From positions 1 to 41,475 of IMG/VR virus record IMGVR_UViG_3300037838_000055: a DNA stretch of 41,475 nucleotides. One strand, 5' to 3'. Positions within the stretch are counted from its first letter, which is position 1; every line of letters begins with the position of its first letter. This document shows positions 1 through 41,475 of this stretch, piece by piece. The stretch comes from a virus. The position numbers and the translations under genes were made by a program. The notes beneath the pieces are model-generated. The model worked only from the letters and a program-made list of their open reading frames with translations. It had not been told where the DNA came from and searched no databases.

Positions 1-1
1 G

Positions 2-2533
2 CCTGAGGGGCCTCAAGGCCCTATAGGGTATGCTGGGGCTGTTGGGCCTATAGGGCCTCAAGGGTATGACGGGACTGATGGGCCTGATGGGCCTCCAGGG
101 CCTCAAGGGGTTACAGGGCCTCAAGGGCATCAAGGGCATCAAGGGTATCAAGGAACTCAAGGTTCTCAAGGGGAGCAAGGGTCTCAAGGGTTTCAAGGGT
201 ATCAAGGGAATCAAGGGATTCAAGGGGAGAGAGGGTTTCCCTTGGGTATCATTATGGATTTTGATGGAGCGACTGGTGGGGGAGTTGCTAGTGGTAAGTT
301 GTCTTTTGATGAGGTGCGAGCAGATGACATTTCAGAAGTTTGGTTAGATGATGAAAGTAAGGCTGGTCAAAGTCTTATTCTTTGGATTAATTCATGGTAT
401 ACAGGGTTTCCAGGGGCTACAGGGTCCAACTATGGGGTATTAAATGTACGATCTACTAAGGCTGCTGATACTGTATTTAGTTTTAATATAACTGGTATAA
501 CATTTGTAAATGCCCTTACTACTTATTATAAATTAGAGTGTAATGCTCTATATTTTCCTGGGGAGGTTGTTGCCGACTTTTTATCTGATGGTGATGATGC
601 AGCTATTTCTTTTACAAGATATGGGCCTCCAGGGTCTCAAGGGTTTCAAGGGTTTCAAGGGTTTGACGGGGCTCAAGGGATTCAAGGGCATCAAGGGCCT
701 GGGGGGCCTAAAGGGTTTCAAGGGTATGACGGGCCTATTGGGACTATTGGGCCTACTGGGCCTACTGGGCCTGAGGGGCCTGAGGGGCCTCAAGGCCCTA
801 TAGGGTATGCTGGGGCTGTTGGGCCTATAGGGCCTCAAGGGTATGACGGGACTGATGGGCCTGATGGGCCTCCAGGGCCTCAAGGGGTTACAGGGCCTCA
901 AGGGTATCAAGGAACTCAAGGTTCTCAAGGGTCTCAAGGGTCTCAAGGGGAGCAAGGGTTTCAAGGGTATCAAGGGTATCAAGGGATTCAAGGGCATGAA
1001 GGGGAGAAAGGATCTCCCTTGGGTATCATTATGACTTTTGATGAAGCGGTTAATGGGGGAACTGCTGATGGTAAGTTGTCTTTTAATGATGAACACACTA
1101 CTCCAATTTCAGAAGTTTGGATAGATTCTCATAGTAAGAGTCTACAACCTCTTACTACTTGGATTCAGTCATGGTATTCAGGGTATCCAGGGGCTACAGG
1201 GCAAGGCCCCTATGGGGTATTAAGTGTACAATCTACTGTTACTTCTAATACTTTATATACCTTTAAGGTAACTGGTATAAATGCCCTTACTTCTTATTAT
1301 GTGATAGATTGTGACCCTGTATATTTTCCTGGGGAGGTTGTTGCCGACTTTTTATCTGATGGTGATGATGTAGCTATTTCTTTTACAAGATATGGGCCTC
1401 CAGGAGGCCCTCAAGGGGCTCAAGGGTCTCAAGGGCAAGGGGCTCAAGGGGCTCAAGGGACTGATGGGCCTCAAGGGGCTCAAGGGTTTCAAGGGGCTCA
1501 AGGGCAAGGGGCTCAAGGGACTGATGGGCCTCCTGGACCTGCTGGGGCTACAGGTTTAACTGCTTTAGCTATCGAAGCGCGGGACGCGCTGTGGGCGAGA
1601 AATACGACTACGGGGGGTATGATCAGTGAAACTGGTTGTTATCCCTTCTTGGGATCTTTAAATAATCCAAACTCGGGTGGGGGTGGAACGGGGACTGATG
1701 AGGATGGAAATGCCGATGGATATGGATTAAGCTTCTTTGAGGGTGTTACTTGGAGTTATGGGGGTGACGGGGGAGAGGCGGGGACTGGTGCATGGAAACC
1801 TACCCCTCCAATCTTCTCCCGCTGGAACGATACAACCGCCATTATGAATGCGGCGTGGCGGGAGATGAGTTGGGAAGACGGGGAAATGGGGGCTTCACTA
1901 ATTACCACACTTGAAAGTGATGTGACCATTAAGGCTACAGGATTAGGCTCTATTCAGGCTGATCAAATTTCCCTAGCATCGGGAGGGTATACTGCTGTTG
2001 CGAATGTTCCCCTTAGTGAGTGGTCTGCTTCTGATCTTGATATAACTGGAAAGTACCTTACTACTACCAATCTATTGGTAAAAGCAGACTCTCTTACAGT
2101 AGGAGATGCTTGTCCTGTTCCTCTTCCGTTCTGCTATATGGCCCTAAGTGCGGCTGATGTAGCATCCTCTGATGAGAAGGCATTAGGCTACTCAAATGTT
2201 CCTACTACAATAGAGTCTAATATTAGTGACTTTGTATGGGATGATACTGCTAAGAATTGGATAGTAAAAATAGCAGGTACTTATCGAGTCATAGGGGCAG
2301 TAATATTAGAGGGAGGATCCTCTTTAGTAAATCTAAATGTTAATCTAGAGGGGGTTTCCATTCTAACTGGAGCCCCTAGAGTCCACTCCTCTGTTGATCC
2401 TCTAGAACACACAATTATGGCTGTATTCACAGCCGCAGCAGATGATGTGGTAAATATTACCTATGAAGCTACTGCTGCTTCTACCGTAAAAGCTATTATA
2501 GGCTCTACCTTCTTCATGGAAAGATTAAAATAA
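2..2533 (+). CDS. Collagen-like tail fibre protein with C1q-like head (5' end missing)
   Basis: The reading frame is open from base 2, so the gene enters from outside the window; the TTG at 242 is an internal leucine codon and not a start. Order seen: Gly-X-Y block (2-241), globular unit (242-622), second Gly-X-Y block (623-1018), second copy of the globular unit (1019-1393), short Gly-X-Y block (1394-1546), a stalk, and a final domain of about 140 residues (from about 2110). That last domain alternates short beta strands, includes GTYRVIGAVIL and ends GSTFFMERL, which resembles trimeric C1q/TNF-like jelly rolls capping bacterial and phage collagen-like proteins. Many triplets have Gln in the third place with Phe, Tyr, Ile or Ser before it. 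A trimeric host-contact fibre is the likely role (inference). The stop overlaps the next start (TAATG). Confidence 0.85.
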   Translation, partial: PEGPQGPIGYAGAVGPIGPQGYDGTDGPDGPPGPQGVTGPQGHQGHQGYQGTQGSQGEQGSQGFQGYQGNQGIQGERGFPLGIIMDFDGATGGGVASGKLSFDEVRADDISEVWLDDESKAGQSLILWINSWYTGFPGATGSNYGVLNVRSTKAADTVFSFNITGITFVNALTTYYKLECNALYFPGEVVADFLSDGDDAAISFTRYGPPGSQGFQGFQGFDGAQGIQGHQGPGGPKGFQGYDGPIGTIGPTGPTGPEGPEGPQGPIGYAGAVGPIGPQGYDGTDGPDGPPGPQGVTGPQGYQGTQGSQGSQGSQGEQGFQGYQGYQGIQGHEGEKGSPLGIIMTFDEAVNGGTADGKLSFNDEHTTPISEVWIDSHSKSLQPLTTWIQSWYSGYPGATGQGPYGVLSVQSTVTSNTLYTFKVTGINALTSYYVIDCDPVYFPGEVVADFLSDGDDVAISFTRYGPPGGPQGAQGSQGQGAQGAQGTDGPQGAQGFQGAQGQGAQGTDGPPGPAGATGLTALAIEARDALWARNTTTGGMISETGCYPFLGSLNNPNSGGGGTGTDEDGNADGYGLSFFEGVTWSYGGDGGEAGTGAWKPTPPIFSRWNDTTAIMNAAWREMSWEDGEMGASLITTLESDVTIKATGLGSIQADQISLASGGYTAVANVPLSEWSASDLDITGKYLTTTNLLVKADSLTVGDACPVPLPFCYMALSAADVASSDEKALGYSNVPTTIESNISDFVWDDTAKNWIVKIAGTYRVIGAVILEGGSSLVNLNVNLEGVSILTGAPRVHSSVDPLEHTIMAVFTAAADDVVNITYEATAASTVKAIIGSTFFMERLK

Positions 2534-2790
2534 TGACTACTGAAACTACGAAAAGATACACTATATCAAAAGAAACTTTAATGCCCTTAGGAATGGTAAT
2601 AACTCTCTGTGCCGCTGTGGTGTGGATAAGCTCTCAACTCAATAACATCAACCATAAGCTTGATATTATTGAAAATGCTATGGAGGACCAATGGACAAGC
2701 CGCGATATGGAAAATTGGGGTTTACGCTTGAAAATGCAGAATCCTACTATTGAGATTCCGGGGCTGGAGATTCCCTTAAAAAATAATTAA
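2533..2790 (+). CDS. Small single-pass membrane protein
   Basis: An 85-residue protein with a hydrophilic N-terminus, one hydrophobic segment at about residues 15-35 (LMPLGMVITLCAAVVWISS) and then a short heptad-like stretch (LNNINHKLDIIENAM). There is no signal peptidase site, so it is probably membrane anchored. The ATG overlaps the stop of the fibre gene by one base, which suggests coupled translation. Small one-helix proteins beside fibre or lysis genes in phages are sometimes holins or spanin-like, but nothing here proves that. No family was recognised. The stop region overlaps the end of the convergent gene on the other strand by 4 bases. Confidence 0.75.
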   Translation: MTTETTKRYTISKETLMPLGMVITLCAAVVWISSQLNNINHKLDIIENAMEDQWTSRDMENWGLRLKMQNPTIEIPGLEIPLKNN

Positions 2791-3014
2791 TCGACAATAT
2801 GAGCTTGCTTCATTAGACGGATTACTCGTTGAGTATAGGTTCGTCTAAAATTATTGAGAGTATTAACCATATTCTCTAGTTTTATTACTCCGTCTGAGCT
2901 TACATCATCCGAAGTTAAAAAATGTCCTAATTCAGCATGGAGCCAATTAAGGTCAGCTAGTTCTGAAGTGTTCAACTTACTTCTAAGTTCTTCAATCTCT
3001 TGTGGGTTTTTCAT
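2787..3014 (-). CDS. Small hypothetical protein coupled to helicase
   Basis: A 75-residue, mostly helical, charged protein with no recognised family. Its ATG overlaps the TGA of the upstream helicase gene (ATGA at 3014-3011), the usual mark of translational coupling, so it is probably made with the helicase. T4 has a small gene next to uvsW (uvsW.1), but I cannot see sequence similarity that would prove a relationship. It converges with the membrane protein gene and the two share 4 bases at their ends. Confidence 0.65.
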   Translation of the reverse strand: MKNPQEIEELRSKLNTSELADLNWLHAELGHFLTSDDVSSDGVIKLENMVNTLNNFRRTYTQRVIRLMKQAHIVD

Positions 3015-4384
3015 AGTGTTATAACCTCATGGCCCTCTTTCTTGTAATGACGCTTTCTTGCGTTAGAATGTTCTCTTAGATACTTTTCTTTATCTAAGAA
3101 ATCATAGATAAAAACTTTCTCTTTTGATTCGTGTCGGCGTAAAGCTCTACCTAGAGCTTGCAGGGTTGCTATTTCAGACTTCATTCCTCTGGCGTTAATG
3201 AAATGTGTGATTTCTTCAATGTTAATACCTGTTTGGAGGATTTTAGTGCCAATGAGGGTACTAGTTCCTCTATGTCTGAGGAAGTTAGATATACTTTTAT
3301 ACCTTTCTCCGAGGGAGTCTTCACCCTGTAAAAACTGTACTTCCCCGTCTCCAAGCAAGACCTCCAAGGCTCTTCCATGATCAAGTGATTTGGTAAGTAT
3401 AAGTATGCGAGATCGCTCGCTGGTTCGTCTAATTTCATTTACAATCTCCTTAATAATATTGTTTCGTGATTCGTTATTTACTATGTAGTCCTCATATACC
3501 TCAGGGTAGGCTAACTCTTCGTCTGCTCCGCTGGCAGTATAGGGTCTATCTATTAGCTGTATAAGGGGTTTTGTAAGCCTTCCAGCCTCCACAAGACCCG
3601 AAGTATCCACAGAAGCCCACACAGGCCCCAGAGAGCCCTCCAGATTGAATTTGGGGATAGTATCGGATGGTGGGGTGGCTGTGAATCCGAAGCGGTACAG
3701 GGCCTTAGGGAAGGCTTGGAGAGCAGCCAAGGTAGTTTTGCCATTTGCGAACTCATGGCACTCATCCACCATTAAAACTTCGGTTTCTTCCAAGTGCGTG
3801 TCTAGAATCTTTTCGATGCTTTGGACAGTACATAACATAATATCCCCGTAAATATAACCCTCACCAAAACAAAGACCAATATTATCCATCCCACAAGTTT
3901 TAGTAAGAAAATCATAAGTTTGTGTTAGTAGCTGTTTTGCGTTAAAAAGGAGTACCATCTTCCTCCCAGCCAGTGCTTTCACTAATCCAGCCATAATTAG
4001 TGTTTTTCCTGATCCAGTAGGTGATTTTACAATTCCTCGTTTTTCTTTAAGAGCCCTAATAATTAGCTCTTCTTGGTAATCATACAATGAAAAGGCAGAA
4101 AGTAGCCAACTAGCGGTATTCTCTTCTTTTACAGAATTTTCAAAAACAACCTTAGGATCACAATCAATCTTTTTTAGATCTTTAAGGACACGAAGTAATA
4201 AACCTGTGAGGAATATACCCTTTCTCGTAATAAAATGAATATTTCCATCCCAGTGCCTACGCTTATAAGCAGAAGAATACTGGTAGCCAGGAACTTTTTC
4301 CGAGTACAGCCTATATAATGCGTCTAATAAATCAGGATTATCGGTGATAATTCTAGATTTTAGAGTATTTACAAGGATCTTCAT
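3011..4384 (-). CDS. uvsW: UvsW-like SF2 DNA/RNA helicase
   Basis: With the ATG at 4384 the protein has 457 residues. A longer reading from a TTG at 4444 would run into the divergent gene and is less likely. The N-terminal part (about 1-75) with YKRRHWDGNIHF resembles the small DNA-binding domain of T4 UvsW (family pattern: Trp-Asp-Gly after basic residues). Then come superfamily 2 motifs: Walker A SPTGSGKT at 121-128, DECH at 207-210, FTATPP near 234-239, and motif VI QALGRALRRH at 409-418. UvsW unwinds branched DNA and R-loops and helps switch T4 from origin- to recombination-dependent replication. The assignment as a UvsW-type helicase is firm; the exact role in this phage is inferred. Confidence 0.9.
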   Translation of the reverse strand: MKILVNTLKSRIITDNPDLLDALYRLYSEKVPGYQYSSAYKRRHWDGNIHFITRKGIFLTGLLLRVLKDLKKIDCDPKVVFENSVKEENTASWLLSAFSLYDYQEELIIRALKEKRGIVKSPTGSGKTLIMAGLVKALAGRKMVLLFNAKQLLTQTYDFLTKTCGMDNIGLCFGEGYIYGDIMLCTVQSIEKILDTHLEETEVLMVDECHEFANGKTTLAALQAFPKALYRFGFTATPPSDTIPKFNLEGSLGPVWASVDTSGLVEAGRLTKPLIQLIDRPYTASGADEELAYPEVYEDYIVNNESRNNIIKEIVNEIRRTSERSRILILTKSLDHGRALEVLLGDGEVQFLQGEDSLGERYKSISNFLRHRGTSTLIGTKILQTGINIEEITHFINARGMKSEIATLQALGRALRRHESKEKVFIYDFLDKEKYLREHSNARKRHYKKEGHEVITL

Positions 4385-4432
4385 TAGACTATTATAGAGC
4401 AGACCCTTGTGGTTACTTAGGAGTAATTTTAT

Positions 4433-5209
4433 ATGATAGAACAAGAAACAAAGACCCAGAAGCCTGAAGATAAGCTAAATAAACAGACTGAAAAGCAGAT
4501 TCTTGCTACTCTTCTGAAGAATGTACCGTCGAATGATGCTGTACCAGTAAGCGTACCATCAAAAAACCGATTTTACAATTTAATAGACTCAGCGAAGCCA
4601 ATTTCCTTGCGTCCGATGACCTTTGATGACGAGAAGGCTATGCTGTCAAAGAAGAATGCTAACCAAGATGTACTAAATGTCTTGCTAGGAAGGTGTATAA
4701 ATAATATTGATGTAGGTCAACTTCTCCAGATGGATAAACTCTATCTAATTATGAAATTGAGAGAGATCTCCTACGGTGATGAGTATAGTGCTACTATCTC
4801 TTGTAATGGTTGCCGAAGAGATAATCAAGTAAAGTTCGAACTATCTAAACTTCAGGTTAATTTGATTGAAGAAGACCTGACTAACCCCGTGGATGTTTAT
4901 CTCCCGGTTATTAAGAAAAAGTGTAAGGTTCGATTACCACGGGTTTCTGATGAAAATTACTTTGCCAACTCTGAATATGCAGTTGCTAACCTGTGGCGGT
5001 TTATAGAGGAAGTAGACGGTCATGAGGCTAAAGGATTAATTTCTAAACTAGTCCCACAGCTACCCATCAAGGATATTCATGCAATCTTAAATATTCTTTC
5101 GGGTAATAAGTACGGTATTGATACAAAGGTACGCTTCCTATGCAATTACTGTAACCATAATGAAATTATGGAGCTTCCTATTACTTCCGATTTTTTTTCC
5201 GGGAACTAA
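4433..5209 (+). CDS. 26: gp26-like baseplate hub/assembly protein (zero-frame product)
   Basis: A 258-residue protein resembling the T4 baseplate protein family that includes gp26: a loop-rich start, then PSKNRFYNL, LRPMTFDDEKAML, a segment ending in REISYGDEYS, and CxxC pairs at Cys124/Cys127 and Cys237/Cys240 that could bind one zinc ion. An AGGAG ribosome site lies at 4419-4423. In T4, gp26 takes part in building the central baseplate hub. The reading frame ends in TTT TTT TCC GGG AAC TAA, and the run of T residues just before the stop is a frameshift signal (see the separate entries). The zero-frame form would be the major product. Confidence 0.8.
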   Translation: MIEQETKTQKPEDKLNKQTEKQILATLLKNVPSNDAVPVSVPSKNRFYNLIDSAKPISLRPMTFDDEKAMLSKKNANQDVLNVLLGRCINNIDVGQLLQMDKLYLIMKLREISYGDEYSATISCNGCRRDNQVKFELSKLQVNLIEEDLTNPVDVYLPVIKKKCKVRLPRVSDENYFANSEYAVANLWRFIEEVDGHEAKGLISKLVPQLPIKDIHAILNILSGNKYGIDTKVRFLCNYCNHNEIMELPITSDFFSGN

Positions 5210-5391
5210 GTACAGGTTTTAATTTAGAGAACCTGTACTTAGAAGCCTATATACTTGTAAAGCACTGCCGCTTCGGCTACGGAGATGTGCAGCACATGTC
5301 AAGAGGCGAGAGAGAGATATTCTTGAACCTTTACAAAAAGGAAATGGAAGACCAAGAGCGTGCAAGTAAACAACACAACAGTCGTAGATAG
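4433..5391 (+). CDS. Predicted -1 frameshift product of gp26-like gene (319 aa)
   Basis: If ribosomes slip back one base at 5191-5197, the 255 residues read up to 5197 are joined to 64 more read from 5197 to the TAG at 5389-5391. The added part contains NLENLYLEAYILVKHCRFGY, then GDVQHMSRGEREIFLNLYKK and a charged tail; it is amphipathic and helix-like, not random. It has no good start of its own: the first ATG in this frame is at 5296 and would give only 31 residues. It fills what would otherwise be a 150-bp gap and overlaps the next gene by 32 bases. Frameshifted tail-assembly chaperones (lambda G/GT, P2 E/E') have this design. Frameshifting itself is inferred and has not been observed. Confidence 0.75.
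5191..5197 (+). promoter_or_regulatory. Slippery heptamer T TTT TTT for -1 frameshifting
   Basis: Within an uninterrupted run of eight T residues (5191-5198), the zero frame reads GAT TTT TTT TCC. This places a T-TTT-TTT heptamer at 5191-5197 so that both tRNAs can re-pair perfectly in the -1 frame. It lies 9 bases before the zero-frame stop codon. Confidence 0.75.
5206..5242 (+). promoter_or_regulatory. 13-bp perfect stem-loop, probable frameshift stimulator
   Basis: CTAAGTACAGGTT (5206-5218) is the exact reverse complement of AACCTGTACTTAG (5230-5242), with an 11-nt loop that can shrink to 7 nt by one U-G and one U-A pair. The stem starts 8 nt after the slippery heptamer and includes the zero-frame TAA (5207-5209). 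No T run follows on the + strand, and the minus strand has an A run at that place, so an intrinsic terminator is unlikely. Confidence 0.75.
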
Positions 5392-6292
5392 GGGCAACCG
5401 CCCAAATATTAGCCAACGAATTGGGCTTCGTATTTTCTTTATTAATGACGGAGAGTATGTTGATCCCTACGAAATCAGTTCGGTACAACTCTTCAAACAG
5501 TCTGATACTCTTACCCCTTTATCGGTCCTAGGATCTGACGGATTAGTTTCCTCAAAACCATTGATGACCTTCGGGGCATCGGGGGATACGCAAACAACCT
5601 CCTCTAAGTTTAATTCTTCCAATTATCTTCCATCGGTTACCGCAAGTGGGATTTATAGGATTAAGCAGGGGGAGTATGTTGTAGTTTTAGATGAGACTCT
5701 AAACCTCTCTGGTTGGGACACAAACACAAGTACCCAGCTTGCTGTCTCCAGTCTCTCTGCCGTTAATAACTATGTTGATATGTGGGCAGTCAAGCTTGAT
5801 GCCGCCTCTAAATATCAACTTATAACAAATAACTTCGCTTTATATGAAGATACTTTCTTTGCTTTCACCGAGCCTTTGCTTCTTACTACTAGAAATGCTT
5901 TAATGAACAAGCATGTAAGACTTGGAGAAAAGTTGGACCTTAAGGTTACTACTGAGACTACTCTTCAAAATAAGACAATTGATAAATCAATTCAGAATAT
6001 ATTTAAGGAATCAGTTATTACTAAGGGGTTGATGGAAATTAGAAAAGTAAATCAAGAAATAAATATTGATGGACCCTTTACAGTTGCTAGTTTCCTTTCT
6101 ACCAATGGGCTGGTAGATATCACCACAGATAATACCTTATTAATGAATTGGGATACCGCACTCTTGAAGGATAACGAGTCCTTCAAGGCAGGAACTTTCG
6201 GAAGTCTAACAGGAACTTACAGTGTACAGGTTAAATATAATATCCTGAACCAGACATTTATAAGTCCACTGTTCTATCTCACAGTGTCGTAA
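5360..6292 (+). CDS. Putative virion structural protein, unknown family
   Basis: A 310-residue protein with a GTG start that overlaps the tail of the -1 frameshift extension. No family was recognised. The sequence is rich in short beta strands (SGIYRIKQGEYVVVLD, and a C-terminal GTYSVQVKYNILNQTFISPL that reads like an immunoglobulin-type or similar beta domain), with a helical stretch near residues 195-230. It has no signal peptide or membrane segment. Its place after the gp26-like gene and the beta-rich make-up suggest a tail or baseplate component. The GTG has no strong ribosome site right before it, which fits coupling to translation of the upstream frame. Confidence 0.65.
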   Translation: MQVNNTTVVDRGNRPNISQRIGLRIFFINDGEYVDPYEISSVQLFKQSDTLTPLSVLGSDGLVSSKPLMTFGASGDTQTTSSKFNSSNYLPSVTASGIYRIKQGEYVVVLDETLNLSGWDTNTSTQLAVSSLSAVNNYVDMWAVKLDAASKYQLITNNFALYEDTFFAFTEPLLLTTRNALMNKHVRLGEKLDLKVTTETTLQNKTIDKSIQNIFKESVITKGLMEIRKVNQEINIDGPFTVASFLSTNGLVDITTDNTLLMNWDTALLKDNESFKAGTFGSLTGTYSVQVKYNILNQTFISPLFYLTVS

Positions 6293-7280
6293 GGAGGTGA
6301 TTCATTAGATAGTCGTAGTCATACTTTTTAGTATGGTAATCGACAAAACCGCTTAGGTCTTGGCCCCTCATATGGGCATCATTCCAGTCGTTAACTTCCG
6401 AAGGTGGATGGCAGATGTGCAAGTCTGCCATCCTTTTTAATCGCCGCAAGTAATCAAACTTACCTACGCCTCGTTTTCCTGCATCATCATTATCATATCC
6501 GATAATAATTTTTCCATCAAAGTCTTTTAGTGCCTCTACCTGTATTTCAGATACAGAACAGCCCATAGTGCAAGTAGCATTAACTCCTTGAATTTGAAGT
6601 GAAATAGCGTCTAATGGACCTTCACAAACTACAAGAAGATTGGCACACTCATCATAGGGATATAAAATATGTGATGAGCGAGGCCAATCATCTGTTGGAT
6701 TTAAGTATTTAGGTGTCTCATCTCCCAAAGCACGGGCTTGAAAATAAAAAATCTCCGAATTTTCTAAAAACGGTATGATTAAACGCCCTGCATACTTACC
6801 TTTGGTAGAAACATAGTAGGTACGATCATTTTTTTCTAGATCAAACAACCTTCTTTCATATAAAAAGGTCCATGCATGTTGAACAAGCCTATCTTCACTA
6901 TCATAATCTTCTACTGTGATGGATTTAAGATGTAATTCACCAATTCCTGTGGCCCAACCGTGGGGAGGTTTTTTTGTAGTCACTGGAGGAGTATAAGTCT
7001 CAATTTGACCGTCAAACTCCTTAAAAAGAATATCAGCTTCGGCTTGGTTATAGGTCAATCCTTCCATATAGGCGTAAAGCTGGATGAAGTTACCTTTATT
7101 ACCGCTCTTGAAGCATTGCCACAACCCAGTATTTAAATTAATACTCATGTGACGCTTGTAATCGTCAGAGATATATACAGAGGGGACAATTAGCTCTGAC
7201 TCACCAGAGGACATTTTGTAATTATCCTTGAACTTCTCAAGGAAGTAGTCTCTAATAAATTGAGGAGCAATTATGTTCAT
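6279..7280 (-). CDS. DnaG-type DNA primase with TOPRIM domain (T4 gp61-like role)
   Basis: A 333-residue protein. The TOPRIM fold is shown by VVCEGPLDAISLQ (Glu220) and IIIGYDNDDAGKRG (Asp263 and Asp265), the metal-binding residues of primases. The N-terminal part (about 35-75, with LWQCFKSGNKGNFIQL) looks like the primase zinc-finger region but has only one of the usual cysteines, so zinc binding may be lost. The protein would make RNA primers at the phage replication fork, as gp61 does in T4. Its end overlaps the convergent structural gene by 14 bases and its start overlaps the divergent nuclease gene by 8 bases. Whether it is an orthologue of gp61 or another DnaG-like lineage is unresolved. 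Confidence 0.85.
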   Translation of the reverse strand: MNIIAPQFIRDYFLEKFKDNYKMSSGESELIVPSVYISDDYKRHMSINLNTGLWQCFKSGNKGNFIQLYAYMEGLTYNQAEADILFKEFDGQIETYTPPVTTKKPPHGWATGIGELHLKSITVEDYDSEDRLVQHAWTFLYERRLFDLEKNDRTYYVSTKGKYAGRLIIPFLENSEIFYFQARALGDETPKYLNPTDDWPRSSHILYPYDECANLLVVCEGPLDAISLQIQGVNATCTMGCSVSEIQVEALKDFDGKIIIGYDNDDAGKRGVGKFDYLRRLKRMADLHICHPPSEVNDWNDAHMRGQDLSGFVDYHTKKYDYDYLMNHLLTTL

Positions 7281-8070
7281 AAATACAATTTCCGAATCAA
7301 AATCTAAGACTTTTAAAGAGTGTCAGTTGAAGTACCGTTATCGGTATGTGGACCGTTTCAAGGAGGAGAGGACTAATACTGATCCTTTGCACTTTGGTTC
7401 TTATATCCATAAAATCTTTGAAGATGGCTATCAAGCGACCACGCTTGCCCAGCTAACTGTTATAGCTGATAATGTTAAAAAAGATTACACCTTTTCAGAA
7501 TCTTATACCCCTAAGATCAAAACTTGTTTAGAGAACTTTCTCCGCTTCAACGCTTCCCTATCTGAAACCGTTTCAACAGAAATGGTGTATGAGGTAGTGT
7601 ATGATAAAGAGAAAGATCTTAAGCTCAACGGTATTATTGACCGTGTGATTAAAGGTACAGACGGTGGATACCTTGTTATCGACTATAAGACTTCCAAAAG
7701 AGAATTGTCTGAGTTAGATCTTTATCAGGATCGACAGATGCAGGGGTATGCTTTTGCTATCCATAAGAAGCTGGGGGTCCCCTTAAGTAATATTGTGGTT
7801 GCCCACTACTACCCGCTCACCAACCACTTCGTAACTTGTAAGTATTCTCCTAATCAGATTAAGCACTATCTGAAGGAGAAGGTGGATCAGATGTGGAAGA
7901 TCCGCAAGATGAAGAAGGAAGAGTTTAGAGCTATGCAGAATCAGTTCTGCAACTGGTGTGGGTATAAAACCTTGTGTCCCGAGTTCAACTCTGGTAGACT
8001 ATGCGAAGAGCGCATTGAAAAGCTCAAGGAAGGGCGAAAGAATAAGCGCACCTCCAACCGCAAAAAGTAG
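7273..8070 (+). CDS. RecB/Cas4-like PD-(D/E)XK nuclease with Fe-S cluster motif
   Basis: A 265-residue nuclease. Expected active-site parts are visible: GSYIHKIFEDG (His46), GIIDRV (Asp123), VIDYKTSK (Asp137 and Lys139) and QMQGYAFA (Gln157, Tyr159). Four cysteines, Cys17 near the N-terminus and Cys226-x2-Cys229-x5-Cys235 near the end, match the split 4Fe-4S signature of Cas4 and AddB nucleases. It probably resects or trims DNA ends during recombination or packaging (inference). There is no cas gene nearby, so it should not be called a CRISPR protein. The last 17 or so residues are very basic (KEGRKNKRTSNRKK). Its 3' end is overlapped antisense by a small membrane protein gene. Confidence 0.88.
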   Translation: MFINTISESKSKTFKECQLKYRYRYVDRFKEERTNTDPLHFGSYIHKIFEDGYQATTLAQLTVIADNVKKDYTFSESYTPKIKTCLENFLRFNASLSETVSTEMVYEVVYDKEKDLKLNGIIDRVIKGTDGGYLVIDYKTSKRELSELDLYQDRQMQGYAFAIHKKLGVPLSNIVVAHYYPLTNHFVTCKYSPNQIKHYLKEKVDQMWKIRKMKKEEFRAMQNQFCNWCGYKTLCPEFNSGRLCEERIEKLKEGRKNKRTSNRKK

Positions 8071-8187
8071 AACGGCAATAGCTAAGTAAACTATAGAACT
8101 TAGCAACTGACCACACCCCCCCATCTCATGGGTAACTTGGTTTATAATTCCGTATTCGATCAGGTCGTTTTCATCTAGCCTTGTCAT
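7999..8187 (-). CDS. Small one-helix membrane protein (uncertain)
   Basis: A 62-residue reading frame with a hydrophilic first half and one long hydrophobic segment at about residues 29-60 (IVYLAIAVLLFAVGGALIL). It overlaps the start-proximal gene on the same strand by 17 bases and runs 72 bases antisense into the nuclease gene. There is no clear ribosome site before the ATG at 8187. The clear membrane segment and the tight spacing support a real gene, but a chance frame cannot be excluded. No family was recognised. Confidence 0.5.
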   Translation of the reverse strand: MTRLDENDLIEYGIINQVTHEMGGCGQLLSSIVYLAIAVLLFAVGGALILSPFLELFNALFA

Positions 8188-8455
8188 TTGTGATCAATGG
8201 GTAGTATATACTTATATCAATGGATGTAAAAAAGTTTTCCACCTGTTCAGGTGAATACCTACACTTCTTTGTTAGGTAGTTAAACAGACTGCTTTGTTTA
8301 ATCTGTTTCTGTTTGTTAAGGGATTCAAGGATCTTGATTTGAAAATGCTTTATAAATTTTTCTGAGTATTTATATCTCCATTTCTCTACAAAGTCTCTGT
8401 GTAGAGTATGATTGATTAAATCTATAAAATCTATAAAGTCTATATCTGTATTCAT
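8171..8455 (-). CDS. Hypothetical small protein
   Basis: A 94-residue, helical and strongly charged protein (KWRYKYSEKFIKHFQIKILE) that begins with a short Asp-Phe-Ile repeat encoded by a repeated TCTATAAA-type sequence on the opposite strand. No family was recognised. An AGGA ribosome site sits just before the ATG at 8455. It is followed by the small membrane protein frame with a 17-base overlap, so the pair could be one operon of non-structural genes. Confidence 0.6.
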   Translation of the reverse strand: MNTDIDFIDFIDLINHTLHRDFVEKWRYKYSEKFIKHFQIKILESLNKQKQIKQSSLFNYLTKKCRYSPEQVENFFTSIDISIYYPLITNDKAR

Positions 8456-8488
8456 ATTCCTAACTTAATTTATATATTAGAGGCGAGA

Positions 8489-8956
8489 ATGGCTCTCTTT
8501 TCAAAAAAAACCCAAGAATTTTTAGAAGACGCAGGTAAAAGTCCCAAGAGGGTGGGTACGCCTATTGAGGCCAGCGCAGGATACATTACTCCAGGGGATA
8601 TTTTAATCTTTAGATATTTCAATCATCTTTGGGCAAAATACTCAGGGAGAGGAGCAGGAAGCAGAGAACAACGAGTGGTGTTGGTTGTGAAGACTAAAAG
8701 AGGTAATGGTATATTTATGGCATCTCCCAAGTCTCCCAGCGCAAGAGATGGTGATTTCCTCATGAGTGCTTTTAATTTAGAGGGCAGATCCGAAGAAGTT
8801 ATTGATACTATCATAGAAAACCTATATAAAAAGAGGAGACGCGCTTCTTACTACGGGCTAATACATCAAAGCCTCCAAAAACTCTTAGGTCCAGACAGCT
8901 TTAGAACCTTTAGGCTGAAAGGGATGAAGGGTATCTATAAGTTAACTCTGAAATAA
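8489..8956 (+). CDS. Conserved-looking hypothetical protein, possible SH3-like barrel
   Basis: A 155-residue protein with no recognised family. The middle part contains ITPGDILIFRYFNHLWAKYS and RVVLVVKTKRGNGIFMAS, a pattern of beta strands seen in small SH3-like barrels such as the PemK/KOW type, followed by a helical part and a basic end. GAGG at 8481-8484 precedes the ATG. It stands four bases before the tape-measure gene and is probably co-expressed with it, so a tail assembly or structural role is likely, but this is inference only. Confidence 0.65.
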   Translation: MALFSKKTQEFLEDAGKSPKRVGTPIEASAGYITPGDILIFRYFNHLWAKYSGRGAGSREQRVVLVVKTKRGNGIFMASPKSPSARDGDFLMSAFNLEGRSEEVIDTIIENLYKKRRRASYYGLIHQSLQKLLGPDSFRTFRLKGMKGIYKLTLK

Positions 8957-8959
8957 ATC

Positions 8960-11900
8960 ATGGCAGACGAACCAAATAATCTTGAAGAACTCATCAAGCA
9001 GCTTTTAGCGGTGACCGTTGCTTCGAATGAGGCCCGAGGTGATGCAGAGAAGGAAGCGAAGGAGCAGCGAGATAAGGCTACGGCAAAGCAGGATAAAGAG
9101 GATAAGAAGATTGGGAACCAGTTAAGACAGGCTGATGGTCATCTTACCAATCTCCCCGTAATCGGTAAGATGACCAAATTTATCTCCAGCCAGATAAATC
9201 AAGTCGCTAACCAATCTCTGAAACTTCAAGAAGCAGCCCTATCCAGAGGCATGACCTTAGGTTCGGCTATAGACCGTAACAGTAAGGTTCAGAAGCAGTT
9301 AACCACCTATACTGGGGCTGCTGTAGGTTCGATGGCTGCTGTCCAAACTAACTTTGAGATGTTTGCAGGAGGTTTGGGTGATGCTAGTTATGAAACCAGT
9401 AGACTAGTTCACGCTACTAGGTTATCTTCAGGTCAACAAAAACAACTCATTGCTGGGTTAGCTAAGAATACCCGAGGTATGGGCTTTACTAGTGAAGAAA
9501 CTAGTAGACTTGCTGATACTACTTTAGGAATGAGCCAGAAATATGGTATCAGTACTAACGAATTAGTGAATGCAGTTGGTGGGTTATCAGACCAGCTTTA
9601 TGATTTTGCTGCTTTAGGTATCGGTGCAGAAATACAAGAAGCTGCTACTGTACTAGCTGCGGGACTAGGCCCAGCAATGGCTAAGGTTGGTCCTGAGCTT
9701 ATTGGAGCTTTCACTAAAGGCGACAGCATGATTCAAGCATCCCTTCTAGGTGTGAGCGCAGAGAGAGCGGAACTCCTTAAACAAGGGGGAGATCAAACAA
9801 AAGCTGCTATTGGATTAGTAACCAAGGGTGGAGCCGAAGCTGAACGCTTAATTAATCAGTGGACTTCCGGGGGGATGGATAGAGGACTAGCGTTACAACA
9901 GCTTACTCAGATTTACGGAAAAGAAACAACACAACTTCTTGCTGCTAGGAATGAATTACAAGATCAAGCAGATGCGAGGAAAATGTCCCTTACGGCTTAC
10001 ACTAAGCAGATGCAGAAAGAAGCAAAGATTAAAGAAGAGTGGGCGACCACATGGCAGAACTTTAAAGATAGGGTAGTCTCCCCCCTTCAAGAAGTGGTTA
10101 TGGCTTTTGTTAATTTTGGTCTTCAATTAATAAGTTATTTTGGACCTCTTATTAAAGTAGTTGCTCAACTTTCTCTGGGTGTTGTTTCCTTGATGATGGC
10201 AGTCATAGCCATGAAAAAAGCCTTTATTCTCTGGCAAGTAGCTCAGAAGGGGTATGGAATGGCGAAGGGTGCGATTGGAGCAGCGGGAGGAGGGCTTGCA
10301 GGGGCTGGTCGCGCAGCGAAAGGGGGCATCGGGGCTGGTTGGGACAAACTAAAAGGCTTCATTACGGGGAAGAAGGGTGGAGGAGCAGGAGGAGGCTTAG
10401 GGGACAAACTAAAAGGCTTCATTACGGGGAAGAAGGGTGGAGGAGCAGGAGGAGGCTTAGGAGCCCCTAAGCCTGGGGGAGGAGGAGGAGCCATGCCGGG
10501 AGCCCCTGCTGGGGGTGGAGGCTTAGGGGGCTTCCTAGGGAAGCTAGGAGACGGGCTAAAGAAGCTAGGGACAACGGGGGCTCTGAAGGGCGCAGCGGTC
10601 ATTGCGATTCTCGCTGCCTCTTTAGCAATTGCAGCGGTTGGATTTGGATTATTTGGGAAGGTAAATTGGGAATCTATTGCTAAAGGCACAGTAGCTTTAG
10701 GAATACTGGGGACCGCAGCGTATTACATAGGTAAAGTGAAAGATGATATTGCGAAGGGTGCAGGAGCTATTGCCCTTTTAGGATTATCTCTTATTCCTCT
10801 TGCGTTTGCTTTCAATCTTATTAAAGCGGTGGGTATTGGAACAATGTTCGGGTTCGCTGGAGCATTAATAGTATTATCTATAGCGGCTATCGTGTTCGGA
10901 AATCTCATTGTCCCAATTTCTCTGGGGGCTGCGGCATTCCTTATATTAGGATTATCTTTAATACCGTTAGCTTTTGCTCTTAGAATTGCTGCTCCCGCTA
11001 TGGACTCCTTTATGACCGCTCTAATTAGGTTTAAAGATGTTCCCTTACTGAAACTATTAGGGTTCGCTTTTGTGCTGCCCTTCTTAGCTGCGGGAATGAT
11101 GACCTTGGCACTAGTGGCTCCGGGTATGTTCGTACTAGGCGTAGCTATGACACTCTTTATTGGTCCGTTCATGAAGTTTGTAATTGCTCTTAGTTGGTTC
11201 AAGAAGGTCCCCCTAGGGAAAATATTAGGGTTCGCATTGATGATGCCCCTATTTGCTTATGGAATTGCTACACTGGGTCTAGTTGCTGGTCCCCTATTGT
11301 TCCTTGGTATAGCTATGTCGCTCTTTATTGGTCCGTTCATGAAGTTGATACTGGCTCTTACTTGGTTGAATGATGTTCCGATAGGAAAAATGTTCCTGCT
11401 CATGCCAGCGTTGATGGCTATTACATATGGGTTACTGGCTATGACTGCTGGTGGGCTTCTTATGGCAGCGTTTGATGGGCTATTAAAACTGTTTGGTGCT
11501 GATAGTCCTATTGATAAAGTTGTAAAAATGGGGAAGGCAGCGGAACATATTAACAAGATGGCTAAGACTCTTAAGACTCTTCCAAGACTATTGAGGCAGA
11601 CGGTAAAAGAAATGGCTAAGATTAAGCTGGCTCCTTTCTATCTCTTAGCGCATGGACTTGGAATTGTTAAGAAAGCTATAGACAATTTTAGTTTGATGGA
11701 CATGTTGAAGTTTAAGATGTTTGGAATTCAACCTGCTGCGGCTAAAGCTAAACCTATGGACAAAGTAAAACAAGCCGCGACCGAGAGACCCCATAAACAG
11801 AGTTATTCGAAGTGGCCTGTACAACAAAGAAAGAAGAAAGAGTCGAGTTGGAGCTTCCAGAGTGAAGGTATTGGAGATATCTTTATGCCTAAGGCTGGAG

Positions 11901-12196
11901 AAGCTCCTGCTAAAGTAGACCAAGCTAGAATAGACAGAAAGAAGGGTGAGATTCAGGAGCTTGGAGGTCGGGCTGCTAACATGCGAGAAGGTAGTCGAGG
12001 ACGGGGTATGGTGGAGCGACAGGTGGGAATCTTAGAAGAGCAATTAATATACCTTAAGCAGATTTACGATAAGCAAGAGGAGGGTAATGAAATTGGTGTT
12101 GAGGGTAATAGTGATAGGCGAGAAGGACACCGTACCCAAAGGGGGAGACCTACCGATAGAATTGCGGGTGCTGGAGTAGTAGGGAGCTTAGATTAA
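8960..12196 (+). CDS. Tape-measure-like tail length protein
   Basis: A 1078-residue protein, the usual build of a tail tape measure: a charged coiled-coil start (about 1-60), a long helical domain (60-360), a Gly-rich linker (430-520), several very hydrophobic segments (530-840), and a charged helical tail. The linker holds two exact copies of a 60-bp unit. The hydrophobic part also repeats: LGLSLIPLAFA occurs twice, and LFIGPFMK recurs with a 168-bp period (11153 and 11321). In tailed phages this protein sets tail length and is ejected with the DNA; the hydrophobic part may enter the host membrane. T4 gp29 is the functional counterpart, but no close match was visible. It is directly followed by baseplate genes, which fits. 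A signal peptide was not seen. Confidence 0.8.
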   Translation: MADEPNNLEELIKQLLAVTVASNEARGDAEKEAKEQRDKATAKQDKEDKKIGNQLRQADGHLTNLPVIGKMTKFISSQINQVANQSLKLQEAALSRGMTLGSAIDRNSKVQKQLTTYTGAAVGSMAAVQTNFEMFAGGLGDASYETSRLVHATRLSSGQQKQLIAGLAKNTRGMGFTSEETSRLADTTLGMSQKYGISTNELVNAVGGLSDQLYDFAALGIGAEIQEAATVLAAGLGPAMAKVGPELIGAFTKGDSMIQASLLGVSAERAELLKQGGDQTKAAIGLVTKGGAEAERLINQWTSGGMDRGLALQQLTQIYGKETTQLLAARNELQDQADARKMSLTAYTKQMQKEAKIKEEWATTWQNFKDRVVSPLQEVVMAFVNFGLQLISYFGPLIKVVAQLSLGVVSLMMAVIAMKKAFILWQVAQKGYGMAKGAIGAAGGGLAGAGRAAKGGIGAGWDKLKGFITGKKGGGAGGGLGDKLKGFITGKKGGGAGGGLGAPKPGGGGGAMPGAPAGGGGLGGFLGKLGDGLKKLGTTGALKGAAVIAILAASLAIAAVGFGLFGKVNWESIAKGTVALGILGTAAYYIGKVKDDIAKGAGAIALLGLSLIPLAFAFNLIKAVGIGTMFGFAGALIVLSIAAIVFGNLIVPISLGAAAFLILGLSLIPLAFALRIAAPAMDSFMTALIRFKDVPLLKLLGFAFVLPFLAAGMMTLALVAPGMFVLGVAMTLFIGPFMKFVIALSWFKKVPLGKILGFALMMPLFAYGIATLGLVAGPLLFLGIAMSLFIGPFMKLILALTWLNDVPIGKMFLLMPALMAITYGLLAMTAGGLLMAAFDGLLKLFGADSPIDKVVKMGKAAEHINKMAKTLKTLPRLLRQTVKEMAKIKLAPFYLLAHGLGIVKKAIDNFSLMDMLKFKMFGIQPAAAKAKPMDKVKQAATERPHKQSYSKWPVQQRKKKESSWSFQSEGIGDIFMPKAGEAPAKVDQARIDRKKGEIQELGGRAANMREGSRGRGMVERQVGILEEQLIYLKQIYDKQEEGNEIGVEGNSDRREGHRTQRGRPTDRIAGAGVVGSLD
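10341..10460 (+). repeat. Perfect 60-bp tandem direct repeat in tape-measure gene
   Basis: The 60 bases at 10341-10400 are repeated exactly at 10401-10460 and keep the frame, giving two copies of a 20-residue unit (DKLKGFITGKKGGGAGGGLG). Identity at the DNA level points to a recent duplication and a site where the copy number could change. Confidence 0.95.
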
Positions 12197-13074
12197 TGAG
12201 AATAGCCAGTCAACCAGATAAGAGAATCCTAGAACAGAGGGCAAGACTTGAGTTCCACTACCCAGTAGATGGTATGATTATTTTTGTTCCTTTCTATGAG
12301 AACCCCAAAATTTCTGAATCTCAAAGTGCGAACTATGTAGAGTATAATCCTATTGGTAGATCAAGTTCCTTGTTTGCTTACACAGGAGCTAAGTCTAGAA
12401 AGTTCAATTTGGAACTAACCTATACCCTCCCCCACTTAGAGATGTTTGATATGGGAATTTATAGATTCCAACGAGTATTTACCAACGCGACACAGGACTC
12501 TCAGAAAGCTATGTTTTTTCTAGATCCTAATAAGAAGAAACCTGGAGATGCTCCGAACTCTTTATCATTAGAAGTAGAGAAGCAGTATTGGATCTTGCGT
12601 GGTTGGGCTGAGACCTCAGAAAACTTAGCAGAAGCGCAGGGCCTTTTTTCTAATTTGCAAGGAGCATCGAATCTTGCACAGACATTAGAAAGTATGACCC
12701 CCAACCAGCGTCATGCTGCGTTGGACTCGTTACTTTTCTTTATAGCCCTTTTCCGTACCTCCGTAACCAATAAGGCAGACAACCCTATTTTTGGACCCCC
12801 TTTGGTTAGATTAACCTTTGGAGCTATGTACCAGAGCGTTCCTTGTATTGTAAAAAGCTATAATATATCATGGGATGAAAATGCGGGATACGATATGGAG
12901 ACCTTAACCCCCCGCAGAGTAAAAATTACTATGCAGTTGCAAGAAGTAAGAGTAGGAAACATGGGTAAGTATGACCCAGCACAGTATTTGGAAAGAGATA
13001 ACATTGCGGGTTGGGAATCAGCAACTTCAAACTGGTATACTACAGACCCCTTAGAATATGGATGGGCTAAATAA
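12196..13074 (+). CDS. Baseplate/tail-tube junction protein (gp48/gp54-like role)
   Basis: A 292-residue protein. The segment YNPIGRSSSLFAYTGAKSRK followed by FNLELTYTLPH, and the late segment LVRLTFGAMYQSVPCIVKSY with a final MQLQEVRVG, are typical of proteins that start or cap the tail tube on the baseplate in contractile-tail phages; T4 gp48 and gp54 do this job. The sequence-level link to gp48 or gp54 was not tested. Its place between the tape measure and the gp53-like gene supports the call. It starts with a TAATG overlap with the tape-measure gene. Confidence 0.65.
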   Translation: MRIASQPDKRILEQRARLEFHYPVDGMIIFVPFYENPKISESQSANYVEYNPIGRSSSLFAYTGAKSRKFNLELTYTLPHLEMFDMGIYRFQRVFTNATQDSQKAMFFLDPNKKKPGDAPNSLSLEVEKQYWILRGWAETSENLAEAQGLFSNLQGASNLAQTLESMTPNQRHAALDSLLFFIALFRTSVTNKADNPIFGPPLVRLTFGAMYQSVPCIVKSYNISWDENAGYDMETLTPRRVKITMQLQEVRVGNMGKYDPAQYLERDNIAGWESATSNWYTTDPLEYGWAK

Positions 13075-13388
13075 TGGTACGAAAATCAGGAAATAAGAAG
13101 AGCAGAGCGGGCTTTGGATTAATTACTATTGTTCACAGGGGGAAGCCTATAACGACCTCAGTGGGTAGTAGACGCTATGAATCTCTCTATTGTGGTTTAA
13201 GTAGTTCTAGACGCTTTAGTAAAAAGCTCGGTACTATTCCCTTTGGCTATGAACACCGACCAGAGCTAATCTCCTACTTATTTTTAGGTAGTGCTGTTTC
13301 ATGGTGGGAAATTATGGAAAAAAACTCTATCTTTGATGTGTTCGAACAAATGAATACAGGTGATAATATCTTTATCCCAGGGGTATAA
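13074..13388 (+). CDS. 53: gp53-like baseplate wedge protein with LysM-type end
   Basis: A 104-residue protein. The last half, ELISYLFLGSAVSWWEIM followed by NSIFDVFEQMNTGDNIFIPG, matches the LysM-like pattern of T4 gp53 and of the P2 gpX family, in which a Trp-Trp helix is followed by Gly-Asp and Ile-Pro. Such proteins clamp the baseplate wedges around the hub. The N-terminal half is basic. It overlaps the previous gene by one base and is followed three bases later by the hub gene. Size is shorter than T4 gp53 (about 196 residues). Confidence 0.7.
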   Translation: MVRKSGNKKSRAGFGLITIVHRGKPITTSVGSRRYESLYCGLSSSRRFSKKLGTIPFGYEHRPELISYLFLGSAVSWWEIMEKNSIFDVFEQMNTGDNIFIPGV

Positions 13389-13391
13389 GCT

Positions 13392-16205
13392 ATGGAAGAA
13401 AGACATGCAGAAGTCCCTACAGTTAACATTATCATGTCTTACGACTACATGGATCTTTTGGAGTTTCAAAAGTCTATGACGCTTACTGATTTTAAAACTG
13501 GGTTAGGTAGTAAGAAGACAGGTACTCAACAAACTTATATTTTCAGTAATAGTCCCGCTTCTAATTTTATATCACTAAAGCATAAATTTGGATTTTCTCA
13601 AGGAGGGAAGCAAGCCGCTGCTCCTGAATTAGAAATTGATTTTATTGATCCAGAAGGGACCTTTGAGACATCGTGGTTTAAGATAGGCGATCAAGATTTG
13701 ATTTCTCTTGACGATGATCCTTTAGGCTCACGGTTAGAGCGTAAAAAGAAAGAGTTGCAGGGATTTGTAACCTTACTTCATAAGATAGAATCAGGAGAGA
13801 TGGACGAAGCTATTGATAGAGAGAATGATGGTTCTATAAAAGTTCTGGGGATGAAATTTAATGATGGTGCTACTGAAAACAATCTTGAAGATCATATAGA
13901 CACATTAAAAGACGAAGTAGAAGTGATGGAGGACGCAAAGAAAGATGCTGCGTTGGGTAAGAGCAACTTTATTGGCTGGCGAGATAGTAATGATGATGGA
14001 GGATATGCAGAGAAAAACCTTGAATTAATTCAAAAACAAATTGATGCTAACTCTAGCCAACTTCAACGCCCTGTGTGGATAACTTATGGAATAGGAGAGA
14101 ACTTACTAGACTGGACTCCCGTAATGTGTTTTGATCGCTGTATAAATATGGAATACAGCTTTACGGGAGGAGGCGCACGAAGTTTAAAGTTAGTCTATTC
14201 TGGGGTAGGCATCCATCCCAATTTAACACAAATGGGTCTTGGACCTCTTAAGGGCTTTCAACTTGGGATGGTTTTTACTGGAGAATCTAATCCTATGTTT
14301 AATAAAAAGGCTTTTGAAGTCGAGAAGAAATTTTATGAGCCCTTACTTAAAGAGGTAGGATCAGACTACGAACCAGACCTTTGGCGACCCAGCATCCACA
14401 AGATTATTAGAGATACTATTCGAAGGTATATTAAAGGAGCCATTGGAAAGAATACAAATGTATTATGTATTTTACCTGATCTTGATAAGTATCTTGCTGG
14501 GGAATATAAGAAAAGATTAAAAGAAGTAAGGGCTTCAATGGAGGGTATGCTTCAAGGAGCTAAAGAAGATAATATGGAAATGATAACCTCACATATTCAG
14601 GCTACAAAAGAAGTAATAGAAAGCTGTGGATTAAATTTTGTAGAAGAGTTGAACACGGAGATTCAGGTGGCTGTTGGAGCTAATGTATGGGATAGAATTG
14701 AAAATATTGAAGATCCTGCGAAGGTAATGGATTGGCTACAAAGCAAAGACCTTACTGCTATTATTTCTGGTGATGGAGTAGAGGAAACTATTCAAGAAAA
14801 AATCAAGAATGTTATGGAGAAGATTAAGGAGTGCGTTGATGACGAAGGGGCTATCCCAGGCTTCGATCCGTATTGGTATGTAGAATGTGATTTCAACATG
14901 TTACAGGTGATGTATAAGCATTTTGGTGGGAGGGATATTAAGGCAGGGAAGGTGCCCGCGCCTGAGTGGATGTATGAGACTAATAGTGTAGGCGAAGCAA
15001 TGAAGCCCGTAGTTGTGGTGGGGGATAAAAATACCATTATGAGTTATCTCCAAGCTAGGATCTTTGACCAACAACAATTAGACGAAGAAGGCAATGTTAT
15101 GAGTTTTGCCAATACAAAAGAGCAGCAGCTTGCACTAGAAGAGTCCATCACAGAGCAAATTAATCCTTATGACAAAGCAGACGGGCTTACTTATAAATTT
15201 TTAAAAGAGATTTATGATGTTAATATACCCATTCCGTGGATTTCTCCGTTTGGTGGAAGCACAGGTGGCGATTCTGAAGATCTGTACTTGCCGGGGGATA
15301 CAAATATTCCTAAGGGAGACTTAGACCAGATTAGAAAAGAACAACCTTTGACCGCTCTTCGAATGCCCGTCTTTGCCTTGGGTACAAAGAACCCTAATGT
15401 TTTAAGCTTAGATATTGATATTAATAAACAATATTATAATCTTATGAATAACTTCGGGATGCAACCTAGAAGTGCCCAACAGTATACTACTTCTATTATG
15501 GGAAAGGGGAGTGAAAAGAGTGAAGAAGTAACTAAGATTTTTAATGCAATTGCTGAATTAAATCTTAATGTTTTAGATAAGAACGGTGTTCCCGTGGGAT
15601 TTGAAGCTATTGTTTCTCCTTATTGGGATCAAAACATGCAGATATGGGGGACTACTGATGCATTTAAAGCAGCGGGGGAGATTGATGATTTAGGAGGAGT
15701 AGAAACACTATTCACTCATTTTGGTACTGATAACGATATGCCTGAGCTTGTAGACCCAGACGGAAAAGATTTCGATAGTAAAGCAGACATGGTTAAGTTT
15801 ATGTGGAAAGCCTTCTCTGCTATTGGAGAGACCCATGACATTAAACCTAAAGCCAAAAAACAAACTAGTGGCAAGGGAGTGAGTGGTGGGAAGAATGCCA
15901 TAATGACTGCTGCTAAGATGGGAGCTAAGTTAACCAATCAAGCATTATTAGGTACTATTACTACGATTCCCATGTTTCATCTTTCTAACGACAGACGAGT
16001 AATAAACAGAAAAGCTCTATTATATTGTGTAGAACCTAGGTTTGCAGCCGGGAACTCTCTTTTTGAGGAGGGAACTGACAATCTAAAAACAAACTTAACT
16101 TGGTTTAGTGGAACTTATATTATGACAGGCTTTGAACATACCATTAGTAAGGGGGCAGTACAATCCTCTTTTGCTATTAACAGACCTACGGGGGGACGAG
16201 AATGA
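13392..16205 (+). CDS. Large baseplate hub protein (gp27-like)
   Basis: A 937-residue protein. The end (GTYIMTGFEHTISKGAVQSS then FAINRP) has the form of the last domain of hub proteins such as T4 gp27 or phage gpD, and the gene directly before the spike supports this. The N-terminal part is beta-rich (SLKHKFGFSQGGKQ...ELEIDFIDPEG). Two inserted helical, charged regions lie at about residues 110-210 and 320-480. It is more than twice the length of T4 gp27 (391 residues), so insertions or fused parts are likely. A hub forms the trimeric platform that links spike and tube. Function is inferred from fold-like ends and context. Confidence 0.65.
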   Translation: MEERHAEVPTVNIIMSYDYMDLLEFQKSMTLTDFKTGLGSKKTGTQQTYIFSNSPASNFISLKHKFGFSQGGKQAAAPELEIDFIDPEGTFETSWFKIGDQDLISLDDDPLGSRLERKKKELQGFVTLLHKIESGEMDEAIDRENDGSIKVLGMKFNDGATENNLEDHIDTLKDEVEVMEDAKKDAALGKSNFIGWRDSNDDGGYAEKNLELIQKQIDANSSQLQRPVWITYGIGENLLDWTPVMCFDRCINMEYSFTGGGARSLKLVYSGVGIHPNLTQMGLGPLKGFQLGMVFTGESNPMFNKKAFEVEKKFYEPLLKEVGSDYEPDLWRPSIHKIIRDTIRRYIKGAIGKNTNVLCILPDLDKYLAGEYKKRLKEVRASMEGMLQGAKEDNMEMITSHIQATKEVIESCGLNFVEELNTEIQVAVGANVWDRIENIEDPAKVMDWLQSKDLTAIISGDGVEETIQEKIKNVMEKIKECVDDEGAIPGFDPYWYVECDFNMLQVMYKHFGGRDIKAGKVPAPEWMYETNSVGEAMKPVVVVGDKNTIMSYLQARIFDQQQLDEEGNVMSFANTKEQQLALEESITEQINPYDKADGLTYKFLKEIYDVNIPIPWISPFGGSTGGDSEDLYLPGDTNIPKGDLDQIRKEQPLTALRMPVFALGTKNPNVLSLDIDINKQYYNLMNNFGMQPRSAQQYTTSIMGKGSEKSEEVTKIFNAIAELNLNVLDKNGVPVGFEAIVSPYWDQNMQIWGTTDAFKAAGEIDDLGGVETLFTHFGTDNDMPELVDPDGKDFDSKADMVKFMWKAFSAIGETHDIKPKAKKQTSGKGVSGGKNAIMTAAKMGAKLTNQALLGTITTIPMFHLSNDRRVINRKALLYCVEPRFAAGNSLFEEGTDNLKTNLTWFSGTYIMTGFEHTISKGAVQSSFAINRPTGGRE

Positions 16206-17455
16206 TCTCTAACCCATTAAAAATTGGAACAGTAATCTCTAATGACGATATTAGTCGTTCGGGACAGTTTAAAGTATCCTTTGATACGCAGACAGGAAAG
16301 AACCCTAAGGGAGAGTGGGTGAGATATGTAACTCCTTTTGGTAATAATAAGGCTGCTTTTGTAGCTATCCCGCTGCCGGGAAGCGTTGTAGTTTGTGCAA
16401 AAATGGATGTTCCTGGTAGGTCAGGGGACATCTCTAAGGGCTGGTTTTACATGGGCTCTGTTATGGGAGTAATTCCCGGCTTAAATAATAAAATTGATTT
16501 TGAGCCTGATGTTCCTCCCGTAGATGCTGATATGGGGATGACAGGTGATGAATATGTTGAAAAGGAAACTCCAGGAACGCATGGAATGAGAAAGGGGGAT
16601 CGGGCTGCGGTAATTAGCAAAAAAGAACGAAGTCCTTGGCCTCTTAGATTTAGAGATATGTATGATGGTAAGGCGTTAGTACCTGAAAAGATTGGACTAC
16701 ACGGCTTGCGAGAAGATACTTTAATGATTACCAACCGCTACCGAGGTAATAAGGCAAACGACCCCTTCCAGCAGCATGAAACGGTTCTTAGAAGCGGATC
16801 AGGTAAGAAATTAGCCTTAGTAGACAGCCCTATTGTTGATGGGTTAGTTTACTCTAACGAGCATAAGGGGAAAAACTTCTTTATCTGGAGTACAGGTAAT
16901 AGTAAGATGAGCCCTTTCGCCGCAGGAGAAGTACACCTAAGAACACACGGTCCTATTAATACTTATACTCTAGAGTCCAATATCCATACTTGGGTTGAAG
17001 AGGGTAGGAATATTGAAACAGAGAACAGGGCAACGGGTTCCTTTGCCCCAGCAGCTACGGTAAACTCTGGAGGGCTTACCCCCACCGCAGATCCTAGACA
17101 TACCATCACTACTTCTAGTGGAGGGTACAAAGCAGAGAGAAAGGGGAATTGGGGGAACGAAGATTGGGGGTGTGTTAAAACTTGGTCACACCATAACAAT
17201 GTTTCTGTAAGTGCTATGGCTCCCGACTCCGTGATCCACTTTCACACTACTGGAGCGGAAAGTAAGGTTATCATTGATTGTGCGGGAACGGTAGATATTA
17301 TAGCAGCTAAAAAGCTTACTATACAAAGTGATGAGGAAGTAGAAATTAACGCTCCTATAGTAGATATTAATGGATCGAATACGGTCTTTATAGATGGGGG
17401 TCCAAATATTCAATTAAATATGCCCCATGAAACAGGAGGAGCATATATTCCATAG
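16202..17455 (+). CDS. gp5-like baseplate spike protein without lysozyme domain
   Basis: A 417-residue protein. The N-terminal OB-fold-like part (about 1-90) contains KIGTVISNDDISRSGQFKVS, a Val-Arg-Tyr-Val-Thr-Pro-Phe segment and IPLPGSVVV, as in gp5/VgrG-type spikes. The end is a beta-helix pattern (TVDIIAAKKLTIQSDEEVEI then NAPIVDINGS) that would form the trimeric needle. Between them there is no lysozyme segment of the T4 gp5 kind (no Glu-x8-Asp-x5-Thr type motif was seen). The spike pierces the outer membrane during contraction. The ATGA overlap with the hub gene suggests coupled synthesis of hub and spike. Confidence 0.78.
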   Translation: MISNPLKIGTVISNDDISRSGQFKVSFDTQTGKNPKGEWVRYVTPFGNNKAAFVAIPLPGSVVVCAKMDVPGRSGDISKGWFYMGSVMGVIPGLNNKIDFEPDVPPVDADMGMTGDEYVEKETPGTHGMRKGDRAAVISKKERSPWPLRFRDMYDGKALVPEKIGLHGLREDTLMITNRYRGNKANDPFQQHETVLRSGSGKKLALVDSPIVDGLVYSNEHKGKNFFIWSTGNSKMSPFAAGEVHLRTHGPINTYTLESNIHTWVEEGRNIETENRATGSFAPAATVNSGGLTPTADPRHTITTSSGGYKAERKGNWGNEDWGCVKTWSHHNNVSVSAMAPDSVIHFHTTGAESKVIIDCAGTVDIIAAKKLTIQSDEEVEINAPIVDINGSNTVFIDGGPNIQLNMPHETGGAYIP

Positions 17456-17463
17456 GATAAATT

Positions 17464-20400
17464 ATGGCTAGTTGGGATTTTTCAAAAGCAGCAGGGATTA
17501 TTACAACATCCCCTACCCCTATATTGGACGCTCTTTCCGTTCAATATGGGGTGCCTCAGTGTATGTTGGATATGGCTAAAGATATATTAGCCGCCTTTCC
17601 TTCTCCTGTCTTGAATTCTATTCAAGCAGGAATTCAAAATGGCAAGGATAAAGCAGATGAGATGATGAAGGATATCATGCGTCGAATCTTTCTGGATTCT
17701 GGTATTGTGGAGTATGATACCGACTTGGGACGGTTCGTATTCGTGTCCAGTTCCTCTAACTTAGGGGTTGAGCAGGATATGCTGCAAGGGTTGAACAACC
17801 TGTATGGGCTTGGAACTATTTTAGGTTTTGGAGCGCAAGCATGGGTAATTGGGGAGACGGCTTTATCCCAGATTAATCAGATTAAGTCTTGTATTGATAA
17901 GTGGAAGACTTTTGAAACCTTGCAAAAAGGTCCCTCTGCTATAGCAGATAAAATTGCAGGATTTCAAGCCCTTGATCCAATTACAGGGGAAGTTCTAACA
18001 GAATACTTCGCTCCTCCCCCAGCAGCGGAAGCCGCTAGTTTAGTCTTTGACCAGACTAAAGCTACACTTGAAGCGGCTGTAGGGTTCGCCAATAAGGCCG
18101 ACGAGCAAATTCAAAATATTAGAGAGATTACTCAGGCAAGAGCGAAAGATCCTGAGAATAATCCTGAACCAGCTTTCTGGGGAGGTATGGTAAACACAAC
18201 TCCTAATAGTCCATGGGAAGGACAAACCCTAACAGAAGCATTGTCTGGAGCAACTACTTTTAATATTTTAGAAGGGTTAGATGTAGATGCTAATGGTAAT
18301 CCTATTTTGCCCCCCTCTGCATTAGGTGAAATTTTTGATCCCTTTACTGATGTTCTTACCTCTAGTGATGTAGGTCCCCCTGTTTCTGTTAGGGGGCAGT
18401 ATTTACAATCCCAAACTGGAATGTATTATAATGCCTATGGAGGAGGTATTAATATTCCACAGGTATCGTCTCTAGATGCATACGGAAATGTAGTTTGGAA
18501 AGATGGATGTATTACAGGTATTATTAATGCTATTTATTGGGACGAAGCAGGTGATCCAATTGCAGGAACAGGTGTTCCCCCAGAAGGACTTAGGTGGTTG
18601 CTGGAGCAGAATCCTAATATTGGGGGTAAAGGAAAAGCTGTAACTTGGGCAACTTTTAATACCTGGGCTGATACTGTATTTGATATTAAGCATATTGATG
18701 AAAGCCCTTTGATGCAGGGATTCTATGAACAAGACCACTTCCTACAAGTTATTTTAGATCAACGCAACAGAAATATTTATGATCTGTCTTCTTATATTAC
18801 TAACCTTAAAGTAGAGGGATATGGAGAGGACTCAGCGCAAGTAGTTAATCAAAGACAGATATTGTATTCTAAAATTGCTGATCACGATAGTAAAATTAAT
18901 AGAAGAAAAAAGCAAATTGAAGTTCATGTTATATTAGCTCCAGAAGACAGGCCAGCGGTGGCTGGTGCTATACCTATTAATAATTTAGAGGATTTAGATG
19001 GGGCGAAGTTAGCTATTCAAAAAGCACTTCAAGAGAGGATTATGTTTAATCCTGGCGAGGTGTCAGGTGCTGTTTTACCCCTTTGTCCTACTTTTATTAA
19101 GAGTGCTATCCCTCAAGATACTTTTACGGTTGAAGAATTAATGGTGCCTCCTATTGGTGTGGGAGGTATTATTACCTCAGACCCACAAGCAAGTGGAACT
19201 AGCGGGACTTACTTAGCTCTCAACGATCAAATAACTACCAAGAGTTTAGTAGCTATTTATAATTTCTTAGATGCAGACATAGTTTTACCTGACTCCAATA
19301 ATTATTTTACTGTTAACTGTGCTACAAGCTCTACTTCCGCAGCACCAGCGCAAATAGTTGCCTCCTCTATTGCTAGTATGTTCCCCTCTGGGGTGGGAAT
19401 TCCTTATTTCAGAGGAATGTGTAACACTTTTTCTGGGGTAAATGGAAGTACTAAGGCTTCAAGATATCCAAATAATCTGGAATATTTATATAACGCCTAT
19501 AGACCTTTAGGTTATGCGCTTCTAAAACAAGGGGAACCAGATATTGATAACTTCCTATATGCAAGTGGAGGGGCTACCTTCCAAACTTGGATGCATGTTC
19601 CAGACTTAGATCAAGAGAATGGTGAGGGGTGGGCTGCGGATAAATCAGTATCAGCACTTCATAGGGTTGTTTTAGGGTGTGAGAATAGAGGTGGAAGCTT
19701 CTCTTCCGCAGACCCCTTATTAGCTCAAGGTCCCCAATATGGGAATACTGTCAGAGGTTTATTAATGGGCTTTACTAGAGACAGGCGATTAACTCAGGGG
19801 ACTGCACCCTCTAATAATCCCTCCGAGAACACACTTGCCCAAGGACTTCAGTTTTATATGAGTCCTACTCAAAGTATTAATACTAGTTGTGTATCCTTCT
19901 TAGCAGCATCTGCTAATGTTGCTTACTGTCCTCAGGATGAGGTTCCTCCTAGTGGTTATCATGGTTTATATATTGACACATCAACAACTGTAGGGGGTAT
20001 TAAGTTTGGAGATGTATCCTCTAACTTTATGCAGGTTACTGTAACCATAGATTATGCTAACAAAGAAGTTGCTTTCTGGCTTAATGGACAGTTAATGACT
20101 ACAAGCTCTACTTCCTATGTTTTTGGAGTAGAAGGTCCTCCTAATATTCCCAGTATGGTGGACTCCTCATCTTTCTCTTATAGTAGTCTTTATGATGGGA
20201 AGTTAGCTTATAATCCCCCTCTTTACCCTCCTCACTCAGTTGGACAAACCTCCTTCTGGTATTGGGGTGGTCCTACACCGAAAGGAAACGGGGGCGTTTT
20301 AATGACCCCTTGGATTATTGGAGGAGGATATACTGATGGTATGTCAGCTAAGGCTTTACCACAGTATGTTGCTGGATCTAATGATGGCTCTAATTTTATG

Positions 20401-20541
20401 GGTGGGAAATGGGGAGGAAAGAAAAGCGGTTTATATGGACATCTTGGTAGTGTGAAGCTATATAAGAGAGCCCTCACCGCTGCTGAAATTAGTAAAAACT
20501 ATGAAGCTCAACGAGGTTTTTTCGAGAATATTAAAATCTAA
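17464..20541 (+). CDS. Large baseplate-region protein with C-terminal LamG-like lectin domain
   Basis: A 1025-residue protein with an unrecognised first part of about 600 residues that begins with helices. The last 330 or so residues read like a laminin-G/concanavalin-type sandwich: FMQVTVTIDYANKEVAFWLN followed by GQLM, and an end GHLGSVKLYKRALTAAEISK with the usual Asn-Tyr ending of LamG-type domains. Such domains bind sugars, so it may recognise the host surface or strengthen the baseplate. It stands between the spike and the gp25-like gene, an uncommon place for a lectin-like protein. The domain call is from pattern only. Confidence 0.65.
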   Translation: MASWDFSKAAGIITTSPTPILDALSVQYGVPQCMLDMAKDILAAFPSPVLNSIQAGIQNGKDKADEMMKDIMRRIFLDSGIVEYDTDLGRFVFVSSSSNLGVEQDMLQGLNNLYGLGTILGFGAQAWVIGETALSQINQIKSCIDKWKTFETLQKGPSAIADKIAGFQALDPITGEVLTEYFAPPPAAEAASLVFDQTKATLEAAVGFANKADEQIQNIREITQARAKDPENNPEPAFWGGMVNTTPNSPWEGQTLTEALSGATTFNILEGLDVDANGNPILPPSALGEIFDPFTDVLTSSDVGPPVSVRGQYLQSQTGMYYNAYGGGINIPQVSSLDAYGNVVWKDGCITGIINAIYWDEAGDPIAGTGVPPEGLRWLLEQNPNIGGKGKAVTWATFNTWADTVFDIKHIDESPLMQGFYEQDHFLQVILDQRNRNIYDLSSYITNLKVEGYGEDSAQVVNQRQILYSKIADHDSKINRRKKQIEVHVILAPEDRPAVAGAIPINNLEDLDGAKLAIQKALQERIMFNPGEVSGAVLPLCPTFIKSAIPQDTFTVEELMVPPIGVGGIITSDPQASGTSGTYLALNDQITTKSLVAIYNFLDADIVLPDSNNYFTVNCATSSTSAAPAQIVASSIASMFPSGVGIPYFRGMCNTFSGVNGSTKASRYPNNLEYLYNAYRPLGYALLKQGEPDIDNFLYASGGATFQTWMHVPDLDQENGEGWAADKSVSALHRVVLGCENRGGSFSSADPLLAQGPQYGNTVRGLLMGFTRDRRLTQGTAPSNNPSENTLAQGLQFYMSPTQSINTSCVSFLAASANVAYCPQDEVPPSGYHGLYIDTSTTVGGIKFGDVSSNFMQVTVTIDYANKEVAFWLNGQLMTTSSTSYVFGVEGPPNIPSMVDSSSFSYSSLYDGKLAYNPPLYPPHSVGQTSFWYWGGPTPKGNGGVLMTPWIIGGGYTDGMSAKALPQYVAGSNDGSNFMGGKWGGKKSGLYGHLGSVKLYKRALTAAEISKNYEAQRGFFENIKI

Positions 20542-21044
20542 TGGCAACTACTAGCACACATAACAGGTATGGAGTACCCGTAAGCGAAGGAGCCCTAAAG
20601 GGGAGTGCCTCTCAATATAAGAAGAGGTATGGATTAGCTTACCCCCTTATCAGGAGCCTAGACGGTGCTGTTGTTGAGAGGAGTACTTTAAAGAAGGTGA
20701 CTAGTCAGGGGGGCTACTTTCAAAAGTGTTCTGGACTAGCTTTGATTAAGAATAATCTTAGACAATTGCTTTTAACTGAAAAAGGAGAGAGAGTGATGCT
20801 TCCTGATTATGGGCTGTCTTTAAGGAAGTATGTATTTGAACCTTTGGATGAAGTTACATATTTTTTAATCAAAACGGATATATTAAAAACTTTATATAAA
20901 TACTTTAGGGTAGTTAAAGTTTTAACAGTAGCCGTAGGGTCCACGGAACAGCAGTCCGATAGAGGAGAGTTAATCATTAAACTTACTCTTCAGTTAGTAA
21001 ATGACGATAAAGACATTTTTGATATAGAGGTAAATATAAACTAA
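20541..21044 (+). CDS. 25: gp25-like baseplate wedge protein
   Basis: A 167-residue protein of the gp25/GpW type: a helix with LIKNNLRQLLLTEKGERVML, then PDYGLSLRKYVFEPLDEVT, which is the family's key Pro-x-Tyr-Gly and x-Phe-Glu-Pro region, then a beta-rich tail (ELIIKLTLQLVNDDKDIFDI). In T4, gp25 joins the wedge to the sheath. It is followed by gp6-like and gp7-like genes in the standard order, and the junctions on both sides are one-base TAATG overlaps. Confidence 0.9.
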   Translation: MATTSTHNRYGVPVSEGALKGSASQYKKRYGLAYPLIRSLDGAVVERSTLKKVTSQGGYFQKCSGLALIKNNLRQLLLTEKGERVMLPDYGLSLRKYVFEPLDEVTYFLIKTDILKTLYKYFRVVKVLTVAVGSTEQQSDRGELIIKLTLQLVNDDKDIFDIEVNIN

Positions 21045-22651
21045 TGGTATTCTCAGGAACAACAACTACAGATTTCATGAAGCTTGTTACTATCCCGGAT
21101 AGGAAGAAGCAACAATATATTGATTTTGCAGCAGATGATTTTTATTCAATTAGAAAAGATTTAATTGGGTATATAAAATCGGTATACCCCTTGGATTATC
21201 AAAACTTTTCTGAGTCTGATTTAGGATTAATGTTAATAGAGCTTGTATCTTATATGGGCAGCGTGTTCTCTTTAAAGGGAGACATGTTAGCTAATGAAAA
21301 TTATTTAAGGACAGTAAAAACTAGAGAAAATCTTAAAAAATTATTGGAGCTTATTGGAGTTGATATGCGGGGTCCATTATCTGCCGCTGCTGCTGCTAGA
21401 CTCACAGCAAATACTACCCCTCCTGAAGAGGACTTTCCTCTACTTGTTACTCCGTCTTCTAGAGTATTTTCAATTATTTCCAAAGAAGATGGGGCACCTG
21501 TAAATTACACTTTGTATAAGATTGTAAATAATACTATTTCGGATATTACTTCTCCTAACGCAACTTTTGAATTAAAGGGAGACGAAGCTGATAACGCAGC
21601 AAGTTCTGTTTTTACTAATGTAGCTATACTTGAAGGAGCTATGAGTGTTCAAAAAGGAACTTTTGATACCTTAGAGGGTAATAAACGAATTGCTTTAACA
21701 GACTCTCCAATTATTGAGGGAAGTGTTCAAGTGTTTATTAGTACTGGTAATAAAGAGGATGAGTCTAATGGAGCATACAGACAGGTCGAAAGACTATTTG
21801 CAGCCTCTGGCATAAACGACAGAGTTTTTCAAGTTATTTACGGGGATAACTATACGGCTACTCTCCTTTTTGGGGATGGTGTAACGGGTATTTCTCCTCC
21901 TGCGGGAGCAACCTTTACAATAGTGTATAGAGTGGGAGGAGGAAGTAGAGGAAATATAATAGGAGGGGCTATCAATATTACTACTACAGTCGAGTCCTCG
22001 GATGGTAACACTTTTCATCCCTTCATTACAGAAAACATTACTCCAGCAACAGGGGGTCAAGATGCGGAGACGGCTGAACATGCTAAAAAGTATGCCCCTC
22101 TTACCTTTAAACGACAGGATAGGGTAGTAACCCTAGAAGATTACATTGCTATTGGAAACACTTTTAGAAGTAAACAAGGTACGGTAGGTAAAACTACTGC
22201 TGCGGTAAGAGATGCTTTCTCCTCTGCTAATGTTATTGATGTGTATACTTTAGAAAAGGCATCAGATCATACTCTTCAAAAGGCTTCTACTACATTTAAA
22301 AAAGACTTGTTGGAAGAGATTGAACCTAAGAAAATGTTAACAGATGAAGTGGTAGTTGTGGACGGTCTAATCAGAACCTTAGACTTAGTAGTTACTATTA
22401 GAATTGATGAGGAGTTAGAGCCAATCGCAGGAACGATTCAACAAGAAGTTGCTGAGATTATTATGAACTTTTTTAATGTAGATAACTTTGATTTCGGAAA
22501 ACCCTTCATAACTAGTGAGCTAAATCGAGATATTTTTAATTTGGATAAAGTACGATACGCTACTGTAGATAATCTCCCAGAAGTAACTAATGTTGATTTC
22601 CATGAGATTATTCAACTTAATAACTTTACAATTAATACGATAACGGTGTAA
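21044..22651 (+). CDS. 6: gp6-like baseplate wedge protein (baseplate J family)
   Basis: A 535-residue protein. The N-terminal part YPLDYQNFSESDLGLMLIEL then VSYMGSVFSLKGD is usual for gp6/gpJ. The core motif LLFGDGVTGISPPAGATFTI then VYRVGGGSRGN is the best sign: Gly-Asp-Gly-x2-Gly, Pro-x-Gly-Ala and Tyr-Arg-x-Gly-Gly-Gly. The second half includes a beta-alpha unit (TLDLVVTIRIDEELEPIAGT) and ends in a conserved-looking tail. Dimers of gp6 form the ring that joins neighbouring wedges. Confidence 0.9.
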   Translation: MVFSGTTTTDFMKLVTIPDRKKQQYIDFAADDFYSIRKDLIGYIKSVYPLDYQNFSESDLGLMLIELVSYMGSVFSLKGDMLANENYLRTVKTRENLKKLLELIGVDMRGPLSAAAAARLTANTTPPEEDFPLLVTPSSRVFSIISKEDGAPVNYTLYKIVNNTISDITSPNATFELKGDEADNAASSVFTNVAILEGAMSVQKGTFDTLEGNKRIALTDSPIIEGSVQVFISTGNKEDESNGAYRQVERLFAASGINDRVFQVIYGDNYTATLLFGDGVTGISPPAGATFTIVYRVGGGSRGNIIGGAINITTTVESSDGNTFHPFITENITPATGGQDAETAEHAKKYAPLTFKRQDRVVTLEDYIAIGNTFRSKQGTVGKTTAAVRDAFSSANVIDVYTLEKASDHTLQKASTTFKKDLLEEIEPKKMLTDEVVVVDGLIRTLDLVVTIRIDEELEPIAGTIQQEVAEIIMNFFNVDNFDFGKPFITSELNRDIFNLDKVRYATVDNLPEVTNVDFHEIIQLNNFTINTITV

Positions 22652-25600
22652 TGGCAAGAAGGAAGATTACAAGAACTAAGTTTAGCGATCAAGGGGTAAT
22701 CATTCCTGAGGTCGTTGCTGTAGTATCCGCAAAGGATAAAAATGTTGATCTTAATACTCCGCAAAAATATTTTAAGAGAAACTACTTAGATGCTATCCGT
22801 ACTGTAATCCCTCCTTTTTACTTGTCTGAAGAGAAGGATATTAGCGGGACGCATGTTTCATATCCCAACCAGCTTATTAATTCTCACATTTTAGCAAACG
22901 CCAATCAGGCTACAATTCTTCCTGTATCTTCTTTGGGGGGCGATGAGTCTCTTTCTTCTATTGGAAGCCCATCAGGGTTTGCTAAGTTCTTTCATAAGAC
23001 CTATTCCCCTGCTTCTATTTCTCCTGATGACTTTGAAAGAAATATTCTTTTTAAATTAGGGAAAGCTTATAAAGGGTTTTCTACAAGTACTGCTTTTCAA
23101 AATTATGTAAGTGGAACCTTGCTTCCGTCAATTCCTAGCCTAAGTGATGCAGATATTAACTTGGCTACGACTACAGCAAGTGCTTTTGATAACACCTCTT
23201 CTGGAACCTATTCTTATCTTGTTAAAAACTTAGGGTGGCTATACTTCTTAAATCGTAATGGGTCCGAGGAATTTACCCCCTCTACTGCGGTAGCAGAGTT
23301 GATGACCCAGACATTTTACAGGGGACAACCCGTTGTCTTAGAAGATTTAATCAACATTTATCAAGAACATCTGTGGAAGGGGCAAGCCTCCTTCGGACTT
23401 ACAGAAAAGATTATTCCCACAGATTATGTATCGTCTTTAGTTGTAAGCTCTAATACCAATACGAGTGGTTCTCAATTACTTGATAGACTAAAGATTCTTA
23501 ATACTATTAATTACTCTCCCCATTATGTGGATAGCCCCGATATAAAGATTGAAGAAGCGTTCACTACTTTCTTTGATACTTCAACGACATTAGAAATTGG
23601 GACTCTTATTACAGATACGGAGGAAGCAGGACCTTTAGCCAGATTCTTACAAGCTATGTCCTTCTCTTTTGCAGACAGACTTACGGAACAAGATGAGATA
23701 GGTATTCTATATGACATTGGGAAGTGTCCTGATGAGTTTCTAGAGCTTCTAGCCGAGTTAATTGGTTGGAGATTTATAGGTGCTGACTTTGATAAGTGGC
23801 GCGTACAGTTACGCAATGCTGTTGAAATTTATAAGATGAAGGGAACTAGAAGGTCCATTCAAATTCTAATGGATACTTTATTCTCTACTGGAATATTCAA
23901 TGTTACCTCTAGTGATACTTTATCCGAGCTTTGGGAGTCGTATGTACCAGACCTTATGTATTATGCGTTAGCTACAAGCTCTGCTGCATTTCAAAAACTA
24001 GGTAGTACCTATACTGAAAAGGTAGCAACTCAATTTGGTATACCGCATTATAGTAATAAGAGCATGGATCTTAATATCAAATATGCTGTAGATAAGATAA
24101 TGTTTGATTTAGTAAGAGACTTTCCTAGTTCTTTTCTTTTAGTAGGAAAACGGTTCCCCACTCCTGAGTTCGTTTATTCTGGAACAACCGTTGTGTACAA
24201 TGGACCTTACCATTTAATGAGCCCCAACGGGGAGACTGACCCTTATTGGATGACTGGGAGGGTACATGAGTCTTCCTCCCTTGCTTTAGATTTTAGGTAT
24301 GATCCAGACTTTACTTTTGTGTATAGGAATCATTTAAACTATATCCCTCCTTATGAGAAACGACAGTACTATACACAATCTCTATTAACTACACCTATGG
24401 TTGATAGGATAGAGTTTTATCTAAGGTGTTATGGTTGTGATGCTTCGTTTGCTAAAGAAGTAACCGATTATATTAGAACCCATACTAGCACGACTGTTAA
24501 TGTTGATCAAGTTTTAAATAACTTCTTATTGTTTACTAAAAAGAAAACCTATCCCCCCAATTATGCTACTATTCTTCAAGATGTAACAAAGCAAAGAACC
24601 CCAGATCCCGCATCCTTATTGTCTTTGTGGAATGGGAAGTCTTCTCACTTCCTTATGTCTTTGGATGCTAGTTCTTTTGATTTTAAAACTAAGAGTTTTG
24701 GTTATAATACTTCTTATGGAATATCAAAGATTATGCCTATCTTAGATCAGGTTATCCCTGCTCATGCTATCCCAGAGATTCTTTTGAATGTCTCAAGCGT
24801 AGCTGATGTTTTAGATGCTTTAGGGGATAACGACTGTAGAGAATGGCGACCTAATTTTGATGATCTTTACGAGGGTTCTTCCACAGTTACTACGGGCTTT
24901 GGTGTGTGTGCGGTTAACATGGCTGCCCTTGCGGCAGCAAATAGTATTACCCCTCATCGTTTTAAGAGGTTCCAAGCAGATAATGTAACTGATGTTCTTT
25001 TATCAGGCAACACTTTTCAAGCTGTTGGGGACTCTAATAGAAACTCTTTGCGTAGGAGAAACTTTCATAACCTTCTTCCTGAAACAAAAATGTTCACAAG
25101 GAATGGAAGAAACAACCCTGGAAGTTTAGAGTTATCTAGTCCTTATTACTCTTCAGGGGTGGGATACCTTCCCTTAGGGTTTATGCCCTCTTCTTTAAGA
25201 TATAAAGAAGTAGCACTATCACAGAATAAAAACGACTACGGCATTGGGTCACTCTTATCAGATAATGTTGATCCTGTATGGGATATCTGCCAGAACTTAA
25301 CTTCCCCAAGTTCTATGTTTGGGTATGATATTAGTAATACTTTTGCTTCTAGAGCTAAACAAAATGTGGCTTCCTCCGATTGTAATACTTATGGAAGACG
25401 AGGACAACTACAAGAAATTATGTATGTTATGAATACTTTTCATGATAAGGAGAAGTATCTTCAAGCAAGCTCTATAGTTTCTGGCTACTATGATGAGGGG
25501 GGAATAATTGATCCTACTTGGCCTACTAGCAGTATACTATTAACTCCCAATGATTTAAGTTCTTGGTATGCAGAAAAAGCTGTGTATAAGGGTTTGGATA

Positions 25601-27102
25601 TTGTTGGATCTATAGCAAATCAGTTAATTAATAATGAAAGCTCAGATGAGTCTTTAAACTATTATGAACATTTTACTTTTGGCTCTAAAGTATTTAGGCT
25701 ATACGATAGCTTTAATAAGCTTTACAAAGCACATGGAACTTCTAATAATTATAATTTAATGGGGGGTGCTAATATCTTTAGTCATACCTACGGGCCTTAT
25801 ATTTATAATTCAGATTTTGATATCGACGGTTCTGGTTTAGAAGCCAGTAGTTTCTTATCTGCTAGTTCTACAGTATATGAAGTAGATATTGCTTACAATG
25901 GTGGAAGCGGGGTGTTAAGTATTTCAGGAGTAGAAGGAGAGTATGCGGTGGGAACTTCAGCAGCTTCCTCAGTCTCAGACGCATACATTGGATCCCCAGA
26001 GTTTAGAAATCCAAATCTTGTAAGTGCTATTGAGTTAGTTGATTCTTCAGTTGGATGGATTTTTGGAGGACACGGGGGACCCCCTCATCCTATCTTCTCC
26101 TTGTTTAATTTGAGTAGGAATGAACAAAGTAAATGGTCTTTTAATCCAAAGCTTATAAATAATCAAATAATCAAGTACCACCGACCATCTAGTAACTCTT
26201 CATTTCCTAGGATTAGAATTCCTATTCATCCTGATAGCGGGCATTTATCAAAAAACTTTTTCCAACCTGATCATGAGTATGAAATAGATATTTTAGCTCA
26301 TTGTTTGGAGGTTAGTGGGCTTGAACTTGGGGGTTTAACTTTAGGAGTGTTAATACATACAGAGCCAGAAGATGATCAGCTATGGTATTATGATACCCAA
26401 GTTCAGGATGAGTGCGGGTTATATTTAGATAAGTGGAGCCAGTGTAAAATGTCTCAATTGTCTGGGGATGCGGGAATTGCGTTTGCTATTTCTAAAGCTC
26501 AGGCTATACCCTTTACTATGGGAAATTTAGATAATTATTCTTATAATGGAGATGGCGGGGGTATGAAGCCCCTCAACACTTTATTTTCACATTGTTGGGA
26601 GCCGTGGTCTATAACTAGTATTGTGGGGTCTAACCCCCTAGCTATTAATAATGTTAGTGATCAGTCTCAAGAACGGTTTAAGTTTAGCTTCTCTACAAAG
26701 AATAATAAAGCAGTTAAACCCACCGCTAAATACCTCTCTCAGTTTGGAAAGGTTCATAGAACTGATCAAAAATATGTAATTGAAATTTTTGTTGTCAATG
26801 GACATCCCAATAAGTTTGTAGTTTTTGAAAAGGTATCTATTAAAGACCTTACAAATAAGAGCAACGCTAAGATACAGTCTAAATATGGAGATATTGATTT
26901 AAGTCTTTTTGATTTAAAAACTATATTTAAGTATTTCAAAACACTAAGTACTGGGCTTGCAAGTAGAAACGCAGTGAACACTTCTTCTGTAATGGAAGTA
27001 AGTGGAGGCAGTAGATTAAATTACCGTTCTAATGTAGATATGTATGATAACGCTAGAGCAGCTAATAACCAACTAACGAATATTACGATCAATGAGGGGT
27101 AA
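22651..27102 (+). CDS. 7: Large gp7/tail protein I-like baseplate wedge protein
   Basis: A 1483-residue protein. The segment at about residues 345-405 (GKCPDEFLELLAELIGWRFI then KWRVQLRNAVEIYKMKGTRR) is the helical core of the P2 tail protein I family, which with gp6/gpJ forms the wedge core. T4 gp7 (1032 residues) is the matching protein and is similarly long. The rest is unrecognised and beta-rich toward the end. The order gp25, gp6, gp7 equals that of P2 W, J, I. It ends 11 bases inside the following gene. Confidence 0.75.
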   Translation: MARRKITRTKFSDQGVIIPEVVAVVSAKDKNVDLNTPQKYFKRNYLDAIRTVIPPFYLSEEKDISGTHVSYPNQLINSHILANANQATILPVSSLGGDESLSSIGSPSGFAKFFHKTYSPASISPDDFERNILFKLGKAYKGFSTSTAFQNYVSGTLLPSIPSLSDADINLATTTASAFDNTSSGTYSYLVKNLGWLYFLNRNGSEEFTPSTAVAELMTQTFYRGQPVVLEDLINIYQEHLWKGQASFGLTEKIIPTDYVSSLVVSSNTNTSGSQLLDRLKILNTINYSPHYVDSPDIKIEEAFTTFFDTSTTLEIGTLITDTEEAGPLARFLQAMSFSFADRLTEQDEIGILYDIGKCPDEFLELLAELIGWRFIGADFDKWRVQLRNAVEIYKMKGTRRSIQILMDTLFSTGIFNVTSSDTLSELWESYVPDLMYYALATSSAAFQKLGSTYTEKVATQFGIPHYSNKSMDLNIKYAVDKIMFDLVRDFPSSFLLVGKRFPTPEFVYSGTTVVYNGPYHLMSPNGETDPYWMTGRVHESSSLALDFRYDPDFTFVYRNHLNYIPPYEKRQYYTQSLLTTPMVDRIEFYLRCYGCDASFAKEVTDYIRTHTSTTVNVDQVLNNFLLFTKKKTYPPNYATILQDVTKQRTPDPASLLSLWNGKSSHFLMSLDASSFDFKTKSFGYNTSYGISKIMPILDQVIPAHAIPEILLNVSSVADVLDALGDNDCREWRPNFDDLYEGSSTVTTGFGVCAVNMAALAAANSITPHRFKRFQADNVTDVLLSGNTFQAVGDSNRNSLRRRNFHNLLPETKMFTRNGRNNPGSLELSSPYYSSGVGYLPLGFMPSSLRYKEVALSQNKNDYGIGSLLSDNVDPVWDICQNLTSPSSMFGYDISNTFASRAKQNVASSDCNTYGRRGQLQEIMYVMNTFHDKEKYLQASSIVSGYYDEGGIIDPTWPTSSILLTPNDLSSWYAEKAVYKGLDIVGSIANQLINNESSDESLNYYEHFTFGSKVFRLYDSFNKLYKAHGTSNNYNLMGGANIFSHTYGPYIYNSDFDIDGSGLEASSFLSASSTVYEVDIAYNGGSGVLSISGVEGEYAVGTSAASSVSDAYIGSPEFRNPNLVSAIELVDSSVGWIFGGHGGPPHPIFSLFNLSRNEQSKWSFNPKLINNQIIKYHRPSSNSSFPRIRIPIHPDSGHLSKNFFQPDHEYEIDILAHCLEVSGLELGGLTLGVLIHTEPEDDQLWYYDTQVQDECGLYLDKWSQCKMSQLSGDAGIAFAISKAQAIPFTMGNLDNYSYNGDGGGMKPLNTLFSHCWEPWSITSIVGSNPLAINNVSDQSQERFKFSFSTKNNKAVKPTAKYLSQFGKVHRTDQKYVIEIFVVNGHPNKFVVFEKVSIKDLTNKSNAKIQSKYGDIDLSLFDLKTIFKYFKTLSTGLASRNAVNTSSVMEVSGGSRLNYRSNVDMYDNARAANNQLTNITINEG

Positions 27103-28252
27103 GGTAGAAGTATATGCGATAGCCGCAGACGGCTCTCACAGCCTCGTAGCCGAGGGCAGCAACCTCGTACTAAACGGGGCAGGGGAGAGCGTTGTAGACA
27201 TGCTCACGACCCCCTCAAGCGTTCTGGGAATAGCTCCAAGGGTCATGGACACTTCTAACTTCAGGATGGCTGCTGTATCCTTTGGTCCCGCTGCTTCCTC
27301 CTTCCAAGAGAACGGGTACTTTTTTCCTAAAGATAACATCTGGTATAAGACTGATGATTTATGTTATGGAGCAAGTGCTAATGTTAGCTCATTAATTAAT
27401 TTAATTGGAACTGATAAGAGAATGCGAGTTATGTGGACAAGCTCGATTACGGGACAGGCTTCTGCTTATACTCCACCGTATAGACTACCCTCGTATCCTG
27501 ATCCTACGAATACCAAGTTAGAAAATGCCGACACAGCATACTCTATTGTTAGTGGGGACGGAACACAGTCTTACGGCCAGTTTGAAAATAGAATTCAATT
27601 TAAGTCCTCGGATGCTTCGTCCTATTTTCAAGGAGTATTCCCCTCCAAAACTACCAACTCTACTCAAGGAGCGTTAGTTAGTTCTTACGAGGGAGATTTT
27701 ACTACTTATACTAATGTGACTGCAAGTACAGACGATGATGATGGTATTCGAGGATTGTTTAACCTTAGAGAGTATATGGATTATAGGGGGTATTGCCATT
27801 TGAGATATGGTTCTGCTTTTACGGGGGCCAACCGTTTAGGAAGAGCCTTTGTTTCAGCAGCAGAAGTTTACGCAACCGCCGAAGCTATGGTAGTTGATCC
27901 CCGTGTAACCTATACGATAGGTGTCGGTATCTGGGATGTTTGGGCAATGAATCTCTACGGTGGACTCCACCAGATAGGACTTTGGAATATGGACTGTAAA
28001 GAAGCGTTAAAAAATAATGAAGCCCCTTTCTTAGAAAATGGAGTAATAACTGATGATAATCCTCAGTTTATTAACACATCAACTGGAGTAACCAAACAGG
28101 AATTTAAGTTATTTGCTAAAAAAACCTTTACTGAAAACTTATGTGCTAATAAAGACCATACCCCCATCGGTGGAAGCGCGAACCCAGGATTTATTAAGCA
28201 TAAAAATCTGTATATTCTGTGGACACTAGATTTTAGGTCACAACATGATTAA
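27092..28252 (+). CDS. Structural protein, paralogue 1 of 3
   Basis: A 386-residue protein that starts KVEVYAIAADGSHSLVAEGS, which lines up with the starts of the next two genes (hydrophobic pair, Asp-Gly-Ser/Thr, then Asn-x-Ile/Leu-x-x-Gly-x-Gly). It ends with an IKHKNLYILWTLDF segment, again like the others. It is the longest and most changed member, with a beta-rich middle. The family was not recognised; the place after the wedge genes suggests a baseplate rim or fibre-connecting role (T4 has gp8-gp10 here). It overlaps the upstream gene by 11 bases and the next by 8. Confidence 0.7.
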   Translation: MRGKVEVYAIAADGSHSLVAEGSNLVLNGAGESVVDMLTTPSSVLGIAPRVMDTSNFRMAAVSFGPAASSFQENGYFFPKDNIWYKTDDLCYGASANVSSLINLIGTDKRMRVMWTSSITGQASAYTPPYRLPSYPDPTNTKLENADTAYSIVSGDGTQSYGQFENRIQFKSSDASSYFQGVFPSKTTNSTQGALVSSYEGDFTTYTNVTASTDDDDGIRGLFNLREYMDYRGYCHLRYGSAFTGANRLGRAFVSAAEVYATAEAMVVDPRVTYTIGVGIWDVWAMNLYGGLHQIGLWNMDCKEALKNNEAPFLENGVITDDNPQFINTSTGVTKQEFKLFAKKTFTENLCANKDHTPIGGSANPGFIKHKNLYILWTLDFRSQHD

Positions 28253-28985
28253 AGGACATATCACAATTTGTAAGGTGTACAGCGATGGCACCCAAGAAAC
28301 AGTAGTAGACAGAGGTAATTTGATTACTGCTGGGCTAGGGTCCTCCCTTATCGACATACAGATGGGGGGCGGCTCAGATTATGTTGATGGGTATGGGCCT
28401 TACTACTTCCAAGTAGGAACCGATACGATAGACTATGCTACTAAGTTTGAGGCAGCTACTTCTGCTTGTTTTTATACACTATCCTCCCCGTTTGGTTGGG
28501 CAGATTATGGTGATAATACGGATTATGAGGTTACTAAACGGTATAGAGGCTTCTATGCATCTAGTGAGGGGGGAGAATATAAGGAAATGTTTGGGACTAC
28601 TGCGCCCCTCTCATCCGTTATATTCTCAGGATCAGATGAGTATTTTGCTAAAGTAACTGAGGGGAGAATTACTAAAGTTTTTATGGACTCCTTTGAGTCT
28701 GAGATAATTCTTGATGAAAATACAGGTAATGGTAAGCTAATTTCCGAGGTGGGATTGTTTGCTAAAAACCCCAAAGGGCTTAAAGAGGATACCCCCATTT
28801 TGATGGCTTATAGAAGTTTTGCAGGGGTTCCAAAAACTAAAGAATATTCTTTAGTTATCCATTGGTCTATAGGATTCTTAGGACTTTCAAGAAACATTGA
28901 TGACCATTACTCAGGAGGGGTATATATTCCTGTAGATACTCTAGCCTATGACCAAACATCCTCCAAACCCTCCTACCTATTATAA
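28245..28985 (+). CDS. Structural protein, paralogue 2 of 3
   Basis: A 246-residue protein. Start GHITICKVYSDGTQETVVDR and the end part SEVGLFAKNPKG, ILMAYRSFAGVPKTKEYSLV then IHWSIGF match the third paralogue closely in order and spacing. The form 'EVGLF...P-x-x-AYR-x-F...K...LV-x-W' is common at the ends of tail-collar or fibre-connecting proteins in phages. No catalytic motif was seen. A role as one of several related baseplate connector proteins is inferred. Confidence 0.72.
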   Translation: MIKGHITICKVYSDGTQETVVDRGNLITAGLGSSLIDIQMGGGSDYVDGYGPYYFQVGTDTIDYATKFEAATSACFYTLSSPFGWADYGDNTDYEVTKRYRGFYASSEGGEYKEMFGTTAPLSSVIFSGSDEYFAKVTEGRITKVFMDSFESEIILDENTGNGKLISEVGLFAKNPKGLKEDTPILMAYRSFAGVPKTKEYSLVIHWSIGFLGLSRNIDDHYSGGVYIPVDTLAYDQTSSKPSYLL

Positions 28986-28994
28986 GGTATAGCT

Positions 28995-29624
28995 ATGAAA
29001 AAAGAAGATTACTTAGACGCATCAGGACACTTAGAGATTTGGAAGGTATACCCAGACGGCTCTGAGGAAAATGTTTTTGATGATAAGAATACGATTACTT
29101 CGGGGATGGGAGTAGGGTTAGGTCTTTTATATGCAGGGTCAGGAGCTACAGATATAACTAATTTCCAAATTAGATATTTTCAATTAGGTACTAAAGGTGA
29201 TACCATTATCAATACTTATGGGGTATCTGAATCTGCACTCGTCTCAGCCTTAGGACAGGATAATGGTATCGCAGATTATCATACTAATGCAGAGTCGTTT
29301 CTGCCTATTGACATTCATGAAGAAATGGCTTGGAATGGAGAAGCTAGACCTGTACAAACAACAGGGGATGATAGTAACAATTACCTCTTCCCTGTAATAT
29401 CAGATAATAGTATCAAAAGGGTTGATCTTAATTCTGTAACCTATATACTTTACATAGACCAGAGTACCTGTAATGGTAATACTCTAAACGAGGTGGGGTT
29501 ATTTATGAAAAACCCCCTAGGGTATGATCCAGAGAGGTCTCCTCTTGTGGCATATAGACCCTTCACAAATATTGAAAAGACTAATGATTTTTCATTAGTC
29601 TTTAAATGGACATTGAATTTCTAA
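28995..29624 (+). CDS. Structural protein, paralogue 3 of 3
   Basis: A 209-residue protein, the shortest member of the tandem family. It shares GHLEIWKVYPDGSEENVFDD at the start, RYFQLGTKGDT in the middle and NEVGLFMKNPLG then LVAYRPFTNIEKTNDFSLVF at the end with paralogue 2. The nine-base gap before its ATG contains AAGG (28984-28987) as a possible ribosome site. Three related genes in a row suggest local duplication followed by change, perhaps giving a mixed ring of connectors. Confidence 0.72.
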   Translation: MKKEDYLDASGHLEIWKVYPDGSEENVFDDKNTITSGMGVGLGLLYAGSGATDITNFQIRYFQLGTKGDTIINTYGVSESALVSALGQDNGIADYHTNAESFLPIDIHEEMAWNGEARPVQTTGDDSNNYLFPVISDNSIKRVDLNSVTYILYIDQSTCNGNTLNEVGLFMKNPLGYDPERSPLVAYRPFTNIEKTNDFSLVFKWTLNF

Positions 29625-29625
29625 C

Positions 29626-32600
29626 ATGGCATTTCAACCAACAGACTTATATCTACCTTCGGGCACAGGCACTCTGATTAATAATTGGGTTGATCCTGTT
29701 TATAAATTCGATTCAAGCTCTTTCTATAACTGGGAGCAGGATAACCTACCAATCTATGATCTAGAGGATCGTGATGATTACTTGTATGAGATGGCTGGCT
29801 ACCCAACTTCTGCTGTTGATGGGATCATGCTAACTGTATCAGCTTGTGGAATTGATAACAAGAAGGTCTTCGGTACAGTATCTGATGCTTTAGAAGCACT
29901 TCCTAATACCATCAGGTTCCCTATTATTATTGAGGTGTGTACTAGCGGTCAGCTAGGAGGAATCCATGTAGAGAATAAGGAGTTTGAAGGCTCTAGTGCT
30001 GGTCTGGAAATTATCAACAGAGGGTTTGCTAAATCTTTATGTGGATCAAGCCTTACCCCTTCGTCATTTATTACTACTGTAGATGCTAATTCAAGTGCTA
30101 TTACTCAATTTGAGTCTGAGGATCTGAGTAATACTATGCTAGAGTCCTCTTCCTTAGGAGTGAGGGATACAGTATGGCAAAAGAATGCTCTGGGAGCTTA
30201 CTCTTGGTGGGGAAACTTTACTAGAACTTTTGTTCTAGCTCCCGAATGGGCTAAGGCGGCTGCTACTAGTAATAAGACCATCACTATTTCTACTAAGTTT
30301 ACCGATACAACAGGGGACCTCTTTGACGCAGTTGCCAACAAGTTTAATGTAGGAAACTATAGGGATAACTCTACTGCCACAGAAACACTGATTCTTAACC
30401 CTAGAACTTCAGTCCTTGTACAAAGAAGTGCCTATGCTACCCCAACCAATACCTCACGGGCTGTGGGGCTGGTATACGCAAACTCCGCTAGTGGAGTGAC
30501 AGTTAAGGATTGCGCTGGTAAGGTGTATATTAGAGGCTTCTGCGTAGATGGAGGCTCTCAAGCTTCTCTGAATAGTGGAGGTGAACAGAGGACTAATATT
30601 GGTTTTGATATTGAAAATTCAGAGGTGTTAATAGAAAACTGTACTGCCACTAGATGTAAGGATGCTGGGTTACAAGCGGTTAACTCTCATGTAACTTTAA
30701 ATAGAGGCTTTATAGCTTTTAGAAATTACGAGCTTGAGACTGTGGGGCCGCACTTAGATACTAAGGTTACAACAAATCCGACTCCTGGACTAAGAGCAAT
30801 AACCTCTACTATTACTCTAAATGCGGCGACAGAAGATGCATTAGGTCTTCCCCTAGACTCTCCTTTCTGTTTCTATAAGAATATGGTTGGAATGGATCTA
30901 CAAAACTCTGTTGTACAGACTCCTGCTGATTTTAGATATGGAAAAGATGCAAATGGAGAAAGTAATAATAATATCGAGGGAAGCCAAAGTTTAGTTCTTC
31001 AAACTTTCTTTAATATTAATGAAGGTATTAAAGCTGTAAACTCAACAATTAATACAGGTCAGGTTATCGCCTCCTTCCAAAATGATAAGGGGATTGTATT
31101 AGAAAATTCGGTTGTGAAAGCAGCTATCATTACGGCTGATCATAATAGGTATGAGGGGTTAAAGGCTGTTAATTCTGTTTTGAATTATAACCAATACGCT
31201 GAACTCATGTGGCCAACTGGACCGTTCTACCCTAATACTAATTTTGATAACAACGGACAGCATATTGTTTTATCTAACTCTGAGGTTATCCCTACTATGG
31301 ATAGTGAAATAGATGCAAAGTGTACAAGATTTGGATTAAGCGGTACACACGGTATGGAGGAGTTTGGGGGAGGTGAGTATACCTCTCTTCCTGCCGTAGT
31401 AATTACTGATGGTTCTCATATGAAAGCCTTATTTACACGGGCCGAAGTACACCAGTCTACCGAAGATGGACCTGCATATTCGATTGTTAACGCAGTAAAG
31501 GGTAGTATATTCCAAGTTACTAAGGGAAGTAATTTGGAATTAAACGGTACTTCTAACAACTCTACTATGATCTTAGGACCTTACTCATCCGATAAACAGC
31601 AAAAAACTGCGGCTCTTTATGCAGGAGATAATTCTCATATTAGCATAACAGGCCCCACTAGCATTGTTCAATTCGGAATTGATGCCTTAGCAGAAAATCA
31701 CTCTACTATTGAGATCGGTCCTCCTATGAAAGACGGAGTACTAGATATTCGTAATTTTAGTTTGGGCACCACGAACAACCACACCAAAGTTCAATTACAT
31801 GCTACTAGAGCTTGTTTAGTAGCTAATAAAAATTCTCATATTTATATGCACGATGCTGGGGATTACCACAGGTTTTGGGCTTCTAAACATCTTGCAGATA
31901 CTGAAGACTATGATACCGATGTTTTAAATACTTCAAGCTATACTTCTCATGGATACATTCAATTTTATCCAAACCCCTTTGCTCCTTATGGAACAGAAGT
32001 AACTCAGTTAGACTTACAAGGACAAGCGAGATGGTGCGCTGATAATAATAAAGTTGGTCTGAATAATACTACCCAGAAAGCTTACGAAGAGCTTCCTCAA
32101 CAAGATGTAGCAGTAGGTGATGCTGTGTCAAGTCTTTCCTATGGTGGAATGTGTGTAAGAGCAGTTGGAGGAAGTGAAGTTACCGCAAGGAATGTAACCT
32201 TCCCTACAGGCTGGGCAAACCCTTCTGGTCCTTATTATGATGCTTCTACTATTGGAAACTGTGACCTGTTAAGGATTTGGAATATTGCAGATAACTCAGA
32301 GCTACATGCTTCCTACTTAACAGTTTCCTCTTATTTCCCAGAAGACGCTAGTGGAATCTATTATGGTCCTAGTGCTGTGTGGACATCTTCATTAAATACT
32401 GGTTTGTCTGGCGCACCTTCTTCTACAGCGGATACAAGTGGCTTAAGTGTTCTAGATTCCTTTGGGTTGGGAGTTAACACGGGTGGGGACCTTGGCTACT
32501 ATGGAAAACCTCTACAGCAAAACATCGGACCCTTTAGAATTTATGTTTCTCCCCATCCTAAAGCGAAGTGGTTAGGATATCCTCATACGATTGCAGGGGA

Positions 32601-33081
32601 GGGTTATATGCCTCCACAACCCCCTGTTGCATTTGTAAGTATGGGCTTTAACTTCCCAAACACGGCAACACTAAAAACAGGGGCACCTTATCAGCTTTAC
32701 GCACAAGGTTATTCAACTTCCTCTGATTGTAGTTCTTTAGATCCTACTACTGCTAGTGACATTTACCAAGACTTAGGTATGAGTGGTCATATTATTACTC
32801 TTCCCTCCTCGATGCAGGTTGAAAATGTAGCATCTTCCTTCTTTTACACTTCAGCTATGCTGTCTTGTGATAATGAGACTAGGATTTGGTTAGATAAGTC
32901 TGCTATGAACACTTTTGCAAACGCTAAGAATGGCACTTTAGGAACCTCAGGAAGAAAGAAAATCTTTAGTTATTATAAAGCCATAATGGAATATCCAGGA
33001 GAGGGTTGGTGGCAAGCTACCGCAGGATTTGGTGTAGGGTTAGGATCCGCAAACCTCTTTGATTTAGATAGAGACTTATAA
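29626..33081 (+). CDS. Large beta-helix-type fibre or baseplate protein
   Basis: A 1151-residue protein. The part from about residue 285 to 760 has the repeated short-strand pattern of a right-handed beta-helix: VTVKDCAGKVYIRGFCVDGG, FDIENSEVLIENCTATRCKD, AGLQAVNSHVTLNRGFIAFR, MDLQNSVVQT, IKAVNSTINTGQVIA and LKAVNSVLNYNQ, each ending in 'x-x-NS-x-V/I'. The N-terminal part has an SFYNWEQDNLPIYDLEDR motif that is also present in the next gene. Trimeric beta-helix proteins form tail spikes or baseplate pins. No enzyme motif was identified. A surface-binding role is inferred. Confidence 0.72.
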   Translation: MAFQPTDLYLPSGTGTLINNWVDPVYKFDSSSFYNWEQDNLPIYDLEDRDDYLYEMAGYPTSAVDGIMLTVSACGIDNKKVFGTVSDALEALPNTIRFPIIIEVCTSGQLGGIHVENKEFEGSSAGLEIINRGFAKSLCGSSLTPSSFITTVDANSSAITQFESEDLSNTMLESSSLGVRDTVWQKNALGAYSWWGNFTRTFVLAPEWAKAAATSNKTITISTKFTDTTGDLFDAVANKFNVGNYRDNSTATETLILNPRTSVLVQRSAYATPTNTSRAVGLVYANSASGVTVKDCAGKVYIRGFCVDGGSQASLNSGGEQRTNIGFDIENSEVLIENCTATRCKDAGLQAVNSHVTLNRGFIAFRNYELETVGPHLDTKVTTNPTPGLRAITSTITLNAATEDALGLPLDSPFCFYKNMVGMDLQNSVVQTPADFRYGKDANGESNNNIEGSQSLVLQTFFNINEGIKAVNSTINTGQVIASFQNDKGIVLENSVVKAAIITADHNRYEGLKAVNSVLNYNQYAELMWPTGPFYPNTNFDNNGQHIVLSNSEVIPTMDSEIDAKCTRFGLSGTHGMEEFGGGEYTSLPAVVITDGSHMKALFTRAEVHQSTEDGPAYSIVNAVKGSIFQVTKGSNLELNGTSNNSTMILGPYSSDKQQKTAALYAGDNSHISITGPTSIVQFGIDALAENHSTIEIGPPMKDGVLDIRNFSLGTTNNHTKVQLHATRACLVANKNSHIYMHDAGDYHRFWASKHLADTEDYDTDVLNTSSYTSHGYIQFYPNPFAPYGTEVTQLDLQGQARWCADNNKVGLNNTTQKAYEELPQQDVAVGDAVSSLSYGGMCVRAVGGSEVTARNVTFPTGWANPSGPYYDASTIGNCDLLRIWNIADNSELHASYLTVSSYFPEDASGIYYGPSAVWTSSLNTGLSGAPSSTADTSGLSVLDSFGLGVNTGGDLGYYGKPLQQNIGPFRIYVSPHPKAKWLGYPHTIAGEGYMPPQPPVAFVSMGFNFPNTATLKTGAPYQLYAQGYSTSSDCSSLDPTTASDIYQDLGMSGHIITLPSSMQVENVASSFFYTSAMLSCDNETRIWLDKSAMNTFANAKNGTLGTSGRKKIFSYYKAIMEYPGEGWWQATAGFGVGLGSANLFDLDRDL

Positions 33082-33082
33082 T

Positions 33083-35788
33083 ATGGCATACAAATTTCAT
33101 CAACCTATTAGATACTATAAGGCAAACGATCCTTATTATTATGAAGTAGACAACCTTCCAGTTCGTCAGCTTGAAGAGAATATTCTCTTTATTAAAAATA
33201 AATTAGAAGGACCAAAAGGCGGTAGTGGAGGTGGCTACCTTACTGAGACTAGTGAGCTTAGTATTTATAATATTAAGGAGTTACGCCCAAAATCGTCTGG
33301 AGGGCGTACTATTAATGTAAATGCAGGTAGGTTTAATTCTAGAATTAATGATGCTTATAATATAGGCGATACTTTAGCTTCTCTAGTATATGATTCCGTT
33401 GGTCCCGGAGGAAGCGAACCTGTTTTAATTCCTGCTTTACGAAATATGTGGACGGAGGTACAACGAGATGCCGTATGGAACTCTTTTATTATTAGTGGAG
33501 AAAAGCCTTATAATGTTAATGGATTAGAAATTGCTTTTACTTTTTATTCTAGCCCTGGAGGTGAAGGGGGTAATTGGGGATGGAATACAACTAGTGAGAG
33601 AGGTGCTAATTATCCTAAGTATAACATGTCAAGCCAGAGTCATCGCTGGCCTGGAATGAGTAACTTTGGTCCCCTTGTTGCATCACAACTAGGACCAGTA
33701 ATTGAATATAATAACCAATACACTTATGAGAACTTACCTTCTATTCATCTAGCGTTTGTTAAGAAGTGGAGAGGTGTCTTTAGAACTTCTGTTGTAGATT
33801 TTCCTGAACAGACTATAGAGATCCCAGCTTTTGATGAGTGGGACTACTACTATAGAAGTACGGGAGAAGTAGATGTTGTTATTCCTAATGCAACTCAACG
33901 CATTGATTTATTGGTAGCTTATAGTGTTCCCATTGACGCTAGTTCAACTACTAGACCCAGTTACGAGGAAACATTCTGTCAAATAGGCGGCACCCCAAAA
34001 CCTAAGCTTGAAACTAAGCCTATGCTTGGTCTTGTAAGAGGTGCAGGAGTGGGTATTCAAAAAAATAATACTAATGTAGTCCCAAGTATCTCTACAAAAG
34101 AGGGGTGTCCTCCAGATAAAGGTACACCAGGATCAGCTAGAATTGCTGGTAATATAAATGATACACAAGCTACGGCAAACCTGGGGATTACAGACTCTGC
34201 TGGAAATGTTATTCACGGTAGTTTCCCCTCTCCTGACGATCTTCTAAATATAGCACCCCTATTAGCTATAGATGTTGATGATGATGATTTACAACTAGTG
34301 GGACAAGCTGCTCTTCCTATTGCTTATATTGTAGTTAAACAAGGTCAAGCTAATATTACACAAGCTGATATTATTGATATCAGACCCTTCCTTCGTACTA
34401 CGGAATTTACCTATAATGAACGGGCTGGCGTAGCAGGAGCTAATCCCCCTCTATCCCTTGCTAATCCTGCGGTGGGATTATTCCAATTACAAGATGTAAC
34501 TAAGAAAATTTATACTAGTTTGTATGGATCTATAATCCCCACTTCTGAAATAAAAGATGGTAAGATTCTTTATACTGATTATGTGATGGGGGGTTTGGCT
34601 TATGGTCCTGAAGGAACTCTTTTGAGTATGAACGCTAACTCGTCTCACACTCAAGATCCTTGGGGAACAACTACACAAAATGCAGGTTTAACTTATGGAG
34701 ATACTACTTATACCTTCTCTCAGTATACTTCTAATAAAGCCTTTCTAGAAGAAGCTACTATTACAAATAAAGAAGCTCTACTCCAGTACTTCTATAATAA
34801 TCGTCAAGCTGATCTAAAAGTATGGCTATCTGATCCTAATTCTTCCTTTAATGTGGCTAATGGAACCTACTTAGGTCTCCCAGGAGGTACGGAGGGAAGA
34901 AATATTCCTCTTTACCCAGAGTGGGATCAACCTTATAACTCTTTAAACCAAGCCTCAGTTATGACTGGCGCACAGAAATCTGCTAAGGCTACTTGGTGGA
35001 TGTTTATTGAAGGTTGGAGCGCAGCACGGCAGATTTCCTATCTTCCTGGGGGAGTGGCCTCTATCAGAGGAACGAAGGACCAATCCGCTAACTGGTTAGA
35101 TGTAGATTTTAATCCAAGTTGGGGAAGCACAAAATTCCAAGCAATGATTGTTACCAATACTAAGCGTATTGAAATTATACTCCCAGACTGGGCGCAAGAT
35201 TATGATGTTCTAGTAGAATATGTGAATTGTGGACCTCTCACTTCTACCTCTGATCCCACAGCGGGTGGCTCGTCAGCAGGTACTAATAAAGGCTTAGGTT
35301 CTGGATTATATGTAAACAAAGGTCCTGTTGTTAGTACCCCACAGAAATCCGCAGTATTTTATATCAACTCTGCTTCTCAGCCCATTCCAGAGAGTAATGG
35401 AGGCATATGTGATGGTCGAGTAACAGATGAAGAAGCCAGTAACGGAAATAACTGTGATGGAACTAGAAAATCTCCTCCTGGTCCTAACGCTGCTTATGAT
35501 TGGTTGAGCTATCAAGTTTGCTTACCACAGTTTACATCTACAGCATGGGGAATGAATCAACAAGGGGATACTTTTAATAACACCACAAGATTTGCCCCTA
35601 AGTTTGGGATGTGTTTTTATCCTACTGTTAAGTTTTCAGTAGTTGCTTATAAGGAGCTTGTTCTTAATAGAAATAGTAATTTGGGAGCCGCAAACAATTA
35701 TACTTTGATTGAGACAGCAGGTAACTCTGGAGATATCTTATCACCAACTGCTCCTCTTTATACAGGGACAGTTGTTGATCTATCGTAA
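33083..35788 (+). CDS. Large structural protein sharing a docking-like N-terminus
   Basis: A 901-residue protein with no recognised family. Residues 13-35 (YYKANDPYYYEVDNLPVRQL) resemble the start of the preceding gene in the Tyr/Asp-x-x-x-x-Glu-x-Asp-Asn-Leu-Pro-x-x-x-Leu-Glu order. The middle has beta-rich segments (RIDLLVAYSVPI; LPIAYIVVKQGQANITQADI then IDIRPF), the latter like a segment common in phage baseplate or fibre proteins. It lies one base after the previous stop. A baseplate-attached fibre or decoration role is inferred. Confidence 0.68.
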   Translation: MAYKFHQPIRYYKANDPYYYEVDNLPVRQLEENILFIKNKLEGPKGGSGGGYLTETSELSIYNIKELRPKSSGGRTINVNAGRFNSRINDAYNIGDTLASLVYDSVGPGGSEPVLIPALRNMWTEVQRDAVWNSFIISGEKPYNVNGLEIAFTFYSSPGGEGGNWGWNTTSERGANYPKYNMSSQSHRWPGMSNFGPLVASQLGPVIEYNNQYTYENLPSIHLAFVKKWRGVFRTSVVDFPEQTIEIPAFDEWDYYYRSTGEVDVVIPNATQRIDLLVAYSVPIDASSTTRPSYEETFCQIGGTPKPKLETKPMLGLVRGAGVGIQKNNTNVVPSISTKEGCPPDKGTPGSARIAGNINDTQATANLGITDSAGNVIHGSFPSPDDLLNIAPLLAIDVDDDDLQLVGQAALPIAYIVVKQGQANITQADIIDIRPFLRTTEFTYNERAGVAGANPPLSLANPAVGLFQLQDVTKKIYTSLYGSIIPTSEIKDGKILYTDYVMGGLAYGPEGTLLSMNANSSHTQDPWGTTTQNAGLTYGDTTYTFSQYTSNKAFLEEATITNKEALLQYFYNNRQADLKVWLSDPNSSFNVANGTYLGLPGGTEGRNIPLYPEWDQPYNSLNQASVMTGAQKSAKATWWMFIEGWSAARQISYLPGGVASIRGTKDQSANWLDVDFNPSWGSTKFQAMIVTNTKRIEIILPDWAQDYDVLVEYVNCGPLTSTSDPTAGGSSAGTNKGLGSGLYVNKGPVVSTPQKSAVFYINSASQPIPESNGGICDGRVTDEEASNGNNCDGTRKSPPGPNAAYDWLSYQVCLPQFTSTAWGMNQQGDTFNNTTRFAPKFGMCFYPTVKFSVVAYKELVLNRNSNLGAANNYTLIETAGNSGDILSPTAPLYTGTVVDLS

Positions 35789-35809
35789 TAATAAATAAGA
35801 GGTAATATA

Positions 35810-38644
35810 ATGGTTTTTAAGCATGAATGTTGTTATGAAAACCTTATTTATAATCCAGGACCTACTGGAAACCGTGGGGATCCTGAAGTTGCTTCGGATT
35901 GCGCTGTAGTACCCCAGCAACCCGGCCCTACTGGGCCTACTGGGCCTGGAGGGTATCATGGAGGGGGTATTATTGGACCTACTGGTGTAGATGATCCCGA
36001 AGGACCAAGACCTGGACCTTTTGGAGTCCCCCCAGGACCAAGGGGGCCAACGCCAAATCCAACAGGGCCTACTGGGCCTACTGGGCCTACTGGGCCAACA
36101 ACCCCACCCCCAGGAGGTCCAGGTGCGCCTACTGGAGTAGGTCCAACTTCTCCTGCGGGAAGTACTTGTCGCTGTGTAAGTACTGGAGGCCCCTTTTCTA
36201 ATCCTAGTCAACCCCCTATTATTAGGGATGACGGGTGTACAGTTTCTACTTACTTTTTTACTTACGAGTGTAGATCTTCAATGGGACCAACGCCTACTGA
36301 TCCTTTAGATACTTTTGTTAATGGGGAGAAGGCTAAGGGGAATGATGTTCAGGTTAGACCAGGATCAACGACCAGTCCTTGTAAAGGTAGTGTTGGTTGT
36401 AGTGGGGAATGTCCTGATACATATGTAATTGTTACCGTTTGTCCTGCGGGACCTGTTACTAGCGTTGAGAGAACTAATATAGATGTTGCTCTGGCTCTTG
36501 AGGTCAAAGATGGTCCTACCACTACTGGAGGATCTGACTCGATTTATGAACTTCCGGGAAATACTCCTGTTGGTTGGTCAACTATATCCTCAAATTCAGG
36601 GGACACAGATACAAAGGGTCCTTCTAATATTCCTTCTTATCCTGTTAGCAAAAAGACTGGATCCGTTATTTTAAATAAATCTTTAAATGTTCCTATTGGT
36701 CCTACTATAGCAGATGCTTTTGATACAGCCGAAAACGAATCAAGAAATACTGCTCCTCTTAATGACCTCCTTCCTTTTGATCCTTCGATGGAAATTTTTG
36801 ATAGAGATTATAATTATTTAATCCCTGATGACCCTGATACTCTTAGTCGTGCTACCAATATAATTAATAGAAATAATACTGATAATAATATTATGGGTAC
36901 TTTTGTTCCTAACTTTGTTAATGATGTATTACTTGCGGGATTAGGGGCAGAGGTTCCTTTTGATGGAACAACTATAGGAGCTTATTTATTTTCTAATCTC
37001 ACTGCAAAAATGCTTAGTGAAGCTACCAAAGAAAGCTTAGCAAAATTAGAGACTGCTAATATATCCTCTCTAGCCCTTAGTACTTATTTAAAAACTGCAA
37101 TTACTCTAGCTGTTTCTCAAGGAAATGTGAATGATTACTCTCAAAGCTTATTTACAGAAATGTTCCAAGGGGCTAAGAATTCTTTCCCACAGGGGTTTCC
37201 AAAGATAGAACTTTCGGGAAGTAGGCGCAACGCTTTTGGATTAGTGAGAGACAAGAAGCAAAGTTTAGACAATAAAGCTTATAAAGCAAAAGGAACCCAG
37301 CAACGCATGGTTCAGATGTACAGGATCGTAGCTCCTGATATTGATCTAAGTCTTCCCGTAAGAACCTTTTTTGGTAAGGTTACTAGTGCAGCAATTGGGT
37401 CGAATAATAAACTTAAGGTTACAAGGGCAAACGGAAAAGTTGAACATGTATCTGAGACAAATGATTTCATTAAAGTAAGAACTGTAAAGGGAAAGCAGGA
37501 AACCATTGAATTAAAATCTAATAGAAATATTGCATATAATTTTGATACTCCAGACCTGTCTGTAATTTATGCACACTTCGCTAAACAAAACAGCACTCAA
37601 TATGGGTTTAATCTATCTGTAAGCTCTAAGTATGAGGATGAGGTAGAGCAGGGAAATATAGATAGGGAGGGGTCCCTTATTAATAAAGGGTATCTGTTTA
37701 CCATAAATGCAGATAGCCTTGAAGATGTGCCTAATACTGACCCTTATACCAAACAAACTAAAGTTGAGTATACAAGGGCATGGAAGGATGGGGATTCTGC
37801 TTTAAATTTCAACAATATAGTTGGGGCACACTCTGGGCCTAGAAATACAGTATACATTCCCGTGGATGATCCTTGGTGGGGGCATTTCCTTAACCAAGAT
37901 GAGTTGGGAAGATATGTAGTAAATGCTACCTTTACGGACTTAGATCTAGATGGTTTTGATGGAAAGGTTTACCCCCGTAGGATACCTAATGATTTATTAA
38001 TTGTTCCAAGCAATGTAACTGCCTATAATGTATTACAGGGGGGTTCAGTGTTGGAACAGTATGAGGTTGATAAACCAGTTATACGATCTGCCTCTATTAT
38101 AATGAATCCTTTACCTTCTATTTTTAATAAAGACTATGTACAAACTACGAAAGCCGCTAATGGACTTAACCAGGACGGAAGACCTGATATTTTTGCCTTT
38201 ACCTTCCAGCAGCATAAGAATAATAAGGATGATTTCACCCCAGCACTAGACGCTTTAGTAGGTCCAACAACTATTTATAAATCAAAGCCCTCTCCTTTAG
38301 GTGAAGTATTAAATAAGATTGAAGATATTAAAACTTCCTATGATCTTACTAGGGGAAGGTTAGGAAAGGGGCTCCCTCAAGGGGACTTACTGACTAGATT
38401 TACTATGCCACAGCTTATTAACTACATAGCGAGAACTCCTGCTAATGTTAGAGCAAGGGTGTTAGATGGAAAGTATAATAATATTAAGATTTTCTCTGTT
38501 AAGAAGACAGATAGGGAAAAAACTTTTTTTACTGCTGCTAGACTGAAGCAAGGAGGAACTCCACAAATACCTAAAAAGATTCCACAGGTAACAGGAAATT
38601 ACTATCCCCCCTCTGACAAAGGTAAAATTGGAGGGTTTTTGTAA
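35810..38644 (+). CDS. Structural protein with collagen-like N-terminal region
   Basis: A 944-residue protein. Residues 16-125 contain Gly-Pro-Thr repeats (GPTGPTGPTGPTTPPPGG) and Gly-Pro-Arg/Pro stretches broken by non-repeat pieces, then a Cys-rich part (CRCVSTGG, CTVSTYFFTYEC, CKGSVGCSGEC) that could make disulfides or bind metal. From about 200 on the protein is globular with mixed helices and strands and no known family. AGAGG at 35798-35802 is a good ribosome site. It is the second collagen-type protein of the window and uses Pro-Thr instead of Gln-rich triplets. It ends with a TAATG overlap with the PAAR-like gene. Confidence 0.72.
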   Translation: MVFKHECCYENLIYNPGPTGNRGDPEVASDCAVVPQQPGPTGPTGPGGYHGGGIIGPTGVDDPEGPRPGPFGVPPGPRGPTPNPTGPTGPTGPTGPTTPPPGGPGAPTGVGPTSPAGSTCRCVSTGGPFSNPSQPPIIRDDGCTVSTYFFTYECRSSMGPTPTDPLDTFVNGEKAKGNDVQVRPGSTTSPCKGSVGCSGECPDTYVIVTVCPAGPVTSVERTNIDVALALEVKDGPTTTGGSDSIYELPGNTPVGWSTISSNSGDTDTKGPSNIPSYPVSKKTGSVILNKSLNVPIGPTIADAFDTAENESRNTAPLNDLLPFDPSMEIFDRDYNYLIPDDPDTLSRATNIINRNNTDNNIMGTFVPNFVNDVLLAGLGAEVPFDGTTIGAYLFSNLTAKMLSEATKESLAKLETANISSLALSTYLKTAITLAVSQGNVNDYSQSLFTEMFQGAKNSFPQGFPKIELSGSRRNAFGLVRDKKQSLDNKAYKAKGTQQRMVQMYRIVAPDIDLSLPVRTFFGKVTSAAIGSNNKLKVTRANGKVEHVSETNDFIKVRTVKGKQETIELKSNRNIAYNFDTPDLSVIYAHFAKQNSTQYGFNLSVSSKYEDEVEQGNIDREGSLINKGYLFTINADSLEDVPNTDPYTKQTKVEYTRAWKDGDSALNFNNIVGAHSGPRNTVYIPVDDPWWGHFLNQDELGRYVVNATFTDLDLDGFDGKVYPRRIPNDLLIVPSNVTAYNVLQGGSVLEQYEVDKPVIRSASIIMNPLPSIFNKDYVQTTKAANGLNQDGRPDIFAFTFQQHKNNKDDFTPALDALVGPTTIYKSKPSPLGEVLNKIEDIKTSYDLTRGRLGKGLPQGDLLTRFTMPQLINYIARTPANVRARVLDGKYNNIKIFSVKKTDREKTFFTAARLKQGGTPQIPKKIPQVTGNYYPPSDKGKIGGFL

Positions 38645-38994
38645 TGGCAGCACTAGCTAGATCGGATGGAATAGATACTGTTGATTCTATTGATGGGATT
38701 AGTACAGCCCTCAAGCCCTGTTGCGCGGATAAAAGCCAGCAGTTCACGGATGAGGGATCTTTAAATGTTTTTGTTAATGGAGCAGGGGTGGTGCGCGAGG
38801 GAGATGCGATGATCATACACCCCTTTCCTTTTCCCCCCTGCTGTGGCGAACATGCTCCGACATTAAACACTTTTTCCCCAAGTGTGCTTGCTAATGGGCT
38901 TTCAATGGGGAGAAAAGGTGATGACTATGGAAACCCTGTTCCAGAACATATCATTTCTAGCGGTTCTTCTAATGTTTTTGCTAATGGAGCTTAA
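38644..38994 (+). CDS. PAAR-like spike tip protein
   Basis: A 116-residue protein with the PAAR-type pattern: two 'S-x-N-V-F-x-N-G-A' units (SLNVFVNGAGVVREGDAM and SSNVFANGA), plus LANGLSMGRKGD, and histidine and cysteine residues (HPFPFPPCCGEH) that could bind the metal ion at the tip. PAAR proteins cap the central spike (T4 gp5.4). It is 20 kb from the gp5-like spike gene and next to the head genes, so it is not in the expected place, although T4 gp5.4 does sit close to gp5. An alternative is a fibre tip for the preceding protein. Confidence 0.8.
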   Translation: MAALARSDGIDTVDSIDGISTALKPCCADKSQQFTDEGSLNVFVNGAGVVREGDAMIIHPFPFPPCCGEHAPTLNTFSPSVLANGLSMGRKGDDYGNPVPEHIISSGSSNVFANGA

Positions 38995-39032
38995 CAAAAT
39001 AAAATAAAAAATAATATACTTAAAGTAGAGTA

Positions 39033-39040
39033 TATAAATA
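39033..39040 (+). promoter_or_regulatory. T4-late-type promoter element TATAAATA
   Basis: The exact T4 late -10 sequence occurs in the 100-base AT-rich gap (38995-39094) before the head genes. Transcription would start near 39046, leaving a leader of about 50 bases. The same 8-mer is also seen within coding sequence of this AT-rich DNA, so the match alone is weak; its place in the largest fully non-coding gap of the window is the main support. Confidence 0.5.
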
Positions 39041-39047
39041 TAAGGTA

Positions 39048-39067
39048 AGGACACCTCTGTTTGTCCT
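39048..39067 (+). promoter_or_regulatory. Small hairpin in leader of head operon
   Basis: AGGACA (39048-39053) pairs with TGTCCT (39062-39067) across an 8-nt loop. It lies right after the predicted start of the late transcript. There is no T run after it, so it is not a terminator; it might stabilise the 5' end. Six base pairs can arise by chance. Confidence 0.3.
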
Positions 39068-39094
39068 GAGCTAACAACAATAAGGAATACTATT

Positions 39095-39658
39095 ATGTCA
39101 GAACATTTAAAAGTTGAAGAGAGCTTTGTAAAGACTCTACTCGAAAACGCTGCGTGGGACGCAGCAAAGATCGAGCTTGTAGAGAAGAAAGCCGTAAAGG
39201 AAAAGAAGGTTAAGGAGCAGGATGACGAAGAAGAAGAGGTTCCCGCAGAGGAAGCTAAGAAGGTCAAGGAAGCTTCTAAGAAGGTTAAGGAGCAGGATGA
39301 TGAGGAATATGATGATGAGATGAAGGAAAGCGTTGAGGTGCATACTTGTCCTCTATGCGAGTCCACTCTTGAGGAGGAGCTTAGTGATGAGCAAATCCGA
39401 GAGCATGTCGCTCAGATCCAAGCTGCTATGCAATCTATTGATGAGTTTAATGGCGATGATGAGGATGATGCCGTTGACTCACATGATGACCCAGAAGCTG
39501 ATGCTGCTGCTTCGGAAGAAGATCCTGACGCTGAGGCAGATGCTAAAGCCGATATGGATATCAACGCATCCAAGAAGAGCAAAAAGAAGAAGAAGTCTAA
39601 AAAAGAGTCCGTTATGAAGAAGGTTAAGGAGCTTAAGAAGGCTTCCAAAGGTAAATGA
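39095..39658 (+). CDS. Acidic/basic low-complexity prohead core protein (gp67-like position)
   Basis: A 187-residue protein of highly charged, low-complexity sequence: alternating Lys-rich and Asp/Glu-rich blocks, with a very acidic centre (residues 130-165) and a Lys-rich end. The unit KKVKEQDDEE appears twice 25 residues apart, matched by a 20-nt exact DNA repeat (39206-39225 and 39281-39300). A single CPLC pair near residue 88 is unexplained. AAGGA at 39082-39086 is its ribosome site. It precedes the protease and scaffold genes, where T4 carries the small prohead core genes 67 and 68, so a core role is inferred from position and charge. Confidence 0.65.
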   Translation: MSEHLKVEESFVKTLLENAAWDAAKIELVEKKAVKEKKVKEQDDEEEEVPAEEAKKVKEASKKVKEQDDEEYDDEMKESVEVHTCPLCESTLEEELSDEQIREHVAQIQAAMQSIDEFNGDDEDDAVDSHDDPEADAAASEEDPDAEADAKADMDINASKKSKKKKKSKKESVMKKVKELKKASKGK

Positions 39659-39666
39659 GGTAAGAA

Positions 39667-40131
39667 ATGAGTGTCTCAGTTGGAGATTTTGCAGAAAATT
39701 TGTTAGCTCAGGGGACAATAGAGGCACCTAAAGAGGGTGCCCCGTCCTTAGAAGCCAATCCGTCTATATATTCTGCCGATGTGACTGCACAAGCTCCAGA
39801 TATTTCTGATGTAGAGGTCCCTGCTAACTTTGTTCAAAGTATTGTAGAGGAAAAAACTCCTGAGATGCCCATAAGAGAAGAGAAGTCTTCACCCCCTTCT
39901 CCCCCTCAAGAGATTTCAGAGGTTGCAGAACTTAAGACTCTCATTCAAGAAATTAAAGATTTATTGCTTGAAGTAAAAGGAACTCTTACCGAAGTAACCG
40001 CTGCTGGAAGCTTAGGAGTTAATTTGGCAGGACCTGATGCTACCAAGACGAAAGAGCAAGAGAATGCTGAAAAAATGGATGTTTTTTTAAATAAAATTCG
40101 TAAGAAGAAGAAGAAGGCTATTACACGATGA
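39667..40131 (+). CDS. Probable prohead core protein
   Basis: A 154-residue protein with a loose Pro/Glu-rich first half, a coiled-coil segment at about 83-112 (ISEVAELKTLIQEIKDLLLE then VKGTLTEV) and a Lys-rich end (NKIRKKKKKAITR). No family was recognised. GAGG just before the ATG is its ribosome site, and its stop overlaps the next ATG (ATGA at 40128). Its place between the first core protein and the protease suggests an internal prohead protein that may be cut by the protease. Confidence 0.62.
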   Translation: MSVSVGDFAENLLAQGTIEAPKEGAPSLEANPSIYSADVTAQAPDISDVEVPANFVQSIVEEKTPEMPIREEKSSPPSPPQEISEVAELKTLIQEIKDLLLEVKGTLTEVTAAGSLGVNLAGPDATKTKEQENAEKMDVFLNKIRKKKKKAITR

Positions 40132-40532
40132 CTTTGTTTGATATCTTAACAGAGCGGGGTAAGCCCAAAACTGACGCAGCTAAAGACAAAAAAGGGGCCG
40201 TAAAATCTAGAAAAGCTAGGGTAAGAGTTTACGCTACTATAGCTAAAGCACTAGAGCAGGGATATGCGGGACAGATTTTTAGTACTAAGGGGGCTGATAG
40301 GCTCTATGTTATTTCCAAATCAGGATGGGGAGAAAAAAGTAAGGGTAAGATTGCTAAGGGGTTTACTCCTGGTAGCGCAACCCCCTCCGCAGATTTTAAG
40401 AGTGTTAAAGCTCACTCTATGAGAACCGCTCTTAAGCACGGTACTACCTCTTCTAAGAGAATTAAAGATAAGTATGGCCCAGGTGCGAAAAATAAGATTA
40501 AGAATTCTAAGAAAGCCGTAGGGGGCAAATAA
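40128..40532 (+). CDS. Basic prohead core protein (gp68-like position)
   Basis: A 134-residue, strongly basic protein (many Lys; end KDKYGPGAKNKIKNSKKAVG). A short helix (VRVYATIAKALEQGYAGQIF) is followed by a beta-type segment (GADRLYVISKSGWG). It stands directly before the protease gene and overlaps it by one base, the place of T4 gene 68. The basic charge could balance the acidic core protein. No clear sequence match was visible, so the gp68 link is positional. Confidence 0.62.
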   Translation: MTLFDILTERGKPKTDAAKDKKGAVKSRKARVRVYATIAKALEQGYAGQIFSTKGADRLYVISKSGWGEKSKGKIAKGFTPGSATPSADFKSVKAHSMRTALKHGTTSSKRIKDKYGPGAKNKIKNSKKAVGGK

Positions 40533-41137
40533 TGTTTATAACTGATACCTTTATTATTGAAGACATGCAAGTGTTAGAGGAGTCCAAAGCTAATGGAACC
40601 ATGAAGATTGCAGGGGTATTCCAGAGGGCAGGAACCCCTAATCAAAATAAGAGAATTTATGAAAAGAAACTCTTAGTTAGAGAAATGACCCGATTAGACG
40701 AAGCTATTCAAGAGCGACGATTAATGGGAGAATTAGATCACCCTACACATGATGCAGTAAAGCTAGGAAATGTTTCTCATTTAGTAACTAAATTACATAT
40801 GAAGGGGGATGATATGCTTGGTGAAGCAGAGATCCTTAATACTCCTTGTGGGCAGGTAGCCCAAGCTTTAATTAAAGGTGGGGTAAAGTTAGGAATTTCT
40901 TCAAGGGGAATGGGTTCCCTTACGGAGAAAGGGGATTATTCAGTAGTTAATGATGATTTTAAACTAGTAACCTTTGATTTAGTAGCTGATCCATCAACTA
41001 AAGGAGCGTTTCCTGGCTTGGTAAATGAGAGTAAAGACTCTAAGTTTATCGAAGATACGGTTAAAGCTACATATGATAAGGCTTTATCAGAGAAGATTTT
41101 TATTCAAAAGCTATTTAATCAACTACGCAAAAAATAA
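40532..41137 (+). CDS. 21: Prohead maturation protease, gp21-like
   Basis: A 201-residue serine protease of the T4 gp21 type. Visible features are NKRIYEKKLL, the GELDHP segment (His70), the GISSRGMGS segment with the probable nucleophile Ser123 or Ser124, and VTFDLVADPS, which holds the likely third residue (Asp149 or Asp153). In T4 this enzyme cuts the scaffold, the core proteins and the capsid protein during head maturation, then itself. It comes before the scaffold gene as in T4. Confidence 0.92.
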   Translation: MFITDTFIIEDMQVLEESKANGTMKIAGVFQRAGTPNQNKRIYEKKLLVREMTRLDEAIQERRLMGELDHPTHDAVKLGNVSHLVTKLHMKGDDMLGEAEILNTPCGQVAQALIKGGVKLGISSRGMGSLTEKGDYSVVNDDFKLVTFDLVADPSTKGAFPGLVNESKDSKFIEDTVKATYDKALSEKIFIQKLFNQLRKK

Positions 41138-41196
41138 AAATTTTTAATTAATTATACATTACATCTGTAAATATTGTGATGGCTGGAGGTTACGCT
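41138..41196. other. AT-rich gap before scaffold gene
   Basis: A 59-base, very AT-rich gap with no gene. It contains TGTAAATATT and TTATACAT, both only loosely like a late promoter, and a strong GGAGG ribosome site at 41185-41189. A promoter here is possible but not shown by the sequence. Confidence 0.35.
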
Positions 41197-41475
41197 ATGA
41201 AATCAAAAATTGAACAAACATTACCAATCGCAGAATTGTTGCCTGAAGGTCTTTCAGAAGCAGCAGTTACTGAGATTGCTAACTTAGTGAATACCGTCAT
41301 TTCGGAACAAGTAGACGAAAAAACTTCTGCTCTAGAAGCAAAAGTAAATGGTTTTATTAGGTCCCGAGTTGATGAATTAAAGGACCAAGCTGTAAGAGAG
41401 CTTCAAGAGGAGAACGAAACGATGCGAAATGCATCGCTTTTTGAATCTGTGAAGACACTTATGGCTTTGGAATTG
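41197..41475 (+). CDS. 22: Major prohead scaffold protein, gp22-like (3' end missing)
   Basis: The gene starts at the ATG at 41197, eight bases after GGAGG. An in-frame ATG at 41179 lies before this ribosome site and is less likely. The 93 residues visible are helical and highly charged (EIANLVNTVISEQVDEKTSA then VRELQEENETMR), ending with a SLFESVKTLM segment, similar in type to T4 gp22. The scaffold forms the inner core of the prohead and is degraded by the protease. The gene leaves the window at the right edge, and the major capsid gene would be expected next. Confidence 0.82.
   Translation, partial: MKSKIEQTLPIAELLPEGLSEAAVTEIANLVNTVISEQVDEKTSALEAKVNGFIRSRVDELKDQAVRELQEENETMRNASLFESVKTLMALEL

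Follow-up and report, generated by a model that had tools for sequence, protein, structure and literature searches.

Introduction

The accessible text of Atkins et al. (2016, PMC5009743) describes G-T frameshifting as widespread in long-tailed phages 'except T4'. For T4-like phages, tail assembly chaperone genes are named, as cited, by Vladimirov, Gautam and Davidson (2022, Virology 566:9-15), a paper represented here by its title and by the texts of PMC10885494 and PMC12846349; it is also cited by PMC11131426, PMC12671138 and PMC9603447. In the portion available to us, PMC12846349 (2025) gives it as the reference on poly-T shift sites of T4-like phages. Judging from the title and the citing texts, the genes concerned would be T4 genes 26 and 51. 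The consulted part of Leiman et al. (2010, PMC3004832) counts both T4 gp26 and T4 gp51 among the hub assembly chaperones, describes gp51 as essential but of unknown function, and reports genetic support for gp26 in the hub itself as well. The available text of PMC2993671 mentions no frameshift, and our literature search found no paper in which 'baseplate hub assembly' occurred together with 'frameshift'.

Here we analysed the 41,475-nt IMG/VR virus record IMGVR_UViG_3300037838_000055, from an uncultured T4-like virus; the whole stretch is referred to as the window. A preliminary description of this DNA had proposed a programmed -1 frameshift in a gp26-like gene, yielding a long and a short product, and had suggested that such a gp26 pair might be new. 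The comparative evidence given below (the heptamer, the open -1 frame and its dN/dS of 0.15) supports the frameshift as well as the long/short reading. Novelty could not be maintained, as a similar design, with poly-T shift sites in T4-like phages, is already reported in the text of PMC12846349 that we could consult. Frameshifted T4-like chaperones are a known kind, to which the window adds an uncultured lineage.

Layout of the locus

The gp26-like gene, whose zero-frame product carries two CxxC pairs, ends in frame with ACT TCC GAT TTT TTT TCC GGG AAC TAA. The reading of GAT TTT TTT TCC within this gene confirmed the phase of the slippery heptamer proposed in the preliminary description (Table 1). 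The eight Ts that include it are the single run of that length on the + strand of the window, and runs of seven Ts occur at four other places. The -1 frame is open between a TGA at 5161 and the TAG at 5389-5391, with the 64 codons originally described. Within the extension, the earliest ATG, GTG or TTG is the GTG at 5287, which lies 30 codons in and leaves 34 of the 64 codons.

Table 1. Coordinates of the gp26-like locus in the window.
Feature	Position	Strand	Basis
gp26-like zero-frame gene (short product), 258 aa	4433..5209	+	PF12322, phrog_150, 47 related contigs
Slippery heptamer T_TTT_TTT	5191..5197	+	in phase; part of the eight Ts at 5191-5198
Spacer from heptamer to stem, 8 nt	5198..5205	+	sequence and fold
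Stem-loop 5' arm, over the zero-frame stop	5206..5220	+	15 predicted pairs, first 13 unbroken Watson-Crick
Zero-frame stop TAA, three codons past the heptamer	5207..5209	+	spacing identical in 47/47 related contigs
Stem-loop 3' arm	5228..5242	+	predicted pairing
-1-frame extension, 64 codons + TAG, gp51-like helical C-terminal domain (putative long product)	5197..5391	+	

The gene had also been placed upstream of a tape-measure gene, a position for which the window gave no confirmation. The next gene is a 310-aa ORF (5360-6292) without a family match, and no tape measure gene was identified in the window by family searches or by comparing its ORFs with the gp26 surroundings in named phages. 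A tape measure is annotated just downstream of the gp26 locus in LIS04 and one gene further on in Cr30. The 310-aa ORF has its GTG start within the -1 extension, with which it shares 32 bases.

Elsewhere in the window, two adjacent genes (28245-28985 and 28995-29624) both match phrog_5417, a family of unknown function, and are probably tandem paralogues. We also observed six very large ORFs of 901-1483 aa (8960-12196, 13392-16205, 22651-27102, 29626-33081, 33083-35788 and 35810-38644), none of which matched a PHROG family at E 0.01 or better. A megablast comparison of positions 4000-9000 with named phages gave no match.

Conservation of the heptamer and the -1 frame

Relatives were present on 47 IMG/VR contigs with 38-100% protein identity; the set includes identical and near-identical ones and holds 34 distinct junction sequences. 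In all 47, the heptamer lies exactly three codons ahead of the stop. Its first six Ts are invariant, and the seventh base is T in 14 contigs (T_TTT_TTT) and C in 33 (T_TTT_TTC). The residue preceding Phe-Phe varies (N, D or S in the window type; N, D, S, A or G overall), and its codon always ends in T. The codon-usage probabilities, 10^-14 for 35 clusters and 10^-30 for 69, are overstated because related clusters were treated as independent.

The -1 frame is open in all 47 contigs. Stop codons in this frame, which the preliminary description had named as evidence that would speak against a frameshift, occurred in none of the 47 loci over the 50 codons past the gp26 stop, whereas frames 0 and +1 contained stops in every locus. 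Over the same codons, dN/dS was 0.15 in the -1 frame, 0.98 in frame 0 and 2.1 in frame +1, compared with 0.09 for the 50 gp26 codons ahead of the slip site, all values being sums over non-independent pairs of 70-97% identity.

The downstream stem-loop

The perfect stem of 13 Watson-Crick pairs (5206-5218 with 5230-5242) was found over the zero-frame TAA as originally described, after the 8-nt spacer, and is extended by a G-U and one further pair to 5220/5228. The 81-nt fold has an energy of -24.2 kcal/mol (z -4.8), and none of 200 shuffled sequences folded as well.

Conservation of the stem was assessed on 34 distinct 60-nt stretches from the 47 contigs, among which the window stem is the strongest (-20.2 kcal/mol over 46 nt; the next has -14.2). 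In 24 of the 34, the fold energy is -8 kcal/mol or lower, in a register that is not uniform, and 10 fold above -6 kcal/mol, where the structure is weak or absent. When the relatives were aligned as the preliminary description had suggested, the T run (47/47) and the -1 frame (dN/dS 0.15 vs 0.98) proved conserved, and the stem varied in strength and register. For the 10 basal pairs, 75% of cells across the 34 relatives are paired, compared with 72% after shuffling and 43-53% after sliding, with 13 two-sided changes vs 6.3 in shuffles. For the 15-pair stem, the corresponding figures are 65.5% of cells paired, 60.9% shuffled and 45-57% slid, and sliding by -1 yields equally many two-sided changes. 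RNAalifold returned no consensus structure over all 34 sequences. With synonymous shuffles, the mean z of the window family was -1.05 (n=21), compared with -0.89 and -0.23 in the controls, and hence without a clear family-wide excess; the stretch past the cyanophage heptamer exceeded such shuffles in structure, with a mean z of -2.07 (n=56; controls -0.34 and -0.32) and hairpins at varying positions. The stem is the weakest part of the signal, and a strong stem is not universal.

Identity of the two protein parts

The gp26 identity proposed earlier was corroborated by matches of the zero-frame product to PF12322 (T4_baseplate; E 5.4e-18, 65.9 bits, curated cut-off 24.5) and phrog_150 (baseplate hub; E 9.8e-21). 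Searched alone, the -1 extension gave no match in Pfam and a single one among the PHROG families. This was phrog_634, annotated as 'baseplate hub assembly catalyst' and aligned over positions 64-117 of 121 with E 2e-5, a family also matched by the C-terminus of T4 gp51. Moreover, its profile aligned with the cyanophage gp51 tails in hhalign (E 2.7e-6, probability 89%).

The AlphaFold model of the window gp26 (pLDDT 86) had 62 Foldseek matches in BFVD at E 0.001 or better, to predicted gp26-type phage proteins; the top match was the SP-15 baseplate hub subunit (E 6.5e-19). Among 594 aligned PDB chains, the best was YqbN (3klu; rmsd 3.0, 73 residues) with Z 4.5, compared with 2.7 for the runner-up row, in a range (Z under 8) where the tool warns of chance matches; in the Foldseek search, YqbN ranked fourth with E 1.6. 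YqbN is a tail assembly chaperone according to the available text of PMC9603447, and the likeness of the modelled gp26 to the tail assembly chaperone fold, sought in its N-terminal domain with YqbN and HK97 gp13 as the known examples, is weak and only suggestive. The model of a T4-type gp51 (pLDDT 91) has a tail of three predicted helices. YqbN was not among the rows of its fold search, in which p32 came best (Z 3.9) and was taken as unrelated. Among PDB sequences, the gp26 profile matched none, and the extension profile gave only three short matches to immunoglobulin-binding protein A constructs, which we took as chance. When gp51, gp26 and tails were aligned together, the gp26 C-termini came out poorly aligned, and this alignment was left out of any prediction.

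T4-type genes

T4 gp51 matches phrog_150 over positions 13-280 of 282 (E 2.6e-84), with its C-terminus also matching phrog_634, whereas T4 gp26 matches phrog_150 only up to position 235. The two are paralogues (BLASTP E 2e-6) and are divergently encoded. On these sequence matches, T4 has the short form as gp26 and the long form as gp51, a gp26-like domain with the same tail in frame, supplied by two genes. In the RB43 locus (L155, whose numbering is used here), the long gp51 (2001-2744) and the short gp26 (2737-3294) stand in tandem on one strand with an eight-base overlap, and the origin of the duplication may be visible in this arrangement; the T4 pair is divergent.

T4 gp26 ends GLKEFFELL, at the would-be slip position. 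We compared 32 minus-strand gp26 genes of this type (T4 and 31 loci), of which one (L162), cut by the locus end, was dropped. Phe-Phe is kept in 26 of the remaining 31, many of them near-identical relatives, and T_TTT_TTN occurs in none; L179 comes with TTT TTT after G, that is, six Ts. T4-type gp26 would need no shift because gp51 is a separate in-frame long paralogue. These genes serve as a natural control: with the long form supplied by another gene, the slippery site is missing and Phe-Phe mostly stays, suggesting that the site is kept for decoding and not for the protein. Neither this use of the T4-type genes nor the +1-frame group described below was found in print, and Vladimirov et al. 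may hold either.

Cyanophages and other named phages

Among the best 80 of at least 598 cyanophage-type relatives, T_TTT_TTC stands one codon ahead of the gp26 stop in all 80. In the same best 80 of at least 598, gp51 is open in the -1 frame throughout (in L115 only to the contig end) with a dN/dS of 0.05, and the remaining two frames have stops in every locus. L145, in which the gp51 frame is broken, was excluded from one alignment (A6).

In 22 named or complete phage records of our own selection, the gp51-like tail lies in the -1 frame in 17 and in the +1 frame in 5. Fourteen of the 17 have T_TTT_TTN: S-SM2, P-RSM6, Cr30, Ochrobactrum OC, Ahp1, YB07, Melnitz, D481, RHph_Y68, OLIVR5, RAS14, Paride, Atu_ph07 and LR756511. 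In the other three (SFP10, Kuja and K393), the -1 tail is open at ATT TTC, CTT TTT or CTT TTC, and a slip different from that on T_TTT_TTY may operate. The +1 (or -2) tails of SP-15, LIS04, SagM-GXN1, Mel-JY01 and LR756508 adjoin TTT TTT, TTC TTT or AAC TTT codons, which mark only a candidate shift region. The E-values of this tail comparison refer to a 40-sequence set, and the tails of Paride, Atu_ph07, Kuja and LR756511 show weak similarity, with poor scores with both profiles. A scan of viral contigs with the SP-15 gp26 recovered SP-15 itself only.

The evidence is evenly balanced on a broader reading, in which the T4-related chaperone family switched its decoding method several times, so that the supply of both forms, and not the mechanism, would be what selection has kept. 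It would comprise -1 shifts at T_TTT_TTY (the window lineage, cyanophages, Cr30, Paride and others) and at other T-rich sites (the Ackermannviridae SFP10 and Kuja, and Vibrio K393), +1 (or -2) shifts in SP-15 and the four phages listed with it, and duplication with in-frame fusion in T4.

Proposed mechanism and alternative explanations

We consider it highly probable that this uncultured T4-like virus makes gp26 and a gp26-51 fusion as a short/long tail-assembly-chaperone pair by -1 slippage. The site, the selection on the -1 frame, the homology of both parts and the paralogy in T4 are shown by sequence comparison, whereas slippage itself and its rate, stimulation by the stem and the chaperone role are putative. 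Most ribosomes would translate the gene to its stop, giving the 258-aa gp26-like short protein. At GAT-TTT-TTT, in a minority, two tRNA-Phe would slip back one base together on T_TTT_TTT, presumably helped in the window by the stem-loop eight bases downstream. Translation would then follow the -1 frame through 5391, adding the 64-residue gp51-like helical tail to gp26 with the junction ...SDFF/FREL.... If the pair works like lambda gpG/gpGT, the domain common to both forms would coat the tape measure protein, with recruitment of tube or hub proteins falling to the less abundant long form. A chaperone role of both forms is thus suggested by the lambda pair together with the T4 literature; our confidence in the main reading is slightly lowered by the T4 review, in which gp26 figures as a component of the hub as well.

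An improbable alternative is that gp51 is a separate small gene, with ribosomes that end gp26 restarting nearby and translating the -1 frame without slipping. It would agree with the annotated cyanophage and related records that we examined, in which the gp51 stretch is either annotated independently or omitted and a joined gene is never marked. Among the best 80 of at least 598 cyanophage-type loci, moreover, 60 have a -1-frame ATG at a distance of 5, 8 or 14 bases, counted from the first base of the stop of gp26, and in 43 this distance is 5 bases, so that separate translation is possible there. Yet a Shine-Dalgarno-like 4-mer stands ahead of the first start in only one of these 80 (best 80 of at least 598) and in none of the 46 window-type loci having a start in the -1 frame (one of the 47 has none). 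An in-frame upstream start inside gp26 occurs in 10 of the 47 window-type loci, without such a 4-mer. In the window itself, the first start comes only after 30 codons of the 64-codon extension. Given this late start and the lack of the 4-mer in the 46 loci, separate initiation is unlikely in the window, and it is less excluded in cyanophages. Restarting also leaves unexplained the invariant T_TTT_TTY and its absence in all 31 T4-type gp26 genes. In the cyanophage and related records, the gp51 stretch, annotated as free-standing or missed, very probably belongs to a fusion protein as its tail.

The eight consecutive Ts of the window are long enough to make slippage of RNA polymerase thinkable, which would place the frame change in the mRNA and not in translation. 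This we regard as very improbable: in 33 of the 47 contigs and in all 80 cyanophage loci (the best 80 of at least 598), the six heptamer Ts are followed by C, a pattern that fits codon-anticodon re-pairing (TTC to TTT) more readily than slippage of the polymerase, and the conservation tracks codon phase. The chance that the stop and the frame change are accidents of a sequencing error or a decayed gene is negligible. It is refuted by the presence of the arrangement in all 47 contigs, with 34 distinct junctions at 38-100% protein identity, and both parts are under purifying selection. Slippage of ribosomes on the heptamer thus stands as the preferred reading.

Comparison with known systems

The T4 genes 26 and 51 provide the same two protein parts as the window locus, with gp26 as the short and gp51 as the long form. 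They differ in being two divergent genes, the gp26 of which lacks the heptamer, whereas in the window one gene and a -1 shift would supply both. The gp26/gp51 loci of cyanophages (Kyanoviridae, e.g. P-RSM6 and S-SM2) share with the window a gp26 that ends at T_TTT_TTC and a gp51 in the -1 frame; unlike in the window, the stop comes one codon and not three past the heptamer, it frequently has an ATG after it, and the position of the downstream structure varies.

For Pseudomonas phage Adele and the Vandenendeviridae, the available text of PMC12846349 likewise proposes a -1 shift at a T run, with the downstream ORF mis-annotated as a gene in its own right, but the motif there is GTTTTT and the phage family is different. 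In lambda gpG/gpGT and the P2-type chaperones, as described in the consulted part of PMC5009743, a short protein is accompanied by a rarer -1-extended form, as proposed for the window. The window differs in its slippery site, T_TTT_TTT, and the likeness proposed is one of design. With this locus, an uncultured lineage joins those T4-like phages in which frameshifting appears to be the means of producing the tail chaperones.
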